Shown: one piece after another, positions 1-64,000 of the stretch
How the letters are laid out: each line of letters starts with the position of its first letter
Numbering within the stretch: position 1 is the stretch's first letter
Assembly (NCBI GenBank): GCA_902805545.1
Contig: CADCTD010000070.1
Coordinates: 1-64,000 of the forward strand
DNA length: 64,000 nucleotides
Origin: an uncultured Craurococcus sp.
Lineage (GTDB): Bacteria > Pseudomonadota > Alphaproteobacteria > Acetobacterales > Acetobacteraceae
Reading direction: 5' to 3'
Position numbers and translations under genes: made by a program
The notes under the pieces: model-generated
Told to the model about the DNA's origin: nothing
The model's database searches: none
The model's input: only the letters and a program-made list of their open reading frames with translations

Positions 1-94
1 CCGGCCGCGCCGCAGGCCCGGGCGCGACCACCGCCGCCTCCTCCGCCAGCGCCGGCCCGGCGAACAGCAGCAGCGCGAGCAGCACCCGCCTCAT
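1..94 (-). CDS. N-terminal fragment of a secreted protein
   Basis: Only the first 31 codons lie in the window; the gene continues beyond base 1. The start reads MRRVLLALLLFAGPALAEE, a classic signal peptide (arginines, a leucine run, then an AxA-type cleavage site near residue 17), so the product is probably periplasmic or secreted. Its ATG overlaps the stop of the upstream NUDIX gene by four bases (ATGA), so translation is probably coupled. Too little is present to assign a family. Confidence 0.6.
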   Translation of the reverse strand, partial: MRRVLLALLLFAGPALAEEAAVVAPGPAARP

Positions 95-636
95 AGCCCG
101 TCCCCCGGCAGCGGCCGCATGCCCCGCAGATCATCCGGCGGGTTCATCGCCGGCAGGCCGAGCGGCCGCCCTGCCGCCTCCCGCCATCGCCGGAGCGCCC
201 AATGGACCGAGGGGAAGGCGATCTCCCCCCACGGAATCTCATCCCACCCGAACAGCCGCACATCGAGGCTTTCCGGCCCCGGCGCGAAACCCGGCTCCGC
301 CAGCCCCGCGCGGAAGATCACCTGCACTTGCCCGATCCGGGCGATGGAGTAGATGGCGAGCACGCCCTCGATGGCGATTCGGGCCTGCGCCTCCTCGAAG
401 GCCTCGCGCCGGGCCCCCTCCTCCACCGTCTCGGCCAGTTCCATGTAGCCGGCCGGCAGGGTCCAGAAGCCGCGCCTGGGCTCGATCGCCCGGCGGCAGA
501 GCAGGACCTGTCCCTCGACCTCGACGACGCTGCCGACGACGATCTTCGGGTTCTCATAGGCGATGAAACCGCAATCGGCACAGGTCAGCCGCTCGCGATC
601 TTCACCCTCCGGGATGGTGCGCACGAAGCTCGCCAT
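91..636 (-). CDS. NUDIX hydrolase with N-terminal zinc ribbon
   Basis: A 181-residue protein. Near residue 20 there is a CxxC pair (TCADCGFIAYENPK), the usual short zinc ribbon of this NUDIX subgroup. A Nudix box follows (GYMELAETVEEGARREAFEE: G-x5-E-x7-REx-x-EE), giving the Mg2+ ligands for hydrolysis of a nucleoside-diphosphate-linked substrate. The glycine normally near the end of the box is alanine. The substrate cannot be told from sequence. I chose the ATG at 634-636 because homologous sequence begins there; the open frame runs further upstream without resemblance to a protein. It lies upstream of, and overlaps, the secreted protein at the window edge. Confidence 0.85.
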   Translation of the reverse strand: MASFVRTIPEGEDRERLTCADCGFIAYENPKIVVGSVVEVEGQVLLCRRAIEPRRGFWTLPAGYMELAETVEEGARREAFEEAQARIAIEGVLAIYSIARIGQVQVIFRAGLAEPGFAPGPESLDVRLFGWDEIPWGEIAFPSVHWALRRWREAAGRPLGLPAMNPPDDLRGMRPLPGDGL

Positions 637-673
637 GACCAGAGGATGGGCGGACCCCCCCGCCGGTGCAAGC

Positions 674-883
674 TCAGACGCGCAGGTCGAGCAAGGAACC
701 TCGTGGCAGCGGCCGGATCGGCGCCGCCGGCACCGCCTCCAGCGTCCGCTGGGTCGGCTGGGCGGCCTCCGCCGGGCCGTTCTGGCCGGGGGTGACGCCC
801 CTGACCGGCTGGGCCGGCCTCGTCTGTGCCACCTGCGTCGTGAAGGCGGCGAGCGCATTGGTGCTGATCATGCGCCGGATCAT
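674..883 (-). CDS. small hypothetical protein
   Basis: A 69-residue frame beginning MIRRMISTNALAAFTTQVAQ and continuing with a proline/glutamine-rich low-complexity tail that ends in LLDLRV. No family recognised. The reading frame has the third-position GC bias of its neighbours and it fills an otherwise empty gap upstream of the NUDIX gene on the same strand, which favours a real gene. An in-frame ATG 23 codons further upstream (position 952) is an alternative start. No clear ribosome binding site decides between them. Confidence 0.5.
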   Translation of the reverse strand: MIRRMISTNALAAFTTQVAQTRPAQPVRGVTPGQNGPAEAAQPTQRTLEAVPAAPIRPLPRGSLLDLRV

Positions 884-1015
884 GCCCGCAAGCTCTGAAT
901 CGCCGGTAAAGGCGGAGGCACGGGCTCGGCGATCGCGGGGCGGGATGCGCATGCCGCAGCATGGCGCCCGCCGCCGTTAACCGTCCAGTAAGCTTTGGTC
1001 ACATGTGCCCAGAGG

Positions 1016-2212
1016 TCAGGCAATCTCCAGCGCCGCGACGCCAGGCAACGTCTTCCCCTCGAGCCATTCGAGGAAGGCGCCCCCCGCGGCCGAGACATAG
1101 GTCATCCGCTCCTCGACGCCGGCATGCTTGAGCGCGGCCACGGTATCCCCGCCGCCGGCGATCGACTTCAGCCCCATCGACTGCGTCAGCCCCGCCACCG
1201 ACTGCGCAACGGCGACCGTCGCCGCATCGAAGGGCGGCGTCTCGAAGGCGCCGAGCGGCCCGTTCCAGACCAGCGTCGTCGCCTGCCGCAGCCGCGCCTC
1301 GATCGCCGCGATGGTGTCCGTCCCCACATCGAGGGCCATCATGTCGGCCGGTACCGCGTCGATGCCCACCTTCCGGGTCGGCACATGCTCGGCGAAGGCG
1401 GCCGCCACCACCAGGTCGCTCGGCAGGATGATGTCGCAATTGGCTGTCCGCGCCGTCTCCAGGATGGCGCGGGCCGTGTCGTACATGCCGGCCTCCTGCA
1501 GCGACTTGCCCATGTCGTGGCCCTGCGCGCCGAGGAAGGTATTCGCCATCGCCCCGCCGATGACCAGCACGTCGACCCGCTTCACCATGTTGCCGAGCAA
1601 ATCGAGCTTGGTGCTGACCTTCGCCCCGCCGACGATGGCGACGACGGGCCGCGCCGGGTTGCCGAGCGCCGCATCCAGCGCCTCGAGCTCCGCCTGCATC
1701 AGCCGCCCGGCATAGGCGGGCAGCAGCCGCGCCACCCCCTCGGTGCTCGCATGGGCCCGGTGCGCCGCCGAGAAGGCATCGTTCACATAGACATCGGCGA
1801 GCCTCGCCAGCGCCGCGGCGAGCGCCGGGTCGTTCGCCTCCTCGCCGGCATGGTAGCGGGTGTTCTCGAGCAGCAGCACCGCGCCATCCTCAAGCGCCGC
1901 CGCGGCCGCCTCGGCTTCCGGCCCGACGCAGTCATCGACGAAGCCGACCGGCCGGCCGATCGCCTGGGCCAGCGCCTCCTGCATCGGCTTCAGCGACATC
2001 TCCGGCACGCGCCTGCCTTTCGGCCGGTCGAAATGGCTGCAGAGGATGACCCGCCCGCCCTTCTCCGCCAGCTCCTGGATCGTCGGCGCCAGCCGCTCGA
2101 TCCGCGTGCGGTCGGTGATGACGCCGTCGCGGACCGGCAGGTTCAGGTCGGCGCGCAGCAGGATGCGGCGGCCCTTCGGGTCGAGGTCGTCGAGGGTGCG
2201 GAAGCGGGCCAT
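1016..2212 (-). CDS. pgk: phosphoglycerate kinase
   Basis: Transfers phosphate between 1,3-bisphosphoglycerate and ADP in glycolysis, and in reverse in gluconeogenesis or the Calvin cycle; cytosolic monomer. The 398-residue product has the N-terminal motif RADLNLPV, the SHFDRPKG substrate-basic-patch segment, the hinge region [12 protein letters not shown] and the C-terminal nucleotide-binding GGGDTVAAL. Length is normal. The ATG at 2210-2212 follows GAGG at a 9-base spacing; an ATG five codons upstream is possible. It is the last gene of a tkt-gap-pgk operon, 61 bases after gap. Confidence 0.97.
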
Positions 2213-2273
2213 CCGGGGGGTCCTCATGCCGGCGCCCGCCGCCGGGGCGGACGGGCGCCGCGTTGGTCTGGTC

Positions 2274-3314
2274 TTACAGGCTGCCGAGCAGCGCCGCGGT
2301 GTCCGACATGCGGTTGGAGAAGCCCCACTCGTTGTCGTACCAGCTCATCACCCGCACCAGCGCGCCGTCCACCACCTGGGTCTGCGTCGCGTCGAAGGTC
2401 GAGGAATGGGCGTCGTGGTTGAAGTCGATCGAGACCAGCGGCGCCGTGTTGTAGCCGAGGATGCCACGCAGCTCGCCCTCGGCGGCCTCCTTCATCGCCT
2501 GGTTCACCGCCTCCTTGGTGACGCCCTCGGCCTTGAGGTTCACGTCGAGCGAGATGAGCGAGACATTCGGCGTCGGGATGCGGATGGCGGTGCCGTCCAG
2601 CTTGCCCTTCAGCTCCGGCAGGACGAGCCCCACCGCCTTCGCCGCCCCCGTCGATGTCGGGATGGCGGAGACGGCGGCGGCGCGCGCCCGGTGCAGGTCC
2701 TTGTGCAGCGTGTCGACCGTGTTCTGGTCGCCGGTATAGGCGTGGATGGTCACCATGTAGCCGCGCAGGATGCCGAACTTCTCGTGCAGCACCTTGGCGA
2801 CGGGGGCGAGGCAGTTGGTGGTGCAGGAGGCGTTCGAGACGATCTGATGCGACGGCTTCAGGATCTTGTGGTTCACGCCATAGACGATGGTCGCCTGCGC
2901 GCTGTCATCGGCATGCACCTCGGCCCAGGTCACGGGCGCCGAGACCAGCACCTTCCGCGCGCCCGACTGCAGCAGCAGCGCCGCCTTGTCGGAATTGGTG
3001 AAGATGCCCGTGCACTCGGCCGCCACGTCGACGCCCTGCCAGGGCAGCTTGGTCGGGTCGCGCTCGGCCGTCACCTTGATCGGCGCATAGCGCCGGCCAT
3101 TGGCCGAGATGATCATCGAGTTGCCCTCGACCTGCACCTCGCCCGGGAAGCGCCCATGCACGCTGTCGTAGCGGAAGAGATGCGCATTCGCCTCGACCGA
3201 GCCGAGATCGTTGATGGCGACGCACTCGACGTCGTCGCGCCCGCTCTCGATCATCGCCCGCAGCACCAGGCGACCGATGCGCCCGAACCCGTTGATCCCG
3301 ACCTTCACGGCCAT
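2274..3314 (-). CDS. gap: glyceraldehyde-3-phosphate dehydrogenase, type I
   Basis: Oxidises glyceraldehyde 3-phosphate to 1,3-bisphosphoglycerate with NAD(P)+. The 346-residue product starts [15 protein letters not shown] (Rossmann dinucleotide motif) and has the active-site segment [12 protein letters not shown] with catalytic Cys near residue 164. An aspartate after the second strand (AINDLG) suggests NAD+ preference. The start at 3312-3314 is preferred because a purine-rich site (AGGAAGAGG on the coding strand, 3324-3332) sits 9 bases upstream; an ATG three codons earlier lies too close to it. Middle gene of the tkt-gap-pgk operon. Confidence 0.97.
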
Positions 3315-3361
3315 CGTCGTCATCCTCTTCCTATCGGAGCCCCCAAGGGGCTCCACCATGC

Positions 3362-5410
3362 TCAACCGATACGCTTCTTCACCGCCGCCGTCACCGCCTC
3401 GGCGGTGAGGCCGAAATGGCGGAACAGCTCCTCCACCGGGCCGGAGGCGCCGAAGCCCTCCATCCCGATGAACAGCCCCTCCGGCCCCAGCCAGCGCTCC
3501 CAGCCGAAGCCGATCGCCGCCTCGATCCCGACGCGCAGCGCGCTGCCCAGCACCTGCTCCCGGTATCCCGCATCCTGGGCGGCGAAGAGCTCCCAGCAGG
3601 GCAGCGAGACGACGGCCGTGGCGATACCTTCGGCCTCCAGCGCCGCCCGGGCAACCACGGCCAGGGACACTTCCGAGCCAGTGGCGATCAAGGTTGCGCG
3701 GCGCGGCCCGGAGGCCTCCTCAACGATGTAACCACCGCGCGCACAGCGGTTCTCGCCCGCTTCGCCCCGGAAGGGGGTCAGGTTCTGCCGCGACAGCGCC
3801 AGCACGCTCGGCCCGTCCGCCCGCTTCACCGCGAGCTCCCAGCACTCCGCCGTCTCCATCGCATCGCCGGGGCGGAAGACGAAGAGATGCGGGATGGCGC
3901 GCAGCCCCGCCAGCGTCTCCACCGGCTGGTGCGTCGGCCCGTCCTCGCCGAGGCCGATGCTGTCATGCGTCAGCACATGGATGACGCGCTGGCGCATCAG
4001 CGCCGCCAGCCGGATCGACGGCCGCATGTAGTCGGCGAAGACCAGGAAGGCGCCGGAATAGGGGATGATGCCGCCATGCAGCGCCATGCCGTTCATGGCA
4101 GCCGCCATGCCGTGCTCGCGAACGCCGTAATGCACGTAGCGCCCGTTGAAATCCCCGGGCTTCACCGCGGGGATGCCCTTCACATTGGTGTTGTTGGAGC
4201 CCGTCAGGTCCGCCGAGCCACCCACCATCTCCGGGATCGAGGGCACCAGCGCCTCGAGCGCCCGCTGCCCCGCGATCCGGCTGGCGAGCTTCGGCTTCTC
4301 CGCGGCGGTCTTCGCCCGGAGCGCCGCCAGCGCCTCGTGCCAGGCCTCGGGCAGCCGCCCGGCCATGGCGCGCTCGAAATCGGCCTTCATCGGGTGCTTG
4401 GCCAGCCGCTTCAGCCAGGTCCGCCGCGTCCCCGCCGAGCGGCGCCCGACGGCCTCCCAGCGCTCCCGCAACCCATCGGGCACCTCGAAGGGCGGGTGGT
4501 TCCAGCCGAGCGCAGACTTGGCCGCCGCCGCCTCCTCGGGCCCGAGCGGGCTGCCATGGCTCGCCGCCGTCCCCGCCTTCTTCGGCGCGGAGAAACCGAT
4601 GATGGTCTTGCAGGCAAGGAGGACGGGCTTCGGCGTCCGCACCGCCCAGGACAGCGCCGCCGCCACTTCGGCCGTGTCGTGCCCGTCGACCCGCCGCACC
4701 GCCCAGCCATAGGACTGGAAGCGCCTCAGCGTGTCGTCCGTGAAGGACAGGTCGGTCGGTCCGTCGATGGTGACCTTGTTGTCGTCCCAGAGCAGCGTCA
4801 GCTTGTCGAGGTTGAGGTGCCCCGCGAGCGAGGCCGCCTCATGGCTGACCCCCTCCTGCAGGCAGCCGTCGCCGCAGATCGCCCAGGTGCGGTGGTCGAC
4901 CAGGCTCTTGCCGAAGCGCGCCGCCAGGATGCGCTCCGCGAGCGCCATGCCGACCGCATTGCCGATGCCCTGGCCGAGCGGCCCCGTCGTCGTCTCTATC
5001 CCCGGCGCCTCGCCGAGCTCGGGGTGCCCCGCCGCCGGCGAGTGCAGCTGCCGGAAACGCTTGATGTCGTCGATCGTCATCCCCGGCTGCCCGGTGAGGT
5101 GCAGGATCGAGTAGAGCAGCATCGAGCCATGGCCGGCGCTGAGCACGAAGCGGTCCCGGTCCGGCCAGCGCGGGTCGGCCGCGTCGAATTTCACGAACTG
5201 GCTGAACAGCACCGTCGCCACATCCGCCATGCCGAGCGGCATGCCGGGATGGCCCGACTTCGCCTTCTCCACGGCATCGATCGCCAGCGCCCGGATCGCA
5301 TCCGCCATCCGCCGTTCATCCGTCGCCGGCCGGGCGAGGATCTCGGCCTGGAGCGCGAGTGCCGGGTTCGGCTTGGCCTGGGGCTGGGTGTCGGGTTCGA
5401 GGCTGGCCAA
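3362..5410 (-). CDS. tkt: transketolase
   Basis: A thiamine-diphosphate enzyme that moves two-carbon units between sugar phosphates in the pentose phosphate (or Calvin) pathway. The 682-residue product shows [14 protein letters not shown] near the N-terminus, the ThDP/Mg site beginning [19 protein letters not shown], and the pyrimidine-domain motif [17 protein letters not shown]. The start is TTG at 5410: AGGAGG (plus-strand 5420-5425) sits 9 bases upstream, which outweighs the usual ATG near residue 35 ([11 protein letters not shown]). This gives about 34 extra N-terminal residues. First gene of the operon with gap and pgk. Confidence 0.96.
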
Positions 5411-5633
5411 GACAGCGGTCCTCCTGGGTTGCGCGCCCTATAGGGCCCGGGGCCGGGAGGGGCAACCCGCCCCCGCTTCAACGGCCCATGACCGCCGGGC
5501 CGCGACCCGCCTCCCCGGGGATCATGCGCCGGCGAGCGGCGGACGCAACCGCCGCCCCGGCGCGCCGGCCACGCCCCCGCGAGGCAGGCAGGAGCCGGAA
5601 GCGCCCTGCTCGGCAGTCTGATAGGCTCGGCCC

Positions 5634-6368
5634 ATGGATACCGCCCCCCAGCGCGAAGAGCTTCCTCCCGCCCCTCCCGGCCCGCCCGGGGGCGAGCGGC
5701 ACTTCACCGCCTCCGGAACCGTCCGCGACCTGGTCATCGGCACGGCGGATGGCCTTACGATCCCCTTCGCCCTCGCCGCCGGCCTCTCCGGCGTCTTCGG
5801 CAACCCGCTGATCGTCACGGTGGGGCTGGCGGGAATCGCCGCCGGCTGCGTCGCCATGGGCCTTGGCGGCTACCTCGCCGCCCGCACCGACGCCCAGCAC
5901 TTCGAGGCCGAGCGCGCCCGCGAGGAGCAGGAGACCCGCGACTACCCGGACCGCGAGCGCTGGGAGGTCTCGGCCATCCTCCACCGCTACGGCCTCCGCG
6001 GCGAGACGCTGGCCCGCGCGACCGAGGCCGTCGCCGCCGACCGTCGCCGCTGGGTCGACTTCATGATGCGCTTCGAGCTGGAACTCGCCGAGCCGGAGCC
6101 GGGCCGCGCCGGCCGCTCGGCCGCGACCATCTGCGGCGCCTACGTGGCGGGCGGGATGATCCCGCTCTCGCCCTACATCCTGCTGGCCGAGACCCGGCCG
6201 GCGCTGGCCGCCTCCGCGACGCTGACCGGCCTCGCCCTGCTCGTCTTCGGCTGGCTGAAGGCCCGCGCCACCGGCCTGCCGCCCTTCCGCGGCGCCGTGC
6301 AGGCCTTCGCCGTCGGCGGCCTCGCGGCGACGGTCGCCTATGTCACCGCTCAATGGGTCGGCGGCTGA
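5634..6368 (+). CDS. VIT1/CCC1-family membrane transporter
   Basis: A 244-residue integral membrane protein of the VIT1/CCC1 family, whose characterised members move Fe2+ or Mn2+ across membranes. The N-terminal core (VRDLVIGTADGLTIPFALAA, then a glycine-rich second helix ending GGYLAARTDAQHFEAE) matches the family. A soluble, charged stretch around residues 80-145 rich in Glu/Arg corresponds to the family's cytoplasmic metal-binding region, followed by three hydrophobic helices. It is transcribed divergently from tkt and is monocistronic. Ion specificity is inferred from the family only. Confidence 0.85.
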   Translation: MDTAPQREELPPAPPGPPGGERHFTASGTVRDLVIGTADGLTIPFALAAGLSGVFGNPLIVTVGLAGIAAGCVAMGLGGYLAARTDAQHFEAERAREEQETRDYPDRERWEVSAILHRYGLRGETLARATEAVAADRRRWVDFMMRFELELAEPEPGRAGRSAATICGAYVAGGMIPLSPYILLAETRPALAASATLTGLALLVFGWLKARATGLPPFRGAVQAFAVGGLAATVAYVTAQWVGG

Positions 6369-6481
6369 GGGCGGCCAGCGCTGGACGCAGCCGGCCCACC
6401 GCTGCCATGGGATCAAACCGGCGCATTTTCCCCAGAGGCACAGGGGACTGCCTCCCCCGCCCCTTCAAGGTTTGAGGCGGG

Positions 6482-7726
6482 TCAGAGCACCCGGTTCGCC
6501 CGCGCCAGCACCGCCTCGAACAGCACCTGGCACCCCGCCTCCGCCTCGCCCGGCTCGATGCTCTCCGCCTCGTTGTGGCTGAGCCCGTCCTTGCAGGGGG
6601 TGAAGATCATCGCCGTCGGCACGCTCCGCGCCACATAGACCGCGTCATGCCCGGCGCCCGAGACGATCTCCCGCGCCGGCAGCCCAAGCCTCGCCGCCGC
6701 CTGCCGCACGAGGTCGACGCAGGCGGGGTCGAAGGGCTGCGCCGGCAGGCGGAACAGCTCCTCGAGCTTCAGCGGCGTGCCGCAATCGCGGGCGATGAAC
6801 CCCGCCTCGCGCGGGAATTGCGCCGCCAGCCGCTCGATCTCGGCGAAGTCCGGGTGGCGGAACTCGACGCTGAACCGCACCTCGCCCGGCACCACGTTGC
6901 GGCTGTTCGGCAGCACATGCAGCTGCCCGACCGTGCCGCGCCCATCCTCGCCGCGGGCCCGCATCATGCGGTCGACGAGGTCGATGATCCGCGCCGCGCA
7001 GACCAGCGCATCCCGCCGCGCGGAGGGCGGCGTCGTCCCCGCATGCGCGTCCTGCCCGGCGACGACCGCATCGTACCAGACCTGCGCCTGCGCGCCGGTG
7101 ACGATGCCGATCTGCCGGCCCTCCTTCTCGAGGATCGGCCCCTGCTCGATATGCAGCTCGAAATAGGCGTCCGCCGGGAACGGCTTCGCGGCGACCTCCC
7201 CCTTGTAGCCGATCGCCGTCAGCGCCTCCTCGACCGAGACGCCCTCGACGTCGCGCAGCCCATAGACCTTCTCCAGCGGATAGACGCCCGCCCAGGCGCC
7301 GCTGCCCATCAGCGAATGGCCGAAGCGGCTGCCCTCCTCGTCCGTCCAGTTGACCAGCTCGACCGGCGCCTCGGTCTGGATGCCGAGGTCGTTCAGGCTC
7401 CGCATCACCTCGAGCCCGGCGATGACGCCGAGCGCCCCGTCGAATTTCCCGCCTGAGGGCTGGCTGTCGAGATGGCTGCCCATCAGCACCGGCAGCCGCT
7501 TCGGGTCGCGCCCCTCGCGCCGGGCGAATACGTTGCCGATCGCGTCGACGCGCACCGTCAGCCCGAGCGCCTCGCACCAGGTGCGGAACCGCTCCCGCCC
7601 CTGCCGGTCCACCTCGGTCAGCGTCAGCCGCTTCACCCCGCCCTTCGGCGTCGCGCCGATCTCGGCCATCGCCATCAGGCTGTCCCACAGCCGCTTGCCG
7701 TCGATCCGCTGATTCGTCCCGCTCAT
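6482..7726 (-). CDS. M20-family amidohydrolase (N-carbamoyl-L-amino-acid hydrolase / allantoate amidohydrolase type)
   Basis: A 414-residue zinc-dependent amidase of the Zn-dependent hydrolase (HyuC/AllC) branch of peptidase family M20. Visible metal and catalytic motifs are GSHLDSQPSGGKFDGALGV (His and bridging Asp), WTDEEGSRFG (catalytic and metal Glu), and SGAGHDA (C-terminal His). Members hydrolyse N-carbamoyl amino acids, ureidoglycolate-type compounds or beta-ureidopropionate; the substrate is not decidable here. The ATG at 7724-7726 is preferred over a GTG two codons upstream because AGGGG lies 9 bases before it. No pyrimidine or purine catabolic partner genes flank it. Confidence 0.88.
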   Translation of the reverse strand: MSGTNQRIDGKRLWDSLMAMAEIGATPKGGVKRLTLTEVDRQGRERFRTWCEALGLTVRVDAIGNVFARREGRDPKRLPVLMGSHLDSQPSGGKFDGALGVIAGLEVMRSLNDLGIQTEAPVELVNWTDEEGSRFGHSLMGSGAWAGVYPLEKVYGLRDVEGVSVEEALTAIGYKGEVAAKPFPADAYFELHIEQGPILEKEGRQIGIVTGAQAQVWYDAVVAGQDAHAGTTPPSARRDALVCAARIIDLVDRMMRARGEDGRGTVGQLHVLPNSRNVVPGEVRFSVEFRHPDFAEIERLAAQFPREAGFIARDCGTPLKLEELFRLPAQPFDPACVDLVRQAAARLGLPAREIVSGAGHDAVYVARSVPTAMIFTPCKDGLSHNEAESIEPGEAEAGCQVLFEAVLARANRVL

Positions 7727-7783
7727 CGCCACGATCCCCTTTGGCTCGCGCCATAGGCCGCGGCGGCAATTCCGGCAAGCGCC

Positions 7784-8040
7784 TCACCCCAGCCGCAGCA
7801 CTGTGCCCGATTCGTACAGGAGGAAGGCTCGCCGCCCGTCGATCATCACCCGCGCCACCGTATTCGCCGGCCCGGCCCGGTCGTTGCAGCGCACGGTGCC
7901 CGCGAGCGGCATCGCCTCGCTGGGCGCCGGTAGTCGAAGCCGGTCCTCCACCAGGCACGCGGCCGGGCCGGCGCCGTCTCCGCCCGGGCGCCGGCGGCGA
8001 GCATTGGCCCCGCCGCGGCGAGCCGGGGCACCGCTACCAC
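7784..8040 (-). pseudogene. small secreted protein, probably frameshifted
   Basis: Two reading frames together look like one small exported protein. From a GTG at 8038-8040 the frame encodes a signal-like segment (PRLAAAGPMLAAGARAETAP). Around 7940-7960 the protein-like sequence moves to another frame (CLVEDRLRLPAPSEAMPLAG... then VARVMIDGRRAFLLYESG) and runs to the stop at 7784. Neither frame is complete alone. The GTG overlaps the stop of the VOC gene upstream, as expected for a coupled gene. A one-base indel, either real or a sequencing error, would explain it. No family recognised. Confidence 0.4.
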
Positions 8041-8471
8041 ACCGGCCAGAGCCCCGGAGTCGCCAGTTCCAGCAGGTTGCCGTCCGGGTCGCGGAAATAG
8101 ACGCTCTCGCTGGATGCGCCCCCCTTGGGCGGCCAGCGCGTCCGCCCCTCGACCGCGATGCCATGCGCTGCCAGCCGCGCCTCCCAGGCCGGCAGCGCCT
8201 CCGCCGTGACGGCGAGCGCCGCATGCACCCCGCCGATGCCGTCATGGGGCGGAATGGTGCCGCCCGGCAGATGCACCGTCGCCGTGGTGCTGCCACGGAG
8301 GAAGACCAGCAGCGCGCTCCGCCCGCCGACCGGATAGGCGGTCAGCCGCTCATCCGCGAACATCGGCGCGAGGCCGAGCACCCCTTCGTAAAAGCCACGC
8401 GCCCGCGCCATGTCGTCGGCATAAAGCGCGGTCTCGAGCAGTCCGGCGAGCGGCGGGGCATCATCGGTCAT
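8034..8471 (-). CDS. VOC-family (glyoxalase/dioxygenase-fold) protein
   Basis: A 145-residue protein with the paired beta-alpha-beta-beta-beta modules of the vicinal oxygen chelate superfamily: LLETALYADDMARARGFYEG at the N-terminus and SVYFRDPDGNLLELATPGLW at the C-terminus, whose Glu is the usual metal ligand. The fold is clear, the reaction is not: relatives include lyases, dioxygenases and antibiotic-resistance proteins. The start chosen is the ATG at 8469-8471, where family similarity begins. Its end overlaps the start of the small secreted protein downstream. Confidence 0.82.
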   Translation of the reverse strand: MTDDAPPLAGLLETALYADDMARARGFYEGVLGLAPMFADERLTAYPVGGRSALLVFLRGSTTATVHLPGGTIPPHDGIGGVHAALAVTAEALPAWEARLAAHGIAVEGRTRWPPKGGASSESVYFRDPDGNLLELATPGLWPVW

Positions 8472-8534
8472 GCAGCATCCTCCAGGCATGCGGCGCCCCT
8501 TCGCAAGCCCCGCCCGGCACACGATATGCCAGGG

Positions 8535-8795
8535 ATGATGCGGCGCCTCTTCCTCATCGGCCTGGTCGGCGTGGCGCTGCCGGCCGCCGCGCAACAGCTG
8601 CCACCCGCCCCGGCGACGCCCGCCGAGCGGCAGCGCCAGCTCGACGCCTGGTGGGCCCGCCAGCGCGAGAAGGAGGCGACCGACCGCGCCATCAACGGCC
8701 CGCGCGAGGCGCGGCGCAACCTGACGCGCGACCAGTTCGAGTTCTGGAACCGGCAGAGCGACCGGCGGCGCGGCATCCCGCTGCCGCCCTTCTGA
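8535..8795 (+). CDS. small secreted hypothetical protein
   Basis: An 86-residue protein with a signal peptide (MMRRLFLIGLVGVALPAAAQ, cleavage expected after the AAA) followed by a short charged, tryptophan-containing mature part (LDAWWARQREKEATDRA, then RDQFEFWNRQSDRRRG). No family recognised. It sits alone on the plus strand between two minus-strand genes and diverges from the VOC gene, so it has its own promoter in the short gap 8472-8534. Either of two consecutive ATG codons (8535 or 8538) could be the start. Confidence 0.65.
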   Translation: MMRRLFLIGLVGVALPAAAQQLPPAPATPAERQRQLDAWWARQREKEATDRAINGPREARRNLTRDQFEFWNRQSDRRRGIPLPPF

Positions 8796-8804
8796 CCCGC
8801 CGCC

Positions 8805-9704
8805 TCAGAGCGCGAGGCGCAGCGCCCGCCGGTAGCGCGCGAAGCAGGCCGCGCCGCACTCCAGCCGCATCAGCGCGCCCTCGGCCATCGCCGTCGCATA
8901 GCGCGGATCCTCGGCGACGAGCGGGCGGATCGCCTCGGCATTCCAGGCGGCCGAGTGCTTCACGTCGAGGATGGCATGCAGGTCGAAATAGTGCCGGTCG
9001 CCCGCCGGCACCTTCAGCCGCTTGAGGCCCTTGGCGACCATGGCCGAGCGGCCCGGCGCAGTCTGCTCGATCACCCCGAGCGCACCGACCGAGTGATAGG
9101 CATAGCGCCGGTTCGCCGCGAGCCCGGCCATGGTGTTGGCGAGCGCGAGGGACTCCCACACCGTCGTCTCGATCCGCGGCTCGAGGCCGAGCCGGTGGGC
9201 GAGCGTGTCGAGCAGCGGGCCATGCATGCCCTTCGGGTTGCCGCGGCCCATCTCGTCCCAGTAGTTGCGCGCGATCTCGAGCTTCGGCTGCTGCGGCATC
9301 CGCACCTGGGTCAGCGCCGCCAGGTCCTCGAAGCCCGCCTCGCCGGCGACCTCCTGCGTCAGGAACCAGCGCATCTCCTGCATCGAGGCCCGCGCGGCGA
9401 GCCAGGGGAAGAGCGGGTCGCCCTGGCCGGGGCCGCTGCGGTCCAGCTCCTCGAACCAGGTGACGAAGCCGTCCGGGTCGGTCGGCGCCTCGGCGGCGCG
9501 GGCGGCGACCGCGGCGCGGCGCGCCTCGATGAAGGCGATCTCCTCCCGCTCCAGCACGGCCAGCGCCTCCCGGTCCTCGTCCCAGTCGGTGTCGGGGAGC
9601 GCGGGGGTGAAGCGGCGGCGGTTCAGCTCGGCGAGCCGGCGTTGCAGCCGGTCCTGCGCGGCGTCCTCCGGCGTGTTCGTCGGGTACAGGCTGCCTTCAG
9701 GCAT
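8805..9704 (-). CDS. haem-oxygenase-like diiron (HDO/CADD-type) protein
   Basis: A 299-residue, largely helical protein of the iron-containing redox enzyme family (haem-oxygenase-like fold, related to CADD, TENA/PqqC). The diagnostic H-x3-D-x2-H motif is present as H243-D247-H250 (DLHAILDVKH). Further acidic and histidine ligands are plausible at E151, H161 and E213, together matching the six-ligand pattern of haem-oxygenase-like diiron oxidases. Such enzymes carry out O2-dependent oxidations of amino acids, fatty acids or cofactor precursors. Its start lies 3 bases from the stop of the methyltransferase upstream, so the two are co-transcribed and may act on the same substrate. Confidence 0.78.
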   Translation of the reverse strand: MPEGSLYPTNTPEDAAQDRLQRRLAELNRRRFTPALPDTDWDEDREALAVLEREEIAFIEARRAAVAARAAEAPTDPDGFVTWFEELDRSGPGQGDPLFPWLAARASMQEMRWFLTQEVAGEAGFEDLAALTQVRMPQQPKLEIARNYWDEMGRGNPKGMHGPLLDTLAHRLGLEPRIETTVWESLALANTMAGLAANRRYAYHSVGALGVIEQTAPGRSAMVAKGLKRLKVPAGDRHYFDLHAILDVKHSAAWNAEAIRPLVAEDPRYATAMAEGALMRLECGAACFARYRRALRLAL

Positions 9705-9707
9705 CGG

Positions 9708-10670
9708 TCAACTCCCTGGCTTCGTGACGGTGAGGACGACGGCGGCGATGCGGTCGGCCCGGCCATAGGTGTCGCCCTCGAGCTCCTCGCCGAAGACGTC
9801 CGGATCGGCCTCGCGGTAGCGCCAGGCGAGGCCGCTGCCGGCGAGGCGCTGCGCCGCGGCATCGAGGAAGGCATCGCGCCCCTCGACGATGGCGACGCCG
9901 GTGTAGAGGAGGAGGGTGCCGCCCGGCGCGAGGCGCCCGAGCGCCGCCTCCAGGATGGCGACGGACAGCCCCTCGCCCAGCGCCCCGCCGCCATGCCGGT
10001 AGGCCCGCCGCGCCGGGTCGAGCAGGTAGGGCGGGTTGGAGACGATGAGGTCGAAGGTGCCATCGACCCCGCCGAGCAGGTCGCTGCGCAGCGCCGTGGC
10101 GCGCGTGGCGCCGGCGAGCGCGGCATTGACCCGCGCGAGGCGGAGCGCGGCCTCGTTGATGTCGAGCATCGCCACCTCGGCCTCGGGGCGGGCCTTGGCG
10201 AGAATGATCCCGCCCGGGCCCGCGCCGCAGCCGATATCGGCCGCGCGAGCGATGGGGGTGGTGCGGGTGGCGAGTTCCGCCTCGATGGCCGTGGCGAAGC
10301 GGTATGTGTCCGGCCCGAAGAACACCGAATCGGCCGCGCTGGTCGGGAAGGCGGAATGCAGGAAGAGCTGGCCGCCGAGGGTCGAGAGCCGCACGAGGCT
10401 GCGCCAGAGCGGGCCTCCTGCCTCGGGCGCCACCACCTCGGCACGCTGCATCAGCGCGAACAGGTCGGGCGGCACCGCCTCCGGCGCGAAGGGCCGGCTC
10501 CAGCCGAAGACGCCGCGCAGGTCCCGCGCCACGGCATTGCCGGCCCGCTGGTTGACCCTGGCATGGGTCGCCGGCGTCGGCGTGACGAAATGGTAGCCTG
10601 TGTCCCGTACCGCCTCGGCAAGCGCGAGCAGAGATGCGTCGGACTGGTCGAGGGGAGAGAGGCAAGCCAT
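9708..10670 (-). CDS. class I SAM-dependent methyltransferase with NPPY motif
   Basis: A 320-residue protein with a helical N-terminal region (about residues 1-125) and a Rossmann methyltransferase domain: motif I AADIGCGAGPGGIILAK, an acidic residue after strand 2 (AMLDINEAAL), and the catalytic IVSNPPYLLD. NPPY is typical of enzymes methylating an amide or exocyclic nitrogen (PrmC, RsmC/RlmG, adenine-N6 types), so the target may be a protein glutamine, rRNA or DNA base. It directly precedes the HDO-type oxidase gene with a 3-base gap. The substrate is unknown. Confidence 0.8.
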   Translation of the reverse strand: MACLSPLDQSDASLLALAEAVRDTGYHFVTPTPATHARVNQRAGNAVARDLRGVFGWSRPFAPEAVPPDLFALMQRAEVVAPEAGGPLWRSLVRLSTLGGQLFLHSAFPTSAADSVFFGPDTYRFATAIEAELATRTTPIARAADIGCGAGPGGIILAKARPEAEVAMLDINEAALRLARVNAALAGATRATALRSDLLGGVDGTFDLIVSNPPYLLDPARRAYRHGGGALGEGLSVAILEAALGRLAPGGTLLLYTGVAIVEGRDAFLDAAAQRLAGSGLAWRYREADPDVFGEELEGDTYGRADRIAAVVLTVTKPGS

Positions 10671-10731
10671 TCGGGCAGACCGAACGGCTGTGGCCGCGGC
10701 AGGTTCCTCCGATGGCGGACGGGGCCGGCCT

Positions 10732-11658
10732 TCAGGCCTGCATCAGCGCCCGCACATGCGCCGCCGTGCTGGAAGCCAACGCGTCGATGTCGTAGCCGCC
10801 CTCCAACAGGCTGACGACGCGGCCCCCGCAGCGCCGCTCGGCGATGGCGCAGAGCGCCTCCGTCACCCAGGCGAAATCCGCCTCGCGCAGGCGGAGCTGG
10901 GCCAGCGGGTCCCGCGCATGGGCATCGAAGCCGGCCGAGATCACCAGCAGGTCCGGATCGAAGCCCTCGATCGCCGGCAGCAGCCCCTCCCAGGCCTCGC
11001 GGAACGCCGCCCCATCCGCCCCCGGCCGGAGCGTCGCGTTGAAGATGTTGCCCATCCCGCGCTCCCGCCGGTCGCCGGTGCCGGGGTAGAGCGGCCATTG
11101 GTGCGAGGAGGCGTAGAGGATCGTGCCGTCCGTCTCGACGCATGCCTGGCTGCCATTGCCGTGATGGACGTCGAAATCGATGATGGCGACGCGCCCGGCC
11201 CCATGCGCCGCCTGCGCATGGCGGGCAGCGACGACGGCATTGGCGAAGAAGCAGAAGCCCATCGGCCGCGCCGGCTCGGCATGGTGTCCGGGCGGGCGCG
11301 TTGCGCAGAAGGCGCGGCGCACCTCGCCCCGCATCACCGCATCCACCGCGGCCGTGGCGGCGCCGGCGGCGCGGAGGGCGGCCTCGGCGCTGCCGGCGCT
11401 CATCACCGTGTCGGCGTCGAGCGCGACGCACTCGCCCGGCGCCGGGCGGATGCCGAGGATCGCCTTGACATAATGGGGGGGATGGACCCGCTCGAGCTGC
11501 TCGACCGTCGCCTCCGGCGCTTCGGCGCGGATGAGGTGGCTGAACTCCTCCGCCTCCAGCGCCGCGAGCACGGCGCGCAGCCGGTCCGGGCATTCGGGGT
11601 GGTACTCGCCCGGCTCGTGGCGGAGGCAGGCGCGGTGGCTCAGCAGCAGCACGCTCAT
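10732..11658 (-). CDS. histone deacetylase family (acetylpolyamine/acetoin-utilisation type) hydrolase
   Basis: A 308-residue zinc hydrolase of the arginase/deacetylase fold. Visible motifs are RPPGHHAEPARPMGFCFFAN (tandem active-site histidines), IIDFDVHHGNGSQ (zinc Asp and His) and ISAGFDAHARDPL (second zinc Asp). Bacterial members deacetylate acetylpolyamines, acetyl-lysine or related amides. The ATG at 11656-11658 overlaps the stop of the TusA-like gene upstream (ATGA), so the pair is translationally coupled. Substrate not determined. Confidence 0.9.
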   Translation of the reverse strand: MSVLLLSHRACLRHEPGEYHPECPDRLRAVLAALEAEEFSHLIRAEAPEATVEQLERVHPPHYVKAILGIRPAPGECVALDADTVMSAGSAEAALRAAGAATAAVDAVMRGEVRRAFCATRPPGHHAEPARPMGFCFFANAVVAARHAQAAHGAGRVAIIDFDVHHGNGSQACVETDGTILYASSHQWPLYPGTGDRRERGMGNIFNATLRPGADGAAFREAWEGLLPAIEGFDPDLLVISAGFDAHARDPLAQLRLREADFAWVTEALCAIAERRCGGRVVSLLEGGYDIDALASSTAAHVRALMQA

Positions 11659-11888
11659 GCGGCCTCCTTCTTCTGCAGGACGAAGCGCCAGATGCCCTCC
11701 GCCTCGCCGGCCTCGAGGAGGGCATGGCCGGTCTCGGCGCAATAGGCGGGGAAGTCCCTGGCCGCCGCCGGGTCGGTCGCCAGCACCACCAGACGCCCGC
11801 CGGGGGGCAGGGCGCGCAGCGCCTTGTTGGCCTTCAGCACCGGGAGCGGGCAGGAGAGGCCCTGCACATCGAGCAGCGTTTCCGACAT
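11655..11888 (-). CDS. TusA/SirA-family sulfur carrier protein
   Basis: A 77-residue protein of the TusA fold. The defining CPxP motif occurs at LSCPLPVLKANKAL, with the persulfide-forming cysteine at residue 13. TusA proteins carry sulfane sulfur for tRNA thiolation, molybdenum cofactor and Fe-S related pathways, or sulfur oxidation. No TusBCDE genes are nearby. The coupling to a deacetylase-family gene gives no obvious pathway. The window also contains molybdenum-cofactor genes (moaD/moaE, moeA, mobB), to which a sulfur carrier could relate, but that link is inference. Confidence 0.88.
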   Translation of the reverse strand: MSETLLDVQGLSCPLPVLKANKALRALPPGGRLVVLATDPAAARDFPAYCAETGHALLEAGEAEGIWRFVLQKKEAA

Positions 11889-11929
11889 GCTAGGGAGGAC
11901 AGCACCCGGCCCCCTTCATGACAAGCGCC

Positions 11930-12826
11930 ATGCCCTTCCGCCTCGGCATCGACCTCGGCGGCACCAAGACGGAGATCGCGGCGCTCGACGCCGCGGGCGC
12001 CATCCGGCTCCGCCGCCGCGCGCCGACGCCGCCCGACCGTGCCGGCGTCATTGGCCTGATCGGCGGGCTGGTGGAGGCCGCGGAGGCGGAGCTCGGCGGG
12101 CGCGGCTCGGTCGGCATCGGCATCCCCGGCAGCCTCTCGCCGGCGACGGGGCTGGTGCGGGGGGCGAACTCCACCTGGCTCAACGGCGGGCGCCTGGATG
12201 CGGACATCGCGGCGAGGCTCGGCCGGCCGGTGCGGCTCTCGAACGATGCCAATTGCCTCGCCATGAGCGAGGCGGCGGATGGGGCGGGCGCCGGCTACCG
12301 CCGGGTCTTCGCCGTCATCCTCGGCACCGGCTGCGGGGCGGGCATCACCACCGAGGGGCGGATCGAGGAGGGACGCAACCGCATCGCCGGGGAGTGGGGG
12401 CACAACCCGCTGCCCTGGATGACGCCGGAGGAGTTTCCCGGCCCGGCCTGCTGGTGCGGGCGCCGGGGCTGCATCGAGACCTTCCTTTGCGGCCCGGCGC
12501 TCGCCGCCGATGCGGATGGGCCCGGTGCGCGCGATGCCGGCGGGCTGCCGGCCCGCGCCGCTGCAGGGGATGCGGCGGCGGCTGGGGCACTCGCCCGCCA
12601 TGCCGACCGGCTGGCGCGGGCGCTGGCGCATGTGATCAACCTGCTCGACCCGGATTGCATCCTCCTCGCTGGCGGCCTCTCGAACATGACGCATCTCTAC
12701 GAGGAGGTGCCGCGGCGCTGGGGCGGGTTCGTCTTCTCCGACGTGGTGGAGACGCCCCTGCTCCGGGCCCGCCACGGCGACAGCTCCGGCGTGCTCGGCG
12801 CGGCGAGGCTCTGGGATGCGGGCTGA
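11930..12826 (+). CDS. ROK-family sugar kinase (fructokinase/N-acetylglucosamine kinase-like)
   Basis: A 298-residue kinase starting MPFRLGIDLGGTKTEIAALD, the ATP phosphate-binding motif of the ROK family. The middle carries GTGCGAGITTEGRI and, after the active-site region with EWGHNPLPWM, the zinc-binding segment CWCGRRGCIETF diagnostic of ROK kinases. The likely reaction is ATP-dependent phosphorylation of a hexose; fructose, mannose and N-acetylglucosamine cannot be separated by eye. An ATG four codons upstream (11918) is an alternative start. Its end overlaps the start of the next gene by 11 bases. Confidence 0.88.
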   Translation: MPFRLGIDLGGTKTEIAALDAAGAIRLRRRAPTPPDRAGVIGLIGGLVEAAEAELGGRGSVGIGIPGSLSPATGLVRGANSTWLNGGRLDADIAARLGRPVRLSNDANCLAMSEAADGAGAGYRRVFAVILGTGCGAGITTEGRIEEGRNRIAGEWGHNPLPWMTPEEFPGPACWCGRRGCIETFLCGPALAADADGPGARDAGGLPARAAAGDAAAAGALARHADRLARALAHVINLLDPDCILLAGGLSNMTHLYEEVPRRWGGFVFSDVVETPLLRARHGDSSGVLGAARLWDAG

Positions 12827-13199
12827 GCTCCGCGCCGGCGCGGCCTACGCCGCGGCGATGTTCGGCCTCGGCGCGGTGCTCGGCCCGGTCCGCGAACTCG
12901 CCGTCGCGCCCCGCCTCGGCGCCACTGCCGCGGCGGCGCTGGAGGCGGTGCCGATGCTGGTCGGCATGGCGGTCCTGGCGCCCTGGATTGCGCGCCGGCT
13001 GGAGGTGCCGCCCGCCCGGCCGGCCCGCCTCGGCATGGGCGGTGCCGGCCTCGCCCTGCTGGTCCTGGCCGAGACGGCGCTCGACTGGCTGGTGCGGGGC
13101 CAGAGCCTCTGGCTCGAGCGGATGCGGAGCCCGGCCGGCTGGATCGGCCTCGGCCTGCTCGCCGCCTTCGCCCTGATGCCGGCGGCGCGGCGCGCCTGA
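12816..13199 (+). CDS. small integral membrane protein
   Basis: A 127-residue hydrophobic protein with about four predicted membrane segments (AAYAAAMFGLGAVLG; VPMLVGMAVLAPWIA; MGGAGLALLVLAETALDWL; WIGLGLLAAFALM) separated by short arginine-rich loops. No functional family recognised. It is wedged between the ROK kinase (overlapping 11 bases) and dinB (TGATG overlap at 13197-13201), so it belongs to a transcription unit with them. Confidence 0.65.
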   Translation: MRAELRAGAAYAAAMFGLGAVLGPVRELAVAPRLGATAAAALEAVPMLVGMAVLAPWIARRLEVPPARPARLGMGGAGLALLVLAETALDWLVRGQSLWLERMRSPAGWIGLGLLAAFALMPAARRA

Positions 13200-14461
13200 T
13201 GCCCAGCCTCTGCCGCGACTGCTTCCAGGAGGTGCCCGAGGCGCGCGGCACCTGCGCCGGCTGCGGCTCCCGCCGGCTGGTGCGGCACCCGGAGCTGTTC
13301 AGCCTCACCGTCGCGCATGTCGATTGCGACGCCTTCTACGCCAGCATCGAGAAGCGGGACCGGCCGGAGCTGCTGGCCCTGCCGGTCATCGTCGGCGGTG
13401 GCAGGCGGGGCGTGGTCGCGGCCTGCTGCTACATCGCCCGCACCCGCGGCGTGCGCAGCGCCATGCCGATGTTCAAGGCGCTGGCGCTCTGCCCGGATGC
13501 CGTCGTCATCCGGCCGGAGATGGCGAAATATGCCGCCGCGGCGCGGCAGATCCGCGGGCTGATGGAAGCCCTGACGCCGCTCGTGCAGCCGCTCTCGATC
13601 GACGAGGCGGTGCTCGACCTGCGCGGCACGGCGGCGCTGCACCGTGCCCCGCCGGCCGCCGTGCTCGCCCGCTTCGCGCGGACGGTCGAGCGGGAGGTCG
13701 GCGTCACCGTCTCCATCGGCCTGGCGGCCAACCGGTTGATGGGGAAGCTCGCGGCGGAGCGGGACAAGCCACGCGGCTTCGCCGTGATCGGCGCCGGGGA
13801 GGCGGCCGAATGGCTGGCGCCGCAGCCCGTCACGCTGCTGCCGGGCGTCGGGCCGGCGCTGGCGCGCAGGCTGGAGGCGGCCGGCTTCACCCGGCTCGGC
13901 CAGCTCGCTGCGCTCACCCCGCTCGAGGCGGCGCGGCGCTTCGGCGAGGACGGGCCGGGCCTCGCCGCCCGCGCCCGGGGCGAGGACGGGCGCGCGGTCA
14001 ATCCGGAGCGCGAGACCAAGAGCATCAGCGCCGAGACCACCTTCGACCGTGACCTCGCCGCCATCCCCGAGCTCGAGGCGCCGCTCTGGCGGATGTGCGA
14101 GAAGCTCGCCAGGCGGCTGCGGGAGAAGGAGCTGGCGGCGGGCGGCGTCGTGCTGAAGCTGAAGACGGCGGGCTTCGCGCTGCGCACCCGCAATGCCCGC
14201 CTGCCCTCCCCCACCTGCCTCCCGGAGACGCTCTTCGCCGCCGCCCGGCCGCTTCTGCTGCGGGAGGCGGATGGCACGCCCTTCCGGCTGATCGGCATCG
14301 GCGCGCAGCCGCTGGCCCCGGCGGCCGGCGCCGACCGGGGCGACCTCGCCGATCCCGAGGCGCCGAAGCGGGCGGCGCGCTGGCAGGCGATGGAGGCGCT
14401 GCGGGCCCGCTTCGGCGAGGCGGCGGTGATGCAGGGGCGCGGGCTGAAGCCGCGGGCGTGA
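13199..14461 (+). CDS. dinB: DNA polymerase IV (Y-family), zinc-ribbon type
   Basis: An error-prone translesion DNA polymerase, 420 residues. The catalytic palm shows VAHVDCDAFYASIEKRD and the second acidic site PLSIDEAVLDLRG; helix-hairpin-helix DNA binding is seen at LLPGVGPALARRLEAAGF. The first 35 residues add a CxxC...CxxC zinc-ribbon-like element (CRDC and CAGC) ahead of the polymerase domain, as in many alphaproteobacterial DinB proteins. The start overlaps the stop of the membrane protein upstream. I saw no obvious SOS operator, and the gene is internal to a transcription unit. Confidence 0.94.
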   Translation: MPSLCRDCFQEVPEARGTCAGCGSRRLVRHPELFSLTVAHVDCDAFYASIEKRDRPELLALPVIVGGGRRGVVAACCYIARTRGVRSAMPMFKALALCPDAVVIRPEMAKYAAAARQIRGLMEALTPLVQPLSIDEAVLDLRGTAALHRAPPAAVLARFARTVEREVGVTVSIGLAANRLMGKLAAERDKPRGFAVIGAGEAAEWLAPQPVTLLPGVGPALARRLEAAGFTRLGQLAALTPLEAARRFGEDGPGLAARARGEDGRAVNPERETKSISAETTFDRDLAAIPELEAPLWRMCEKLARRLREKELAAGGVVLKLKTAGFALRTRNARLPSPTCLPETLFAAARPLLLREADGTPFRLIGIGAQPLAPAAGADRGDLADPEAPKRAARWQAMEALRARFGEAAVMQGRGLKPRA

Positions 14462-14493
14462 CGCCGGGCCGCCGCCGCGCTACAGCGCGACGC

Positions 14494-15273
14494 ATGTTCC
14501 CCATCTCCCAATCCATCCCCCGTGCGGCCCTCGTCACCGGCGGCGCCAAGCGCCTCGGCCGGGCGATCGCGCTCGGCCTCGCCGAGGCCGGCTTCGACAT
14601 CGCCATCCACTACGCCGGCAGCGCCGGGGCGGCGGCGGAGACGGCGGAGGCGATCCGTGCCCTCGGGCGGCGTGCCGTGACGCTGCAGGCCGATCTCGGC
14701 CAGGAGGCGGAGACGGCGCGGCTGGTGCCGGATGCGACGGCGGCGCTCGGGCCGGTCGGCGTGCTGGTCAACAATGCCAGCACCTTCGAGCGCGACGAAT
14801 GGGCGGATGCGACGCGGGAGAGCTGGGACCGGCACATCGAGCCCAATCTCCGCGCCCCATTCCTGCTCGTCCAGGCCATGGCGCATGCCTTGCCAGCCGA
14901 GGCGGAGGGGCTGGTGCTCAACATGCTCGACCAGCGGGTCTGGTCGCTGACGCCGCATTTCACCAGCTACACCCTGTCGAAGGCAGGGCTCTGGGCGCTG
15001 ACCCGGACGCTGGCGCTGGCCCTCGCCCCGCGCATCCGGGTCAACGGCATCGGCCCGGGGCCGGCCCTGCCCAGCCCGCGCCAGAGCGAGGAGCAGTTCC
15101 GCCGCCAGTGCCAGTCCGTGCCGCTCCGCCACGGGACGAGCCCGGAGGAGATCGCGCGGGCGGCGCTCGCCATCCTCGCCCTGCCCTCGATGACCGGGCA
15201 GATGATCGCCCTCGATGGCGGGCAGCACCTGCAATGGGCGCCGAGCCCCGAGGCGGGGGCGCCGGAGGAATGA
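14494..15273 (+). CDS. pteridine-reductase-like short-chain dehydrogenase (FolM/PTR1 type)
   Basis: A 259-residue SDR. Its cofactor motif is TGGAKRLG (residues 15-22), the arginine-containing variant of NADPH-dependent pteridine reductases rather than the classical TGxxxGxG. NNAS lies near residue 95. The candidate catalytic residues are D146, Y159 and K163, with the same spacing as the Asp-Tyr-Lys set of Leishmania PTR1 (D181/Y194/K198). The C-terminal IRVNGIGPGP segment also fits. It overlaps folB by four bases (ATGA), so a role in reducing dihydrofolate or dihydromonapterin is likely. Family assignment is from sequence; activity is inferred. Confidence 0.8.
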   Translation: MFPISQSIPRAALVTGGAKRLGRAIALGLAEAGFDIAIHYAGSAGAAAETAEAIRALGRRAVTLQADLGQEAETARLVPDATAALGPVGVLVNNASTFERDEWADATRESWDRHIEPNLRAPFLLVQAMAHALPAEAEGLVLNMLDQRVWSLTPHFTSYTLSKAGLWALTRTLALALAPRIRVNGIGPGPALPSPRQSEEQFRRQCQSVPLRHGTSPEEIARAALAILALPSMTGQMIALDGGQHLQWAPSPEAGAPEE

Positions 15274-15659
15274 CGGCGCCGGATGCGGGGCGCCGGCTGC
15301 GCCTGGTCTTCGTCCGCGGGCTGGCCTTGCAGGCGCGGCTCGGGATCTACCCGCATGAGAAGGCGCAGCCTCAGCGGGTCATCATCGGGGTGGAACTTGC
15401 GGTAGAGGACGAGGCGGCGCCGGCCGGGGTCGGGCCGGACGAATTACGGCGGGTGGTGAACTACGAGAGCGTCGTCCGCGCCGCCCGCACGGCCGCGGAG
15501 GACGGGCATACGCTGCTGGTGGAGACGCTCGCGGAGCGGATCGCGGTCGCGGCGCTGGCCGACCGGCGGGTGGTGTCGGTTCGCGTGACGGTTGAGAAGC
15601 CGGACGCTTTCACCGATGCCGCAACCGTTGGAGTTACGATTGAGCGTGTCCGCAACTAG
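15270..15659 (+). CDS. folB: dihydroneopterin aldolase
   Basis: A 129-residue protein of the FolB family, which cleaves 7,8-dihydroneopterin to 6-hydroxymethyl-dihydropterin and glycolaldehyde in folate synthesis. The N-terminal segment LALQARLGIYPHEKAQPQRV carries the family's G-x-x-x-x-E; VNYESVVRA and the conserved Glu of LVETLAERIA follow, and VTVEKPDAF closes the substrate pocket. Its ATG overlaps the stop of the pteridine-reductase-like SDR, linking two steps of pterin metabolism. Confidence 0.92.
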   Translation: MTAPDAGRRLRLVFVRGLALQARLGIYPHEKAQPQRVIIGVELAVEDEAAPAGVGPDELRRVVNYESVVRAARTAAEDGHTLLVETLAERIAVAALADRRVVSVRVTVEKPDAFTDAATVGVTIERVRN

Positions 15660-15967
15660 GCGGAACGAATCAGCGAGGCTTCAACGGTTCATCGCGAAAA
15701 TCATCCACCGGGGGATTTGACCCCCACGATTGCGTGATAACTGTCAAGACCAACATATGTCTTGACCTGTCGACATGACCCTCGAAAACATAAACTCGTG
15801 CTAAATCAACATGTTACGGATGTGCTCGAAATTCGTGCAAACTCTTATGACTGGCGGATGACAGCCATTTACGGCCGGATTCCCGCACCGCGTCCACAGA
15901 GTTTTCCACAGGATCGGTGGAGAAACCTCGATTGCGCCGCGGCAGCCGATTACCCTTATCACTCGCC
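15660..15967 (+). other. AT-rich intergenic region upstream of uvrC
   Basis: This 308-base gap is distinctly AT-richer than its surroundings. It holds a G/C hairpin just after folB (GGGGG 15710-15714 / CCCCC 15721-15725), a perfect 8-bp inverted repeat (15743-15766), and two short motifs resembling DnaA boxes near 15890-15910 (the better one, TTTTCCACA at 15902-15910, is 8/9 to consensus). A 69-codon frame within it (from 15762) has no protein character. It most probably contains the uvrC promoter and control sites. No convincing -35/-10 pair could be fixed by eye. Confidence 0.5.
15743..15766. promoter_or_regulatory. perfect 8-bp inverted repeat upstream of uvrC
   Basis: GTCAAGAC (15743-15750) and GTCTTGAC (15759-15766) flank an 8-base spacer, giving a 24-base dyad with centre-to-centre distance of about 16, which is typical of a dimeric repressor site. 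No run of T follows, so it is less likely to be a terminator. The bound factor is unknown. Confidence 0.4.
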
Positions 15968-17866
15968 ATGACGGAAGCCGGAACCACGCCCGAATTGGCC
16001 CCTGCCGAGGCCGAAGCCGCTCCGGTGATGGAAGGCGTGCGGGTGATCGAGGCCGCGCTGGCCACCCTCCCCCTCTCGCCCGGCGTCTACCGGATGCTCG
16101 ATGGCAAGGGCGATGCTCTCTATGTGGGCAAGGCGCGGGCGCTCAAAAAGCGCGTCGTCGCCTATACCCAGGTCGGGCGGCTGCCCGAGCGGCTGCGGCG
16201 GATGGTGCACGAGACTCGGAGCCTCGAGGTCATCACCACGGCGAGCGAGGCCGAGGCGCTGCTCCTCGAGGCCAACCTCATCAAGAAGCTGCGGCCGCGC
16301 TACAACATCGTCCTGCGCGACGACAAATCCTACCCGTGGCTGGTGCTGACCGAGGACCATCCCTATCCGCAGATCACCAAGCATCGCGGCGAGCGGCGGA
16401 AGGGGGCGAGCTACTGGGGTCCCTTCGCCTCGGCCTGGGCCGTCAACCAGACGCTGACCGCCCTGCAGCGGGTCTTCCTGTTGCGCTCCTGCCGGGACAC
16501 CGTCTTCGACAGCCGCGACCGGCCGTGCCTGCTCTACCAGATCCGCCGCTGCTCGGCGCCCTGCGTCGACCGCATCTCGAAGGAGGATTACGGGGAGCTG
16601 GTGCGGGATGCGAAGCAGTTCCTCTCCGGCGAGACGCCCTCCATCCAGAAGACCCTGGCGCGCGAGATGGAGGAGGCGGCGGAGCGGCTCGAGTTCGAGC
16701 GGGCGGCCGCCATCCGCGACCGCATCCGCGGCCTGACGCATGTGCAGGGGCGCGACCGGATCAACATGGAAGGCATCGGGGACGCCGATGTCGTGGCGCT
16801 GCACCAGCTCGCCGGGCAGACCTGCGTGCAAGTCTTCTTCTTCCGGGGCGGGCGGAACAACGGCAACCGGCCCTATTTCCTCTCGAAGGGCGAGCAGGGG
16901 CCGGAGGAGGTGATCGGCGCCTTCCTCGGCCAGCTCTATGACGACCTGCCGCCGCCGCCCCTCGTCCTGCTGAGCCACGAGCCGGCGGAGCGGGCGCTGA
17001 TCGCCGAGGCGCTCTCCATCAAGGCCGGGCGCAAGGTGGAGCTGCACCGGCCGCAGCGCGGCGACAAGCGCTCGGCCGTCGAGCATGCCGAGACCAATGC
17101 GCGCGAGGCGCTGGAGCGCCGGATGGCGGAGGGCACGGCGCAGCAGACGCTGCTGCAGGGTGTGGCGACGCTCTTCGACCTCCCCTCGATGCCCGAGCGG
17201 ATCGAGGTCTACGACAACTCCCATATCCAGGGCGCGCATGCCTATGGGGTGATGGTGGCGGCCGGGCCTTCCGGCTTCCTCAAGCAGGCCTACCGGAAAT
17301 TCTCGATCCGCGGCCCCGTCAGGCCGGGTGACGATTTCGGCATGATGCGGGAGGTCTTCGAGCGCCGCTTCGGCCGGGCGCTGAAGGAGGATCCGGAGCG
17401 GGAGAGCGGCACCTGGCCGGACCTCGTGCTGATCGATGGCGGCCTCGGCCAGCTTAACGCGGCGCGGGAGATCATGGCGGAGCTCGGCGCGCATGACATC
17501 CCGCTCGTCGCCGTCGCCAAGGGGCCGGACCGGGATGCGGGGCGCGAGTGGTTCCACCGCGCCGGGCAGGAGCCCTTCCAGCTGCCGCCTCGGGACCCGG
17601 TGCTCTACTACCTGCAGAGGCTCCGGGACGAGGCGCACCGCTTCGCCATCACCACGCACCGGGCCGGGCGGTCGAAGGCGCTGACCACCTCGGAGCTCGA
17701 CGAGATCCCGGGCGTCGGCAGCGCGTTGAAGCGGAAGCTCCTTAACCATTTCGGCTCGGCCCGCGGGGTGCGGAATGCGGCGCTGGAGGACCTCGAGAAT
17801 GCGCCCGGCATCGGCCCCGCCGTCGCCCGCAAGATCCACGAGCATTTCCATCCGACCGGAGGGTGA
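15968..17866 (+). CDS. uvrC: excinuclease ABC subunit C
   Basis: The dual-incision nuclease of nucleotide excision repair; 632 residues. Domains in order: GIY-YIG nuclease ([18 protein letters not shown], about residues 38-110), central cysteine region ([16 protein letters not shown]), UVR motif that binds UvrB ([20 protein letters not shown]), RNase-H-like second nuclease (starting [14 protein letters not shown]; also [14 protein letters not shown]), and C-terminal tandem helix-hairpin-helix ([13 protein letters not shown] and [12 protein letters not shown]). Start chosen at 15968; 17 further codons upstream are open but unlike UvrC. pgsA follows 59 bases downstream, the common alphaproteobacterial order. 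Confidence 0.97.
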
Positions 17867-17925
17867 GGTGCGGATGCAGAGCGTGACTGGACGGGGGCGC
17901 GCCGCTCCGCCATGACTGCGCCGAC

Positions 17926-18546
17926 ATGCCGACCGACCTGCCGAACCTGCTGACGCTGTCGCGCATCGCGGCGATCCCGCTGCTGGTGCTGCTGGTGGCG
18001 TTGCGCACCCCGTGGGGTGATGTCGGCGCCTGCCTGGTCTTCTCCCTCGCCGCCATCACCGATTACTTCGACGGCAAGATCGCCCGGCAGCGGAAGAGCA
18101 CTTCCGGCTTCGGCCGGATGTTGGACCCGATCGCCGACAAGCTGCTGGTCGCCGCCGCCCTGATGCTGCTGGCCGGGCTCGGGCGGCTGCCGGGGCTGTC
18201 GCTCTACCCCGCCATCCTCATCATGCTGCGGGAGATCCTGGTCTCCGGCCTCCGCGAATACCTGGCGGAGCTGCGGATCGGCCTGCCGGTGACGAAGCTC
18301 GCCAAGTGGAAGACCGGCTTCCAGATGGGCGCGCTCGGTACGCTGATCGCCGGCGAGACGGGGGCAGCGGTGCTGCACCTGTCCTTCCTGCCCGTGGCGC
18401 TGATCGGCGAGGCGATGCTCTGGACGGCGGCGGCGCTGACGCTCGTCACCGGATGGGACTACCTGCTCGCCGGCCTCCGCAATGCGGAACGGACTGCGCC
18501 GGTACAATCCCCCGAAGCCCATGTGAAACCGGCGGTGCGTCCCTAG
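17926..18546 (+). CDS. pgsA: CDP-diacylglycerol--glycerol-3-phosphate 3-phosphatidyltransferase
   Basis: A membrane enzyme making phosphatidylglycerol phosphate from CDP-diacylglycerol and glycerol 3-phosphate. The 206-residue product begins PNLLTLSRIAAIPLLVLL. It carries the full CDP-alcohol phosphotransferase motif D-x2-DG-x2-AR-x8-G-x3-D-x3-D in DYFDGKIARQRKSTSGFG followed by RMLDPIADK. About five membrane helices. The C-terminal 25 residues are a polar tail. Downstream of uvrC on the same strand. Confidence 0.95.
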   Translation: MPTDLPNLLTLSRIAAIPLLVLLVALRTPWGDVGACLVFSLAAITDYFDGKIARQRKSTSGFGRMLDPIADKLLVAAALMLLAGLGRLPGLSLYPAILIMLREILVSGLREYLAELRIGLPVTKLAKWKTGFQMGALGTLIAGETGAAVLHLSFLPVALIGEAMLWTAAALTLVTGWDYLLAGLRNAERTAPVQSPEAHVKPAVRP

Positions 18547-18637
18547 CGCTCTTTCACTTGAGGCACGGCCGGTGGCAGCGCATGGTGCAGCCGATTCCCG
18601 GCCGGGCCGACGCCCGGGCGGATCACAGGAGTTGACG

Positions 18638-19324
18638 ATGCGACGGATTGGCGGATCGGCGGCGGCACTCGGCCTGGCCGCGCTGCTCGGAGGATGCGGC
18701 TGGGCGAACACGGCCAGCTACAAGGCCGTGAACGGCATGACCAATGCCGGCGCGGCCGTCGGCATGCCCTGGGGCCGCATGGACGCCAACCCTCCGGAGC
18801 AGAGCGACACCATCGCCCGCATCAGCGGCGATGTGCCGCCTTTGGCCTCGCTCCGCCCGGAGGAGGGCAATGTCTGGCCGGAGCAGGAAGGTCCGCGCGC
18901 CACGCTCGCCAATCCGGACGCGGCGATGCGCAACATCCCGACCTATCGCCCGGGCGAGCTCGACCGCATGTCGGCCCCGGCCGGCCGCTCCACCTGGCAG
19001 CCGACCGACCCGCCGCCGGTGCGCGCCGCGCCGCCCGGCCTCCGCGGCAGCTCCTCCCCGCCCCCGCCGCCGATCCAGCAGGTCGAGCCGCCGCGCGCGA
19101 ATGTCTACCAGCCGCCGCCCGGTGCCAATTCGCCGCCCCCCCGCCGGCTTGAGGGGCGGGTGATCCAGACGCCCTCCGGCCCGGTGACCGGCACCGGCGG
19201 CACCGACCGGGTGCAGAGCTACATCACCCCGGGCGGAGGCACCGGCACGCTGCACAACGACGGCAGCACCACCACCCTGATCGGCCCCAATGGTCAGGTG
19301 CAGACCATGCCGACGCCGCGCTGA
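18638..19324 (+). CDS. proline-rich lipoprotein, function unknown
   Basis: A 228-residue protein with a lipoprotein signal (MRRIGGSAAALGLAALLGGC; lipobox LGGC, lipidated Cys20), so probably membrane-anchored in the periplasm. Residues about 100-180 are low-complexity and proline-rich (runs of PPP). The C-terminal 45 residues are glycine/threonine-rich, with a repetitive look (GPVTGTGGT, PGGGTGTLHNDG, GPNGQVQTMPTP). The ATG at 18638 is preceded by a good site (ACAGGAG). moaD follows nine bases after its stop, so it may head that transcription unit. No family recognised. Confidence 0.75.
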   Translation: MRRIGGSAAALGLAALLGGCGWANTASYKAVNGMTNAGAAVGMPWGRMDANPPEQSDTIARISGDVPPLASLRPEEGNVWPEQEGPRATLANPDAAMRNIPTYRPGELDRMSAPAGRSTWQPTDPPPVRAAPPGLRGSSSPPPPPIQQVEPPRANVYQPPPGANSPPPRRLEGRVIQTPSGPVTGTGGTDRVQSYITPGGGTGTLHNDGSTTTLIGPNGQVQTMPTPR

Positions 19325-19333
19325 GGCCAATCG

Positions 19334-19585
19334 GTGCGGGTGCTCTACTTCGCCTGGGTGAGGCAGCGGGTCGGTGTGGCGGAGGAGGAGGTCTCGCCGC
19401 CGCCCGAGGTGCGGGACGTGGCCGGGCTGATCGACTGGCTCGCCGGGCGCAGCCCCGGCCATGCCGAGGCCTTCGCCAACCGCCCCGCGATACGTGCCGC
19501 CGTGAACCAGGATTTCGCCGGGCCTGGGCATCCGGTGGCGGCGGGGGATGAGATCGCCTTCTTCCCGCCGGTGACGGGCGGATGA
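19334..19585 (+). CDS. moaD: molybdopterin synthase sulfur carrier subunit
   Basis: An 83-residue ubiquitin-fold protein that, as a C-terminal thiocarboxylate, gives sulfur to precursor Z during molybdopterin synthesis. It starts at GTG (VRVLYFAWVRQRVGVAEEEV) and ends in the essential double glycine (FFPPVTGG). It overlaps moaE by four bases. It partners the product of the next gene, and its cofactor serves molybdoenzymes such as the formate dehydrogenase 12 kb downstream. Confidence 0.93.
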   Translation: MRVLYFAWVRQRVGVAEEEVSPPPEVRDVAGLIDWLAGRSPGHAEAFANRPAIRAAVNQDFAGPGHPVAAGDEIAFFPPVTGG

Positions 19586-20037
19586 CGCCGCGCATCGCCA
19601 TTCAGGAAGCGCCCTTCGACCTGGCTGCCGAGACGGCGCGGCTGACGGCGGGGCGGCGGGATGTCGGCGGGCTGGCAAGCTTCGTCGGCCTCTGCCGGGC
19701 GGATGACGGGCTGGCGGCGATGGTGCTGGAGCATTACCCCGGCATGACGGAGCGGGCGATCGCCCGCATCGCCGGGGAGGCCGCGGAGCGCTGGCCGCTG
19801 CTTGGGCTGACGGTGATCCACCGGGTCGGGCGGCTGGAGCCGGGGGCACCGATCGTGCTGGTGCTGACCGCCTCCGCCCATCGCACCGCGGCGCTCGAGA
19901 GCTGCGCCTTCATCATCGACTGGCTGAAGACCGGCGCGCCTTTCTGGAAGCGCGAGGAATTCGCGAGCGGCGCCGAGCGCTGGGTCGAGGCCAAGCCAGC
20001 CGACGATGCCGCAACGGCGCGCTGGACGCCGGCTTGA
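19582..20037 (+). CDS. moaE: molybdopterin synthase catalytic subunit
   Basis: A 151-residue MoaE-family protein. Recognisable elements are LASFVGLCRADDG (usually a FxGxvR-type strand), LEHYPGMTERAI, VIHRVGRLEPGAPIVLV, and the active-site stretch DWLKTGAPFWKREEF, whose lysines act on the substrate. Together with MoaD it converts precursor Z (cPMP) to molybdopterin in the cytosol. ATGA overlap with moaD. Confidence 0.94.
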   Translation: MTPRIAIQEAPFDLAAETARLTAGRRDVGGLASFVGLCRADDGLAAMVLEHYPGMTERAIARIAGEAAERWPLLGLTVIHRVGRLEPGAPIVLVLTASAHRTAALESCAFIIDWLKTGAPFWKREEFASGAERWVEAKPADDAATARWTPA

Positions 20038-20393
20038 CCCTCGGCCCGCTTGCGCGCGTGGAGCTGGTTTGCCACGACCTGGCGCGGCTGCGCGACTTCT
20101 ACGGGCGCGTGCTCGGCTTGCCGGTGACGGGGCCGGGCTTCGGCCTCGGGCCGGTGGCGCTGGTGCTGCGGCCGCGCGGCGATGTGCTCTTCCCCGCCGC
20201 CGCGGCTCCCGGAGAGCCGGCGACGCTGCTCGCCTTCCCGGTGGAGGATGCCGAGCTGGATCGCTGGCACCGGCGGATGCTGACACTCCGCATCGCCGTG
20301 CTGGATGCGCCGGGGCCGGCGGGGGCGCCGCCGCGGGTGATGCGGGTCGCCGACCCCGAGGGCAACCTCATCGAGCTTTTCGTCCCCGCGTGA
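20034..20393 (+). CDS. VOC-family protein
   Basis: A 119-residue single-domain vicinal oxygen chelate protein: the first module reads LARVELVCHDLARLRDFYGRVLGLPVTGPG (seen in parts), the second ends RVADPEGNLIELFVPA with the metal-ligand Glu. The only start keeping the N-terminal strand is a TTG at 20034 that overlaps the moaE stop, consistent with the overlapping gene chain here. Enzymatic role unknown. Confidence 0.75.
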   Translation: MTLGPLARVELVCHDLARLRDFYGRVLGLPVTGPGFGLGPVALVLRPRGDVLFPAAAAPGEPATLLAFPVEDAELDRWHRRMLTLRIAVLDAPGPAGAPPRVMRVADPEGNLIELFVPA

Positions 20394-21688
20394 GGCTGCT
20401 GCTCGGCGCGCTGGTGCTGACCTGGCCGTCGCTGCTCAACCGGTATCCGCTCGTCTTCAGCGACACCGGGGCCTTCCTGGCGCTGACCGTCGAGGGCTGG
20501 CCGGTATGGGACAAGCCGCCGGCCTATGGGCTCGCGCTGCAGGCCTTCCACTGGCGATGGACCCTGTGGGGGCCGCTGCTGGCGCAGGGGCTGTTGCTGT
20601 CCTGGCTCCTGCGGCGGGTGCAGCGGGCGGTATCGGGGCGGGAGGCGCATCTCCTGCTCTGCGCCGGGCTGGCAGCGGGGAGCGCGGCACCCTGGTTCGG
20701 CGCGCTGCTGATGCCGGACCTGCTGGCGCCGGTGCTGGTCCTGGCCGTGGCGCTGCTCGGCTTCGTCCCGCTCAGCGGGGGGGAGCGCGCCGGGTTGCAG
20801 GCGCTGGCGGCCTTTGCCGTGGCGGCGCACCCCTCGCACCTGCCGCTCGGCCTCGCCCTGGTGCTGGTCGTCGTGGCGCTGCGGGGGATGGCCTGGCGCT
20901 GCCTGCTGCCGGTCGGGCTGGCGGTGGGGCTGCTGGTCGCCGGGAACTGGGTGATGCACGGGCGGGCGGCGCTCTCGCCCCATGGCGCGGTCTTCCCGCT
21001 CGCCCGGCTGGTGGCGGATGGGCCGGCGGCGCGGACCATCGAGGCGCGTTGCCCGGCGGCCGGGTGGGCACTGTGCGCCTGGGCGGGGCGGCTGCCGGCC
21101 GACTCCGACGAGTTCCTGTGGGACGGGGATGGGCCGGTCTGGGGTTCGCCCGGAGGGCCGATCGCCCTGGCGCCGGAAGCGGCCGCCATCCTTCTGGAGA
21201 CGCTGCGGCGGGAGCCGCTCGGCGTGGCGCGGGCGGTGCTGGGGAATGGGTGGCGGCAGCTCCTGCGCAACCGGGTGGGGGATGTGCTGGGGCCGGAGAA
21301 CCTGGCCGGGTCGGTCGGCAAGCAGCTCGCGCTCGGCTTCCCCGAGGCGGAGCAGCGGCGCTTCACCGAGGGGCTGCAGGCGCGCGGGCTGCTGCGGATG
21401 ATGGCGGCGCCCTTCCTTGCCCTGCATCCGCTGGTGCTGCTGCTCGGCGCGGCGGGGACGGTGCTCGGCGGCTGGTGGGCCTGGCGGGTCGGGGACCGGG
21501 CGATGCTCGGGCTCGTCGCCTGCGTGCTGGCCGGGGTCGCGGCGAATGCGCTGGTGACGGGCGGGCTCTCCGGGCCGCATGACCGCTACGGGGCGCGCAT
21601 CGCCTGGCTGCTGCCGCTCGCCGCGCTGCTGGCGCTTCGGCCGGTGCCGAAGCATGCGGGCGGCGCGGAGGCGAAGCTTGGGGCATGA
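20390..21688 (+). CDS. polytopic membrane protein, possibly GT-C-fold
   Basis: A 432-residue protein with about nine to ten hydrophobic segments, a short N-terminal signal-like helix, and an aspartate-containing first loop (LLNRYPLVFSDTGAF). A longer non-membrane stretch at about residues 205-330 contains CAWAGRLPADSDEFLW, then helices resume. The layout (acidic residue in the first large loop, alternating helices) recalls GT-C glycosyltransferases, but no signature is decisive. The GTG start at 20390 overlaps the stop of the VOC gene, and its stop overlaps the TauE-type gene. Confidence 0.7.
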   Translation: MRLLLGALVLTWPSLLNRYPLVFSDTGAFLALTVEGWPVWDKPPAYGLALQAFHWRWTLWGPLLAQGLLLSWLLRRVQRAVSGREAHLLLCAGLAAGSAAPWFGALLMPDLLAPVLVLAVALLGFVPLSGGERAGLQALAAFAVAAHPSHLPLGLALVLVVVALRGMAWRCLLPVGLAVGLLVAGNWVMHGRAALSPHGAVFPLARLVADGPAARTIEARCPAAGWALCAWAGRLPADSDEFLWDGDGPVWGSPGGPIALAPEAAAILLETLRREPLGVARAVLGNGWRQLLRNRVGDVLGPENLAGSVGKQLALGFPEAEQRRFTEGLQARGLLRMMAAPFLALHPLVLLLGAAGTVLGGWWAWRVGDRAMLGLVACVLAGVAANALVTGGLSGPHDRYGARIAWLLPLAALLALRPVPKHAGGAEAKLGA

Positions 21689-22431
21689 CCCTGCTTCTCG
21701 ATGCGCTGCCGGTCGCCGGCGCCTTCCTCCTCGCCGGCTTCGTCAAGGGCGTCGCCGGCTTCGGCCTGCCGACTGTCACCCTCGGCCTGCTCGCCCTCAC
21801 CCGGCCGCTGCCGGATGCCATGGCGCTGATGCTGGTGCCGGCGCTCGCAACCAATCTTTGGCAGGCCCTCGCCGGGCCGCATCTGGGGGCCGCACTGCGC
21901 CGGCTCTGGCCCTTCCTGCTGATGGCGGGGATCGGGGCGCTGGCGGGGACGGGCATCCTCGCGCGGTCGGATGCGGTGTTGCTGTCCGGGCTGCTTGGGC
22001 TGCTGCTGGTGGCCTCGGCGGCGCTGTCGCTCTCCGGCTGGCCGGTGCCGCCGCCGGGGCCGCGACGGGAGCCCTGGGTGTCGCCGGCGATGGGCCTCGC
22101 CTCGGGCATGGTGACGGGGATGACGGGCAGCTTCCTGATGCCGGCGGCGCCCTACCTCGTCGCGCTGCGGCTGCCGCCGGGGGAGTTCATCCAGGGCTTC
22201 GGGCTCGGGGTCGTGGTGGCGACGGGGGCGCTGGCGATCGGCCTCGCGGGCGGCGGGCTGCTGCCGGCGGAGCTCGGCCTCGCCTCGCTGGCCGGTGTGG
22301 TACCGGCCTTCCTCGGCATGGCCGCCGGGCAGCGGCTCCGCCAGCGGATGGCGGAGGCGCGGTTCCGCAAGGTGGTGCAGGCGGCGCTCGGGCTGCTCGG
22401 GCTCTACCTGGCGCTGAAGGCCTTCACCTGA
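21685..22431 (+). CDS. sulfite exporter TauE/SafE family permease
   Basis: A 248-residue membrane protein with about eight helices in two similar halves, each beginning with the family's glycine-rich helix (AGFVKGVAGFGLPTVTLGLL and SGMVTGMTGSFLMPAAPYL). The family exports small sulfur or organic anions such as sulfite or sulfoacetate; the substrate is unproven. It ends the overlapping chain moaD-moaE-VOC-membrane protein-TauE. Its 3' end overlaps the convergent acyl-CoA ligase by eight bases. Confidence 0.85.
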   Translation: MTLLLDALPVAGAFLLAGFVKGVAGFGLPTVTLGLLALTRPLPDAMALMLVPALATNLWQALAGPHLGAALRRLWPFLLMAGIGALAGTGILARSDAVLLSGLLGLLLVASAALSLSGWPVPPPGPRREPWVSPAMGLASGMVTGMTGSFLMPAAPYLVALRLPPGEFIQGFGLGVVVATGALAIGLAGGGLLPAELGLASLAGVVPAFLGMAAGQRLRQRMAEARFRKVVQAALGLLGLYLALKAFT

Positions 22432-23953
22432 GGCGCCGGCGCAGCTCCGCCTTGGCGATCTTCTCGAGCGTCGCCCGCGGCATGTCCTCGACCACCAGCA
22501 CCTCGCGCGGCGCCTTGAAGTCGGCGAGCGCGGCGCGGCAGGCGGCGATCACCGCCTCCGGCAGCGCTGCGGCATCGGCGCCCGCGGCGAGGGTGACGAA
22601 GGCGACGGGCACCTCGTCCAGCATCGGATGCGGGCGGCCGACTACGGCCGCCTCGCGCACGCCGGGCACGCCGAGCACCACCCGCTCGATCTCCGAGGCG
22701 GCGACATTCTCGGCGCCGACCTTGAGCATGTCCTTGGCGCGGTCGGCGAACTGGATGGAGCCGTCCTCGAGCAGGGTCACGAGGTCGCCGGTGGCGAACC
22801 AGCCCTCGGCGTCGAAGGCGGCGGCGGTCGCCGCCGGGTCGTGCAGGTATTCGAGAAACATGGAAACCCCGCGCACGCCGCGGCAGAAGAGCGCGCCGGT
22901 CTCGCCCGGGGCGACCGGGCTGCCATCCTCGCGGAGGATACGGATGTCGTATTCCGGCGCGGCGCGGCCGATGGCGCCCGGGCGGTTCGGCACATGCAAG
23001 CCGCCGACGATGCCGTGGCTGATCGTCTCCGTCATGCCCCACCAGCCGATCCCCGGCACACCGAGGCGCGCCGCCGCCGGCGGGTCGGAGGTGGCGAAGC
23101 CGAACATTCGCAGGTGATGGCCAGGCGGGATCTCGCCCTCCAGCACTGCGCGGAGCGAGAACCAGATGAAGGAGACCCAAGTGGTGCGGTGGCGCAGCGC
23201 CACCGGCCAGAAGCGGCTGGTCGACCATTTGGGCTGCAGCACCACCGTCCCGCCCGCCCAGAGCGTCGCCAGCATGGAATAGCCGAGCGCATTGGCGTGG
23301 AAGAGCGGCAGGTAGACCTGGTGGACATCCTCCGGCCCCAGCCCCTCATGCGCGGCATTCACCCGCGCGGCCCAGAGCGCATTGGCATGGGTCCAGACCA
23401 CGCCCTTGGGGCGGGAGGTGGTGCCGGAGGTGTAGAGGACGGAGAGCGGCCGCTCCGGCTCCGGCGCCCGGCGCGTCCGGCCAGCCTCCCCGGCAGAAAG
23501 CGAGGCCCAGTCGGCGGTGCCGGTGATGGCGATCCAGCGGAGGCCGGGCGCGGCGGCCTCGACGAGCGCCGCCATGCCCGGCTGCGTGATGGCGGCGACG
23601 CTGCGGGAATGCGTGGCGAAATAGGCGAACTCGTCCTCCGCCGCGCGCGTGTTGGTCAGCACCGCGATGGCGCCGAGCTCGGCGAGGGCGAAATAGGCGA
23701 GCAGGATCTCCGGCGCATTCTCGTGGTGGACGAGGACCGGGTCGCCGGGGCCGATGCCGCGCCGCGCCAGCCCGGCGGCGAGGCGCCCGACCTCGGCATG
23801 GAAGCGCGCGTAGCTCCACACCTCCTCCGGCCCCTCGGCCGGGGCCCAGACCAGGAAGGGGTGGCCGCCCCGCTGCCGCGCCTTGGCGGCGAGCAGCCAG
23901 GGCAGGTCCATCCCCGCGAAGGGCCCCGGCATGCCGTGCTGGAATCCCGCCAT
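22424..23953 (-). CDS. AMP-forming acyl-CoA synthetase (CaiC-like)
   Basis: A 509-residue adenylate-forming ligase that activates a carboxylic acid as acyl-AMP and then acyl-CoA. The phosphate loop is SVLYTSGTTSRPKGVVW; the adenine motif region reads GIGWWGMTETISHG; GWFATGDLVTLLEDG and the hinge/A8 FADRAKDMLKVGAENV follow; the C-terminal catalytic lysine is in TLEKIAKAEL. Closest in style to crotonobetaine/carnitine-CoA ligases and other medium/short-acid ligases. The substrate cannot be read from sequence. Confidence 0.88.
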   Translation of the reverse strand: MAGFQHGMPGPFAGMDLPWLLAAKARQRGGHPFLVWAPAEGPEEVWSYARFHAEVGRLAAGLARRGIGPGDPVLVHHENAPEILLAYFALAELGAIAVLTNTRAAEDEFAYFATHSRSVAAITQPGMAALVEAAAPGLRWIAITGTADWASLSAGEAGRTRRAPEPERPLSVLYTSGTTSRPKGVVWTHANALWAARVNAAHEGLGPEDVHQVYLPLFHANALGYSMLATLWAGGTVVLQPKWSTSRFWPVALRHRTTWVSFIWFSLRAVLEGEIPPGHHLRMFGFATSDPPAAARLGVPGIGWWGMTETISHGIVGGLHVPNRPGAIGRAAPEYDIRILREDGSPVAPGETGALFCRGVRGVSMFLEYLHDPAATAAAFDAEGWFATGDLVTLLEDGSIQFADRAKDMLKVGAENVAASEIERVVLGVPGVREAAVVGRPHPMLDEVPVAFVTLAAGADAAALPEAVIAACRAALADFKAPREVLVVEDMPRATLEKIAKAELRRRLR

Positions 23954-23987
23954 CGCATCCCCTCACCCATCCGTTGCGGGAAGGATG

Positions 23988-24566
23988 TCAGCCCCGCAGC
24001 ACCGGCACCAGGGAGAGCAGGAGGAGCGCCGCCATCGCCCGGTTGAACCAGCGAAGCGCCGCCGGGCTGCGCAGCAGCCGCGCCGCCCCGAGGCCGACCA
24101 GGGCCCAGAGATAGAGGCTGGCGAAGGCCGCCAGGGCGAAGATCGCCGCCAGCAGCAGCGAGGCGCCATAGGCGAGGATGGCCGCCCCGGCGATGATCCA
24201 GGCCTTCGGGTTCACCCATTGGAAGAGCGCGGCCTGCAGCAGGGTCATCGGCCGGCCGCGCGCCTCGGCGCCGGCCTCGGGCGGGGCCGCGCTGGCGATC
24301 TTCCAGGCGAGCCAGACCATCCAGGCTGCGCCGAGCCAGCGCAGCGCCGCCTGGAGGGCGGGCGAGGCGGCCAGCACCTCGCCCGCTCCGAGCGCCACCA
24401 GGACCAGCATCGCCGGGAAGCCGAGCGAGACGCCGAGCATGTGCGGCAGGCTCCGCCGCAGGCCGAAATTCACCGCCGAGGCGGCGACCATGGCGTTGTT
24501 CGGCCCCGGCGTCGCCGACATCGCCACGGCGAAGCCGGTGGCCGAGAGCAGCCAGGCGAGGTCCAT
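23988..24566 (-). CDS. LysE-family amino acid exporter
   Basis: A 192-residue protein with five to six helices. It begins with the family hallmark (GFAVAMSATPGPNNAMVAAS, the TPGP loop near residue 18), then SLPHMLGVSLGFPAMLVLV; WVNPKAWIIAGA is the typical second signature. LysE/RhtB proteins export amino acids or homoserine lactones. It lies 16 bases downstream of ilvE, so it may be co-transcribed and drain excess branched-chain amino acids; that is inference from position. Confidence 0.88.
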   Translation of the reverse strand: MDLAWLLSATGFAVAMSATPGPNNAMVAASAVNFGLRRSLPHMLGVSLGFPAMLVLVALGAGEVLAASPALQAALRWLGAAWMVWLAWKIASAAPPEAGAEARGRPMTLLQAALFQWVNPKAWIIAGAAILAYGASLLLAAIFALAAFASLYLWALVGLGAARLLRSPAALRWFNRAMAALLLLSLVPVLRG

Positions 24567-24582
24567 GGCGCGCCTTCCCCGC

Positions 24583-25485
24583 CTAGGCGCCGCTCTTGGC
24601 GACCTGCTCCGGGCTCAGCCGCACCAACGCCTCGTAGTCGGTCATCAGCATGCGGGTGATGTCGCCGGGCGTGTAGGCGATGCCGGCGATCTCGCGCACC
24701 GGCGTCACCTCGGCCGCGGTGCCGGCGAGGAAGACCTCGGAGGCGTCGCGCAGCTCATCGGGGCGGATGGTGCGCTCCACCACCTTCACCTGCCGCTTGC
24801 GGGCGAGGCCCATGACGGTGCGGCGGGTGATGCCGTCGAGGAAGCAGACCGGCTTCGGCGTGTGCAGCTCGCCGCCCATGTTGAAGAAGATGTTGGCGCC
24901 GGTCGCCTCGGCCACGTCGCCCTTGTAGTCGAGCATCAGCGCGTCGTCGAAGCCCTCGTCGGACGCGGCATGCTTCGACATGGTGCCGATCATGTAGAGG
25001 CCGGCGGCCTTGGAGGCGGTCGGCGCGGTGTCCGGCGCCGGGCGCCGCCACTTGGCCATGGCGAGGCGGACGCCGGCCATGCGCTGCTCCACCCCGAAAT
25101 AGGCGCCCCATTCCCAGGCGGCGATGGCGAGATGGGTTTTGTTGAGCCGCGCCGCGACGCCCATCTCCTCCGAGCCGCGCCAGGCGATCGGGCGCACATA
25201 GGCATCGGTGAAGCCGTTCCGCGCCACCGCCTCCTGGCAGGCGGCGTCGATCTGCTCGGCGGTGTAGGGGATCTCGAAGCCGAGGATGCGGGCGGAGGCG
25301 ATCAGCCGCTCGGTATGCTCCCGCAGCTTGAAGATATTCCCCGAATAGGCCCTCTCGCCCTCGAACACGGCGCTGGCATAGTGCAGCCCATGCGAGAGGA
25401 CATGCAGCCTGGCATCCCGCCAGGGGAGGAACTCCCCGTCCCACCAGATCCAGCCATCCCGGTCGTCGTAAGGAATGAGTGCCAT
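24583..25485 (-). CDS. ilvE: branched-chain amino acid aminotransferase
   Basis: A PLP enzyme for the last step of Leu/Ile/Val synthesis; 300 residues. N-terminal WWDGEFLPWRDARLHVLSHG and ASAVFEGERAY are family motifs; the PLP lysine is in DALMLDYKGDVAEATGAN; FLDGITRRTVMGLAR follows. The ATG at 25483-25485 is chosen for family length; an open extension upstream overlaps the likely promoter. A strong sigma-70-like promoter sits at 25528-25555, divergent from the MarR-type regulator gene, suggesting control by that regulator. Confidence 0.93.
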   Translation of the reverse strand: MALIPYDDRDGWIWWDGEFLPWRDARLHVLSHGLHYASAVFEGERAYSGNIFKLREHTERLIASARILGFEIPYTAEQIDAACQEAVARNGFTDAYVRPIAWRGSEEMGVAARLNKTHLAIAAWEWGAYFGVEQRMAGVRLAMAKWRRPAPDTAPTASKAAGLYMIGTMSKHAASDEGFDDALMLDYKGDVAEATGANIFFNMGGELHTPKPVCFLDGITRRTVMGLARKRQVKVVERTIRPDELRDASEVFLAGTAAEVTPVREIAGIAYTPGDITRMLMTDYEALVRLSPEQVAKSGA

Positions 25486-25527
25486 AACCGCGTACCTCCG
25501 CAATATCCTTGCTTGCAGCCAGGACAG

Positions 25528-25555
25528 GTTAGAATGATCGGGAAAAATGTGTCAA
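25528..25555 (-). promoter_or_regulatory. ilvE: sigma-70-type promoter of ilvE
   Basis: Read on the minus strand: TTGACA (25555-25550), a 16-base spacer, then TCTAAC (25533-25528; 4/6 to TATAAT). The -35 is a perfect consensus in one of the few AT-rich stretches of the window. Transcription would begin about 25520, giving an untranslated leader of roughly 35 bases before the ilvE ATG. Confidence 0.6.
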
Positions 25556-25565
25556 TGTTACTGAC
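25551..25565. promoter_or_regulatory. possible operator overlapping the ilvE -35
   Basis: GTCAATGTTACTGAC has 4-bp inverted arms (GTCA/TGAC) plus a central T-A pair and covers the -35 box of the ilvE promoter while lying 33 bases before the divergent MarR-family gene. Position suits repression or autoregulation by that protein; no binding motif is known to me for it. Confidence 0.3.
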
Positions 25566-25597
25566 CAAAACCGTCGCGAGAAGAGCGCATAGCTGCC

Positions 25598-26197
25598 ATG
25601 CCGGACACAGCTGACGCCCCGCCGACCGCCGCGCCCATGGGCGCCGGGCGCAACCTGCTTTTCCTCCGGGAGGAGGAGCTGCGGCTCGCCCAGGACCTGC
25701 TCTTCTTCGGCTATCGCGACTTCACCGCGGGGGCGGACCAGATCCTCGCGGAGCTCGACATGGGCCGGGCGCATCACCGGGTGCTGCATTTCGTCGGCCG
25801 GCGCCCGGGGATCACGGTCGGCGACCTGCTCGGCATCCTCGGCATCACCAAGCAGTCGCTCGGACGGGTGCTGACGCCGCTGGTCGACGAGGGCTATGTG
25901 CTGCAGGCGCCCGGGCGGAACGACCGGCGGCAGCGCCTGCTCTCGCTGACGCCGAAGGGCGAGGCGCTGGAGCGGCGGCTCTTCGAGCGGCAGCGGGAAT
26001 GGGTGATGCGCGCCTACCGCGAGGCCGGCCCCGTCGCCGTCGAGGGCTTCCGCCGCGTGATGCGCGGGCTGATGGGGCCGGAGGCGCGCAGCCAGCTCGA
26101 ACGGCTGGAGCAGCGCCCGCGCCCCGCCGCCGGGCGGCCGGCGGCCGCACCTTCCCCTGGAGCCCCCGTCACCACAGATTGGCCGGGGACCGGCTGA
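25598..26197 (+). CDS. MarR-family transcriptional regulator (PetP-like)
   Basis: A 199-residue winged-helix regulator. The DNA-binding part reads VLHFVGRRPGITVGDLLGIL, then GITKQSLGRVLTPLVDEGYV (recognition helix) and the wing PGRNDRRQRLLSLTPKGEAL. The C-terminal 40 residues are a proline/alanine-rich tail unusual for MarR proteins. The following gene is an OmpR-type response regulator, the same order as petP-petR of Rhodobacter capsulatus, so it is probably the PetP counterpart. It diverges from ilvE with a shared 112-base control region. Confidence 0.87.
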   Translation: MPDTADAPPTAAPMGAGRNLLFLREEELRLAQDLLFFGYRDFTAGADQILAELDMGRAHHRVLHFVGRRPGITVGDLLGILGITKQSLGRVLTPLVDEGYVLQAPGRNDRRQRLLSLTPKGEALERRLFERQREWVMRAYREAGPVAVEGFRRVMRGLMGPEARSQLERLEQRPRPAAGRPAAAPSPGAPVTTDWPGTG

Positions 26198-26232
26198 CGC
26201 CCCCCGGCCCCGACTGAGGAGGAATGCCCGCG

Positions 26233-26946
26233 ATGCCTGCCGAGGCCACCACCGCCGACAACGCCCATCTGCTCGTGGTGGATGACGATGCGCGGCTGCG
26301 GGCGCTGCTGCAGCGTTTCCTGTCCGACCAGGGCTTCCGCGTCAGCGTCGCCGCCGATGCCGCCGCCGCCCGCGCCCAGCTCGCCGCCGTCGCCTTCGAC
26401 CTGATGGTGCTCGACGTGATGATGCCGGGCGAATCGGGGCTGGAGCTGGTCGAGTCGCTGCGCCGCGAAGGCAAGGACGTGCCGGTGCTGATGCTGACGG
26501 CGCGCGGCGGGCCGGAGGACCGCGTCGCCGGATTCGAGATGGGCGCCGACGACTACCTGGCGAAGCCCTTCGAGCCGCGCGAGCTGGCCTTGCGCATCCG
26601 CACCATCCTCCGCCGCGTGGCGCCGCCGGTGCAGCCGCTGGCCGCGGCGCCCGTCCAGCTCGGCATGCGCTGGTTCGATGCCGAGCGCTCCGAGCTGCGC
26701 GGGCCGGAGGGCACGGTGCGGCTGACCGGGGGCGAGGCGGCGCTGCTCGACGCCCTCGCCCGCCGCGCCGGCGAGGTGCTGAGCCGCGAGGAGATCGCCG
26801 CGGCCCTCGGCACGCCGGAGGCCGGCGAGCGCGCGATCGACGTGCAGGTGACGCGGCTGCGGCGGAAGATCGAGCCCGATCCGCGCGAGCCGCGCTACCT
26901 CCATACCGTGCGGCACCGCGGCTACGTGCTGCGGCCGGGGCCCTGA
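26233..26946 (+). CDS. OmpR/PetR-type response regulator
   Basis: A 237-residue two-component regulator. The receiver domain has the acidic pocket (HLLVVDDDARLR), phospho-acceptor D61 in FDLMVLDVMMPGESG, Thr in MLTARGG and Lys in DDYLAKPFEPREL. The C-terminal winged helix ends IDVQVTRLRRKIEPDPREPRYLHTVRHRGYVL (seen in parts), the OmpR/PhoB class. The ATG at 26233 is favoured because AGGAGG lies 10 bases upstream; an ATG at 26224 is only one base from that site. The histidine kinase follows 43 bases later and is its likely partner. Confidence 0.92.
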   Translation: MPAEATTADNAHLLVVDDDARLRALLQRFLSDQGFRVSVAADAAAARAQLAAVAFDLMVLDVMMPGESGLELVESLRREGKDVPVLMLTARGGPEDRVAGFEMGADDYLAKPFEPRELALRIRTILRRVAPPVQPLAAAPVQLGMRWFDAERSELRGPEGTVRLTGGEAALLDALARRAGEVLSREEIAAALGTPEAGERAIDVQVTRLRRKIEPDPREPRYLHTVRHRGYVLRPGP

Positions 26947-26989
26947 CGATGAACAGGCGATCCAGCCATCCCGCTCGGGAGCCGAGCTG

Positions 26990-28399
26990 ATGCCGGGACG
27001 CGTGATGGCCGGCCTCCGGCGGCTGCTGCCGCGCTCGCTGATGGCGCGCTCGGTGCTCATCATCATCGCGCCGATGCTGGTGCTGCAGGCGGTCGCGCTG
27101 CAGCTCTTCTATGGCGGGCATCTCGACGTCATCTCGCGGCGGCTCACGGGCGGCGTCGCCGGGGATGTCGCCTTCGTCGCCGAACTGGTCCGGCACGAGC
27201 CGGAATCGCAACACCCATGGATCTTCCGCGAGGCCTCCTGGCGGCTCGACCTGGGGCTGGCCTTCGAGCCAGGCGCGCGCATCCAGGGCGAACGGCGGCC
27301 GAGCATGTCCATCCTTCCGCTCGAGGAGGACCTCAACACCGCCCTCGGCGAGCGGCTGCGCGCGCGCTTCGACGCCGATTGGCAGAGCGACCCGCGCAGC
27401 GTCATCATCCGCGTGCAGCTGCCCGACGGCGTGCTGCATGTGGAGGCGCCGCGGAAGCGCCTCTTCACCGCGACGCTCTATCTCTTCGTCATCTGGCTGG
27501 TCGGCTCGGCGCTGCTGCTCTCGGGCGTCGCAATCCTCTTCATGAAGAACCAGGTGCGGGCGATCCGGCGGCTGGCAGCGGCGGCGGAGGCCTTCGGCCT
27601 CGGGCGCGATGTCGGGGCGATCAAGCCGGAGGGGGCAAGCGAGGTGCGCCAGGCGGCGGCGGCCTTCAACCGCATGCAGGAGCGCATCCGCCGTTTCGTC
27701 GGCCAGCGGACGGAGATGCTGGCCGGCATCAGCCACGACCTCCGCACGCCGCTGACGCGCATGCGCCTCGGCGTCTCCATGCTGCCGAGGGCGCCGGAGG
27801 CGGAGGAGGACATCGCCGCCCTCACCCAGGACATGGAGGAGATGGAGCGGATGATCGCCGCCTATCTCGCCTTCGCCCGCGGCGAGGGGACGGAGCAGAC
27901 CCGCCCGGCGGACCTCGTCGAGCTGGTGCAGGACGTGGCGGCGAAGGCGCGGCGCTCCGGCGCGACGGTGGAGGTGGCAGCGCCCGGCAGGCTCGCCCTG
28001 CCGCTCCGGCCGGATGCGGTGCGGCGCTGCCTCGGCAACCTGATCGACAATGCGCGGCGGCATGCGCGGCGCGTCGCGGTCGCGGTGGAGACGGTGCCGC
28101 GGCCCGACCCGGCCGGGCCAGGGGGTGGGCCAGGGGGTGGGCCAGGGGGCGGGCCAGCGGGCGGAGCATGGGGCGAGGGCCAGCCGCTCTGGGCGCAGGT
28201 GACGGTGGATGATGACGGGCCGGGCATCCCGGCCGGGGAGCGGGAGGGCGCCTTCAAGCCCTTCGCCACCGGTCGGCCCGATGGCACGGGGCTCGGCCTC
28301 GCCATTGCGCGGGACATCGTCCGGGCGCATGGCGGCGATATCCTGCTGGAGGAGAGCCCGCTCGGCGGATTGCGGGCGCGGCTGCTGCTGCCGGTGTAG
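26990..28399 (+). CDS. EnvZ-like sensor histidine kinase
   Basis: A 469-residue membrane kinase: two transmembrane helices (about 20-42 and 160-182) enclosing a periplasmic sensor region of roughly 115 residues, a HAMP linker, H-box MLAGISHDLRTPLTRMRLG, N-box NLIDNARRHA, G1 VDDDGPGIP and G2 GTGLGLAIARDIVRAHGG. Between N and G1 boxes, residues 376-391 are a four-copy GPGG-type repeat encoded by a 12-base tandem repeat, an insertion not normal for the ATP-binding domain. It follows the PetR-like regulator and presumably phosphorylates it. The signal is unknown. Confidence 0.93.
   Translation: MPGRVMAGLRRLLPRSLMARSVLIIIAPMLVLQAVALQLFYGGHLDVISRRLTGGVAGDVAFVAELVRHEPESQHPWIFREASWRLDLGLAFEPGARIQGERRPSMSILPLEEDLNTALGERLRARFDADWQSDPRSVIIRVQLPDGVLHVEAPRKRLFTATLYLFVIWLVGSALLLSGVAILFMKNQVRAIRRLAAAAEAFGLGRDVGAIKPEGASEVRQAAAAFNRMQERIRRFVGQRTEMLAGISHDLRTPLTRMRLGVSMLPRAPEAEEDIAALTQDMEEMERMIAAYLAFARGEGTEQTRPADLVELVQDVAAKARRSGATVEVAAPGRLALPLRPDAVRRCLGNLIDNARRHARRVAVAVETVPRPDPAGPGGGPGGGPGGGPAGGAWGEGQPLWAQVTVDDDGPGIPAGEREGAFKPFATGRPDGTGLGLAIARDIVRAHGGDILLEESPLGGLRARLLLPV
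28115..28162 (+). repeat. 12-bp tandem repeat, four copies, inside the kinase gene
   Basis: The unit GGGCCAGGGGGT starts at 28115, 28127 (identical), 28139 (last base C) and 28151 (GGGCCAGCGGGC). The unit length is a multiple of three, so copy-number change would add or remove four residues (GPGG) without breaking the frame. Confidence 0.85.
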
Positions 28400-28405
28400 C
28401 CGGCC

Positions 28406-29644
28406 TCAGAAGAGGGCGGCGAAGGGCAGCAGCGTCACCGCATCCCCGGGTGCGACGGCGAGCACGGGCTCCGGCAACTCGGCGAAGGCGTCGCTCTCGG
28501 TCAGGGAGCTGAGCAGGCCGGCGCCCTCGCGCTCGAATTTGGTGGCGATGCCGTCGCGCAGCCGCACCCGGACATACTCCCGCCGTCCTGCCTTCTTGCG
28601 GTAGGCGAAGCCGGCCTCGGCCCGGATGCGCAGCAGCGGCTCGGGCGGGGCGCCGGCGAGGCGGAGCACCAGCGGCCGGGCCAGGTGCAGGAAAGTGACG
28701 ACCGCTGCCACCGGATTGCCGGGCAGGCCGACCACGGGCGTCCCCGCAATCACCCCCATCGCCGCCGGCCGCCCCGGCTTGACCGCGAGCCGCCAGAAGA
28801 CGAGGCGGCCGCCCTGCTCGATGGCGGCGCGGACGTGGTCCTCCTCCCCGGTGCTGACGCCGCCCGAGGTCAGCAACAGGTCATGCGTCCCGGCCGCCGC
28901 GCGCAGGGCTGCGGCAGTGGCCGCCGGGTCATCGGGAAGGATGCCGAGATCGCTCGCCGCGACCGGCAGCCGCGCCAGCAGGGCGAGCAGGGTGAAGCGG
29001 TTGCTGTCATAGGCCTGGGCCGGGCCGAGCGGGGCGCCGGGCGCGGCCAGCTCATCCCCCGTCGAGAAGACGCCGACGCGGATCCGCGGGCGGACCGGCA
29101 GGTGCGCACAGCCGAGCGCGGCGGCAAGGCCGATCTCCGGCGCGCGGAGCCGCCGGCCGGCCGGCAGGGCGAGCGCCCCCGCGGCCACGTCCTCCCCCGC
29201 CGGGCGGGCGTTGGCGCCGGGCTTGAGGCCGGGCGGGACCCGGATGCCAGCGGGCCCGGCCTCGGCATCCTCCTGCATCACGACCGTATCCGCGCCGGGG
29301 GGCATGGGGGCGCCGGTGAAGATGCGGGCGGCGTGGTGGGGCGGCAGCGCCTCCGCCATCGCATGGCCGGCGGCGATGCGGCCGGCGAGCGGCAGCAGGC
29401 AAGGCTCGCCCGGGATGAGGTCGGCATGGCGGAAGGCATAGCCGTCGACCGCCGCGTTGAAGAAGGACGGCAGCGGCAGCGGGGCGTGGAGGTCGCGGGC
29501 GAGGATGCGGCCGGCGGCCTCGGCGAGGGGAAGGCTCTCCTCCCCTCCGAGGGGCGGGATGCGCTCGGCGATCAGCGCCTCCGCCGCCTCCACGGAAAGC
29601 AGCGGGCCGCCGAAGGCGAAGCAGTCATCCGAGAGCTGGGCCAT
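28406..29644 (-). CDS. moeA: molybdopterin molybdenumtransferase
   Basis: Inserts molybdate into adenylylated molybdopterin; cytosolic. The 412-residue product has the N-terminal domain motif FFNAAVDGYAFRHAD, the central MoaB/MogA-like fold with TGDELAAPG and TSGGVSTGEEDHV, the VVGLPGNPVAAVV loop, and a C-terminal beta-barrel. Ten bases separate it from mobB upstream. It ends the molybdenum-cofactor and formate dehydrogenase block on this strand. Confidence 0.94.
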   Translation of the reverse strand: MAQLSDDCFAFGGPLLSVEAAEALIAERIPPLGGEESLPLAEAAGRILARDLHAPLPLPSFFNAAVDGYAFRHADLIPGEPCLLPLAGRIAAGHAMAEALPPHHAARIFTGAPMPPGADTVVMQEDAEAGPAGIRVPPGLKPGANARPAGEDVAAGALALPAGRRLRAPEIGLAAALGCAHLPVRPRIRVGVFSTGDELAAPGAPLGPAQAYDSNRFTLLALLARLPVAASDLGILPDDPAATAAALRAAAGTHDLLLTSGGVSTGEEDHVRAAIEQGGRLVFWRLAVKPGRPAAMGVIAGTPVVGLPGNPVAAVVTFLHLARPLVLRLAGAPPEPLLRIRAEAGFAYRKKAGRREYVRVRLRDGIATKFEREGAGLLSSLTESDAFAELPEPVLAVAPGDAVTLLPFAALF

Positions 29645-29653
29645 GGCTGCGGC

Positions 29654-30157
29654 TTACCATGCCTCCGGCGCCGCGGCATGCCGGAGGACCAGTTCGGCCA
29701 CGGCCGCGGCATCGTCCAGCGAGGCCCAGGGCAGCGCGGCGGCAGGCCGCACATCGCTGGCGACGGCGCGGATCGCCGCATCCTCCGGGTGCAGCCAGGG
29801 CTTGCCGTTGACGGCGCGGTGGACCTCGACCTTCGGGTGGCGGTCGCGCTTGAAGCCCTCCACCACCACCAGGTCGACCGGCGAGAGCTGGCCGAGCAGG
29901 GCAAGGAGGCCCGGCTCCGGCGCGCCGCGCAGCTCCGTCATCAGCGCCCAGCGGTTCTCGGAGGAGATGAGAACCTGCCGGGCCCCGGCCTCCCGGTGCA
30001 CCCAGGAATCCTTGCCGGGCGTATCGACATCGAAGCGGTGATGCGCATGCTTGATAGTCGAGACGCTGACGCCCCGGGCGCCCAGCTCGGGCAGCAGACG
30101 GGCCATCAGCGTGGTCTTGCCGGCCCCGCTCCAGCCGGCGAGGCCGATCACCCGCAT
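29654..30157 (-). CDS. mobB: molybdopterin-guanine dinucleotide biosynthesis protein B
   Basis: A 167-residue P-loop GTPase-like protein: Walker A GLAGWSGAGKTTLMARLL at the very N-terminus, KHAHHRFDVDTPGKDS, and LVVVEGFKRDRHPKVEVHR (Walker B-like and base-specificity region). It assists conversion of Mo-molybdopterin to the MGD form required by formate dehydrogenase. It lies directly after the fdh gamma gene, ten bases away, in the same orientation. Confidence 0.92.
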   Translation of the reverse strand: MRVIGLAGWSGAGKTTLMARLLPELGARGVSVSTIKHAHHRFDVDTPGKDSWVHREAGARQVLISSENRWALMTELRGAPEPGLLALLGQLSPVDLVVVEGFKRDRHPKVEVHRAVNGKPWLHPEDAAIRAVASDVRPAAALPWASLDDAAAVAELVLRHAAAPEAW

Positions 30158-30167
30158 GGGGCGAGGC

Positions 30168-31178
30168 CTAGTCGGCCCCGGCCGCCTTGGCGCCGGTGGG
30201 CGCCGTGCTCTGCCGGGCCTTGGCCAGTTCCTGCTCCACCCACAGCCCGTGATGCTCCTTGGCCCAGTTGTAGTCGACCTCGCCGCTGCCCATGGCCTGG
30301 AAGGCGCCCTCCATGCCGAGGCTGCCGATATAGATATGCGCCAGCATGGCCGCCACCATCAGCACCGCGAGCAGGCTGTGGACCATATGGGCGACCTGCT
30401 GCCCGGCGACATCGGCGACCGTGAAGGGGAAGATCAGCACATAGCCCGAGACGGCGACCAGCCCGCCCCCCAGCACCGTGATCCAGAAAACGAGCTTCTG
30501 CCCGGCGTTGAAGCGGCCCGCCTTCGGGTGCTGGCCGCCGACGAAGCCGCCGCCGGCCTTCACCCAGTCGAGATCGAGCCGGTTCGGAATGTTGTCCCGC
30601 ACCCAGAGCAGCAGCATCACCACGAGGCCGAGGGTAAAGGGGAAGGCCAGGTAGTTGTGGGCGAATTTCCCCGCCAGGCTGATGGCGGTGAAGGCTTCCG
30701 GCCCGACCAGCGGCAGCAGCAGGTGGCGCCCGAAGGTGAGGTTCAGCCCGGAGAGGCCGAGGATGATGAAGGTGCTCGCCACCATCCAGTGATTCGCCCG
30801 CTCCAGCAGGTTGAAGCGCTGCATCCTCCGCCCCGACCAGCCCCCGCCGATGCGGATGCGCCCCTTCAGCGCGAAGAAGAGGCCGAGCAGCGCCGCCATC
30901 CCCAGGACGGCGACGCCGCCGATCCAGGCCAGGGTGCGGTTGTGGAAGGCCCGCCACTGCTGGCCCTCGGGCTGGATCAGCTTCGCCGCCTGGGCGTCGG
31001 GGATGCTGATGCGGCCGGCGATGGGCTCGCCGCGCAGCAGGGCGCGCATCTCGAGCTCCGCCGCATCCGGCTGGCCGCGATCGCCGAGCGGCTGCGGCAT
31101 CCCGGCATTCTGCGCCTGTGCAGGGGCCGGGGCGATGGCGAGCAGCGCGAGCAGCGCCAGGGGAAGGAAGCGCCTCAT
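30168..31178 (-). CDS. formate dehydrogenase gamma subunit (cytochrome b)
   Basis: The quinone-reducing dihaem membrane subunit; 336 residues. A signal peptide (about 1-22) and a periplasmic segment precede four to five helices. Candidate haem ligands lie in ERANHWMVAS, GKFAHNYLAF and AHMVHSLLAVLMVAAMLAH. GSLGMEGAFQAMGSGEVDYN near the end is typical of FdhC/FdoI proteins. The N-terminal signal and periplasmic extension are longer than in E. coli FdnI. It overlaps the beta subunit gene by four bases. Confidence 0.92.
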   Translation of the reverse strand: MRRFLPLALLALLAIAPAPAQAQNAGMPQPLGDRGQPDAAELEMRALLRGEPIAGRISIPDAQAAKLIQPEGQQWRAFHNRTLAWIGGVAVLGMAALLGLFFALKGRIRIGGGWSGRRMQRFNLLERANHWMVASTFIILGLSGLNLTFGRHLLLPLVGPEAFTAISLAGKFAHNYLAFPFTLGLVVMLLLWVRDNIPNRLDLDWVKAGGGFVGGQHPKAGRFNAGQKLVFWITVLGGGLVAVSGYVLIFPFTVADVAGQQVAHMVHSLLAVLMVAAMLAHIYIGSLGMEGAFQAMGSGEVDYNWAKEHHGLWVEQELAKARQSTAPTGAKAAGAD

Positions 31179-31771
31179 ACCGCCAGCTCCTCACGGTATG
31201 CGGTGCGCCAGCCCCAGGCGCCGGAGCCGTAGCCGCGCTGCTGCACGCGCTCCCGGTAGATGCTGGCGATGATCTCGCCATCGCCCGCGAGCAGCGCCTT
31301 GGTCGAGCACATCTCGGCGCAGAGCGGCAGCTTGCCCTCGGCGATGCGGTTGCTGCCGTACTGGATGTACTCGACGGGGGAGTTGTCCTGCTGCGGGCCG
31401 CCGGCGCAGTAGGTGCACTTGTCCATCTTGCCGCGCCCGCCGAAATTGCCGACGCGCGGGTACTGCGGCGCGCCGAAGGGGCAGGCGTAGAAGCAATAGC
31501 CGCAGCCGATGCACAGGTCCTTGTCGTGCAGCACGATGGCGTCTGCCGTCGTGTAGAAGCAGCTCACCGGGCATACCGCGGCGCAGGGCGCGTCGGTGCA
31601 GTGCATGCAGGCCATGGAGATGGAGCGCTCGCCCGGCTTGCCGTCATTGATGGTGACGACGCGGCGCCGGTTGATGCCCCAGGGCACCTCGTGCTCGTTC
31701 TTGCAGGCGGTGACGCAGGCGTTGCACTCAATGCAACGGTCGGAATCACAGAGGAACTTCATACGCGCCAT
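31175..31771 (-). CDS. formate dehydrogenase beta subunit (four [4Fe-4S] ferredoxin)
   Basis: A 198-residue electron-transfer subunit. Four cysteine clusters are visible: CIECNACVTACKNEH, CMHCTDAPCAAVCPVSC, CIGCGYCFYACPFGAP, and CTYC...LPLCAEMC. Electrons pass from the alpha subunit's molybdenum site to the gamma cytochrome b. It is shorter than E. coli FdnH and lacks a C-terminal membrane helix, the Fdh3B-type arrangement. Start at 31771; a second ATG three codons in is possible. It begins one base after the alpha subunit's stop. Confidence 0.93.
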   Translation of the reverse strand: MARMKFLCDSDRCIECNACVTACKNEHEVPWGINRRRVVTINDGKPGERSISMACMHCTDAPCAAVCPVSCFYTTADAIVLHDKDLCIGCGYCFYACPFGAPQYPRVGNFGGRGKMDKCTYCAGGPQQDNSPVEYIQYGSNRIAEGKLPLCAEMCSTKALLAGDGEIIASIYRERVQQRGYGSGAWGWRTAYREELAV

Positions 31772-31772
31772 C

Positions 31773-34703
31773 TTACGCGCTCCGGATCTGGCAGAGGGTG
31801 ACCTTGGTTTCCTGCATGAAGGTCACCGGGTCGTAGCCATAGGTGGTCACGGTGTTGACGCTCTCGCCGAGCACGATCGGGTCCGTCCCGGGCGGGTAGA
31901 ACTTGCGCCGGTCCTCGCCCTGGAAGAAGCCGCCGAAATGGAAGGGCATGAAGGCGACGCCCCTCGCCACGCGCTCCGTCACCAGCGCCTTGACGCGGAC
32001 GCGGCTGGCATTCTCCGGACCGCTCACCCAGACCCAGCCGCCGTCGCGCACGCCGCGCGCGGCGGCATCCGCCGGGTTGATCTCGACGAACATGTCCTGC
32101 TGCAGCTCGGCGAGCCACTTGTTGGAGCGCGTCTCCTCGCCGCCGCCCTCGTATTCGACGAGGCGGCCGCTGGTCAGCACGATCGGGAAATCGCGCGCCG
32201 CCGCCGCGCTCCGCGCCTGCACGCTCTGGCCGAGATGCGGCATGCGGAAGCCGCGGCGGTCCGGCAGGGTTGGGTATTGCGCGACGAGGTCCGGCCGCAC
32301 CGTATAGATCGGCTCGCGGTGGACCGGCACCGGGTCGGGCAGGTTCCAGGCCACGGCGCGCGCCTTGGCATTGCCGAAGGGCGAGCAGCCATGCTCCATC
32401 GCCACGCGGATGATGCCGCCCGAAAGGTCGGTGGACCAGGCGGCACGGTCGATATTGGCGCCGAAATGCCGCTCGAGGCTCGCCTTCTCCGCCCCCGTCA
32501 GGTCATCGAACCAGCCGAGCCGCTTCAGCACGGCGACGGTGAATTCCGGATAGCCGTCCTCGATCTCGGAGCCCTTCGACCAGCTGCCCTCCGCCAGGAG
32601 CGTCTCGCCGTTGCGCTCGACGCCGAAGCGGGCGCGGAAGGTGCCGCCGCCATCCTTCACATGAAGGTTGGTGTTGTAGAGGATGTGGCTGCCGGGGTGC
32701 CTGATCTCCGGCGTGCCCCAGCAGGGCCAGGGCAGGCCGTAATAGTCATGCGCGACCGGCGTGCCCTCTCGCCCGCGCAAGGTCACCAGGTCGAACTTGT
32801 CCTGGTGCTCCATATGGAGCTTGAGGCGCTCCGGCGACTGGCCGGTATAGCCGATGCTCCAGAGGCCGCGATTCATCTCGCGCAGGATGCTCTCGGCCAC
32901 GACCTTGCCGTCGCGGGTCTCGATATCCCTGAACATCCGGTCGGCGAAGCCGAGGCGCCGGGTCAGCGCGTGGAGGACGTCGTAGTCGTTGCGGCTCTCG
33001 AAGATCGGCTCGACGATCTTCGCGCCCCATTGCAGCGACCGGTTGGAGGCGGTGCGGCTCCCATCCATCTCGAAGCTGGTGCAGATCGGCAGCAGGTAGG
33101 TGCCGTCGCGGCGGCCGGAGACCTGGCTGAAGGTCGTCGGATGCGGGTCGGCGACGACCAGCAGCTCCAGCTTCTCCAGCCCCTTGATGGATTCCGGGAT
33201 GCGGGTGACGGTGTTGCCGCCATGGCCGAAGACCATCATGGCCTTGAGGCTGTGAGGCTGCGCCACATAGGCCTCGCCATCGGCGGCGGTCTTCTCCCGC
33301 TCGCCAGGCATCAGCGTCGCGTCGAACCAGCGCGTGGTCGGGATGCCGGGCATCTCCATCAGCGCCTTGCTGCCGAAGCGCGACAGCAGGTACTCGTACT
33401 CGACGCCCCAGACGCGCGCCCAATGCCGCCAGGCATTCTCGTCGAGCCCGTAGTAGCCGGGCAGCGTCGTCACATCGAGGCCGAGGTCGGTCGCGCCCTG
33501 GACGTTGGTATGGCCGCGGAAGATGTTGGCGCCCGTGCCGTTGGCGCCGACATTCCCGGTCGCCAGCAGCAGGACGGAATAGGCCCGCACATTGGCGGTG
33601 CCGACGGTCTTCTGCGTCGCGCCCATGCACCAGATCAGCGTCGAGGGCTTCTGGGTTGCGAACATCTGCGCCACGCGCTTGAGCTGCTCGCCAGGGACGC
33701 CGGTGACGCGCTGGACCTCATCCGGCGTCCATCTGGCGACCTCCTTCCGGATCTCCTCCATGCCGTAGACGCGCTGGCGGATGAAATCGCGGTCCTCCCA
33801 GCCATTCTGGAAGATGTGCCAGAGCATGCCCCAGATCAGCGGGATGTCGGTGCCCGGCCGCAGCCGCACATACTCGGTCGCATGCGCCGCGGTGCGGGTG
33901 AAGCGCGGGTCAATGACGATGAGGTTCGCCCGGTTGATCTCCTTGCCCGCCAGCACATGCTGCAGAGAGACCGGATGCGCCTCCGCCGGGTTGCCGCCCA
34001 TGATGATCATGGTGCGGGCGTTGCGGATGTCGTTGTAGCTGTTGGTCTGCGCCCCGTAGCCCCAGGTATTGGCGACGCCCGCGACCGTGGTGCTGTGGCA
34101 GATGCGCGCCTGGTGGTCGACGCTGTTCGTCCCCCAGAAGGCGGCGAGCTTGCGGTAGAGATAGGCCGCCTCGTTGGTGAACTTGGCCGAGCCGAGCCAG
34201 AAGACGCTGTCCGGCCCTGCCCGCTCCCGCACCTGCAGCAGCTTGGCGGAGATCTCGTCGAGCGCCTGGTCCCAGCCGATGCGGCGCCATTCGCCGGCGA
34301 CGAGCTTCATCGGGTATTTCAGGCGGCGGTCGCCATGCACCAGCTCGCGCACCGCAGCCCCCTTGGCGCAATGCGTGCCGCGGTTGATGGGCGACTCCCA
34401 GGCCGGCTCCTGGCCGACCCAGACGCCGTTCTGCACCTCGGCGGTGACGGTGCAGCCGACCGAGCAATGGGTGCAGATGTTCTTCACCCGCGTGACCGGC
34501 TTCGCATGGTCGAGCACGCCTGTCGCCGCGCCGCTCGCCCGGGCGCGGCCGGCGCCGAGCGTGCCGAGCGCCGCCAGCCCGGCGCCGCCGAGCCCCGCCT
34601 GGCGGAGGAAGCCGCGGCGGTCCATCCCGCCGCCCGAGAGCCCCTGATAGGCGGAGGCCAGGCGCTGCCGCGCCACCTGCCCGTCATTGCGCTTGATCAG
34701 CAT
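31773..34703 (-). CDS. formate dehydrogenase catalytic alpha subunit (Cys type)
   Basis: A 976-residue molybdenum bis-MGD enzyme oxidising formate to CO2. A twin-arginine signal (RRGFLRQAGLGGAGLAALG, R29-R30) indicates folded export to the periplasm. The [4Fe-4S] ligands are C77, C80, C84 and C112 (ICTHCSVGC ... HCAKG). The Mo ligand is C202 in VDHQARICHSTTVAG, where E. coli FdnG has selenocysteine; no TGA recoding is needed. The C-terminal domain ends with VTTYGYDPVTFMQETKVTLC. It heads the alpha-beta-gamma operon and is preceded by the small Tat protein and TorD chaperone genes. Confidence 0.96.
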   Translation of the reverse strand: MLIKRNDGQVARQRLASAYQGLSGGGMDRRGFLRQAGLGGAGLAALGTLGAGRARASGAATGVLDHAKPVTRVKNICTHCSVGCTVTAEVQNGVWVGQEPAWESPINRGTHCAKGAAVRELVHGDRRLKYPMKLVAGEWRRIGWDQALDEISAKLLQVRERAGPDSVFWLGSAKFTNEAAYLYRKLAAFWGTNSVDHQARICHSTTVAGVANTWGYGAQTNSYNDIRNARTMIIMGGNPAEAHPVSLQHVLAGKEINRANLIVIDPRFTRTAAHATEYVRLRPGTDIPLIWGMLWHIFQNGWEDRDFIRQRVYGMEEIRKEVARWTPDEVQRVTGVPGEQLKRVAQMFATQKPSTLIWCMGATQKTVGTANVRAYSVLLLATGNVGANGTGANIFRGHTNVQGATDLGLDVTTLPGYYGLDENAWRHWARVWGVEYEYLLSRFGSKALMEMPGIPTTRWFDATLMPGEREKTAADGEAYVAQPHSLKAMMVFGHGGNTVTRIPESIKGLEKLELLVVADPHPTTFSQVSGRRDGTYLLPICTSFEMDGSRTASNRSLQWGAKIVEPIFESRNDYDVLHALTRRLGFADRMFRDIETRDGKVVAESILREMNRGLWSIGYTGQSPERLKLHMEHQDKFDLVTLRGREGTPVAHDYYGLPWPCWGTPEIRHPGSHILYNTNLHVKDGGGTFRARFGVERNGETLLAEGSWSKGSEIEDGYPEFTVAVLKRLGWFDDLTGAEKASLERHFGANIDRAAWSTDLSGGIIRVAMEHGCSPFGNAKARAVAWNLPDPVPVHREPIYTVRPDLVAQYPTLPDRRGFRMPHLGQSVQARSAAAARDFPIVLTSGRLVEYEGGGEETRSNKWLAELQQDMFVEINPADAAARGVRDGGWVWVSGPENASRVRVKALVTERVARGVAFMPFHFGGFFQGEDRRKFYPPGTDPIVLGESVNTVTTYGYDPVTFMQETKVTLCQIRSA

Positions 34704-34711
34704 GGCCCGGC

Positions 34712-34930
34712 CTACTGCTCGTAACGGTTGCTGCGATAGAAGGCCTGCACATGCGGGCTTTCCTTGTAGCGGGCGGCGACGCGCGCGCCGGCGTTCTCCT
34801 TGGCGGCCTGGCTGGCCGGCACGCTGTCCGCCCGTTGCGCCTGCGCCGTCCCCGCCGCAGCCGCGGCCGCCGTGCCGAGCCCGAGCGCGCGCAGGAAGCC
34901 GCGCCGTTCGGCCTTGGTCCCGTCCTTCAT
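34712..34930 (-). CDS. small Tat-signal protein of the formate dehydrogenase locus
   Basis: A 72-residue protein with a twin-arginine signal at its N-terminus (KAERRGFLRALGLGTAAAA) and a short mature part ending SPHVQAFYRSNRYEQ. Such small Tat substrates recur immediately upstream of formate dehydrogenase alpha genes; the role is unknown, and a structural or assembly role is possible. The ATG at 34928-34930 has GGAG about 10 bases upstream; a GTG five codons earlier is an alternative. Eight bases separate it from the alpha gene. Confidence 0.82.
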   Translation of the reverse strand: MKDGTKAERRGFLRALGLGTAAAAAAGTAQAQRADSVPASQAAKENAGARVAARYKESPHVQAFYRSNRYEQ

Positions 34931-34949
34931 CGTCACCGTCTCCACCCCG

Positions 34950-35549
34950 TCACGGCAGCGCCGCCGCCGCCTGTTCGATCTCGATCGCGCTGCGCCCGAG
35001 CGCCCCGACCGCCCTGTAGAAATCCGCCGCGTCGGCCCCCTCGAGGTCGGCGAAGCACCGCCCTGCCCAGGGCGCGAGATGGCGGGCGAAGAACTCCCCC
35101 GGCCCGCCGCCCTGGAAGCGACCTTCCAGCAGCCCGGCCATCACCTCGCAGCAGAAGCCCAGGTGATCCTCCGGCTCCGACACTCCTTCGGCCCGGGCGA
35201 TGCCGAGCGCGCCGAGCGTCGCCCGCAGCTCGGCCAGCGGCCGCTCATGCAGGAAGCCGGTGAGGTAGTAGGAGCCGTAGGGCAGCAGCTCCCCCCGGCC
35301 GACGCCGATGAAGAGGGCGAAGTATTCCCGCTCCACCCGGGCCGCATCGGTCCGTGCCGCGGCCGCGGCCAGCCCGCCGATGGCCAGACCGAGCGGCGTG
35401 TCGCCGCCCTCGAGGCGCCGGAGCCGCGCCAGCAGATCCGCGTCGGGCGGGGTGGAAAGCAGCCTGCCAAGCAACGCGAAAAGCTGCGCCCGCTCCCGAT
35501 CGAGCGGATCGACCAGCCCTGTTGCGGCACTTGGACGTTCCATCATCAT
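34950..35549 (-). CDS. TorD/DmsD-family molybdoenzyme chaperone
   Basis: A 199-residue helical protein of the TorD family, cytosolic chaperones that bind the Tat signal of molybdoenzymes until the cofactor is inserted. Family features are the EYFALFIGVGRGELLPYGSY segment and the hallmark EPEDHLGFCCEVMAGLL. Three consecutive ATG codons (35549, 35546, 35543) could start it. Located 19 bases upstream of the small Tat gene and so clearly dedicated to this formate dehydrogenase. Confidence 0.87.
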   Translation of the reverse strand: MMMERPSAATGLVDPLDRERAQLFALLGRLLSTPPDADLLARLRRLEGGDTPLGLAIGGLAAAAARTDAARVEREYFALFIGVGRGELLPYGSYYLTGFLHERPLAELRATLGALGIARAEGVSEPEDHLGFCCEVMAGLLEGRFQGGGPGEFFARHLAPWAGRCFADLEGADAADFYRAVGALGRSAIEIEQAAAALP

Positions 35550-35658
35550 TACTTTACCCAGGTTACATCCATGCCACAAGCGGCACCCAGTGCCCGATGG
35601 GCGGGAACCGTCTCGTAACCGGAGCACGTTGCAAGGAGATAGGCCGCTTTCCGGAATG

Positions 35659-36279
35659 TCAAACCGGGATGGCGCCACCATGCCGACGGCGCGGCGGCGG
35701 CGCGGCCGGAGGGTCGGCGGGCGAGGTTGCCTCCTCGGAGATGAGGAGCGGCGCCGGCGCCGGCTCGGCGGCCTCGGATGGGGCGCTGCCGGCCTCGGCC
35801 TGGGCAGCGGACAAGTCGGGCGGCGTTGGCTCGGGCGACGTTAGCGCGGGCGGCGGTGGCTCGGCCGGGGCTTCCGCCACCGCCTCCTCGATCGCGCCGA
35901 TGGCCTGGGCCAGCAGCTTCTTCACATCGCCGCCGAGCGCATGGGCGAAGCCGGGGACGCCATCCGGCGCATTGTAGTCCCAGGCATAGTCCGCCGGCCC
36001 GACGAAGGTGCGGATGGCCGGGTCGAGCGTCCAGACCCGGCGCAAGGCCGCCTGGCGCAGCGCGGCCGGAACCTCCGCGCGGAGGAAAGCCGCGATATCG
36101 CTCGCCTCGGTCAGGCTCTCGACCGGCGGCAGGCTGGCCGGGTCGAAGTCGGCTGGCGGGGCGGGCTCGGGCGGGGCTTCGGCGGGGGGCGGCGGCGCCT
36201 CGCCCTCCGGCTCCGGCAGGGCGCGGGTCGCGTCGCGCTTCCGCCGCGACCAGCGGCTGAGGAAACCCTCTTCGCTCAT
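35659..36279 (-). CDS. DUF3306 protein of the formate dehydrogenase locus
   Basis: A 206-residue soluble protein starting MSEEGFLSRWSRRKRDA, the hallmark N-terminus of DUF3306 proteins. It is followed by a proline/glutamate-rich linker, a conserved core (residues about 55-110: SLTEASDIAAFLRAEVP then ALRRVWTLDPAIRTFVGP and YAWDYNAPDG), and a disordered alanine/proline-rich tail. Function unknown; the family is found almost only beside formate dehydrogenase genes. Overlaps the DUF3305 gene by four bases. Confidence 0.85.
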   Translation of the reverse strand: MSEEGFLSRWSRRKRDATRALPEPEGEAPPPPAEAPPEPAPPADFDPASLPPVESLTEASDIAAFLRAEVPAALRQAALRRVWTLDPAIRTFVGPADYAWDYNAPDGVPGFAHALGGDVKKLLAQAIGAIEEAVAEAPAEPPPPALTSPEPTPPDLSAAQAEAGSAPSEAAEPAPAPLLISEEATSPADPPAAPPPRRRHGGAIPV

Positions 36280-36791
36280 GGCCCGCGCCGCCCCCCGGGG
36301 CGCTTGCCGAGCGCCTCCGGATCGGCCTCATCGCGGCGGCGCTTGTGGCGGGCGCGCTCGACATGGTGCTCGGCGATGAAGGCATCGACCGTGGGGCGCA
36401 GCCAGTCCGGCAGGGGCAGGCTTTCGAGCAGGTCGGCGCCGCTGTCGGCATAGAGCTGCGCCTCGCCGGCATCGACCGTCACGGCATGGAGGGCAAGGCC
36501 GGGCTCCGCCTCCACCGGCCGCAGCACGACCCAGATGAGCGGCGGGTCGGCGGTGAGGTTGTCGCGGTAATTCGGCGTGTCGGTGGGGGAGAGCACCACC
36601 TCCGCCGCGCCGGCGAGGAAGAGGGTACGGCCGGCCTCCTCGCGCAGCACGGTCCAGGGCGGCAGCGCGGGCGCATCGCGCAGCACCTCGATGGCGCGCC
36701 AGGACCAGTCGGCCCAGCGGCTCGCGGCCGGGCGGCGCTCGGCCAGCACGGCGACGGGGATGCGGATGGTGCCGGGGACTTCGAGCCGCAT
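36276..36791 (-). CDS. DUF3305 protein of the formate dehydrogenase locus
   Basis: A 171-residue soluble protein with the DUF3305 pattern: RIPVAVLAERRPAASRWADW near the N-terminus, YRDNLTADPPLIWVVLRP in the middle, VTVDAGEAQLYADSGADLLE, and a basic C-terminus (ARHKRRRDEAD). No catalytic motif is evident. Stop and start overlap with the DUF3306 gene downstream and share one base with the DUF6352-like gene upstream, so the proteins are made together. Confidence 0.85.
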   Translation of the reverse strand: MRLEVPGTIRIPVAVLAERRPAASRWADWSWRAIEVLRDAPALPPWTVLREEAGRTLFLAGAAEVVLSPTDTPNYRDNLTADPPLIWVVLRPVEAEPGLALHAVTVDAGEAQLYADSGADLLESLPLPDWLRPTVDAFIAEHHVERARHKRRRDEADPEALGKRPGGRRGP

Positions 36792-37822
36792 CAGACGGCC
36801 TCCGCTGCGGTTCTGAGGGGAAGGCCGACGGCCAGGTTCTGCGGCTTCATCCGCACCCGCTGCGCCGCATCCATCGCCAGGGCGAGATAGACCGGCTTGC
36901 CGGATGCCCGTGGCAGAACCCGCGTCGCCTCGGCGAATTCCAGCACGCCGAGCCAGATGATGCGGGCGAGGCGTGCCTGCTTCACCTTCTGGCCGCGCCA
37001 GAGGTCGTTGGCGATGGCGGTCGCCTCGGCATCGAGGCCGACATGCCAGGTCCAGTTGCGGTCGTCGATCACCGGCACCGGGCGGATGGCAACGCGCTCG
37101 CCGATCACATGGCCGATGAAGCGCTCCAGCGCGCGGGCCATGCCGTGCTGGCCGGGGCGGTTCTCGGCGATGTCGAGGGCGAGGTCATGCGCATCGGACC
37201 GGGCCGCGTAGCCGGACGCATTCGCGTCCGAGAGAACCTCGAGCTCCACCTCGCGCGGCGGCGAGCCGGCCTCGGTCAGCAGCCGGCCGAGGCTGCCCAG
37301 ATCGCCGTCGGCGGCGCGGGCATCGAGGAATTCCTCATCGGCCAGCAGCAGCGCACCGGGATGGATGGCGGCGCGCTGCGGGCGGAAGAAGGCCTCTGCG
37401 GCGCGGAGGGCGAAGGCATCCCCCTCGCCCTCCATGGCGGCGCGGGTGACGAGATGGGTCAGCATCTGCAGGAAGATCGGCGGGACGCCGCCGACGCCCC
37501 CGCGGAACAGGGCGAGCCAGGCGCCCTCCAGGGTGGGGGCGGCCTGCACCCGGTCGCGGAAGGCGAGGAAGACCTGCCAGTTCTCCCGCGCATCCGGGTC
37601 GGCAAGGGCCGCGAGGTCTTCAGGCGCGACACGGCGGAGCGGGGCGGCCAGGAGGCCGGTATGCAAGGCGAGCTCGGCCGCGCAGGCCTCCGCCGGCGGC
37701 ACCAGTTCCGGCCGGGCGAGGAAGGCGCGCCAGAGATCCCCCGTCGGCAGGAGCCGGCCGGCCGCGTCGCGGTCGCAGAGGTGATGGCCCGAGGAGAGCC
37801 AGAAATCGCCCGGGCCGATCAT
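36791..37822 (-). CDS. DUF6352-like protein of the formate dehydrogenase locus
   Basis: A 343-residue soluble protein starting MIGPGDFWLSSGHHLCDRD. Conserved-looking parts include RENWQVFLAFRDRVQAAPTL, PIFLQMLTHLVTRAAMEGE, AEAFFRPQRAAIHPGALLLADEE (in part) and NWTWHVGLDAEATAIANDLW. No known enzyme motif. It resembles a family known only from formate dehydrogenase clusters of Proteobacteria (DUF6352). The start at 37820-37822 overlaps the stop of the gene upstream by four bases. Confidence 0.75.
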   Translation of the reverse strand: MIGPGDFWLSSGHHLCDRDAAGRLLPTGDLWRAFLARPELVPPAEACAAELALHTGLLAAPLRRVAPEDLAALADPDARENWQVFLAFRDRVQAAPTLEGAWLALFRGGVGGVPPIFLQMLTHLVTRAAMEGEGDAFALRAAEAFFRPQRAAIHPGALLLADEEFLDARAADGDLGSLGRLLTEAGSPPREVELEVLSDANASGYAARSDAHDLALDIAENRPGQHGMARALERFIGHVIGERVAIRPVPVIDDRNWTWHVGLDAEATAIANDLWRGQKVKQARLARIIWLGVLEFAEATRVLPRASGKPVYLALAMDAAQRVRMKPQNLAVGLPLRTAAEAV

Positions 37823-38343
37823 CGCGCCCCGCTCCCGAGGCTGGTGAGGTCGGGGCGCTCGGGCGCCTCCTCCCCGGCCTCCTCGATGGCGAAGACGGGC
37901 GGCGGGCCCTCCCGCCGGTGCAGGGTGCGGAAGCGCTCGCGCACGGCGCCCTCCTCCACCGTCCGGCTGAGGGCGAGCACCGTCCCGGGCGGATGGGTGC
38001 AGAGCGATTCGGCGAAGGCGATCTCCTCCGCGGCGGCGGCCCGGGCGGCGGCGGCATCGGGGGCGCCGTACTCGGCCTGGATATGGGCGGCGAGGGAGGT
38101 GAGCGCCGCCTCCCGCTCGGCGGGGCTGGCCTCGGCGACCTCCACCAGCGTCGACCAGCCGAAGCTCGCAAGGCCCAGGAAGCCGGCACGGAATTCCTGC
38201 CGCCGCTTGCCGGCAAGCGTGGCCGGGTCCTCGTCCCAGAAGGCGAAGCCGCCGGGCACGGCCCATTCGCCCGGCTCGGCGGCGCGGGTGAAGACGACCT
38301 GGTCCGAGGCGTCGAGGCGGAGGGTGCGCGGCAGCAGGCTCAT
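37819..38343 (-). CDS. DUF6505-like protein of the formate dehydrogenase locus
   Basis: A 174-residue soluble protein starting MSLLPRTLRLDASDQVVFTR. An EWAVPGGFAFWDEDP segment and a GFLGLASFGWSTLVEV segment look like the conserved core of the DUF6505 group, which earlier annotations loosely compared to dioxygenase-related proteins without support. No metal site is recognisable. ATGA overlaps on both sides bind it to the DUF6352-like and biotin-ligase-fold genes. Confidence 0.7.
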   Translation of the reverse strand: MSLLPRTLRLDASDQVVFTRAAEPGEWAVPGGFAFWDEDPATLAGKRRQEFRAGFLGLASFGWSTLVEVAEASPAEREAALTSLAAHIQAEYGAPDAAAARAAAAEEIAFAESLCTHPPGTVLALSRTVEEGAVRERFRTLHRREGPPPVFAIEEAGEEAPERPDLTSLGSGAR

Positions 38344-39014
38344 GCGAGTGGCACCAATTCGCGGCGACCATCGCGCTCCAGCACCAGGGCGCCGCTCTGG
38401 GGGTCGATCCCCCGCCTCAGCCCGGCCTCGGCGCGGCCATCCTCGAGCCGGGCCAGGCAATCCTCCACCAGCCGGCGCGGGCCGCTCGACTGCCAGCGAT
38501 CGAGCCCCACCATCAGGTGCCGCGCCCAGGCGGCGGCGATCTCGGCGCCGGAGGGCTCCTCGAAGCCCTCCTCCTCGAGGCAGGTGCGGTCGGGCGCGTC
38601 GCCGGGCTCGATGCCGGACGGGAGGGCAAGCGCGAGCTCGAAGCCGACGACCAGCCAGTCCGGCACGGCCGATTCGGCAGCGCCCGGCGGCGTGGCCAGC
38701 CGCAAGCCCCCGACCCGGCCGCCGTTCAGCAGGAGCTCGGCCGGCCAGCGCAGGGCGATGACCGCCTCGGGCGGGCCGAGCACCACCAGCGCATCGGCCA
38801 GCGCATTCGCCGCCGCCAGCAGGGCGAGCCTGGCCTCGGCCAGCGGCATGTCCGGCTCCAGCACCACCGCCGCCTCGGCCCGCGCGGCCGAGCGCACCCA
38901 GGCGAGCAGCCCGGCGCCGCGCTCGGGCGCCAGCGCCACCGCCCGCGCCATGGCATCCCCGCCCTCGCGGAGCGCGAGGGGGGCGAAGACGCTCGGCAGG
39001 TCGGGCAGTTCCAT
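38340..39014 (-). CDS. degenerate biotin/lipoate protein ligase-fold protein
   Basis: A 224-residue protein resembling the catalytic core of biotin/lipoate protein ligases with a DUF4444-like C-terminus. The segment ALRWPAELLLNGGRVGGLRL (residues 87-106) aligns with BirA's KWPNDLYL...RKLAGIL, but the substrate-contacting lysine is arginine (R89), the N-D pair is A-E, and the second lysine is R100. The glycine/arginine-rich adenylate loop (GRGRRGR) is absent. It is therefore unlikely to biotinylate; it may bind a cofactor or a partner. The ATG at 39012-39014 heads the accessory gene run. Confidence 0.7.
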   Translation of the reverse strand: MELPDLPSVFAPLALREGGDAMARAVALAPERGAGLLAWVRSAARAEAAVVLEPDMPLAEARLALLAAANALADALVVLGPPEAVIALRWPAELLLNGGRVGGLRLATPPGAAESAVPDWLVVGFELALALPSGIEPGDAPDRTCLEEEGFEEPSGAEIAAAWARHLMVGLDRWQSSGPRRLVEDCLARLEDGRAEAGLRRGIDPQSGALVLERDGRRELVPLA

Positions 39015-39103
39015 CCTTCTCCCTCGCAAGGTCCCGGCTGGCGGCATATATGCCCCCCTTCCCCCGACGCCTAGCGGGGACGAGACCGAGGAAGCCCCCG
39101 AGA

Positions 39104-41107
39104 ATGCCGGATCGCATCGCCCTGGTCTGCAGCTGCGAGGACAGCATGCGCCTCGACGAGCGCAGCCTCGCCCGCGGCTGCGGCGCCGAGCTCCGCACCG
39201 CGGAGCAGCTCTGCCAGGCGCAGCGCGACCGCTTCCTCGCCGCGCTGGCGACCGGGCGGCCGGTGACGGTCGGCTGCACGCAGGAGGCGCCGCTCTTCGC
39301 CGAGCTGGCGGAGGAGGCGGGCGCCGCGCAGCCCCTTGCCTTCGTCAATCTCCGCGAGCAGGCCGGCTGGTCCGGCGAGGGCACGGCGGCCGGGCCGAAG
39401 ATGGCCGGTCTGATCGCTGCCGCCGCCATCCCCCTGCCGGAGACGCCGCTGGTGCCGCTGCGGAGCGAGGGCGTCACGCTCGTGCTCGGCCGCGACGCGG
39501 CGGCGATCGAGGCGGCGCGGCGGCTGGCGGACCGGCTCGACCTCACCGTGCTGCTGACCGGGGCGGAGCCGGTGGCGCCTGCCCCGCGCACCGACTTCCC
39601 CGTCCTGCGCGGGCGGGCGCGGGCGGCGACGGGCTGGCTCGGCGCTTTCGAGGTTGTGGTGGATGGGCATGCGGCGCCCTCGCCCGCCTCCCGCGCTGCC
39701 TATGCCTGGGGGCGGGGACGCGACGGGGCGGTCAGCCGTTGCGACGTCATCCTCGACCTCACCGGCGCCCCGGCCCTCTTCCACGAGACGCGGCAGGGCT
39801 ACCTCCGCGCCGATCCGGCGGATGCGGCGGCGGTGGAGCGCGCCATCGCCGCGGCGCGGGAGCTGGTGGGCGAATTCGATAAGCCGCGCTTCGTGCAGTT
39901 CGAGGCAGGGCTCTGCGCCCATTCCCGCAACCGCCGCACCGGCTGCACCCGCTGCCTCGACCTCTGCCCGACCGGCGCCATCACGCCCGCGAAGGACAGC
40001 GTGGCGATCAGCGCCGAGATCTGCGCCGGCTGCGGCGCCTGCGCCGCCGTCTGCCCGACCGGCGCCGTGACCTATGCGCTGCCGCCGCCGGCGACCACGC
40101 TCGCCCGGCTGCGCGCCCTGCTGCTCGGCCATGCCGAGGCGGGCGGGCGGGACCCGGTCCTGCTGCTGCATGACGGCAGCCATGGCGAGGCGCTGATCGA
40201 CGCCCTCGCCCGGCATGGCGAGGGGCTGCCGGCGCGGGTGCTGCCGCTCCGCCTCAACGAGACGAGCGGGCTCGACCTCGCGACGCTCGCCGCGGGCTTC
40301 GCCTGGGGTGCCGCGGGGGTGCGGGTGCTGCTGCCGGGCCGGCGCGGGCACGGGACGGAGGGGATGTTCCGCAACCTCGGTTATGCCGAGGCGGCGCTCG
40401 ACGGGCTGGGCCTCGCCGCCGCGCTGCCGCGAGCGGCAGCGATCGAGACGGATGATCCCTTCACCCTCGCGGAGGCGCTGGCCCCTGCGATGGCGCTGCG
40501 CACCGGCTGGACGCCGGCAGGCTTCCTGCCGCTCGGCGCGCCGCGGGAGGTGCTGCGCCAGGCGCTTCGCGCGCTGCGCCCGCCAGCGGCGCCGGAGGTG
40601 GTGCCGATGCCGGAGGCCGCGCCCTTCGGCGCCGCCCTGGTCGCCGCCGAGGGCTGCAGCCTCTGCCTCGCCTGCACCATGGTCTGCCCGACCGGCGCCT
40701 TCAGCGCGAATCCGGAGCGGCCGCAGCTCCGCTTCCTCGAGGAGGCCTGCGTGCAGTGCGGTCTCTGCGCCGCGACATGCCCGGAGCGGGTGATCAGCCT
40801 CGCGCCTCGGCTCAATTTCGCCGAGGCCGCCGCGCAGCCGCAGGTGGTGAAGGAGGAGGAGCCCTTCCATTGCACCCGCTGCGCCAAGGCCTTCGGCACG
40901 GCCAGCAGCATCGCGCGGGTCAAGTCCCGCCTGGCTGCCAGCGGGCATTGGATGTTCGCCGACCCGTCCCGCCTCGCCCTGCTTGAGCTCTGCGAGGATT
41001 GCCGGGCGTCTGAGGCGACGCTCGGCGGCGTCGACCCCTATGCCGGCCCGCCGCGCCCTGTGGTCCGCACTACGGAGGACTGGCTGCGGGCAGCGGAGGA
41101 GGAGTAG
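39104..41107 (+). CDS. polyferredoxin-type Fe-S protein of the formate dehydrogenase locus
   Basis: A 667-residue cytosolic-looking protein. Cysteine clusters: C281/C284/C288 with C271 nearby (GCTRCLDLCPTGAI), C307/C310/C313/C317 (ICAGCGACAAVCPTGA), C518/C521/C524/C528 (GCSLCLACTMVCPTGA) and C549/C552/C555/C559 (CVQCGLCAATCPE). Two further CxxC pairs occur near the end (C590/C593, C630/C633). Residues 1-260 and 340-500 lack cysteine clusters and look like nucleotide-binding or flavodoxin-like folds. It may pass electrons to or from the formate dehydrogenase pathway. Divergent from the accessory genes, with a 89-base gap. Confidence 0.82.
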   Translation: MPDRIALVCSCEDSMRLDERSLARGCGAELRTAEQLCQAQRDRFLAALATGRPVTVGCTQEAPLFAELAEEAGAAQPLAFVNLREQAGWSGEGTAAGPKMAGLIAAAAIPLPETPLVPLRSEGVTLVLGRDAAAIEAARRLADRLDLTVLLTGAEPVAPAPRTDFPVLRGRARAATGWLGAFEVVVDGHAAPSPASRAAYAWGRGRDGAVSRCDVILDLTGAPALFHETRQGYLRADPADAAAVERAIAAARELVGEFDKPRFVQFEAGLCAHSRNRRTGCTRCLDLCPTGAITPAKDSVAISAEICAGCGACAAVCPTGAVTYALPPPATTLARLRALLLGHAEAGGRDPVLLLHDGSHGEALIDALARHGEGLPARVLPLRLNETSGLDLATLAAGFAWGAAGVRVLLPGRRGHGTEGMFRNLGYAEAALDGLGLAAALPRAAAIETDDPFTLAEALAPAMALRTGWTPAGFLPLGAPREVLRQALRALRPPAAPEVVPMPEAAPFGAALVAAEGCSLCLACTMVCPTGAFSANPERPQLRFLEEACVQCGLCAATCPERVISLAPRLNFAEAAAQPQVVKEEEPFHCTRCAKAFGTASSIARVKSRLAASGHWMFADPSRLALLELCEDCRASEATLGGVDPYAGPPRPVVRTTEDWLRAAEEE

Positions 41108-41118
41108 CCCTCCTCCGC
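41093..41118. terminator. hairpin between convergent genes
   Basis: A perfect 10-bp stem, GCGGAGGAGG (41093-41102) and CCTCCTCCGC (41109-41118), with a 6-base loop containing the TAG stop of the polyferredoxin gene. It lies between convergent genes and could end transcription in both directions, but no T-run follows on either strand. Confidence 0.45.
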
Positions 41119-41129
41119 CAGCATCAGCC

Positions 41130-41423
41130 TCAGCCGCCCTTGTTGGAGCGGTTCCGCATCGGCCGGTACTCGGAGGGCACGCCGCCGATGCCCGGGCCGG
41201 CGGTGCTGGTGTCGCGGGTGACCTGCGGGCGGCCCTGGGTGTCGCCACCCGAGATCGTCGCGGTGCCGGCTCCGGCATTGGCGCTGTGCGGCAGCAGGTC
41301 GCTCTGCTGACGCAGCGGGGACCCGGCGGGGCCGGCGGTGCCAGTGGTCGGGGCCGGGCCGCTCTGGGCGGTGCAGCCCGCCAGCGCCGTCAGCGCGGCA
41401 AGGGAGAGAAAGGTCTTACGCAT
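41130..41423 (-). CDS. small lipoprotein, function unknown
   Basis: A 97-residue protein with a lipoprotein signal (MRKTFLSLAALTALAGC; lipobox LAGC, lipidated Cys17). The mature part is low-complexity, rich in Gly, Pro, Thr and Ser (APTTGTAGPAGSP, then GIGGVPSEYRPMRNRSNKGG). No family recognised. Monocistronic; the AT-richer gap 41424-41532 upstream presumably holds its promoter. Confidence 0.7.
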   Translation of the reverse strand: MRKTFLSLAALTALAGCTAQSGPAPTTGTAGPAGSPLRQQSDLLPHSANAGAGTATISGGDTQGRPQVTRDTSTAGPGIGGVPSEYRPMRNRSNKGG

Positions 41424-41532
41424 GTGTCAGGTCCCGATCATGGAGGGCCACAGGATCGTGGTTCCAGCCAACGGGACGGAGCCTAACGATGCGACATAGG
41501 GGTTGCAATGCGTCATGTTACGCCGGCCGAAG

Positions 41533-41997
41533 TTACCAACCCAGCGTTCCCGGCCCGCCCTTGAATGGCCCGACCAGCTCGGCCGTGATCCAGCCGCCGT
41601 AGAAACCGCCTGGCTGCGGCATGACACGCTCGTCATCGACGAAGCAGGCGTCCATGCGCCCGGCATAGACGGCGACGTGATCGCGGATGGGCGCGAAGGC
41701 GGGTGTCGGCGCCGGATAGCTCCAGCCCGCCGCCTCGGCCACCGTCCCGCCGGCGGCGAGCGTCCAGTACCGGGCGATGCCCTTCCATTCACAGAAGCTC
41801 TGGCCGCCGGCCGGGCGTAGGACGCCGGGGGCGAAGGCCTCCGGCGGCAGGTACCAGACCGGCGGGTGGAAGGTCTCCAGCACCCGCCAGGCCGCGCGGG
41901 TCTCGGCGACGGTCTCGCCGCCGAGCCGGATGCGGATGCGCCGCCCACTCGGCTCCAGCCGGGGCGGGCGGGGATAGTCGGCGACTCGCTCTGTCAT
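41533..41997 (-). CDS. DUF427 domain protein
   Basis: A 154-residue protein of the DUF427 family, small beta-rich proteins of unknown role. The family core is visible as GGETVAETRAAWRVLE, PPVWYLPPEAF, GQSFCEWKGIARYWTL (the FCxWKG motif), AAGWSYPAPTPAFAPIRDHV and AVYAGRMDACFVDDERV followed by GGFYGGWIT. Divergent from the oxidoreductase gene at 42077. Confidence 0.88.
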   Translation of the reverse strand: MTERVADYPRPPRLEPSGRRIRIRLGGETVAETRAAWRVLETFHPPVWYLPPEAFAPGVLRPAGGQSFCEWKGIARYWTLAAGGTVAEAAGWSYPAPTPAFAPIRDHVAVYAGRMDACFVDDERVMPQPGGFYGGWITAELVGPFKGGPGTLGW

Positions 41998-42076
41998 GCC
42001 ATCGATCTGGCCCCTCCCCCTTCCCTTGCAACCAGGCCGGGGGCATCACTGACACCCGACACGGAGGAGCCGATCC

Positions 42077-43078
42077 ATGGCCGAGATGAACCTGCAGGTC
42101 CTGCTGCGCCGCCGCCCGAAGGGAGAGCCGGTGCCCGAGGATTTCGAGATCGTCGAGACGCCGGTGCCGCAGCCGGGCCCGGGCGAGGTGCTGGTCCGCG
42201 CCCATTACCTCTCGCTCGACCCGTACATGCGCGGGCGCATGTCGGACGCGAAGAGCTACTCCGCCCCGGTCGAGCTCGGCGCGGTGATGGAGGGGCAGAC
42301 GGCGGGCGAGGTCGTCGCCTCGAACGCCCCGGGCTTCGCGGCGGGCGACACCGTGCTCGGCGGCTTCGGCTGGCAGCGCTTCTCCGTCGTGCAGCCGGCG
42401 CGGCTGTTCAGGATCGACCCGAAGGAGGCGCCGCTCTCGGCCAGCCTCGGCGTGCTCGGCATGCCGGGGCTGACCGCCTGGGTCGGGCTCGAGGATATCG
42501 GCCAGCCGAAATCGGGCGAGACCGTCGTCGTCTCCGCCGCCTCGGGCGCGGTCGGCCAGGTGGTGGGGCAGATCGCCAAGATCCGCGGCTGCAAGGTGGT
42601 CGGCATCGCCGGCGGGGCGAAGAAGTGCGAGTTCGTCACCGAGGTGCTGGGATTCGACGCCTGCATCGACCATCGCGGCGACCTCGCCGCGCAGCTCGAC
42701 CGGCACTGCCCGCAGGGGATCGACGTCTACTGGGAGAATGTCGGCGGCGCGGTGCAGCGCGCGGTCTTCCCGCGCATGAACGATCACGGCCGCATGGTGA
42801 TGTGCGGCATGATCGCCGAGTACAACGACACCGAGGCACGGCCGGGGCCGAACCTGATGGCGACGGTGCGCAAGCGCCTCCGCATCCAGGGATTCATCGT
42901 CAGCGACACCGGCTGGCCGCGCTACCCGCAATTCCGCCAGGAGATGCTGGGCCATATGGCCGCTGGCCAGATGGCCTGGCGCGAGGATGTGGTGGAGGGG
43001 CTGCGCAATGCGCCGACGGCCTTCATCGGCCTGCTGAAGGGGAGCAATTTCGGCAAGCTCGTCGTCAAGATCGACTGA
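42077..43078 (+). CDS. NADP-dependent medium-chain reductase (CurA/leukotriene B4 dehydrogenase type)
   Basis: A 333-residue MDR-superfamily oxidoreductase without zinc ligands. N-terminal catalytic domain (PGPGEVLVRAHYLSLDPYMR, the PYMRGRM motif of this branch), Rossmann motif VSAASGAVGQVVGQIAK, then VVGIAGGAKKCEFV and the late motif MCGMIAEYND. Relatives reduce alpha,beta-double bonds of enones (curcumin, prostaglandins). The true substrate is unknown. The lipase-like gene starts two bases after its stop. Confidence 0.9.
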   Translation: MAEMNLQVLLRRRPKGEPVPEDFEIVETPVPQPGPGEVLVRAHYLSLDPYMRGRMSDAKSYSAPVELGAVMEGQTAGEVVASNAPGFAAGDTVLGGFGWQRFSVVQPARLFRIDPKEAPLSASLGVLGMPGLTAWVGLEDIGQPKSGETVVVSAASGAVGQVVGQIAKIRGCKVVGIAGGAKKCEFVTEVLGFDACIDHRGDLAAQLDRHCPQGIDVYWENVGGAVQRAVFPRMNDHGRMVMCGMIAEYNDTEARPGPNLMATVRKRLRIQGFIVSDTGWPRYPQFRQEMLGHMAAGQMAWREDVVEGLRNAPTAFIGLLKGSNFGKLVVKID

Positions 43079-43079
43079 C

Positions 43080-43898
43080 GTGACGGCCGGGGATGCGCGC
43101 CTCGCCGCCTCCTTCGCGGGGCATCGCATCCTCCTCTGCTACGGCCTCTTCGGCGAGGTCGTGGCGGGGCTTCGCCTCGACTACATGCGCAGCCAGGCGG
43201 ATTGGCTGCGCGGCCTTGGGCTTGCCGTCGGGGTCGTGGGACTGCCGACCGCGGCGCCCGTCCTCGCCAATGCTGCGCGCATCGCCGAGCGCATCGCGGG
43301 CGACCCGCGGCCCGTTCTGCTGATCGGCCATAGCAAAGGCGGGCTGGAGGCGCTGGCGGCGCTGCTTCGCCCCGGCATGGCGGCGCGGTGCCGCGGCCTC
43401 GTCGCGCTGCAATCGCCCTTCTACGGCTCGCCCGTCGCCGATGCGCTCTGCGGCATCCGCCCGCTGCACCGCGTGGCGCATCGCGCGCTGCAGGCGCTGC
43501 GGCTCGGCAGCGGGCAGGGCCTCCACGACCTGACGACGCCGGTGCGCAGGGCCTGGATGGCGGAGCATGCGGCGGCGATCGCCGAGCTGGCGCGGGCGGT
43601 GCCGATCGCGGTGGTGGCGACGACGCTCGAGGGCGCATCCTGGCGGGTCGAGGAGGGTGCCTATCGGCTGGTTGACCGCTGGATGCGGCTCCAGGGGGTG
43701 GGACCGGGCGATGGGCTGGTTCCGATCGCCTCGGCCCGGCTACCCGGCCTGCCCGTGCAGGTGCTGCCGGGCGGGCACCGCGCGCTGGTGGCGCGCGGCC
43801 CGGGGCGGGACCCGGTCGGGGTGCTGCGGGAGCAGCTGCTCGGGCTTACTCCGCTGCCACTTCGACCAGCACCAGCTCCGCATCCTCCGACGCGGTGA
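43080..43898 (+). CDS. alpha/beta-hydrolase (lipase-like)
   Basis: A 272-residue hydrolase-fold protein. The nucleophile elbow is LLIGHSKGGLEALAALL (serine in GHSKG), preceded by RILLCYGLFGEVV; later LQSPFYGSPVAD and GDGLVPIASARLPG supply regions where Asp and His would lie (GGHRALV near the end). This is reminiscent of triacylglycerol-lipase/esterase proteins. Start is GTG at 43080. Its last 53 bases overlap the end of the convergent pirin gene. Confidence 0.75.
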   Translation: MTAGDARLAASFAGHRILLCYGLFGEVVAGLRLDYMRSQADWLRGLGLAVGVVGLPTAAPVLANAARIAERIAGDPRPVLLIGHSKGGLEALAALLRPGMAARCRGLVALQSPFYGSPVADALCGIRPLHRVAHRALQALRLGSGQGLHDLTTPVRRAWMAEHAAAIAELARAVPIAVVATTLEGASWRVEEGAYRLVDRWMRLQGVGPGDGLVPIASARLPGLPVQVLPGGHRALVARGPGRDPVGVLREQLLGLTPLPLRPAPAPHPPTR

Positions 43899-44556
43899 TC
43901 TCCATCACCGCCTCGTCGACGATGCCGGCGCCGTCGCGGGCACCGAGCGCCTTGCCGTTCACCGTGACGGCGCCCTTGGCCGGCACGAGATAGGCCGCCC
44001 GCCCCGGCTCCAGCCCCTGGCGCAGGGTCTGCCCGGCCTTCAGGGTCGCCGCCAGCACGGCGCCGTCGACGTTCAGCGGCAGGGCGCCGCTGCCCGCATC
44101 CTGCGGACGGCCGCTGGCCAGCACCTCGAAGCCGGCCTCGCGCTGCTCCTTCGGGAACTGCTTGGCGCCCCAGTTGGGCTGCACGCCGCGGCGATCGGGG
44201 ATGATCCAGATCTGGAAGATCCTGGTCGTCTCCGGCTCCAGGTTGTACTCGCTGTGCACCACGCCGGTGCCGGCCGACATGATCTGCACGTCGCCCGCCT
44301 CGGTGCGCCCTTCGTTCCCCATGTTGTCGCGGTGGGTGATGGCCCCCTCGCGCACATAGGTGACGATCTCCATGTCGCGGTGCGGGTGCGGGTCGAAGCC
44401 GGTGCCGGCAGCGATCTCGTCGTCGTTCCAGACCCGCAGCTTGCCCCAGTTCATCCGCGCCGGGTCGTGGTAGCCGGCGAAGGAGAAGTGGTGGCGTGCC
44501 TTCAACCAGCCGTGATTGGCACCGCCGAGGGTGCCGAAAGGACGGATGTCGATCAT
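43846..44556 (-). CDS. pirin-family bicupin protein
   Basis: A 236-residue two-cupin protein. The metal-binding N-terminal cupin shows GFDPHPHRDMEIVTYVREG, ITHRDNMGNEG and GTGVVHSEYN, i.e. the His-His-His-Glu ligand pattern of pirins, several of which have quercetin 2,3-dioxygenase activity. The ATG at 44554-44556 is where the family sequence (MIDIRPFGTLGGANHGWLKA) begins. Monocistronic; 3' end overlaps the lipase-like gene tail to tail. Confidence 0.9.
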   Translation of the reverse strand: MIDIRPFGTLGGANHGWLKARHHFSFAGYHDPARMNWGKLRVWNDDEIAAGTGFDPHPHRDMEIVTYVREGAITHRDNMGNEGRTEAGDVQIMSAGTGVVHSEYNLEPETTRIFQIWIIPDRRGVQPNWGAKQFPKEQREAGFEVLASGRPQDAGSGALPLNVDGAVLAATLKAGQTLRQGLEPGRAAYLVPAKGAVTVNGKALGARDGAGIVDEAVMEITASEDAELVLVEVAAE

Positions 44557-44890
44557 CTGTGTCACTCCTTGCGGGAGGCGCCGACCCTGTCGGGCCGGCC
44601 GGGATGCGCAGGAGATAGGCGCTTTTCGGCCGATATGCCCATCACCGGCGCCCATCGGCCTCATTCACCGCCGCCATGGGTGCATTGCCTGGGTTTAAGC
44701 CTTGCCTCATCTTCCGTAGAGGCCAGGTCGCCCAGACTGTTCCCCGTCGTCCTGAGGAACTGCTGCCCCGGCATCAGGCAAACGGACGGGCGACATCGGG
44801 CGGCGGCTATTTCCCGGCAGGCCGTTGCCAGACTGGCAGCCCGTCACGGGCAGCCATCGGGCCGGCCGGACCTCCGGCCGGCCCGTTCCT
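44557..44890 (-). other. intergenic region between the pirin gene and the Hyf-like operon
   Basis: A 334-base gap. The left part must contain the pirin promoter (no clear boxes by eye); the right end holds the strong GC hairpin at 44859-44884 following the last gene of the Hyf-like operon. The short open frames inside it have no protein character. No RNA gene is evident. Confidence 0.5.
44859..44884 (-). terminator. strong GC hairpin after the Hyf-like operon
   Basis: A perfect 12-bp inverted repeat, GGGCCGGCCGGA (44859-44870) and TCCGGCCGGCCC (44873-44884), with a 2-base centre, lies seven bases beyond the last stop of the operon (44891). On the minus strand no T-run follows, so a Rho-independent role is plausible but not certain; RNA 3'-end stabilisation is the alternative. 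Confidence 0.5.
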
Positions 44891-45436
44891 TTATCCCGTG
44901 CGCTGCGCCTCCAGCAGCGCCAGCATCCCCTCCAGCAGCTGCGCTGGCGTCGGCGGGCAGCCGGGGATGAGCAGGTCGATGGGCAGCGCGGCATCGATCC
45001 CGCCTTCGATCGCATAGCTGCCCTTGAAGACGCCGCCATCCACGGCGCAATCCCCGGCCGCCACCACCCATTTCGGCTCCGGCGTGCATTCGGCCGTGCG
45101 CAGCAGCGCCTCGCGCATGTTGCGCGTCAGCGGGCCGGTGACGAGCAGCACATCGGCATGGCGCGGGCTGGCGACGAAGCGGAGGCCGAAGCGCTCCAGG
45201 TCATGCACCACGTTCTGCATGGCGCTGATCTCGAGCTCGCAGCCATTGCAGGAGCCGGCATCCACCTGCCGGATGGCGAGGCTGCGCCCGAGCCGCGCCT
45301 GCGAGGCCGCCTCCAGCCGGGCGACGAGGGCCTGCACCACCTCCTCCGGCGGCACCGGCGGCGCGTCGGTCAGCGGCGGCGAGACCAGCGCCTGGGCCAG
45401 CCGCGGCCACAACAGGCGGCGCCAGCCCTCCTTCAC
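44891..45436 (-). CDS. hyfI: HyfI/NuoB-like Fe-S subunit of an energy-converting complex
   Basis: A 181-residue small subunit related to hydrogenase-4 HyfI and complex I NuoB. The [4Fe-4S] ligands are kept: C63 and C66 (GSCNGCELEI), C130 (AAGDCAVDGG) and C160 (LIPGCPPTPAQLLEG). Residues ISAMQNVVHDLERFGLRFV and DVLLVTGPLTRNMREAL match the family. GTG start overlapping the large-subunit stop (GTGA). Last gene of the six-gene operon. It should hold the cluster nearest the site that in hydrogenases contains nickel. Confidence 0.88.
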   Translation of the reverse strand: MKEGWRRLLWPRLAQALVSPPLTDAPPVPPEEVVQALVARLEAASQARLGRSLAIRQVDAGSCNGCELEISAMQNVVHDLERFGLRFVASPRHADVLLVTGPLTRNMREALLRTAECTPEPKWVVAAGDCAVDGGVFKGSYAIEGGIDAALPIDLLIPGCPPTPAQLLEGMLALLEAQRTG

Positions 45437-46935
45437 AGGTCGACCCCGCTGTAGGAGGCGTTGATGCTTTTGTTGATCAGCGGGAAGTCGGCCACGATGT
45501 TCCCCTCGATCGCCGCCTCGAGCAGCGGCCAGAGCAGCCAGGACGGATCGCGCGGGAAGACGGCGCGCACCAGCCCGCCATCGTCGAGCGCCACCCAATG
45601 GAGGCAATCGCCGCGAAAGCCCTCGACGAGGCCCAGCCCCTCCCCGCCCCGCTGCGGCAGCGGCAGGGCGAGCTCGCCCGGCGGCAAGGACCCCATCAGC
45701 CCGCGCGCGAGGCGGATCGAATGCTGCATCTCCGCCATGCGGAGGCGGGCCCTGGCATCGACATCGCCTGCGGCCAGCACCGCCGGCTCGGCCGGCGGGT
45801 AGGGTGCATAGCCCGGCCGGTGCCGCGCATCGACGGCGCGGCCGGAGGCGCGGCCCACCACCCCGCCGGCGGCGAAGCGCCGCACGAGCGAGGATGCGAT
45901 CACCCCGGTGCCGACCATGCGGTCGGCGAGGCTGGCGTGCCCGTCATAGACGGAATCGAGCCGCGGCAGCTCCGCCTCCACCGCATCGAGCGCGGCGCCG
46001 ATGGCGGCCACCCCGGCCGGCGTCAGGTCGTCGGTGACGCCGCCGGGCACGACGCGATCCATCATCAACCGGTGGCCGAAGGCGGCTGAGGCGGCCCGCA
46101 GCACCGCCTCGCGCAGCGCGCCGGCGCGGGCATGCAGCCAGGCGAAGGCCGCGTCGTTGCAGAGGGCACCCCAATCGTTCAGGTGGTTGTGCAGCCGCTC
46201 CAGCTCCGCCATCAGCGCCCTGAGGGCCAGCGCCCGGGGCGAGGGCTCGAGGCCGAGCGCCGCCTCCACCCCTTGGGCGAAGGCCCAGCTGTGCGCGACC
46301 GTTGAGTCGCCCGAGAGCCGGGCGGCGAAACGCGCCGCGACCCGCGCCGGCTTGCCGAGCATCAGCCCGATATGCCCCTTGTGCAGGTAGCCGAGCCGCG
46401 CCTCCAGCCGCACCACCGCCTCACCCTGGACATGGAAGCGGAAATGCCCCGGCTCAATCACCCCGGCATGGACCGGCCCGACCGGGATGTGGTGGATGCC
46501 CTCGCCCTCGACGGACAAAAAGACGGGCTGCGGCGGCGGCATCGCATTCGGCGCCGGCCGGGCCGCCAGCGGGCCGAGCACCGGCCAGCGCCCATGGTCG
46601 AGCCAGGGCCGCTGGTCGACCCCGCCCTCGGCGACCAGGCCCCAGAGGTCGCGGATCATCCGCTCGAAAAGCACCGCGCCCGGCCGCACCGGGGACAGGG
46701 CGCCATAGCGCCCCTCCGGCACGGCGCAGGAGGCGATGAGGATCGCTTCCTCCACCATCAACGCCGCATGCACCTGCGCCGGATCGGCCCAGAGGCCGAG
46801 CAGCGCAACGCCATCCGCCTGGCCGATCTCCGCGACCAGCGCCGCCCATTGCCCGCGGTCGAGCAGGTAGCGCTGATGCGGCCGGCAGCCCTGCTCCTGC
46901 CCGTGGCGGACCAGCCGCAGCAATGCCTCGCTCAT
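45433..46935 (-). CDS. hyfG: HyfG/NuoCD-like large subunit lacking nickel ligands
   Basis: A 500-residue fusion of a NuoC-like N-terminal domain (about 1-120) and a NuoD/HycE-like catalytic domain (about 130-500; start of the latter HHIPVGPVHAGVIEPGHFRF). Hydrogenase large subunits bind Ni-Fe with two Cys in RxCGxC and two in DPCxxC. Here these read RLSGDS (S208, S211) and NASYSG (S494, G497), so all four cysteines are gone while surrounding sequence is conserved. The protein therefore cannot be a NiFe hydrogenase and fits the Ehr group. Coupled to its neighbours by 4-base overlaps. Confidence 0.9.
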   Translation of the reverse strand: MSEALLRLVRHGQEQGCRPHQRYLLDRGQWAALVAEIGQADGVALLGLWADPAQVHAALMVEEAILIASCAVPEGRYGALSPVRPGAVLFERMIRDLWGLVAEGGVDQRPWLDHGRWPVLGPLAARPAPNAMPPPQPVFLSVEGEGIHHIPVGPVHAGVIEPGHFRFHVQGEAVVRLEARLGYLHKGHIGLMLGKPARVAARFAARLSGDSTVAHSWAFAQGVEAALGLEPSPRALALRALMAELERLHNHLNDWGALCNDAAFAWLHARAGALREAVLRAASAAFGHRLMMDRVVPGGVTDDLTPAGVAAIGAALDAVEAELPRLDSVYDGHASLADRMVGTGVIASSLVRRFAAGGVVGRASGRAVDARHRPGYAPYPPAEPAVLAAGDVDARARLRMAEMQHSIRLARGLMGSLPPGELALPLPQRGGEGLGLVEGFRGDCLHWVALDDGGLVRAVFPRDPSWLLWPLLEAAIEGNIVADFPLINKSINASYSGVDL

Positions 46936-48359
46936 CCCGCCACCCCCGCCGCCTCGCCGAGCAGCGCCCGCAGCGGCCCCGGCAGCGCCACGCCGAGCAG
47001 CAGCGCCAGCACGAGATGCGCCCAGATCGGCCCGAGGCTCGTCCAGTCCGCCGGACCGGCGGCGGGCCCGGTTGGCGGGTCGCCGAGGCAGAGCGCCTGG
47101 AGCACCCGTACCTTCGCCGCCACCGCCGCCAGGAGGCCGAGGCCGAGCGGGAGGATCGCCCAGGGGTGCCGCGCCGCCGCCTCCGTCACCAGCAGGTATT
47201 CGCTGGCGAAGAGGGCGAAGGGCGGCAGCCCCGCCACCGCCGCGATGCCGATGGCGAGCGCCCAGCCGAGCGCGGGCGCGGCGATGCAGAGCCCGCCGAG
47301 ATCGGCGATCCGCTGCGAGCCGCGCAGCCGCACCGCCGCGCCGATGCCGAAGAAGACCGCCGACTTCGCCAGCGAATGCCCGAGCATGTGCAGCAGCCCC
47401 GCCAGGTTCCCCGCCGCGCCGCCGAGGCCGAAGCCGGTGGCGGCGAGGCCCATGTGCAGGATGCTGCTCCAGGCGAAGAAGCGCCGCGCATCCCGCCGCC
47501 GCCAGAGCGCGAAGGCGGCGACGAGGACGGAGGCGAGGCCGAAGGCGAGCAGCAGCGCCCCCGGCGGCACGGTTTCCGGATGCGCGCCGACGATCGCCTT
47601 CGCCCGCAGCACGGCCAGCATCGCCGCGTTCAGCAGCAGGCCGGAGAGCACGGCGGAGATGGCGACCGGCCCCTCGGCCTCGGCATCCGGCAGCCAGGAA
47701 TGCAGCGGGACCAGGCCGGCCTTGGTGCCGTAACCGACCAGGAGGAAGACGAAGGCGAGGTTCAGCACGCCCGGGTCGCAGCGCGCCGCGACCGCGCGCA
47801 GCGCCGCCCAGGACAGCCCCTCCCCCGCGCCGATCACCGGCTGCGCCGCGAGATGCAGGATGATGGTGCCGAGCAGGGCGAGCGCGATGCCGACGCCGCA
47901 GAGGATGAAGAACTTCCACGCCGCCTCGATCGCGGCCGGCGTGCCGTGCAGCCCGACCATCAGCACGCTGGCAAGCGTCGCCACCTCGATCGCCACCCAC
48001 ATCACGCCGAGATTGTCGGCAAGCAGCGCGAGGGCCTGCGCGCCCATGAAGAGCTGGAAGGCGACATGGAAGGCACGCAGGCGGCGCGGGTCCAGCCCCT
48101 CGGCCGCGATGGCGCCGAGCGAATAGATGGCCGTCGTCAGCCCGATGAGGAAGGCGAGCAGCAGCAGCGGCAGGTTCAGCGCATCGAGCCTTGTCCAGCC
48201 CGTCACCCCCTGCGGCGCCGCGAGCAGGGCGAGGGCCAGCAGGAAGGAAAGCGCAGAGATGCCGCAGTTCGTGAGGGCCGCGACCCGCTCCCGCGGCAGG
48301 AAGGCGAGCACCGCCGCCCCCGCCCAGGGCAGCAGGACGAGCAGCCAGGGGAGCGGCAT
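46932..48359 (-). CDS. hyfF: HyfF-like antiporter-type membrane subunit
   Basis: A 475-residue polytopic protein of the NuoL/M/N-MrpD family with about 14 helices. Ion-channel residues are retained: Glu in MWVAIEVATLAS, Lys in GYGTKAGLVPLHSWLPDA, and His/Lys in LHMLGHSLAKSAVFF. It should form one proton (or sodium) pathway of the complex. Start ATG at 48359; ATGA overlap with the HyfE-like gene and with the large subunit gene. Confidence 0.9.
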   Translation of the reverse strand: MPLPWLLVLLPWAGAAVLAFLPRERVAALTNCGISALSFLLALALLAAPQGVTGWTRLDALNLPLLLLAFLIGLTTAIYSLGAIAAEGLDPRRLRAFHVAFQLFMGAQALALLADNLGVMWVAIEVATLASVLMVGLHGTPAAIEAAWKFFILCGVGIALALLGTIILHLAAQPVIGAGEGLSWAALRAVAARCDPGVLNLAFVFLLVGYGTKAGLVPLHSWLPDAEAEGPVAISAVLSGLLLNAAMLAVLRAKAIVGAHPETVPPGALLLAFGLASVLVAAFALWRRRDARRFFAWSSILHMGLAATGFGLGGAAGNLAGLLHMLGHSLAKSAVFFGIGAAVRLRGSQRIADLGGLCIAAPALGWALAIGIAAVAGLPPFALFASEYLLVTEAAARHPWAILPLGLGLLAAVAAKVRVLQALCLGDPPTGPAAGPADWTSLGPIWAHLVLALLLGVALPGPLRALLGEAAGVAG

Positions 48360-49027
48360 CACTCGCCCTCCCCGCGATGCGGGTGCAGCAGGGCGATGTC
48401 GAGGCTGTCGAGCCGTTCCCGCATCTGGAAGACGAAGACGCCGGCGACGACCAGCACCAGCATCACCAGCGCGGCGGTCGAGAGCTCGACCACCAGCGGC
48501 ATGCCGGCGACGCCGATGGCGGCCAGCACCAGCCCGTTCTCGAGGCTCATCAGCCCGACGACCTGGAGGATGGCGTTGCGCCGGGTGATCATCATCAGCA
48601 TGCCGAGCAGCACGACGGAGAGGGCGATGGCCAGGTCCTCCCGCGCCAGGGCCTGCGCGCCGGTGGTGATCGGCAGCGCCACGGCGACGGCGAGCGCCAC
48701 CAGAGCCACCCCGGCGATGAGGCTCGGCCCGATGCCGAGCGCCGCATCCACCCCCCGCGCGAGGGCGAGCCGCCGGATCATCCAGTGCAGGGCGAGCGGG
48801 ATGAAGCCCGCCTTCGCCACCGCCGCGACCAACGCGGTGAGGTAGAGCTGCGGCGCCCCCTGCACCCACCCTTGCCAGGCCGCCGCCAGCGCCAGCACGG
48901 CCCCCTGCGCCGCCAGCACGCTCACCACCGCCGCGACCCGCCGCTGGTAGAGCAGCATGAAGGAGAGCAGCAGCATCCCGCCGCCGAGCAGGTGCGCCAC
49001 GTCATAGGGGAGCTGGCCGAAGCCCAT
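48359..49027 (-). CDS. hyfE: HyfE-like membrane subunit (NuoK-related)
   Basis: A 222-residue membrane protein with about six to seven helices, as in hydrogenase-4 component E, whose C-terminal half resembles NuoK. RRNAILQVVGLMSLENGLVL contains the conserved buried Glu of NuoK-type subunits (MSLEN). It ends with a charged cytosolic tail (HPHRGEGE). Start at 49027 shares one base with the stop of the HyfC-like gene upstream. Confidence 0.88.
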   Translation of the reverse strand: MGFGQLPYDVAHLLGGGMLLLSFMLLYQRRVAAVVSVLAAQGAVLALAAAWQGWVQGAPQLYLTALVAAVAKAGFIPLALHWMIRRLALARGVDAALGIGPSLIAGVALVALAVAVALPITTGAQALAREDLAIALSVVLLGMLMMITRRNAILQVVGLMSLENGLVLAAIGVAGMPLVVELSTAALVMLVLVVAGVFVFQMRERLDSLDIALLHPHRGEGE

Positions 49028-49986
49028 CAGGCGAACCCCGTCGAGACGAAGAGCAGCGCCGCCGCCAGCAGGGCCAGCAGCAGCGCCGCGCCGAGGAATT
49101 CCGGCACGCGGAAGACCCGCATCTTGGCGATCGCACCCTCGAAGACGGCGAGCGCCAGGCAGAGTCCGCCCATCTTCGCGCCCCAGGCCAGGAGGCCGGT
49201 CAGCCAGGCGAATGGCCCGCTCCCCGCCGGCGCCGTGCCGAAGGGGAGGAAGATCGCGGCGACGAGCGCCAGCCAGAGGGTCAGCTTGAGTGCCGCCTGC
49301 AGCTCCCACAGGGCGAGGTGGCGGCCGGAGGCTTCCAGCAGCATCGCCTCATGCACCATGGTGAGCTCGAGATGCGTCGCCGGGTTGTCGACGGGGATGC
49401 GGGCATTCTCCGCCAGCGCCACCGCCACCATCGCCACCGCGGCCAGGCCGAGCGAGACCCGGAGGCCGAGCGCCCCATCGCGGAAGACGGCGCCGATCTG
49501 GTCGAGATTGGTGCTGCCGGCCAGGATGGCGAAGCTCAGCGCCGAGACCAGCAGCGCCGGCTCGGCGAAGACGGCGAAGCTCATCTCCCGCGCCGCGCCG
49601 AGCCCGCCGAAGGCGGTGCCCGCATCCATGCCGGCCAGCGCCAGGGCCATCCGCGCCAGCGCCAGGAGCCCCGCGACCAGCACCAGGTCGGCGGCCGGGG
49701 CGAAGGCCATCCCATGCGCGAACCCCGGCACCAGCGCCGCGGCGACCAGCGTGGCGGCGAGCGCCAGGTAGGGCGCCGCCTCGCTGACCAGCGAGGCATT
49801 CTCGGCCAGCAGCGGGCGCTTGGCGCACAGCTTGGCGAGGTCGCGGAAGGGCTGCAGCGGGGAGGCGCCGCGCCGCCCCTGCATCCGCGCCTTCAGCCAG
49901 CGGATGACGCCGACCACCAGCGGCGCCGCCGCCAGCATCAGCGTGACATGCAGCGCCTGGGTGAGGACCGCGCCGAGGACGAGCAC
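49027..49986 (-). CDS. hyfC: HyfC/NuoH-like membrane subunit
   Basis: A 319-residue subunit of the NuoH/HycD family, which anchors the hydrophilic arm and connects it to the membrane domain. The conserved loops are seen at RWLKARMQGRRGASPLQPFR and AENARIPVDNPATHLELTMV followed by HEAMLLEASGRHLALWE. The GTG start at 49984-49986 lies directly after a TAG; there is no strong ribosome site. The 126-base gap to the HyfB-like gene contains GC-rich inverted repeats but no gene. Confidence 0.88.
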   Translation of the reverse strand: MLVLGAVLTQALHVTLMLAAAPLVVGVIRWLKARMQGRRGASPLQPFRDLAKLCAKRPLLAENASLVSEAAPYLALAATLVAAALVPGFAHGMAFAPAADLVLVAGLLALARMALALAGMDAGTAFGGLGAAREMSFAVFAEPALLVSALSFAILAGSTNLDQIGAVFRDGALGLRVSLGLAAVAMVAVALAENARIPVDNPATHLELTMVHEAMLLEASGRHLALWELQAALKLTLWLALVAAIFLPFGTAPAGSGPFAWLTGLLAWGAKMGGLCLALAVFEGAIAKMRVFRVPEFLGAALLLALLAAALLFVSTGFA

Positions 49987-50112
49987 CTAGGGCCTGCCCG
50001 CACAGGGGCGCGGCGCGTCCCGGCGGGCGCTGTCCGTCATGGCGGCGCCCGCGTCCCTGCGATGCCGGGCAGCCTCTCGCCGATACATCTTCCCTCCCGT
50101 CACGGACACGCC

Positions 50113-52119
50113 CTAGCGCCTCTCCAACCAGGCCAGCAGCGCCAGCAGGCCGACCAGCGTGGCGAAGCCGAGCGAGAGCGAGCCGCGCAGGGTGAGGCCG
50201 CGCAGCCGCTCCACCTGCCCGGCGATCGCATCCCCCAGCCGCGCCGCCGGCACCGGCAGGGCGAGGGCGGCACGGTCCTCGAAGCCGGAGGCCAGCCGCG
50301 CCGGGCGAGGATCGGCGGGGGGCGGCATCGTCACCGCCTCGCGCGCCGCGAGCAGGGTGCCGCCCAGCATCCGCCGCAGCGGCTGGGCCATGCCGGCGGC
50401 GGAGGGCTGGCTCAGCGGATCGCCGAAGACGAATTCCGGCGGCGGGTCGATGAAGCCGCCATTCCAGGCCGGGCCGCGCTCCGCCGTCGCCGGCGAGCGC
50501 CGCCGCACCGCCAGCCAGAGCAGGGCCAGGGCAAGGCCGAGCAGCAGGATGACGACCAGCGGCGCATAGGCCGAATGCCCCTCCCCCGCGCCGATCGCCA
50601 ACCCGACCACGGGCGGCATCGCCGCCGGGCCGACCAGCACGCGGATGCCGGGCGCGGCGAGGGCGAGCGCCAGCCCGGGGAAGAGTCCGATCAGCAGGGT
50701 CAGCACCGCCGGCACCGCCATCCCGGCCAGTTCGAAGCGATTGGCCTCGCGGGCCCCCGCCCCGCGCGGGCTGCGCGGCCGGCCGAGGAAGGCGAGGCCG
50801 AAGAGGCGCAGCATCGCCGCCGCCGCCAGCGCCGCGGCCATGGCGGCGAGGGCCAGCGCCGCGGCCGCCGCGACCTGCAGCCCGATCTCGCCCAGCCGCC
50901 AGCCGCCGAGCAGCGCCTGCAGCAGCAGCCATTCGCTGGCGAAGCCGGAGAGCGGCGGCAGCGCAGCCGCGGCGCCGATCCCGACCAGCGCGGCCACCGC
51001 CGTCCGCGGCATGGCGTGGATCAGCCCGCCCAACCGGTCCAGCCGCCGGCTGCCCGCCGCGTGCTGCACCGCGCCGGCAACGAGGAAGAGCAGCGTCTTG
51101 AACAGCCCATGCGCCATGGCGTGCAGCAGCGCCGCCCCGGCGGCCAGCGCCGCCATCGGCCCGAGATCCGCCGCCCGGAACAGCAGGGCGAGGCCGAGCG
51201 CCATCGTCACCAGCCCGACATTCTCGATCGTCGAGCAGGCGAGCGCCGCCTTGGCATCCTCCTCCAGATTGGCCCGGAGCGCCCCGAGCAAGGCGGAGGC
51301 CGCGCCCGCCGCCAGCAGCGGCACCCCCCACCAGCCCGGCTGCAGCGGCCCGCAAAGGTCGAGCAGCAGCCGCGCCAGGACATAGAGCGCGACCTTGGTC
51401 ATCGCCCCCGACATCAGCGCCGAGACCGGCGAGGGCGCCGCCGGATGGGCGAGCGGCAGCCAGAGGTGCAGCGGCACCAGGCCTGCCTTCGCCCCGGCGC
51501 CCACCAGGCCAAGGGCCAGCACGGCGATGGCCCGCCAGCCCTCCGGCGGCGCCGCGCGGATGGCGGCGAAATCGAGCGCTCCGAGCAGGCCGAAGGCCGG
51601 CACCAGGCAAATCCCCGCAAGCGCCGCGAAGACGAGATAGAGCCGAGCCGCCTCGCGGTTGCCCGCCTCCCGATGATCGAGTGCGACCAGCACCCAGGAG
51701 GCGAGCGACATCAGCTCGAAGCCGAGGATCAGGGTAAAGCCGTCCGCCGCCAGCACGGCGAGCACCATCCCGCCGAGAAAGAGCGGCCAGGCGACCAGCC
51801 CCCGTGCCGGGCCGCCGAGGGCGAAAAGCGAGGCCGCCATCCCGGTGAGCCCCAGCAGCAGCAGGAACCAGGCCGAAAGTCCGTCGAGCGCGAGGCGCAT
51901 CCCGCCCCAGGCCGGGCCGAAGGGCAACGCCAGCACCCCCTCCGGGAGGCCGAAGGCAAGCGCGCCACCCGCCAGCAGCGCGATGCCGGCCGAGACCAGT
52001 GCGCTGCCCCCCAGCACCACCGGCCCGGCCCAATGCCCGGCCCAACGCCCGGTCGGTACCAGGGCGGCCAGGGCCAGCAGGCCGAGAAGGGCAAGGCCGA
52101 GGGCGATCGCCGTCAGCAC
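50113..52119 (-). CDS. hyfB: HyfB-like antiporter-type membrane subunit
   Basis: A 668-residue NuoL-type protein with about 16 helices, first gene of the operon. Channel residues: Glu in LILGFELMSLASWVLVAL, Lys in VGAGAKAGLVPLHLWLPLAH, Lys in SALMSGAMTKVALYVLAR, and His/Lys in HAMAHGLFKTLLFL. A soluble C-terminal stretch (about 540-640) precedes the final helix, as in HyfB. GTG start at 52117-52119. Divergent from the TRAP transporter operon; the 191-base gap between them should hold both promoters. Confidence 0.9.
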   Translation of the reverse strand: MLTAIALGLALLGLLALAALVPTGRWAGHWAGPVVLGGSALVSAGIALLAGGALAFGLPEGVLALPFGPAWGGMRLALDGLSAWFLLLLGLTGMAASLFALGGPARGLVAWPLFLGGMVLAVLAADGFTLILGFELMSLASWVLVALDHREAGNREAARLYLVFAALAGICLVPAFGLLGALDFAAIRAAPPEGWRAIAVLALGLVGAGAKAGLVPLHLWLPLAHPAAPSPVSALMSGAMTKVALYVLARLLLDLCGPLQPGWWGVPLLAAGAASALLGALRANLEEDAKAALACSTIENVGLVTMALGLALLFRAADLGPMAALAAGAALLHAMAHGLFKTLLFLVAGAVQHAAGSRRLDRLGGLIHAMPRTAVAALVGIGAAAALPPLSGFASEWLLLQALLGGWRLGEIGLQVAAAAALALAAMAAALAAAAMLRLFGLAFLGRPRSPRGAGAREANRFELAGMAVPAVLTLLIGLFPGLALALAAPGIRVLVGPAAMPPVVGLAIGAGEGHSAYAPLVVILLLGLALALLWLAVRRRSPATAERGPAWNGGFIDPPPEFVFGDPLSQPSAAGMAQPLRRMLGGTLLAAREAVTMPPPADPRPARLASGFEDRAALALPVPAARLGDAIAGQVERLRGLTLRGSLSLGFATLVGLLALLAWLERR

Positions 52120-52310
52120 AGGGAGCAGGACGAGGCTGGCACGGCCGTCAGTCTAGCGCGGCCTCGCGACCGGCGCGAAGCGCCGTTTCGGCCGGCGGCG
52201 TCCAGGCGTCCGAAATTCACGCCTTAACTTCCTTGCAACGACAGGATAGAGACGCGCCGGGCGTCGACGGCGCCACGTTCAGGCCTCGTCCCGGAGAACA
52301 GGAACAAACC

Positions 52311-53411
52311 ATGGATCGTCGAGGGCTGTTCGCCGGCGCCGCCGCTGCAGGCACTCTGGCCTTGGCTACGCCCGCCATCGCCCAGGCCATGCCGGAGGTC
52401 CGCTGGCGCTGTGCTTCCTCCTTTCCCAAATCGCTCGACACGATCTACGGGGCGGGCGAGCACGTGGCGAAGCGCGTCGCTGCGCTGACCGACAACAAGT
52501 TCCAGATCCGGGTCTTCGCCGCGGGCGAGCTGGTGCCCGGCCTCGCGGTGGCCGATGCGGTGCAGACGGGCACCGTGGATTGCGCCCATACCGCCAGCTA
52601 CTACTTCGTCGGCAAGGACCCGACCTTCGCCTTCGACGGCGCGGTGCCCTTCGGCCTCAACACGCGCCAGACCAATGCCTGGCTTCAGGCCGGCGGCGGG
52701 CGCGAGGTGCTGCGGGAGTTCTTCGCGGGCTTCAACATGGTCTCGATCCCGGCGGGGAACACCGGCGCCCAGATGGGCGGCTGGTTCCGCAAGGAGATCA
52801 AGACCGTCCAGGACCTTTCGGGCCTCAAGTTCCGCATCGGCGGCTTCGCCGGCAACGTGCTGCAGAAGCTCGGCGTCGTGCCGCAGCAGATCGCCGGGGG
52901 CGACATCTACCCGGCGCTCGAGAAGGGCACGATCGATGCCGCGGAATGGGTCGGCCCCTATGACGACGAGAAGCTCGGCTTCAACCGCGTCGCCCCCTAC
53001 TACTACTACCCGGGCTGGTGGGAGGGCTCGCTCAACCTCTCCTTCTACATCGCCCGCGCCAAGTACGAGGAGTTGCCACAGCTCTACAAGGATGCGCTGG
53101 AGAGCGCCTGCCGCGACAGCACCATCGAGACCATGGCGAAATACGACGTGCAGAACCCGCAGGCGCTCCGCCGCCTGATCGGCGCGGGCACCCAGCTTCG
53201 TGCCTTCCCGCGCGAGGTGATGCAGGCCTGCTACAAGGCAGCCTTCGAGCTTTACGACGAGACCGCGGCCAGGAACGCCAATTTCAAGAAGGTCTACGAT
53301 CACTGGCGGGCCTTCCGCGACACGCAGTACCAGTGGTTCCGCGTCGCCGAGAGCGGCTTCGACAATTTCGGCTACTTCATGCAGGCGCAGGAACAGCAGC
53401 AGCGCCGCTGA
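52311..53411 (+). CDS. dctP: TRAP transporter substrate-binding protein (TakP-like)
   Basis: A 366-residue periplasmic solute-binding protein. The N-terminus MDRRGLFAGAAAAGTLALAT is a twin-arginine-like signal with cleavage near AIAQA. The binding domain has GLKFRIGGFAGN, the conserved arginine that salt-bridges a carboxylate ligand, and EWVGPYDDEKLGF, resembling the 2-oxoacid-binding TakP branch. The ligand is therefore probably an organic or keto acid (inference). The small and large permease genes follow. Confidence 0.9.
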   Translation: MDRRGLFAGAAAAGTLALATPAIAQAMPEVRWRCASSFPKSLDTIYGAGEHVAKRVAALTDNKFQIRVFAAGELVPGLAVADAVQTGTVDCAHTASYYFVGKDPTFAFDGAVPFGLNTRQTNAWLQAGGGREVLREFFAGFNMVSIPAGNTGAQMGGWFRKEIKTVQDLSGLKFRIGGFAGNVLQKLGVVPQQIAGGDIYPALEKGTIDAAEWVGPYDDEKLGFNRVAPYYYYPGWWEGSLNLSFYIARAKYEELPQLYKDALESACRDSTIETMAKYDVQNPQALRRLIGAGTQLRAFPREVMQACYKAAFELYDETAARNANFKKVYDHWRAFRDTQYQWFRVAESGFDNFGYFMQAQEQQQRR

Positions 53412-53433
53412 GGCGCCCGGGAGGCTGGTGTAG

Positions 53434-53982
53434 ATGGGTCCACTGATCGCCTTCAGCCGGGGCGTCGACCGGCTGAACACCGCCGTCAGCAAGCTGGCCG
53501 ACTGGGCGGTGCTGCTCGCCTGCCTCATCAGCGCGGGAAATGCCTTCGTGCGCTACGGCGTCTCCTACAGCTCCAATGCCTGGCTGGAGGTGCAGTGGTA
53601 CCTGTTCGGCGCCATCGTGCTGCTCGGCGCCTCCTACACGCTCTTCCGCAACGAGCATGTCCGCGTGGACCTGCTCTACGGCAACGTCTCCGAGCGGACC
53701 CGGCTCTGGATCGACGTCTTCGGCTTCATCTTCTTCATGCTGCCGGCCATCATCATGCTCGCCTGGATGACCTGGCCCTTCTTCCTCGACAGCTGGGTCC
53801 GCGACGAGGGCAGCCCGAATGCCGGAGGCCTCATCCGCTGGCCGGTGAAGCTCCTGCTGCCGATCGGCTTCTTCCTGCTCACCCTGCAGGGCCTTTCCGA
53901 ACTCATCAAGCGCATCGCCCTGCTGCGCGGCATCCGCCCGGCGGCCGAGGTGGTGGTCGAGTACCACCGTCCCGACCAGTGA
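53434..53982 (+). CDS. dctQ: TRAP transporter small permease
   Basis: A 182-residue four-helix membrane protein of the DctQ family: LLACLISAGNAFVRYGV, WLEVQWYLFGAIVLLGASYT (the E-xQ-Wxf motif), RNEHVRVDLLYGNVSERTRLW and LPIGFFLLTLQGLSELIKR. It bridges the binding protein and the large permease. Located 22 bases after dctP and 19 before dctM. Confidence 0.93.
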   Translation: MGPLIAFSRGVDRLNTAVSKLADWAVLLACLISAGNAFVRYGVSYSSNAWLEVQWYLFGAIVLLGASYTLFRNEHVRVDLLYGNVSERTRLWIDVFGFIFFMLPAIIMLAWMTWPFFLDSWVRDEGSPNAGGLIRWPVKLLLPIGFFLLTLQGLSELIKRIALLRGIRPAAEVVVEYHRPDQ

Positions 53983-54001
53983 ACCAGGACCGACAGATCC
54001 C

Positions 54002-55417
54002 ATGACCATCGACATGGACGTGATGGCCCCGCTGATGTTCGGCGGGCTGGTCGTCTTCCTGCTGATCGGCTTCCCCGTCGCGTTCAGCCTCGCCGCGGTC
54101 GGACTGTTCTTCGGCTTCGTGTCGATCGAACTCGGCTTCTTCACCACCGCCTATCTGGGGAACCTGCCGCTCCGCGTATTCGGGATCGTGCAGAACGACC
54201 TGCTGCTCTCGATCCCCTTCTTCACCCTGATGGGCGCCATCCTCGAGCGATGCGGCCTGGCGGAGGACCTGCTGGAGGGCACCGGCCAGCTCTTCGGCAA
54301 GATTCCGGGCGGCCTCGCCTACGCCGTCATCCTGGTCGGCGCCGTGCTCGGCGCGATCACCGGCACGGTCGCCGCCTCGGTCATCGCCATGGGCATGATC
54401 TCCCTGCCGATCATGATGCGCTACGGCTACGACATGCGGATCGCCACCGGGGTGATCGCGGCCTCCGGCACCATCACCCAGGTGATCCCGCCGAGCCTCG
54501 TGCTGATCGTCCTCGGCGACCAGCTTGGCAAGTCGGTCGGCGACATGTATGCGGGCGCGATCGGGCCGTCGATCCTGCAGATCCTGCTCTTCATCCTCTT
54601 CATCGCGGGCGTCAGCATCTTCGCCCCGCACAAGGTGCCCGCGCTGCCGGACGAGGCGCTGACCCAGCGCGGCTGGCCGCTGATCTGGCGCGTGGCGAAG
54701 GGCATGGTGCCCTCCATCGTGCTGATTTTCCTCGTCCTCGGCACGATCTTCCTCGGCCTCGCCACGCCGACCGAGGCGGGCGCCATGGGCGCGGTCGGTG
54801 CGATCGGCCTCGCCTGGATCAATGGCCGCTTCACCTGGTCGCTGCTGCGCCAGGCGATGGAGAACACCATGCGGATCACCGCCATGGTGATCTTCATCCT
54901 GATCGGCGCAACGGTGTTCAGCCTGGTCTTCCAGGGCGTCGACGGCTCGCTCTGGATCGAGCACATGCTGATGCAGCTGCCCGGCGGGGCGACCGGCTTC
55001 CTCATCGCGGTCAACATCTTCATCTTCTTCCTGGCCTTCTTCCTCGACTTCTTCGAGATCGCCTTCATCGTCGTCCCGCTGCTGGCGCCCGTCGCGGCCA
55101 AGCTCGGCATCGATCTCGTCTGGTTCGGCGTGCTGATCTGCGTGAACATGCAGACCAGCTTCATGCACCCGCCCTTCGGCTTCGCACTCTTCTACCTGCG
55201 CGGCATCGCGCCGAAGGAAGTCCGCAGCAGCGACATCTACTGGGGCGCCATCCCGTGGGTCGTGCTGCAGCTGGTGCTCGTCGCCATCGTCATCTTCTGG
55301 CCGCAGAGCGTGACCTACTGGATCGACAGGGGCACGGGCGTCGACCCGAGCACGGTGCGGATCGAGGTGCCGCTGCCCGACCTCCCCGAGGACGACGCGC
55401 CGCCGATCTTCCGGTAG
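54002..55417 (+). CDS. dctM: TRAP transporter large permease
   Basis: A 471-residue, about 12-13-helix secondary transporter subunit of the DctM family, driving uptake with a Na+ or H+ gradient. Typical pieces are LLIGFPVAFSLAAVGLFFGF, LLSIPFFTLMGAILER, the repeat containing SVIAMGMISLPIMM, and SGTITQVIPPSLVLIVLGDQ. A longer central loop (about residues 205-225) is normal for this subgroup. A clear intrinsic terminator follows at 55425. Confidence 0.95.
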   Translation: MTIDMDVMAPLMFGGLVVFLLIGFPVAFSLAAVGLFFGFVSIELGFFTTAYLGNLPLRVFGIVQNDLLLSIPFFTLMGAILERCGLAEDLLEGTGQLFGKIPGGLAYAVILVGAVLGAITGTVAASVIAMGMISLPIMMRYGYDMRIATGVIAASGTITQVIPPSLVLIVLGDQLGKSVGDMYAGAIGPSILQILLFILFIAGVSIFAPHKVPALPDEALTQRGWPLIWRVAKGMVPSIVLIFLVLGTIFLGLATPTEAGAMGAVGAIGLAWINGRFTWSLLRQAMENTMRITAMVIFILIGATVFSLVFQGVDGSLWIEHMLMQLPGGATGFLIAVNIFIFFLAFFLDFFEIAFIVVPLLAPVAAKLGIDLVWFGVLICVNMQTSFMHPPFGFALFYLRGIAPKEVRSSDIYWGAIPWVVLQLVLVAIVIFWPQSVTYWIDRGTGVDPSTVRIEVPLPDLPEDDAPPIFR

Positions 55418-55424
55418 GGCCGGA

Positions 55425-55458
55425 CCCGATCAGGCGGAACCGCCTGATCGGGGTTTCC
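55425..55458 (+). terminator. intrinsic terminator of the TRAP operon
   Basis: A perfect 13-bp stem, CCCGATCAGGCGG (55425-55437) and CCGCCTGATCGGG (55440-55452), with an AA centre, is followed by GTTTCC. It begins eight bases after the dctM stop codon. The best Rho-independent terminator in the window. Confidence 0.85.
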
Positions 55459-55500
55459 TGCTCGATCAAGCGGCGAGCCAGGGCGGGCCTCGGCCGCTTT

Positions 55501-56913
55501 TCAGCCCACCGGCGTCGCCATCGGGCAGGCGGCTTCCACCACCTCGGCAGCGTTCAACGCCAGGTCCTCGCGCCAGCGGGACGCGATGATCTGGACGCCC
55601 ATCGGCAGCCCCTCCGCCGTCAGCCCGGTCGGGACGGAGGCGCTCGGCAGGCCGAGCAGCGGCGTCGCCAGCAAGGGCTGCTGCGCCCGGTAGACCGCAT
55701 CGAAGCCCTGCTGTCCCGCCACATCCAGCCCCTGCGGGAAGGGTGGCTCGGCCGAGACCGGGCAGAGCACCAGCGGCACCTCCGCCATGAAGCGCGCCCA
55801 ATCCCGCTGCCGTGTCGTCCGCCGCGCGGTGAGGCGCATATACGTCTCGAGATCGGTCGGCGGGCAATGCGCCAGCATGAAGCGGTAGGTGTCCTGCGCG
55901 CCCTGATCGGCCTTCTGCGCGAAGGTCTCGGCCATGAAAAGCCGGGCCTCGCCATGGGCGAAGGCGTCCCAGTCGCGGGCCGTACCGGCGAAATCCGGCG
56001 GGTCGCGCTCCTCCACCACATAGCCGGCCGCCTCGAGGATGCGCCCGGCCCGCCGCACCGCCTCGGCGACCTCGGGATGCACCCCGGTCCCCGCCGGATC
56101 GACCGAGAGCGCAACGCGGACCGGCCGCGGCAGGGGCGGCCCCTCGAGCGGCGCCGGCATCCACCATGGGTCCCGCGCATCCCCCCGCGCCATGACGGCG
56201 AGGGCCACCCTGAGGTCGGCGACGCGGCGCGCCAGCGGTCCCTGGGTCGACATCAGCTGGCCGGAGAGCGGCCGCTCCGCCGCCATGGTCGGGTTGAAGG
56301 CCGGCACCCGGCCGAAGCTCGGCCTGATGCCGGCGATGCCGCACGCATAGGCCGGGTAGCGCACGCTGCCGCCGAGATCGTTGCCATGGGCAATCGGCCC
56401 GATCCCCGCCGCGCAGGCCGCCGCCGCCCCGCCGGAGGAGCCTCCCGGCGTATGCCCGGCGCTCCACGGGTTGAGCGTCCGCCCATGCAGCGCATTCTCG
56501 GTGAACCAGCGCATGGAGAGCGCCGGCGTGTTGGTCCGCCCAACGATGATCGCCCCCGCCGCCCGCAGGTTGGCGACGACGGCGCTGTCCTCCGGTGCGA
56601 CCAGGTCGCGCCAGGAGACGCAGCCATTGCTGGTCGGCAGCCCCTTCTGGTCGACATTGATCTTGGTGGTCACCGGCACGCCATGCAGCGGCCCCACCGC
56701 CTCGCCGTGGGCGATGGCGCGGTCGGCGGCGTCGGCGGCGGCCAGCGCCTCCTCCTCCAGCACCAGCACGACGGCGTTGATGGACGGGTTCACCGCGGCG
56801 CAGCGGTCGAGCACCGCCCGCACCGCCTCCCGCGCCGAGACCGCGCGCAGACGGATGGCGCGGGCGAGGTCGAGGGCGTCCCAGCGCCAGAGCTCGGCAG
56901 GACGGTGCTGCAT
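55501..56913 (-). CDS. amidase-signature family amidase
   Basis: A 470-residue amidase. The Ser-cisSer-Lys triad is visible as Lys in VTTKINVDQKG, the first serine in GGSSGGAAAACAAGIG and the nucleophile in GNDLGGSVRYPA. The family hydrolyses amides, including acetamides, malonamide, indoleacetamide and Glu-tRNA transamidation intermediates; the substrate is unknown. Not GatA by context (no gatB/gatC here). Tail-to-tail with the TRAP operon, divergent from the small gene at 57027. Confidence 0.9.
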   Translation of the reverse strand: MQHRPAELWRWDALDLARAIRLRAVSAREAVRAVLDRCAAVNPSINAVVLVLEEEALAAADAADRAIAHGEAVGPLHGVPVTTKINVDQKGLPTSNGCVSWRDLVAPEDSAVVANLRAAGAIIVGRTNTPALSMRWFTENALHGRTLNPWSAGHTPGGSSGGAAAACAAGIGPIAHGNDLGGSVRYPAYACGIAGIRPSFGRVPAFNPTMAAERPLSGQLMSTQGPLARRVADLRVALAVMARGDARDPWWMPAPLEGPPLPRPVRVALSVDPAGTGVHPEVAEAVRRAGRILEAAGYVVEERDPPDFAGTARDWDAFAHGEARLFMAETFAQKADQGAQDTYRFMLAHCPPTDLETYMRLTARRTTRQRDWARFMAEVPLVLCPVSAEPPFPQGLDVAGQQGFDAVYRAQQPLLATPLLGLPSASVPTGLTAEGLPMGVQIIASRWREDLALNAAEVVEAACPMATPVG

Positions 56914-57026
56914 GGCGGCGGTCTCCTGTGCTGAAGGGCGCCATCATGGCCCGCCGGACACCAGGCTTTGTAGCCCCCTTCCCCGCCGGATCGGGCAAGC
57001 TCGCGCCGACAGGGAGAATCGCGGCC

Positions 57027-57236
57027 ATGGCCGACAGCTACATGCAGGAACGCGCCGAGGAGCTGGCGCAGCACCTCAAGCTCAATGACGGAAAGTCAGG
57101 CTATGTCGAGGCCACGGCGGATGGCTTCCGCGTCTATGTCCGCCGCAAGTGGCCCGGCAAGCAGCTTGCCACCTGGGACGGGCTGCCGATCGAGTGGCAC
57201 GAGAACGTGGGCACCCACAAGGCGGCCAACCGCTGA
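57027..57236 (+). CDS. small conserved-looking hypothetical protein
   Basis: A 69-residue protein starting MADSYMQERAEELAQHLKLN, with a compact alpha-beta look (GYVEATADGFRVYVRRKWPG, then LPIEWHENVGTHKAANR). No family recognised. The ATG at 57027 is preceded by AGGGAGA; longer upstream extensions lack protein character. Divergent from the amidase. Confidence 0.6.
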   Translation: MADSYMQERAEELAQHLKLNDGKSGYVEATADGFRVYVRRKWPGKQLATWDGLPIEWHENVGTHKAANR

Positions 57237-57242
57237 GGCGCC

Positions 57243-57977
57243 TCAGCCGCCCATGCGCTTCCAGGTGATGACGAGCACGTCGCGGCAGGAGGGCAGCGCC
57301 GGGTCGGCGGGCTGCACCGGCGTCACCCCATGCATCACCCGCCGGTCGTCGATGAAGGCCGTGTCCAGCCGGTCGAGCAGGGTGAAGCGCGCCAGCTCCG
57401 CCCCCGCATCGTCGGTGATGAGCGTCTCGCCGCCCTCGAGATTGGTCCGGGCGATCATGCCGATCAGGACGTAGTCGACGCCGTCATGGTGGACGCCCTC
57501 CGGCGTCGGGAAGCCGGGCGCCCCGGCCACCGCCTCGATGCGGAACTGGTGCATCTCGACGAACCAGTCGGCGCCCGGAGTCCCGGCATCGGCGACCGAG
57601 CGGCCGAGATCGAGCAGCGCCTGCAGCACCGGCCCCTCGCCGACTGCATCCTCAACGGGGGCGAACCAGCGCTCCACCCCGCCATTCAGGCTGTTGTGGA
57701 CGACCGCCTGGAAATGTGGCCGATGCGGTCCCCGCACATGGCCCGGGACGCCGGCACGGGCGGCGAAATTGGCGTGACGCCGCCGCCGGTAGCGGCCGCC
57801 ATCGGCCATGAAGCGGTCGGTCTCCAGCCGCTCCCAGCTCCCCGCGAAATCCGCCAGCGCCTCGGGCGACAGGCGGAGCCGCGCCTCCAGCACCGGGCCG
57901 GGCAGCCGTGCGAAGCCATGGGCTGCGACCTCGGCCAGCAGCGGGTCCCCGGTCTCGAGCTCCAATGCTGCGCTCAT
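57243..57977 (-). CDS. 2-oxoglutarate-Fe(II) dioxygenase (PF10014 type)
   Basis: A 244-residue oxygenase of the 2OG-Fe_Oxy_2 group, which includes bacterial amino acid hydroxylases (isoleucine dioxygenase). The iron site is HHDGVDYVLIGMIAR (H-x-D) with the distal His in DDRRVMHGVTP; NLEGGETLI and the downstream arginines would hold 2-oxoglutarate. The likely reaction is hydroxylation of a free amino acid or similar small molecule (family inference). Its start overlaps the LutA-type gene stop by four bases. Confidence 0.82.
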   Translation of the reverse strand: MSAALELETGDPLLAEVAAHGFARLPGPVLEARLRLSPEALADFAGSWERLETDRFMADGGRYRRRRHANFAARAGVPGHVRGPHRPHFQAVVHNSLNGGVERWFAPVEDAVGEGPVLQALLDLGRSVADAGTPGADWFVEMHQFRIEAVAGAPGFPTPEGVHHDGVDYVLIGMIARTNLEGGETLITDDAGAELARFTLLDRLDTAFIDDRRVMHGVTPVQPADPALPSCRDVLVITWKRMGG

Positions 57978-58741
57978 GACACCTCACCGATTGCCGGGGC
58001 CTCCCGGGTCCGCCCGGCCAGGACTTCCGCCACATGGCGCACCTTCACCGGCACGCCCTCCCGCTTCAGCCGGCCCGCCATGTTGAGCAGGCAGCCGAGA
58101 TCGCCGGCGACGAGCGTGTCCGCCCCGGTCGCGGCGATCGATTTCGCCTTGTCGGCCACCATCCGCGTCGAGATGTCCGGGTACTTGACGCAGAAGGTGC
58201 CGCCGAAGCCGCAGCAGATCTCGGCATCGGCCATCTCCTTCACCACCGTTCCCGGCATGGAGGCGAGGAGCTTCCGCGGCTGCGCCTTCACCCCGAGCTC
58301 CCGCAGCCCCGAGCAGCTGTCATGATAGGTGACGACGCCCTCGAAGCGGGCGGCGACGCCCTCCATCCCTCGCATATCGGTGAGGAAGGAGACGAGCTCA
58401 TGCGTCTTCGCCCCGAGCGCCTCCGCCTTGCCGCGGTACTCCGGGTCGTCGGCGAAGAGCGCCGGGTAGTGGTGCGCGATCATGCCGCCGCAGCTCCCGC
58501 TCGGCACGACGACGTGGTCATAGGGCAGGAACTCGTCGACCACGGCCCGCGCCAGATCCTTCGCCGTCGCCCGGTCGCCGCTGTTGTAGGCCGGCTGGCC
58601 GCAGCAGGTCTGCGCCCGCGGCACCTCCACCTGGCAGCCCGCCTCCTCCAGCAGGGCGATGGCGGAGAAGCCGACATTCGGCCGGTAGAGATCGACCAGG
58701 CAGGTCACGAAGAGCGCGACGCGGGGGCGGGTCTGGAGCAT
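57974..58741 (-). CDS. lutA: LutA/GlcF-type (Fe-S)-binding protein
   Basis: A 255-residue protein with the two CCG domains of the LutA/YkgE family: QTCCGQPAYNSG and, in the second half, CCGFGGTFCVKYPDIS, plus SGSCGGMIAHHYP and YHDSCSGLRELGV. LutA normally works with LutB and LutC in lactate oxidation, or similar proteins in glycolate oxidase and heterodisulfide reductase. Neither partner is adjacent here; the only coupled gene is the 2-oxoglutarate dioxygenase. Confidence 0.87.
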   Translation of the reverse strand: MLQTRPRVALFVTCLVDLYRPNVGFSAIALLEEAGCQVEVPRAQTCCGQPAYNSGDRATAKDLARAVVDEFLPYDHVVVPSGSCGGMIAHHYPALFADDPEYRGKAEALGAKTHELVSFLTDMRGMEGVAARFEGVVTYHDSCSGLRELGVKAQPRKLLASMPGTVVKEMADAEICCGFGGTFCVKYPDISTRMVADKAKSIAATGADTLVAGDLGCLLNMAGRLKREGVPVKVRHVAEVLAGRTREAPAIGEVS

Positions 58742-58806
58742 GCCTGCAATCTAGGCGCGCGCCGCCCGCGGCGAAAGGACGCCGATGCCGGAACTGTACT
58801 GCTCCG

Positions 58807-59832
58807 TCAGCGGGGCAGTAGCAGGAACAGCTGGGAGGGCTCGCGCATCAACCCGGCCTTGGCGGCGGCCTCCTGCCCCCAGCCCCAGAACAGGTCGCCC
58901 CGCGCCATGCCGCGGATCGCCCCCCCGGTATCCTGCGCCAGGACGATGCGGCGGATCGGCCGGCCGTCCACCGGGTCGCGGGTGACGAGGAAGACCGGAG
59001 CGCCGAGCGGCACGATGCCAGCATCGACGGCGAGCGACCGGCCCGGCGTCAGCGGCACCCCTAGCGTGCCGATCGGCCCCGCCTCCGGCGCCAGCCCCTC
59101 GATGGGGCGGAAAAAGATGAAGGAGGGGTTCTCCCGCAGCAAGGCCGCCGCCTCGCCAGGCGGGGCGGCGCCAAGCCAGGCGCGGATGGCCTGCATCGAC
59201 ATCGCCTCTCGGGCAATGGCGCCGCGCTCGATCAGGCTCCGCCCGATCGGCCGATAGGGATGCGCATTCCGCCCGGCATAGCCGAGCCGCAGGACCCGCC
59301 CATCCGGCAGCAGGATCCGGCCGGAGCCCTGGATCTGCAGGAAGAAGGCATCGACCGGGTCATCCACCCAGACGAGCTCGAGGCCCCGCCCCTCAAGCCC
59401 GCCTGCCTCGATGGCGCCCCGGTCCAGCACGCGCAGCGGCCCTTCAGGCGGCAGGGCGAAGAGCGGCTCGGCATAGCCGCCGCCCGGCAGCTCCGCCCCG
59501 CGCAGCTCGGGTTCGTAATAGCCGGTGACGAGGCCCTCCCCGAGCGCATGCGGCGCGAACCAGCGCTCGAAGAAGGCAGCCGCCTCGCCCGGCGGCACGG
59601 CCTCGGCGGCGGCGCAGGCCTCGGCCCAGGGAGCGGCGAATTCCTGCGGCCCGGCACGCAGCGCCGCGCAGGAGCGGAGGAAAGGCGCCAGCGCTGCCTC
59701 CGGCGCCTCGCCCGGCCAGTCCAGCGGCCAACCCGCCCCGCCCAGCAGCAGGGCGAGGCCGAGGGTGAGAGAGGCAAGGCCGCTGCCGGGACGCCCCCGC
59801 GGCCCCGCCGCGGAGATCAAACCACGAAGCAC
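58807..59832 (-). CDS. mltA: membrane-bound lytic murein transglycosylase A
   Basis: A 341-residue peptidoglycan-cleaving enzyme. After a hydrophobic N-terminal signal (about 15-35, no lipobox cysteine) comes the MltA domain (FFERWFAPHALGEGLVTGYY, then LVWVDDPVDAFFLQIQGSGR and RLGYAGRNAHPYRPIGRSLI) and the C-terminal 3D domain with catalytic aspartates (VDAGIVPLG, VLAQDTGGAIRG). The GTG at 59830-59832 is the longest start. Directly downstream of the Tim44-like gene, a common alphaproteobacterial pairing. Confidence 0.93.
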   Translation of the reverse strand: MLRGLISAAGPRGRPGSGLASLTLGLALLLGGAGWPLDWPGEAPEAALAPFLRSCAALRAGPQEFAAPWAEACAAAEAVPPGEAAAFFERWFAPHALGEGLVTGYYEPELRGAELPGGGYAEPLFALPPEGPLRVLDRGAIEAGGLEGRGLELVWVDDPVDAFFLQIQGSGRILLPDGRVLRLGYAGRNAHPYRPIGRSLIERGAIAREAMSMQAIRAWLGAAPPGEAAALLRENPSFIFFRPIEGLAPEAGPIGTLGVPLTPGRSLAVDAGIVPLGAPVFLVTRDPVDGRPIRRIVLAQDTGGAIRGMARGDLFWGWGQEAAAKAGLMREPSQLFLLLPR

Positions 59833-59878
59833 CGGTCCCGGGTCCCTGCGAAGCCGCGCAGCGGTGTCGTGAGGAACT

Positions 59879-60559
59879 CTAGGCCGAGCGAGTGGCGACC
59901 AGCTTCCAGGTCGGATCGGCCTGGTTCAGGTCGCGCTGGAAGGTCCAGACATCGGTGAGCTCGGTCACGGCATCGCTGCCCGTCACAACCTCGCCGTTGC
60001 GGCCGGTGGTCAGGTTGATCTGGTCGGTCACGAAGCGGATGGTGACATCGGCGATGCTGCCGCGCAGATCGGCCGCCTCGATCGCCAGCTCATGCACCGC
60101 GCGCAGCTCCGTGCGCTGCGACTCGCCGGCATTCTCCCGCGCGGTGATCGCCTGCTCGAAGCCCGCGTAGGTATCGTCCGAGAGCAGCGAGCGCAGCGTC
60201 TGCCGGTCGCCGGCGGCGAAGGCGATGACGATCATGCGGAAGGCCGTCTCCGCCCCGTCGAGGAAGCTATTCGGCTCGAAGCTGCCATCGACGGCGGCGA
60301 TGCGGGAGATCGCCTGGCCCGGCGGCGTGCGCGGATCGGGCACCACCCGCCGGCCCTGCGCCGCAACGGCCGAGGCCGGCACCTCCTCCGCGACGCCGTC
60401 GATGGCACCGTTGCGCGGGTCGAAGCCGGCGGCACGCGTCTCCGGCTGCAGCGGCCGTTCGAAGCCGGTGCGTTTGCCGAGGACGCTTCGCAGCCGCAGC
60501 ACCAGAAAGGCCGCGATCATCGCGAACAGGATCAGATCGACCGGTAGTCCGCCCGTCAT
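59879..60559 (-). CDS. Tim44-like domain protein (TimA)
   Basis: A 226-residue protein with one N-terminal membrane helix (about 7-25, VDLILFAMIAAFLVLRLRS), a linker and a Tim44/Mba1-type C-terminal domain (FLDGAETAFRMIVIAFAAGD, LSDDTYAGFEQAI, DVWTFQRDLNQADPTWKLVA). Mitochondrial Tim44 tethers Hsp70 to the import channel; bacterial TimA is an inner-membrane protein of uncertain function. The second of two ATGs (60559) has AGGAG at 6 bases and is preferred over 60562. Confidence 0.88.
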   Translation of the reverse strand: MTGGLPVDLILFAMIAAFLVLRLRSVLGKRTGFERPLQPETRAAGFDPRNGAIDGVAEEVPASAVAAQGRRVVPDPRTPPGQAISRIAAVDGSFEPNSFLDGAETAFRMIVIAFAAGDRQTLRSLLSDDTYAGFEQAITARENAGESQRTELRAVHELAIEAADLRGSIADVTIRFVTDQINLTTGRNGEVVTGSDAVTELTDVWTFQRDLNQADPTWKLVATRSA

Positions 60560-60573
60560 CATGAACTCCTTTG

Positions 60574-60587
60574 CACCTATCTAGGTG
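60574..60587. promoter_or_regulatory. short palindrome between divergent genes
   Basis: CACCTA-TC-TAGGTG is a 6-bp dyad in the 152-base gap between the Tim44-like gene and the phosphatase gene, just upstream of the former's ribosome binding site. It could be an operator or part of a promoter; there is no further support. Confidence 0.25.
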
Positions 60588-60711
60588 AGTGACCCTCTGG
60601 TCGCAACGGCCAGGAGGATAGCGGCAGCACAAACAATGACCCATGAAGGCCGCTTGCCGGCCCGCGGCGCCCCCGCTACGCCGGGATACCAACGCCGGGA
60701 GGGAGACCCCA

Positions 60712-61290
60712 GTGATCCTGCTTCGCCACGGGCAGAGCGAGTTCAACCTCCACTTTACCGCGACCAAGCGCGACCCGGGCATCCCCGACCCGAAGCTGAC
60801 CGAGCTCGGCCTGCAGCAGGCCGAGGCGGCGGTGCTGGCGCTGGCCGGCGAGCGCATCAGCCGCATCATCGCCTCGCCCTATACCCGCGCCCTGCAGACG
60901 GCGGCACCCATCGCCCGGCAGCGCGGCCTGCCGATCCTGGTCAACCCGACGGTGCGGGAGCGCTACGCCTTCTCCTGCGACATCGGCTCGGCGCGGACCG
61001 AGCTGGCGATCGCCTTCCCCGATCTCGACCTCGCCCATGTCGACGAGGTCTGGTGGCCAGCGATCGAGGAGCCGGATCACGGCATCGAGGCCCGTGCCGC
61101 GCTGTTCCGCGCCGAGATGTCGGCGCTGCCGGACTGGGATGAGACGCTGGTCGTCTCGCATTGGGGCTTCATCCTGGCGATGACCGGGGAGCGGGTGATG
61201 AACGGCGAATGGCGCCGCTGCGACCCGACCGCGCCGGCGCCGGAGGCCATCCTCTGGCGGCAGCCGCATCCGAGCGCGGTCAAGCCCTGA
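60712..61290 (+). CDS. histidine phosphatase (phosphoglycerate-mutase fold)
   Basis: A 192-residue enzyme with the RHG catalytic motif at its very start (VILLRHGQSEFNLHFTATKR), the SPYTRALQTAAPIA arginine region, an acidic RERYAFSCDIGSA, and the second histidine in VVSHWGFILAMTG. The GTG at 60712 has a GGAGGGAGA site just upstream; an ATG at 60643 is an alternative that adds 23 unconserved residues. Role is likely small-molecule phosphate ester hydrolysis. Confidence 0.85.
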   Translation: MILLRHGQSEFNLHFTATKRDPGIPDPKLTELGLQQAEAAVLALAGERISRIIASPYTRALQTAAPIARQRGLPILVNPTVRERYAFSCDIGSARTELAIAFPDLDLAHVDEVWWPAIEEPDHGIEARAALFRAEMSALPDWDETLVVSHWGFILAMTGERVMNGEWRRCDPTAPAPEAILWRQPHPSAVKP

Positions 61291-61342
61291 CAGCCGGGCG
61301 GGCGCGTGCTAACCGGCGCGCCTCTTTGCGAAAGGCGCCCCG

Positions 61343-61831
61343 ATGTCCGACCAGCCCCATGGCCAGCCGAACGGCGACCCCAACCTGGCCCAGCAGGGCC
61401 CGTTGGTGCTGAACATCCAATATACCAAGGATCTCTCCTTCGAGGTGCCGGGCGCGCCGGAGATCTTCGCCACCCTCCGCGAGCAGCCGCGCGTCGACCT
61501 CCAGCTCGATGTCCAGGCCCGGCCGATCCAGGAAGGCGGCAACGTCTTCGAGGTCTCGCTGCAGATCCGCGCCGATGCCCAGGCCGAGGGGAAGGCCTGC
61601 TTCATCGCCGAGCTGGTCTATTGCGGCATCTTCACCGTGAACGTGCCGCCGGAGCAGCTGGAGCCGGTGCTTCTGGTCGAGTGCCCGCGCCTCCTCTTCC
61701 CCTTCGCCCGCAACATCCTGGCCGATGTGACGCGCGAGGGCGGCTTCCCGCCGGTGATGCTGGCGCCGATCGACTTCGTCGCCCTCTGGCAGTCGCGCCG
61801 CGCCGAGGGCCCGGTGGTCGGCAACGCCTGA
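61343..61831 (+). CDS. secB: protein-export chaperone SecB
   Basis: A 162-residue cytosolic chaperone that keeps preproteins unfolded for SecA. Family segments are LNIQYTKDLSFEVPGAPEIF, DVQARPIQEGGNVFEVSLQI, the LVYCGIFTVN strand, CPRLLFPFARNILADVTREGGFPPVML (in parts) and APIDFVALW. Normal length. Downstream lie two GC-rich palindromes that may end the transcript. Confidence 0.96.
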   Translation: MSDQPHGQPNGDPNLAQQGPLVLNIQYTKDLSFEVPGAPEIFATLREQPRVDLQLDVQARPIQEGGNVFEVSLQIRADAQAEGKACFIAELVYCGIFTVNVPPEQLEPVLLVECPRLLFPFARNILADVTREGGFPPVMLAPIDFVALWQSRRAEGPVVGNA

Positions 61832-61873
61832 GCGGCCGGCCGGCCGCCATTCTGCGCGGGCTCGGCCCGCGCA
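61832..61873 (+). terminator. two adjacent GC palindromes after secB
   Basis: GCGGCCGGCCGGCCGC (61832-61847) begins at the base after the secB stop, followed by a perfect 9-bp stem TGCGCGGGC-TCG-GCCCGCGCA (61853-61873). No T-run follows, so termination strength is uncertain. Confidence 0.4.
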
Positions 61874-61974
61874 TCCTCCCGCCATGGATTCCGTGCTGAA
61901 GCGGGTGGCCGGGCCGGGCCGCTACGCAGCGGCGTGGAGCCCCATTCGTCACGCATTGTCAGGCTTGCGCCAGA

Positions 61975-62010
61975 TCGTTCCGATATGCATATAGTTTGTT
62001 ATCGGAACGA
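61975..62010. promoter_or_regulatory. perfect 11-bp inverted repeat before the polysaccharide genes
   Basis: TCGTTCCGATA (61975-61985) and TATCGGAACGA (62000-62010) flank a 14-base AT-rich spacer. The dyad lies 11 bases before the ATG of the aminotransferase gene and so would overlap its promoter or leader: either a repressor site or a leader hairpin that hides the ribosome binding site (GAACGAAAG). The local AT-content is unusually high for this genome. Confidence 0.5.
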
Positions 62011-62021
62011 AAGCCCTGCCC

Positions 62022-63215
62022 ATGCCGATTGCCGAGGCGGTGCAGCTCCCCCCGCCCGTCCACCGCCTGAGGCCTCGCGCCGAGGCGACCGCGCCCATCC
62101 TGCTCTCGCCCCCGCATCTGACGGGGGAGGAGCTGCCCGCCCTCGCCGCCACGCTGCAATCCGGCTGGGTGGCGCCGGCCGGCCCTGCCCCGGCGGCCTT
62201 CGAGGCGGCGCTCGCCGAGACGACCGGCCTGCCGCATGTCCTGGCGCTGTCCTCCGGCACGGCGGGGCTGCATCTCGGCTATCGCTGCCTCGGCCTCGAG
62301 CGGGGCGACGAGGTCTGGACCGCGACCCTCACCTATGTCGCCACCATCGCGCCTGCGGTGCAGATGGGCGCCCGCCCCCGCTTCCTCGACGTCTCGCCCG
62401 AGAGCTGGACCCTCGACCCGGAGCTGCTGGAGCGTGAGCTGGCGCGGGCCGCCCGAGCCGGCCGGCTGCCCCGCGCCGTCGTTCCGGTCGACCTCTTCGG
62501 CCAGAGCTGCGACCTCGACGCCATCCTCGCCCTTTGCGACCGCTGGGGCGTGCCCGTGCTCTGCGACAGTGCGGAGGGCCTGGGTGCGACGCGGCGCGGA
62601 CGGCCGGCGGGTCAGGGCGCGCGGATGGCGGCCTTCAGCTTCAACGGCAACAAGATCGTCACCGCCGGCGGCGGCGGGGCGCTCGCCTCGGCCGATGCCG
62701 CGCTGATCGCCGAGGCGCGCGCCCTCGCCCATCAGGCGAAGCGCCCGGCGCCGCATTACGAGCACGAGACGACGGGCTACTCCTACGGCCTCTCCTCCAT
62801 TCTCGCCTCGCTCGGCCTGGCGCAACTCGGCGCGCTGCCCAGCCGCGTCGCCGCCCGACGCGCCATCTTCGAGCGCTACCGGGCCCATCTGGGCGACCTG
62901 CCCGGCATCGGCTTCATGCCCGAGCCGGGCTGGAGCCGCGGCACCCGCTGGCTGACCGCCGTGCTGCTCGACCCTGCCCTCGGCGCCCCGAGCCGCGAGG
63001 CGGCGCGCGAGGCGCTGGCCGCCGCCGGCATCGAGAGCCGCCCGGTCTGGAAGCCGATGCATCTGCAGCCCGCCTTCCGCGGCGCGCCGCGCTCGGGCGG
63101 GACGGTCGCCGCGGGCCTCTTCGAGCGCGGCCTCTGCCTGCCCTCGGGCAGCGCGCTGAGCGTCAGCCAGCAGGACCGGGTGATCGGCCTGCTGCGCGGC
63201 CTGTGGCGGCGCTGA
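62022..63215 (+). CDS. DegT/DnrJ/EryC1/StrS-family sugar aminotransferase
   Basis: A 397-residue PLP enzyme that transaminates a nucleotide-linked keto sugar during surface polysaccharide synthesis. SSGTAGLHLGYRCLGLERGD (PLP phosphate site), PVDLFGQSCDLDAILALCDR, LCDSAEGLGATRRGR and the Schiff-base lysine K211 in SFNGNKIVTAGGGG are visible; the C-terminal ESRPVWKPMHLQPAF also fits. Closest in style to PglE/WlaK-type UDP-4-amino sugar enzymes. The glycosyltransferase gene follows with no gap, marking the left end of a polysaccharide cluster. Confidence 0.92.
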   Translation: MPIAEAVQLPPPVHRLRPRAEATAPILLSPPHLTGEELPALAATLQSGWVAPAGPAPAAFEAALAETTGLPHVLALSSGTAGLHLGYRCLGLERGDEVWTATLTYVATIAPAVQMGARPRFLDVSPESWTLDPELLERELARAARAGRLPRAVVPVDLFGQSCDLDAILALCDRWGVPVLCDSAEGLGATRRGRPAGQGARMAAFSFNGNKIVTAGGGGALASADAALIAEARALAHQAKRPAPHYEHETTGYSYGLSSILASLGLAQLGALPSRVAARRAIFERYRAHLGDLPGIGFMPEPGWSRGTRWLTAVLLDPALGAPSREAAREALAAAGIESRPVWKPMHLQPAFRGAPRSGGTVAAGLFERGLCLPSGSALSVSQQDRVIGLLRGLWRR

Positions 63216-64000
63216 ATGCGCATCCTCTACCTGCACCAGCATTTCTCGACGCCCGCCGGGGCGACGGCGACGCGGAGCTTCGCCATGGCACGGGCGCTCG
63301 CCGCGCGCGGGCATGAGGTGACGCTCGCCTGCGGCAGCTACGAGGGGGCGGAGACCGGCCTTGCCGGCGCCTTCCGCCATGGCCGGCGCGAGGGCACGGT
63401 CGACGCGTTCCGCGTCGTCGAATTCGCCATCCGCTGCGGCAACCGCCAGGGCCTCCGCGAGCGGGCCGGGGCTTTCCTCCGCTACGCGGCCAGCGCCGCG
63501 GGGCTGGCGCTGTCGGGCCGCTTCGACCTGGCGCTGGCCAGCTCGACGCCGCTGAGCGTCGCCCTGCCCGCCCTGCTCGCCCGGCGGCTGCGCGCCCTGC
63601 CCTTCGTCTTCGAGATCCGGGACCCCTGGCCGGAGTTGCCGCGGGCGATGGGGCTCGGCAGCCCCGGCCTCTGGTGGGCGATGGACCGGCTGGCCGATGC
63701 GGCCTGCCGCCAGGCCGCCGCCGTCATCGCCCTCTCGGAGGGCATGGCGGAGACCGCCCGCGCCCATGGCGCCCGGCTGGTCGAGGTGCTGCCGAATGGC
63801 TGCGACCTGCATCTCTTCGGCCCGCATGTGGCGCCCTGGCGGCCGGCCTTCATCCCGGCCGACGCGGTGCTCGCCACCTATGCGGGCGCGCATGGCCCGG
63901 CCAACGGGCTGCGCCAGCTGATCGAGGCCGCCGCCTTGGTGAAGGACCGGCGCCTGCACCTGCTGCTGGTCGGCGAGGGTGCGGAGAAGCGGCGCCTGCA
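63216..64000 (+). CDS. glycosyltransferase family 4 (partial, runs off the window)
   Basis: The first 261 or so residues of a GT-B glycosyltransferase: N-terminal MRILYLHQHFSTPAGATATR with the glycine/alanine acceptor loop, ARGHEVTLACGSYEG, FVFEIRDPWPELPRAMGLGS and VEVLPNGCDLHLFGP, typical of WbuB/WcaL-like GT4 enzymes. The C-terminal donor domain begins (LLLVGEGAEKRRL) and is cut at base 64000. The ATG directly follows the aminotransferase stop. Probably transfers an amino sugar or hexose to a lipid-linked oligosaccharide. Confidence 0.88.
   Translation, partial: MRILYLHQHFSTPAGATATRSFAMARALAARGHEVTLACGSYEGAETGLAGAFRHGRREGTVDAFRVVEFAIRCGNRQGLRERAGAFLRYAASAAGLALSGRFDLALASSTPLSVALPALLARRLRALPFVFEIRDPWPELPRAMGLGSPGLWWAMDRLADAACRQAAAVIALSEGMAETARAHGARLVEVLPNGCDLHLFGPHVAPWRPAFIPADAVLATYAGAHGPANGLRQLIEAAALVKDRRLHLLLVGEGAEKRRL

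Follow-up and report, generated by a model that had tools for sequence, protein, structure and literature searches.

The described system closest to the locus analysed here is Hyq, named an "endo-hydrogenase" in Azorhizobium caulinodans and encoded there by hyqRBCEFGI, according to excerpts of the original accounts (Ng 2009, PMC2650096; Ng 2010, PMC2930871; Sprecher 2012, PMC3357923). Its large subunit, HyqG, was stated to be devoid of the CxxC pairs in eight genera (PMC3357923), and three cysteines of the A. caulinodans protein (258, 491 and 497) were called "completely conserved" (Sprecher 2012, PMC3357923). Related complexes are grouped as Ehr, which in its wide definition, as given in an excerpt of the source, covers relatives of the group 4 hydrogenases without the residues coordinating nickel and iron (PMC6349859); the comammox Ehr is said to fall near group 4f. 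Database records label the parts of Hyq as hydrogenase 4, nickel-dependent hydrogenase or NADH-quinone oxidoreductase.

The hyq operon and its occurrence

The window, i.e. the whole stretch of 64,000 nucleotides that was analysed, comes from an uncultured Craurococcus sp. and had initially been annotated as carrying a six-subunit complex. Six open reading frames were indeed confirmed at 44891-52119, all on the minus strand and in the gene order B-C-E-F-G-I. The first, hyqB (50113..52119, 668 aa), encodes a HyfB/NuoL-like antiporter-type subunit (NCBIfam hydrogenase 4 subunit B, E 2.5e-161, below the equivalog cut-off) and is followed by hyqC (49027..49986, 319 aa), for a NuoH/HyfC-like membrane subunit (Pfam NADHdh, 1.9e-34). 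The product of hyqE (48359..49027, 222 aa) is a HyfE-like membrane subunit that gave zero matches in the Pfam search and matched the NCBIfam hydrogenase 4 membrane subunit (6.1e-17, below the cut-off), and that of hyqF (46932..48359, 475 aa) is a HyfF/NuoM-like antiporter-type subunit (NCBIfam hydrogenase 4 subunit F, 2.3e-153, below the cut-off). The fused NuoC/NuoD-like "large subunit", without nickel cysteines or C-terminal tail, is encoded by hyqG (45433..46935, 500 aa), the stop of which is overlapped by the GTG start of hyqI (44891..45436, 181 aa), the gene for a NuoB-like small subunit (Pfam Oxidored_q6, 1e-31). This gene order is common to R. johnstonii 3841, Bradyrhizobium and Methylovirgula. 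We conclude that the six genes encode a Hyq complex (hyqBCEFGI), another example of a kind already described.

A divergent TRAP gene stands on the upstream side of hyqB in the window. No hyqR was found near hyqB, tblastn with two hyqR-type HTH proteins giving a best E of 0.17 at 26.9 kb; a hyqR-like HTH gene accompanies 30 of 98 other loci, so hyqR is not universal. A sigma-54 promoter ahead of hyqB was rejected, with 1/115 upstream stretches positive vs 4/115 in the coding control, in a scan that looks in the wrong place where hyqR precedes hyqB.

Of 100 genomes sampled from the host family, 51 carry the core form of Hyq, which puts the altered motifs well beyond a chance occurrence; this count includes the window and keeps apart the copies failing a two-motif regular expression. 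Only such failing copies were found in 22 genomes: 20 divergent ones, one of the SGVG type (G058) and one fragment ending at a contig end, the first motif of which is of the core type (G069). Matches scoring below about 115 bits were left out; most of these are NuoD-like, and a fragment of 150 residues in G020 is among them. In the host-phylum sample, 57 of 299 genomes, host included, scored above 540 bits, and in a tree 59 Hyq rows were parted from the NiFe, NuoD and fourth types by a 100/99 branch.

The rebuilt pocket of HyqG

The loss of all four nickel cysteines had been claimed from the letters of the window, and the numbering proved right. When HyqG was aligned to E. coli HycE (7z0s; profile E 3.6e-96), its substituted sites fell on RVCGIC and DPCYSC. 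Residues 206-215, RLSGDSTVAH (46291..46320, minus strand), replace R-x-CGxC and contain S208, G209, D210 and S211, and residues 483-500, DFPLINKSINASYSGVDL (45436..45489, minus strand), which form the protein end, replace DPCxxC; S208, S211, S494 and G497 thus stand at the nickel-cysteine places, and the alignment with HycE and NuoD placed no intact cysteine pair there. In a single joint alignment with controls, all four cysteines were present in 8/8 NiFe large subunits, and among 67 Hyq relatives (window excluded) cysteine was found never at 211, 494 or 497 and twice at 208. Host-family homologues gave 0/51 at 211, 494 or 497 and 1/51 at 208; among the named relatives the counts were 0/80 at 211, 2/80 at 208 and, in those reaching the C-terminus, 0/78 at 494 or 497. 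Chance or misalignment as the source of the missing cysteines was rejected on the HycE and joint control alignments. Moreover, HyqG ends in SGVDL with no maturation tail; six HycE/HyfG-type controls carry DPCYSCTDR plus a tail. The HycE/HyfG fold that had been attributed to the large subunit was recovered, HycE being both the best PDB match and, ahead of complex I, the nearest solved fold to an AF2 model of HyqG; this model (mean pLDDT 78; residues 136-186 and 478-500 below 50) is poor at the pocket and served for fold comparison only.

We then considered whether the site is decaying. R206, G209, D210, N488, S490, N492, G497 and D499 are invariant in the 51 host-family homologues, D210 is also kept in 80/80 named relatives, and D210, K489 and N492 differ from all 13 NiFe and complex I controls; in the joint alignment the pocket columns also differ from the fourth (SGVG) type. 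As judged from sequence, HyqG keeps the hydrogenase/NuoD fold with a rebuilt pocket, marked by D210, K489, N492 and Ser/Gly at the nickel place, and this pocket is under strong constraint rather than decaying. A pseudogene or decaying hydrogenase was rejected since the frames are open and the pocket is constrained. This constraint is among the points added here, the missing CxxC pairs being already in print (Sprecher 2012).

The claims made initially for the other subunits also withstood comparison with relatives. C63, C66, C130 and C160 of HyqI are cysteines in 41/41 relatives, and these residues are the ligands for one [4Fe-4S] cluster of the N2 type. In the antiporter-type subunits, the Glu/Lys/His channel residues are at least 95% conserved, namely E135, K211, H218, K242, H333, H337, K341 and E396 of HyqB and E125, K213, H220, H328, K332 and E387 of HyqF; HyqC has conserved E134, E142, E193, E207, E213 and E218. 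HyqB, HyqC and HyqF thus retain charged ion-path residues, and ion translocation is predicted.

Possible functions of Hyq

We propose, with a probability of about one half, that Hyq is not a [NiFe] hydrogenase but an ion pump of six subunits that is driven by redox chemistry, contains a single Fe-S cluster and no nickel, and is built on the reduced plan of complex I and group 4 hydrogenases. A soluble low-potential carrier would deliver electrons to the HyqI cluster; ferredoxin or flavodoxin is favoured as the donor because HyfA/HyfH and the NADH module are absent from the operon. The acceptor, most likely a quinone entering via HyqC and held unlike in complex I, would be reduced at the pocket, and the energy released would drive H+ or Na+ outward via HyqC, HyqB and HyqF. 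The complex may also run in reverse, spending the ion gradient on low-potential electrons. The quinone is a guess, because the columns of T. thermophilus Nqo4 His38 and Tyr87, the quinone ligands of complex I, hold I160 and G209 in HyqG and are H and Y in 5/5 NuoD controls.

The gene content of the host is consistent with a complex that needs no nickel. In the host assembly, which is 97% complete so that a gap is possible, neither HypD nor a HypF over the cut-off was found, only a 30.8-bit HypF fragment vs a cut-off of 466, and no NiFe large subunit was found at E 1e-25, a threshold that misses some. Indeed, PF00374 at 1e-25 missed large subunits bearing all the cysteines and was therefore not used for absence counts. 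HypD over the cut-off is absent from 38 of the 51 Hyq-bearing genomes, and a completeness of 90% or more applies to 35 of them. However, HypD is commoner with Hyq (13/51 genomes vs 3/49 others, p 0.013), which speaks against the ion pump. Another hydrogenase able to explain HypD occurs in 10 of the 16 HypD-positive genomes: a subunit with CGxC and DPCxxC encoded no more than 8 kb from hypD (G057, G062, G064 and G084), a strong PF00374 match (G065, G076, G093 and G099) or a group 4 large subunit with cysteines (G029 and G094). For the remaining six (G014, G019, G031, G051, G091 and G098), the stretches read revealed no additional hydrogenase; all but G019 have core Hyq. Also counting against the ion pump, no neighbouring gene at the loci compared names the donor, and deletion of the hyq operon in A. 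caulinodans alters H2 exchange (PMC3357923).

Somewhat unlikely, yet ahead of the other alternatives, is a pump with a dedicated substrate, whose rebuilt pocket would bind some small molecule that is neither H2 nor quinone. The constraint on the pocket equals that of a catalytic site, its columns are unlike those of the NiFe, NuoD and SGVG types, and a detectable homologue of HyqG is 6u8y_L (PDB name NADH dehydrogenase subunit D), which we take to be MbsL. The precedent would be MBS, a ferredoxin-driven sulfane sulfur reductase. However, at the loci compared no substrate is suggested by a conserved neighbouring enzyme or transporter, the best candidate being a TRAP transporter beside 10/44 loci. 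Reading frames that overlap the hyq genes in a different frame or on the other strand did not count as neighbours, and two such clusters were checked.

It is less probable still that Hyq is a true H2:quinone oxidoreductase handling H2 at a different HyqG site without the four cysteines. The published mutants support it: in vivo, the A. caulinodans operon deletion shifted the exchange of H2 (12 to 175 pmol/10^9 cells/min at 20 uM O2), and in hupSL backgrounds below 1 uM O2 the values were 61,000 with hyq and 14,000 without, in the same unit (PMC3357923). A nifK hupSL strain with hyq continued to produce 56,600 pmol/10^9 cells/min, so nitrogenase was not the source there (PMC3357923), and NifA control also fits this reading. 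In addition, excerpts of another account state that Rhodocista centenaria, described as having hyq without hup/hyp, recycles H2, data not shown (PMC2930871). However, the published deletion also takes out the regulator gene hyqR, and the phenotype may therefore be indirect. As to the three other cysteines reported as conserved (PMC3357923), they stand at 259, 491 and 497 in R. johnstonii HyqG, but the window protein keeps only the first (C259) and has I487 and A493 at the other two; cysteine occupies these columns in 37/50, 35/51 and 34/51 homologues, respectively, and the set is a poor criterion for Hyq because it is missing in many relatives too. Moreover, NifH over the cut-off was found in only 2/51 Hyq genomes, so recycling of H2 from N2 fixation is ruled out as the common role in the host family. 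In the host itself none was found; the NifH-family matches, at best 224 bits vs 394 and by our reading of the BchL/BchX kind, are far below the cut-off, and a nitrogenase-linked role was rejected. A link to phototrophy was rejected as well, matches of that kind occurring in 20/51 Hyq and 17/49 other genomes (p 0.68). The statement that the complex performs no hydrogen chemistry, as first annotated, draws support from the lack of the ligands, the tail, HypD and HypF, but operon mutants of A. caulinodans, which that annotation leaves unmentioned, do change H2 exchange (PMC3357923); the initial interpretation as a whole is supported in part.

The proximity of a formate dehydrogenase (FDH) 10 kb away might suggest a formate-driven pump (FDH-Ehr) analogous to formate hydrogenlyase, but we regard this as improbable. 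Positions 28.4-41.1 kb of the window contain the FDH operon (DUF3305, DUF3306, TorD-like, FdhA-like, ferredoxin-type beta and cytochrome b), DUF3306 tends to occur with Hyq (16/51 vs 7/49 genomes, p 0.057), FDH-Ehr was proposed in Margulisbacteria in an excerpt of the report concerned (PMC6349859), and the Ehr of Geobacter goes up on formate. However, DUF3306 is missing from 35/51 Hyq genomes and lies 500 kb from hyqG on the same contig in G088, the genes between FDH and hyq in the window were not found among the conserved neighbours of Hyq loci, and this FDH comes with a cytochrome b subunit already. As a partner of Hyq, the formate dehydrogenase next to it is not conserved. More speculative, and slightly less probable again, is the idea that the nickel- and cysteine-free site (S208-G-D210-S211, K489, N492, S494) does act on H2 or on some other small molecule and gives rise to the A. 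caulinodans phenotypes, which would be hydrogenase chemistry without precedent, or that Hyq is a reversible pump making low-potential electrons from the ion gradient. Least credible is a degenerate complex that plays no part in redox chemistry and is retained just as an ion channel or antiporter: fast-evolving paralogues in the same family have lost the pocket signature, but of the 24 divergent loci with a detected small subunit (29 examined), 23 have the full set of small-subunit cysteines, as do 41/41 core Hyq.

If Hyq is not a hydrogenase, many genomes have been wrongly assigned hydrogen metabolism, and a widespread relative of complex I awaits its substrate. Hyq genomes such as that of the host, where the searches for HypD, full HypF and NifH found none, tell the two views apart, and the published hydrogen phenotypes of hyq mutants, for which the ion pump does not account, become testable.

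Hyq among related complexes

The A. caulinodans system was compared via publications, and sequences were taken from the R. johnstonii 3841, Bradyrhizobium, Azospirillum and Rhodopseudomonas loci. Both the A. caulinodans and the window operons have six structural genes in equal order, no CxxC pairs in HyqG (504 and 500 aa, respectively) and NuoB-type cysteines in HyqI. Unlike its counterpart, the window has no hyqR found, its genome none of NifH over the cut-off, HypD and full HypF, and its HyqG lacks two of the three "completely conserved" cysteines. The group 4 [NiFe] hydrogenases-3 and -4 (Hyc/Hyf) have homologous subunits, HycE (7z0s) being the best PDB match of HyqG, but Hyq lacks their nickel cysteines and HycI-type tail, and HyfA, HyfD and HyfH are not in the operon; three marks of group 4, the four nickel cysteines, HypD/HypF in the genome and the C-terminal peptide, were thus not found here. 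As for the initial label of Ehr, it holds in the wide sense, as distinct from the narrow one of Geobacter or comammox Nitrospira, Hyq being a relative of group 4 that has lost the Ni-Fe ligands and has kept Fe-S residues and Mrp-like, ion-pump subunits; the precise name is Hyq. Finally, Hyq differs from complex I in having no NADH module among its six genes, but its subunits are homologous to the NuoB/C/D/H/J/L/M core, and the N2 ligands and the charged ion-path residues are common to both.

The hyq operon and the pocket of HyqG

The initial annotation had proposed a six-gene complex at window positions 44891-52119, and we found there six minus-strand hyq genes running head to tail, in a draft assembly of 4.5 Mb that is 97% complete. 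A gap of 126 bases separates hyqB from hyqC, and at each of the other four junctions the adjoining genes share 1 to 4 bases. Third-position G+C in these genes is 0.91 to 0.97, and the window as a whole has 72.6% G+C. By Pfam and NCBIfam the products are HyfB-, NuoH-, HyfE-, HyfF-, NuoD- and NuoB-like, although the majority of the NCBIfam scores lie below curated cut-offs; the same databases identified no HyfA, HyfD, HyfH or NADH module among the six. The genome also encodes an ordinary complex I NuoD, with an LDY motif and a GEIDR end, which is 28% identical to the large subunit HyqG.

HyqG can be aligned to E. coli HycE along most of its length, and HycE is the closest solved fold to its AF2 model (TM 0.83 by query). 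RVCGIC and DPCYSC of HycE fall on RLSGDS and NASYSG of HyqG. The proposed alignment with HycE and NuoD thus leaves no intact cysteine pairs at the nickel site and, together with the controls, upholds the claimed loss of all four nickel cysteines (S208, S211, S494, G497). The control alignment comprised 50 family and 17 distant Hyq sequences (the window sequence uncounted), 8 NiFe large subunits and 5 NuoD. At the four columns, cysteine is present throughout in 8/8 NiFe sequences, and NuoD has D, S or A, V and E in 5/5; in Hyq the first three carry Ser (or Ala, Thr, Met, Asn) and the last carries Gly. A cysteine at 208 alone occurs in one of the 50 and one of the 17. Three further positions are distinctive: 210 is D in 67/67 Hyq (I or V in NiFe and NuoD), 489 is K in 63/67 (G or A in both control groups) and 492 is N in 67/67 (D in both). 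The columns of T. thermophilus Nqo4 His38 and Tyr87, which we take to be quinone ligands, hold I in 66/67 and G in 67/67 Hyq, against H and Y in 5/5 NuoD. Since the nickel cysteines and both of these columns are replaced, the HyqG pocket is not a nickel site, nor is it a quinone site of the standard kind. Moreover, HyqG ends at what is presumably the cleavage place in mature hydrogenases, whereas the six HycE/HyfG controls are about 32 residues longer and have a tail beyond the maturation cut.

Among 51 HyqG homologues out of 100 family genomes, R206, G209, D210, D254, D483, P485, N488, S490, N492, G497 and D499 are invariant. Position 208 is S in 49, A in one and C in one; 211 is S in 37, A in 10 and T in 4; 494 is S in 43, A in 7 and T in one; 497 is G in all 51. 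In the best 80 of 581 confirmed named relatives (Rhizobium, Bradyrhizobium, Mesorhizobium, Azospirillum, Rhodopseudomonas, Rhodoplanes, Roseomonas, Siccirubricoccus and MAGs of other groups among them), every sequence has D210 and I160, and all 78 of this slice that reach the C-terminus also have K489, N492 and G497. Cupriavidus, Burkholderia, Rhodococcus and a methanotroph show the pocket signature too, some of its serines being replaced by alanine. A few core HyqG have cysteine at 208 alone (L097, L128, L197 and L228, reading RICGDS, RTCGDS, RACGDS and RSCGDS); they have none at 211, nor at 494/497 wherever the C-terminus is present.

Hydrogen metabolism of the carriers

We consider it near certain (about 0.93) that nickel is absent from Hyq. 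In the source genome, HypD was not found and no HypF match rose above cut-off. HypD above cut-off is absent from 38 of the 51 Hyq genomes, 35 of these being at least 90% complete. Across the 100 family genomes HypD is commoner with Hyq (13/51) than without (3/49; p 0.013); 10 of the 16 HypD genomes have another hydrogenase, and none was seen in the stretches examined of the remaining 6. NifH passes its cut-off in 3 of the 100 genomes, two of them with Hyq. From these HypD and NifH results, most carriers in the family seem unable to build the Ni-Fe cofactor or to make H2 through nitrogen fixation. The source genome has NifH-family matches of 224 bits (contig C94) and 205 bits (contig C23), under the NifH cut-off; because they resemble BchL and BchX, this may be an aerobic anoxygenic phototroph.

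A hydrogenase function draws its support from A. caulinodans. According to PMC3357923, H2 release changes at both oxygen levels when hyqR to hyqI are deleted, and much H2 is produced by a nifK hupSL strain that retains hyq; the deletion also removes the regulator hyqR (PMC2650096). These phenotypes stand against a non-hydrogenase reading, and nothing in the sequence evidence would account for them. The earlier claim of "no hydrogen chemistry" is favoured by the missing ligands and tail and by the lack of HypD and of any HypF above cut-off, and is opposed by the altered H2 release of the deletion strain.

Ion path, neighbours and related large subunits

The other subunits were compared over 42 core loci, with 40 to 42 matches each. 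As the initial annotation had proposed, the four small-subunit cluster cysteines are retained (HyqI, 41/41 relatives), and so are the channel residues of the antiporter-type subunits: acidic and basic ion-path residues are kept at 95% or more in HyqB and HyqF, and likewise in HyqC. Both results favour a pump. Fast-evolving, divergent HyqG paralogues of the same family (L060-L069, L072-L074, L076-L079, L083, L091, L092, L096, L101, L104, L106, L108, L110, L111, L116) have partly or wholly lost the SGD and NKS signature, and 20 of the 100 family genomes have only such copies. The small-subunit cysteines are complete in 23 of the 24 divergent loci with a detected small subunit (29 examined), so the pocket seems less essential than the Fe-S cluster of the small subunit.

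An unrooted tree was built from 74 large subunits, of which 59 are Hyq (37 core, 22 divergent). A 100/99 branch sets these 59 apart from the SGVG type, NiFe and NuoD, and the divergent paralogues fall among the family's own Hyq; with the bootstrap unsettled and several long rows in this unrooted tree, Hyq may have lost nickel or may never have had it. The SGVG type, a fourth large subunit without nickel cysteines (L070, L071, L113, L115), reads R-x-SG or SA then VG or AA, and ASFGLTxAG or similar; in one genome (L071) about 9 kb of the contig separates it from a DUF3306 gene. The 90% identity of HyqG between Afipia sp. 1NLS2 and Methylovirgula sp. HY1 (L035/L120) suggests a recent transfer. 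The Methylovirgula plasmid hyq adjoins F0F1 ATPase genes and fae.

Around 44 core family loci, each hyq gene recurs in about 37 to 44 (some contigs are cut). The next true neighbour is a TRAP transporter, whose DctQ/DctM part recurs in 10; in the window DctP, DctQ and DctM lie at 52362-55417, divergent from hyqB. In 98 further loci (3 kb of flank present upstream in 22 and downstream in 72, so that a distant partner could escape), only an HTH gene recurs widely: it occurs at 30 of them and in most cases precedes hyq in the same orientation. What we read as an ABC-transporter ATPase lies downstream in 10. The window formate dehydrogenase region (28406-41107) encodes MoeA, MobB, cytochrome b, a ferredoxin-type beta subunit, FdhA-like, TorD-like, DUF3306, DUF3305, DUF6352 and DUF6505 proteins, a lipoate-ligase-like gene and a divergent 4Fe-4S protein. 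A tRNA-Trp predicted at 35071-35149, inside the TorD-like frame (34950-35474) on the same strand, is a putative gene or a false call. Across the 44 and 98 loci, the formate dehydrogenase operon is not a conserved neighbour of hyq and no electron donor gene was found nearby; a shared soluble carrier would thus be the simplest inference. A ferredoxin-to-quinone direction is a tentative guess among several.

Comparison with published Hyq complexes

R. johnstonii 3841, which we take to be a member of R. leguminosarum biovar viciae, has the identical hyq order, preceded by a small HTH gene. Its HyqG (504 aa) has cysteines at 259, 491 and 497 among others, and its HyqI at 55, 58, 122 and 152 among others. 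PMC2650096 describes A. caulinodans hyqRBCEFGI as a NifA-controlled hydrogenase. In PMC3357923, HyqG of eight genera, R. leguminosarum bv. viciae included, is without both CxxC motifs, a Ni-Fe site is judged "uncertain, if not unlikely", three other HyqG cysteines (258, 491, 497) are stated to be fully conserved, and the HyqI cysteines are given as 55, 58, 112 and 152, where 112 may be a misprint. We reject the alternative set as a conserved HyqG site: two of its columns are I487 and A493 in the window, with cysteine in 35/51 and 34/51 homologues, and the third, C259, is cysteine in 37/50 family Hyq. This failure counts against a hydrogenase function. The Hyq family and its missing cysteines are thus already published, and the window locus is a further member. 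Our analysis adds four points that do not appear in the available parts of those papers: the genome-level evidence against a nickel enzyme, the failed test of the alternative cysteines, the replacement of the quinone ligands, and a pocket with D210, K489 and N492 that is specific to Hyq.
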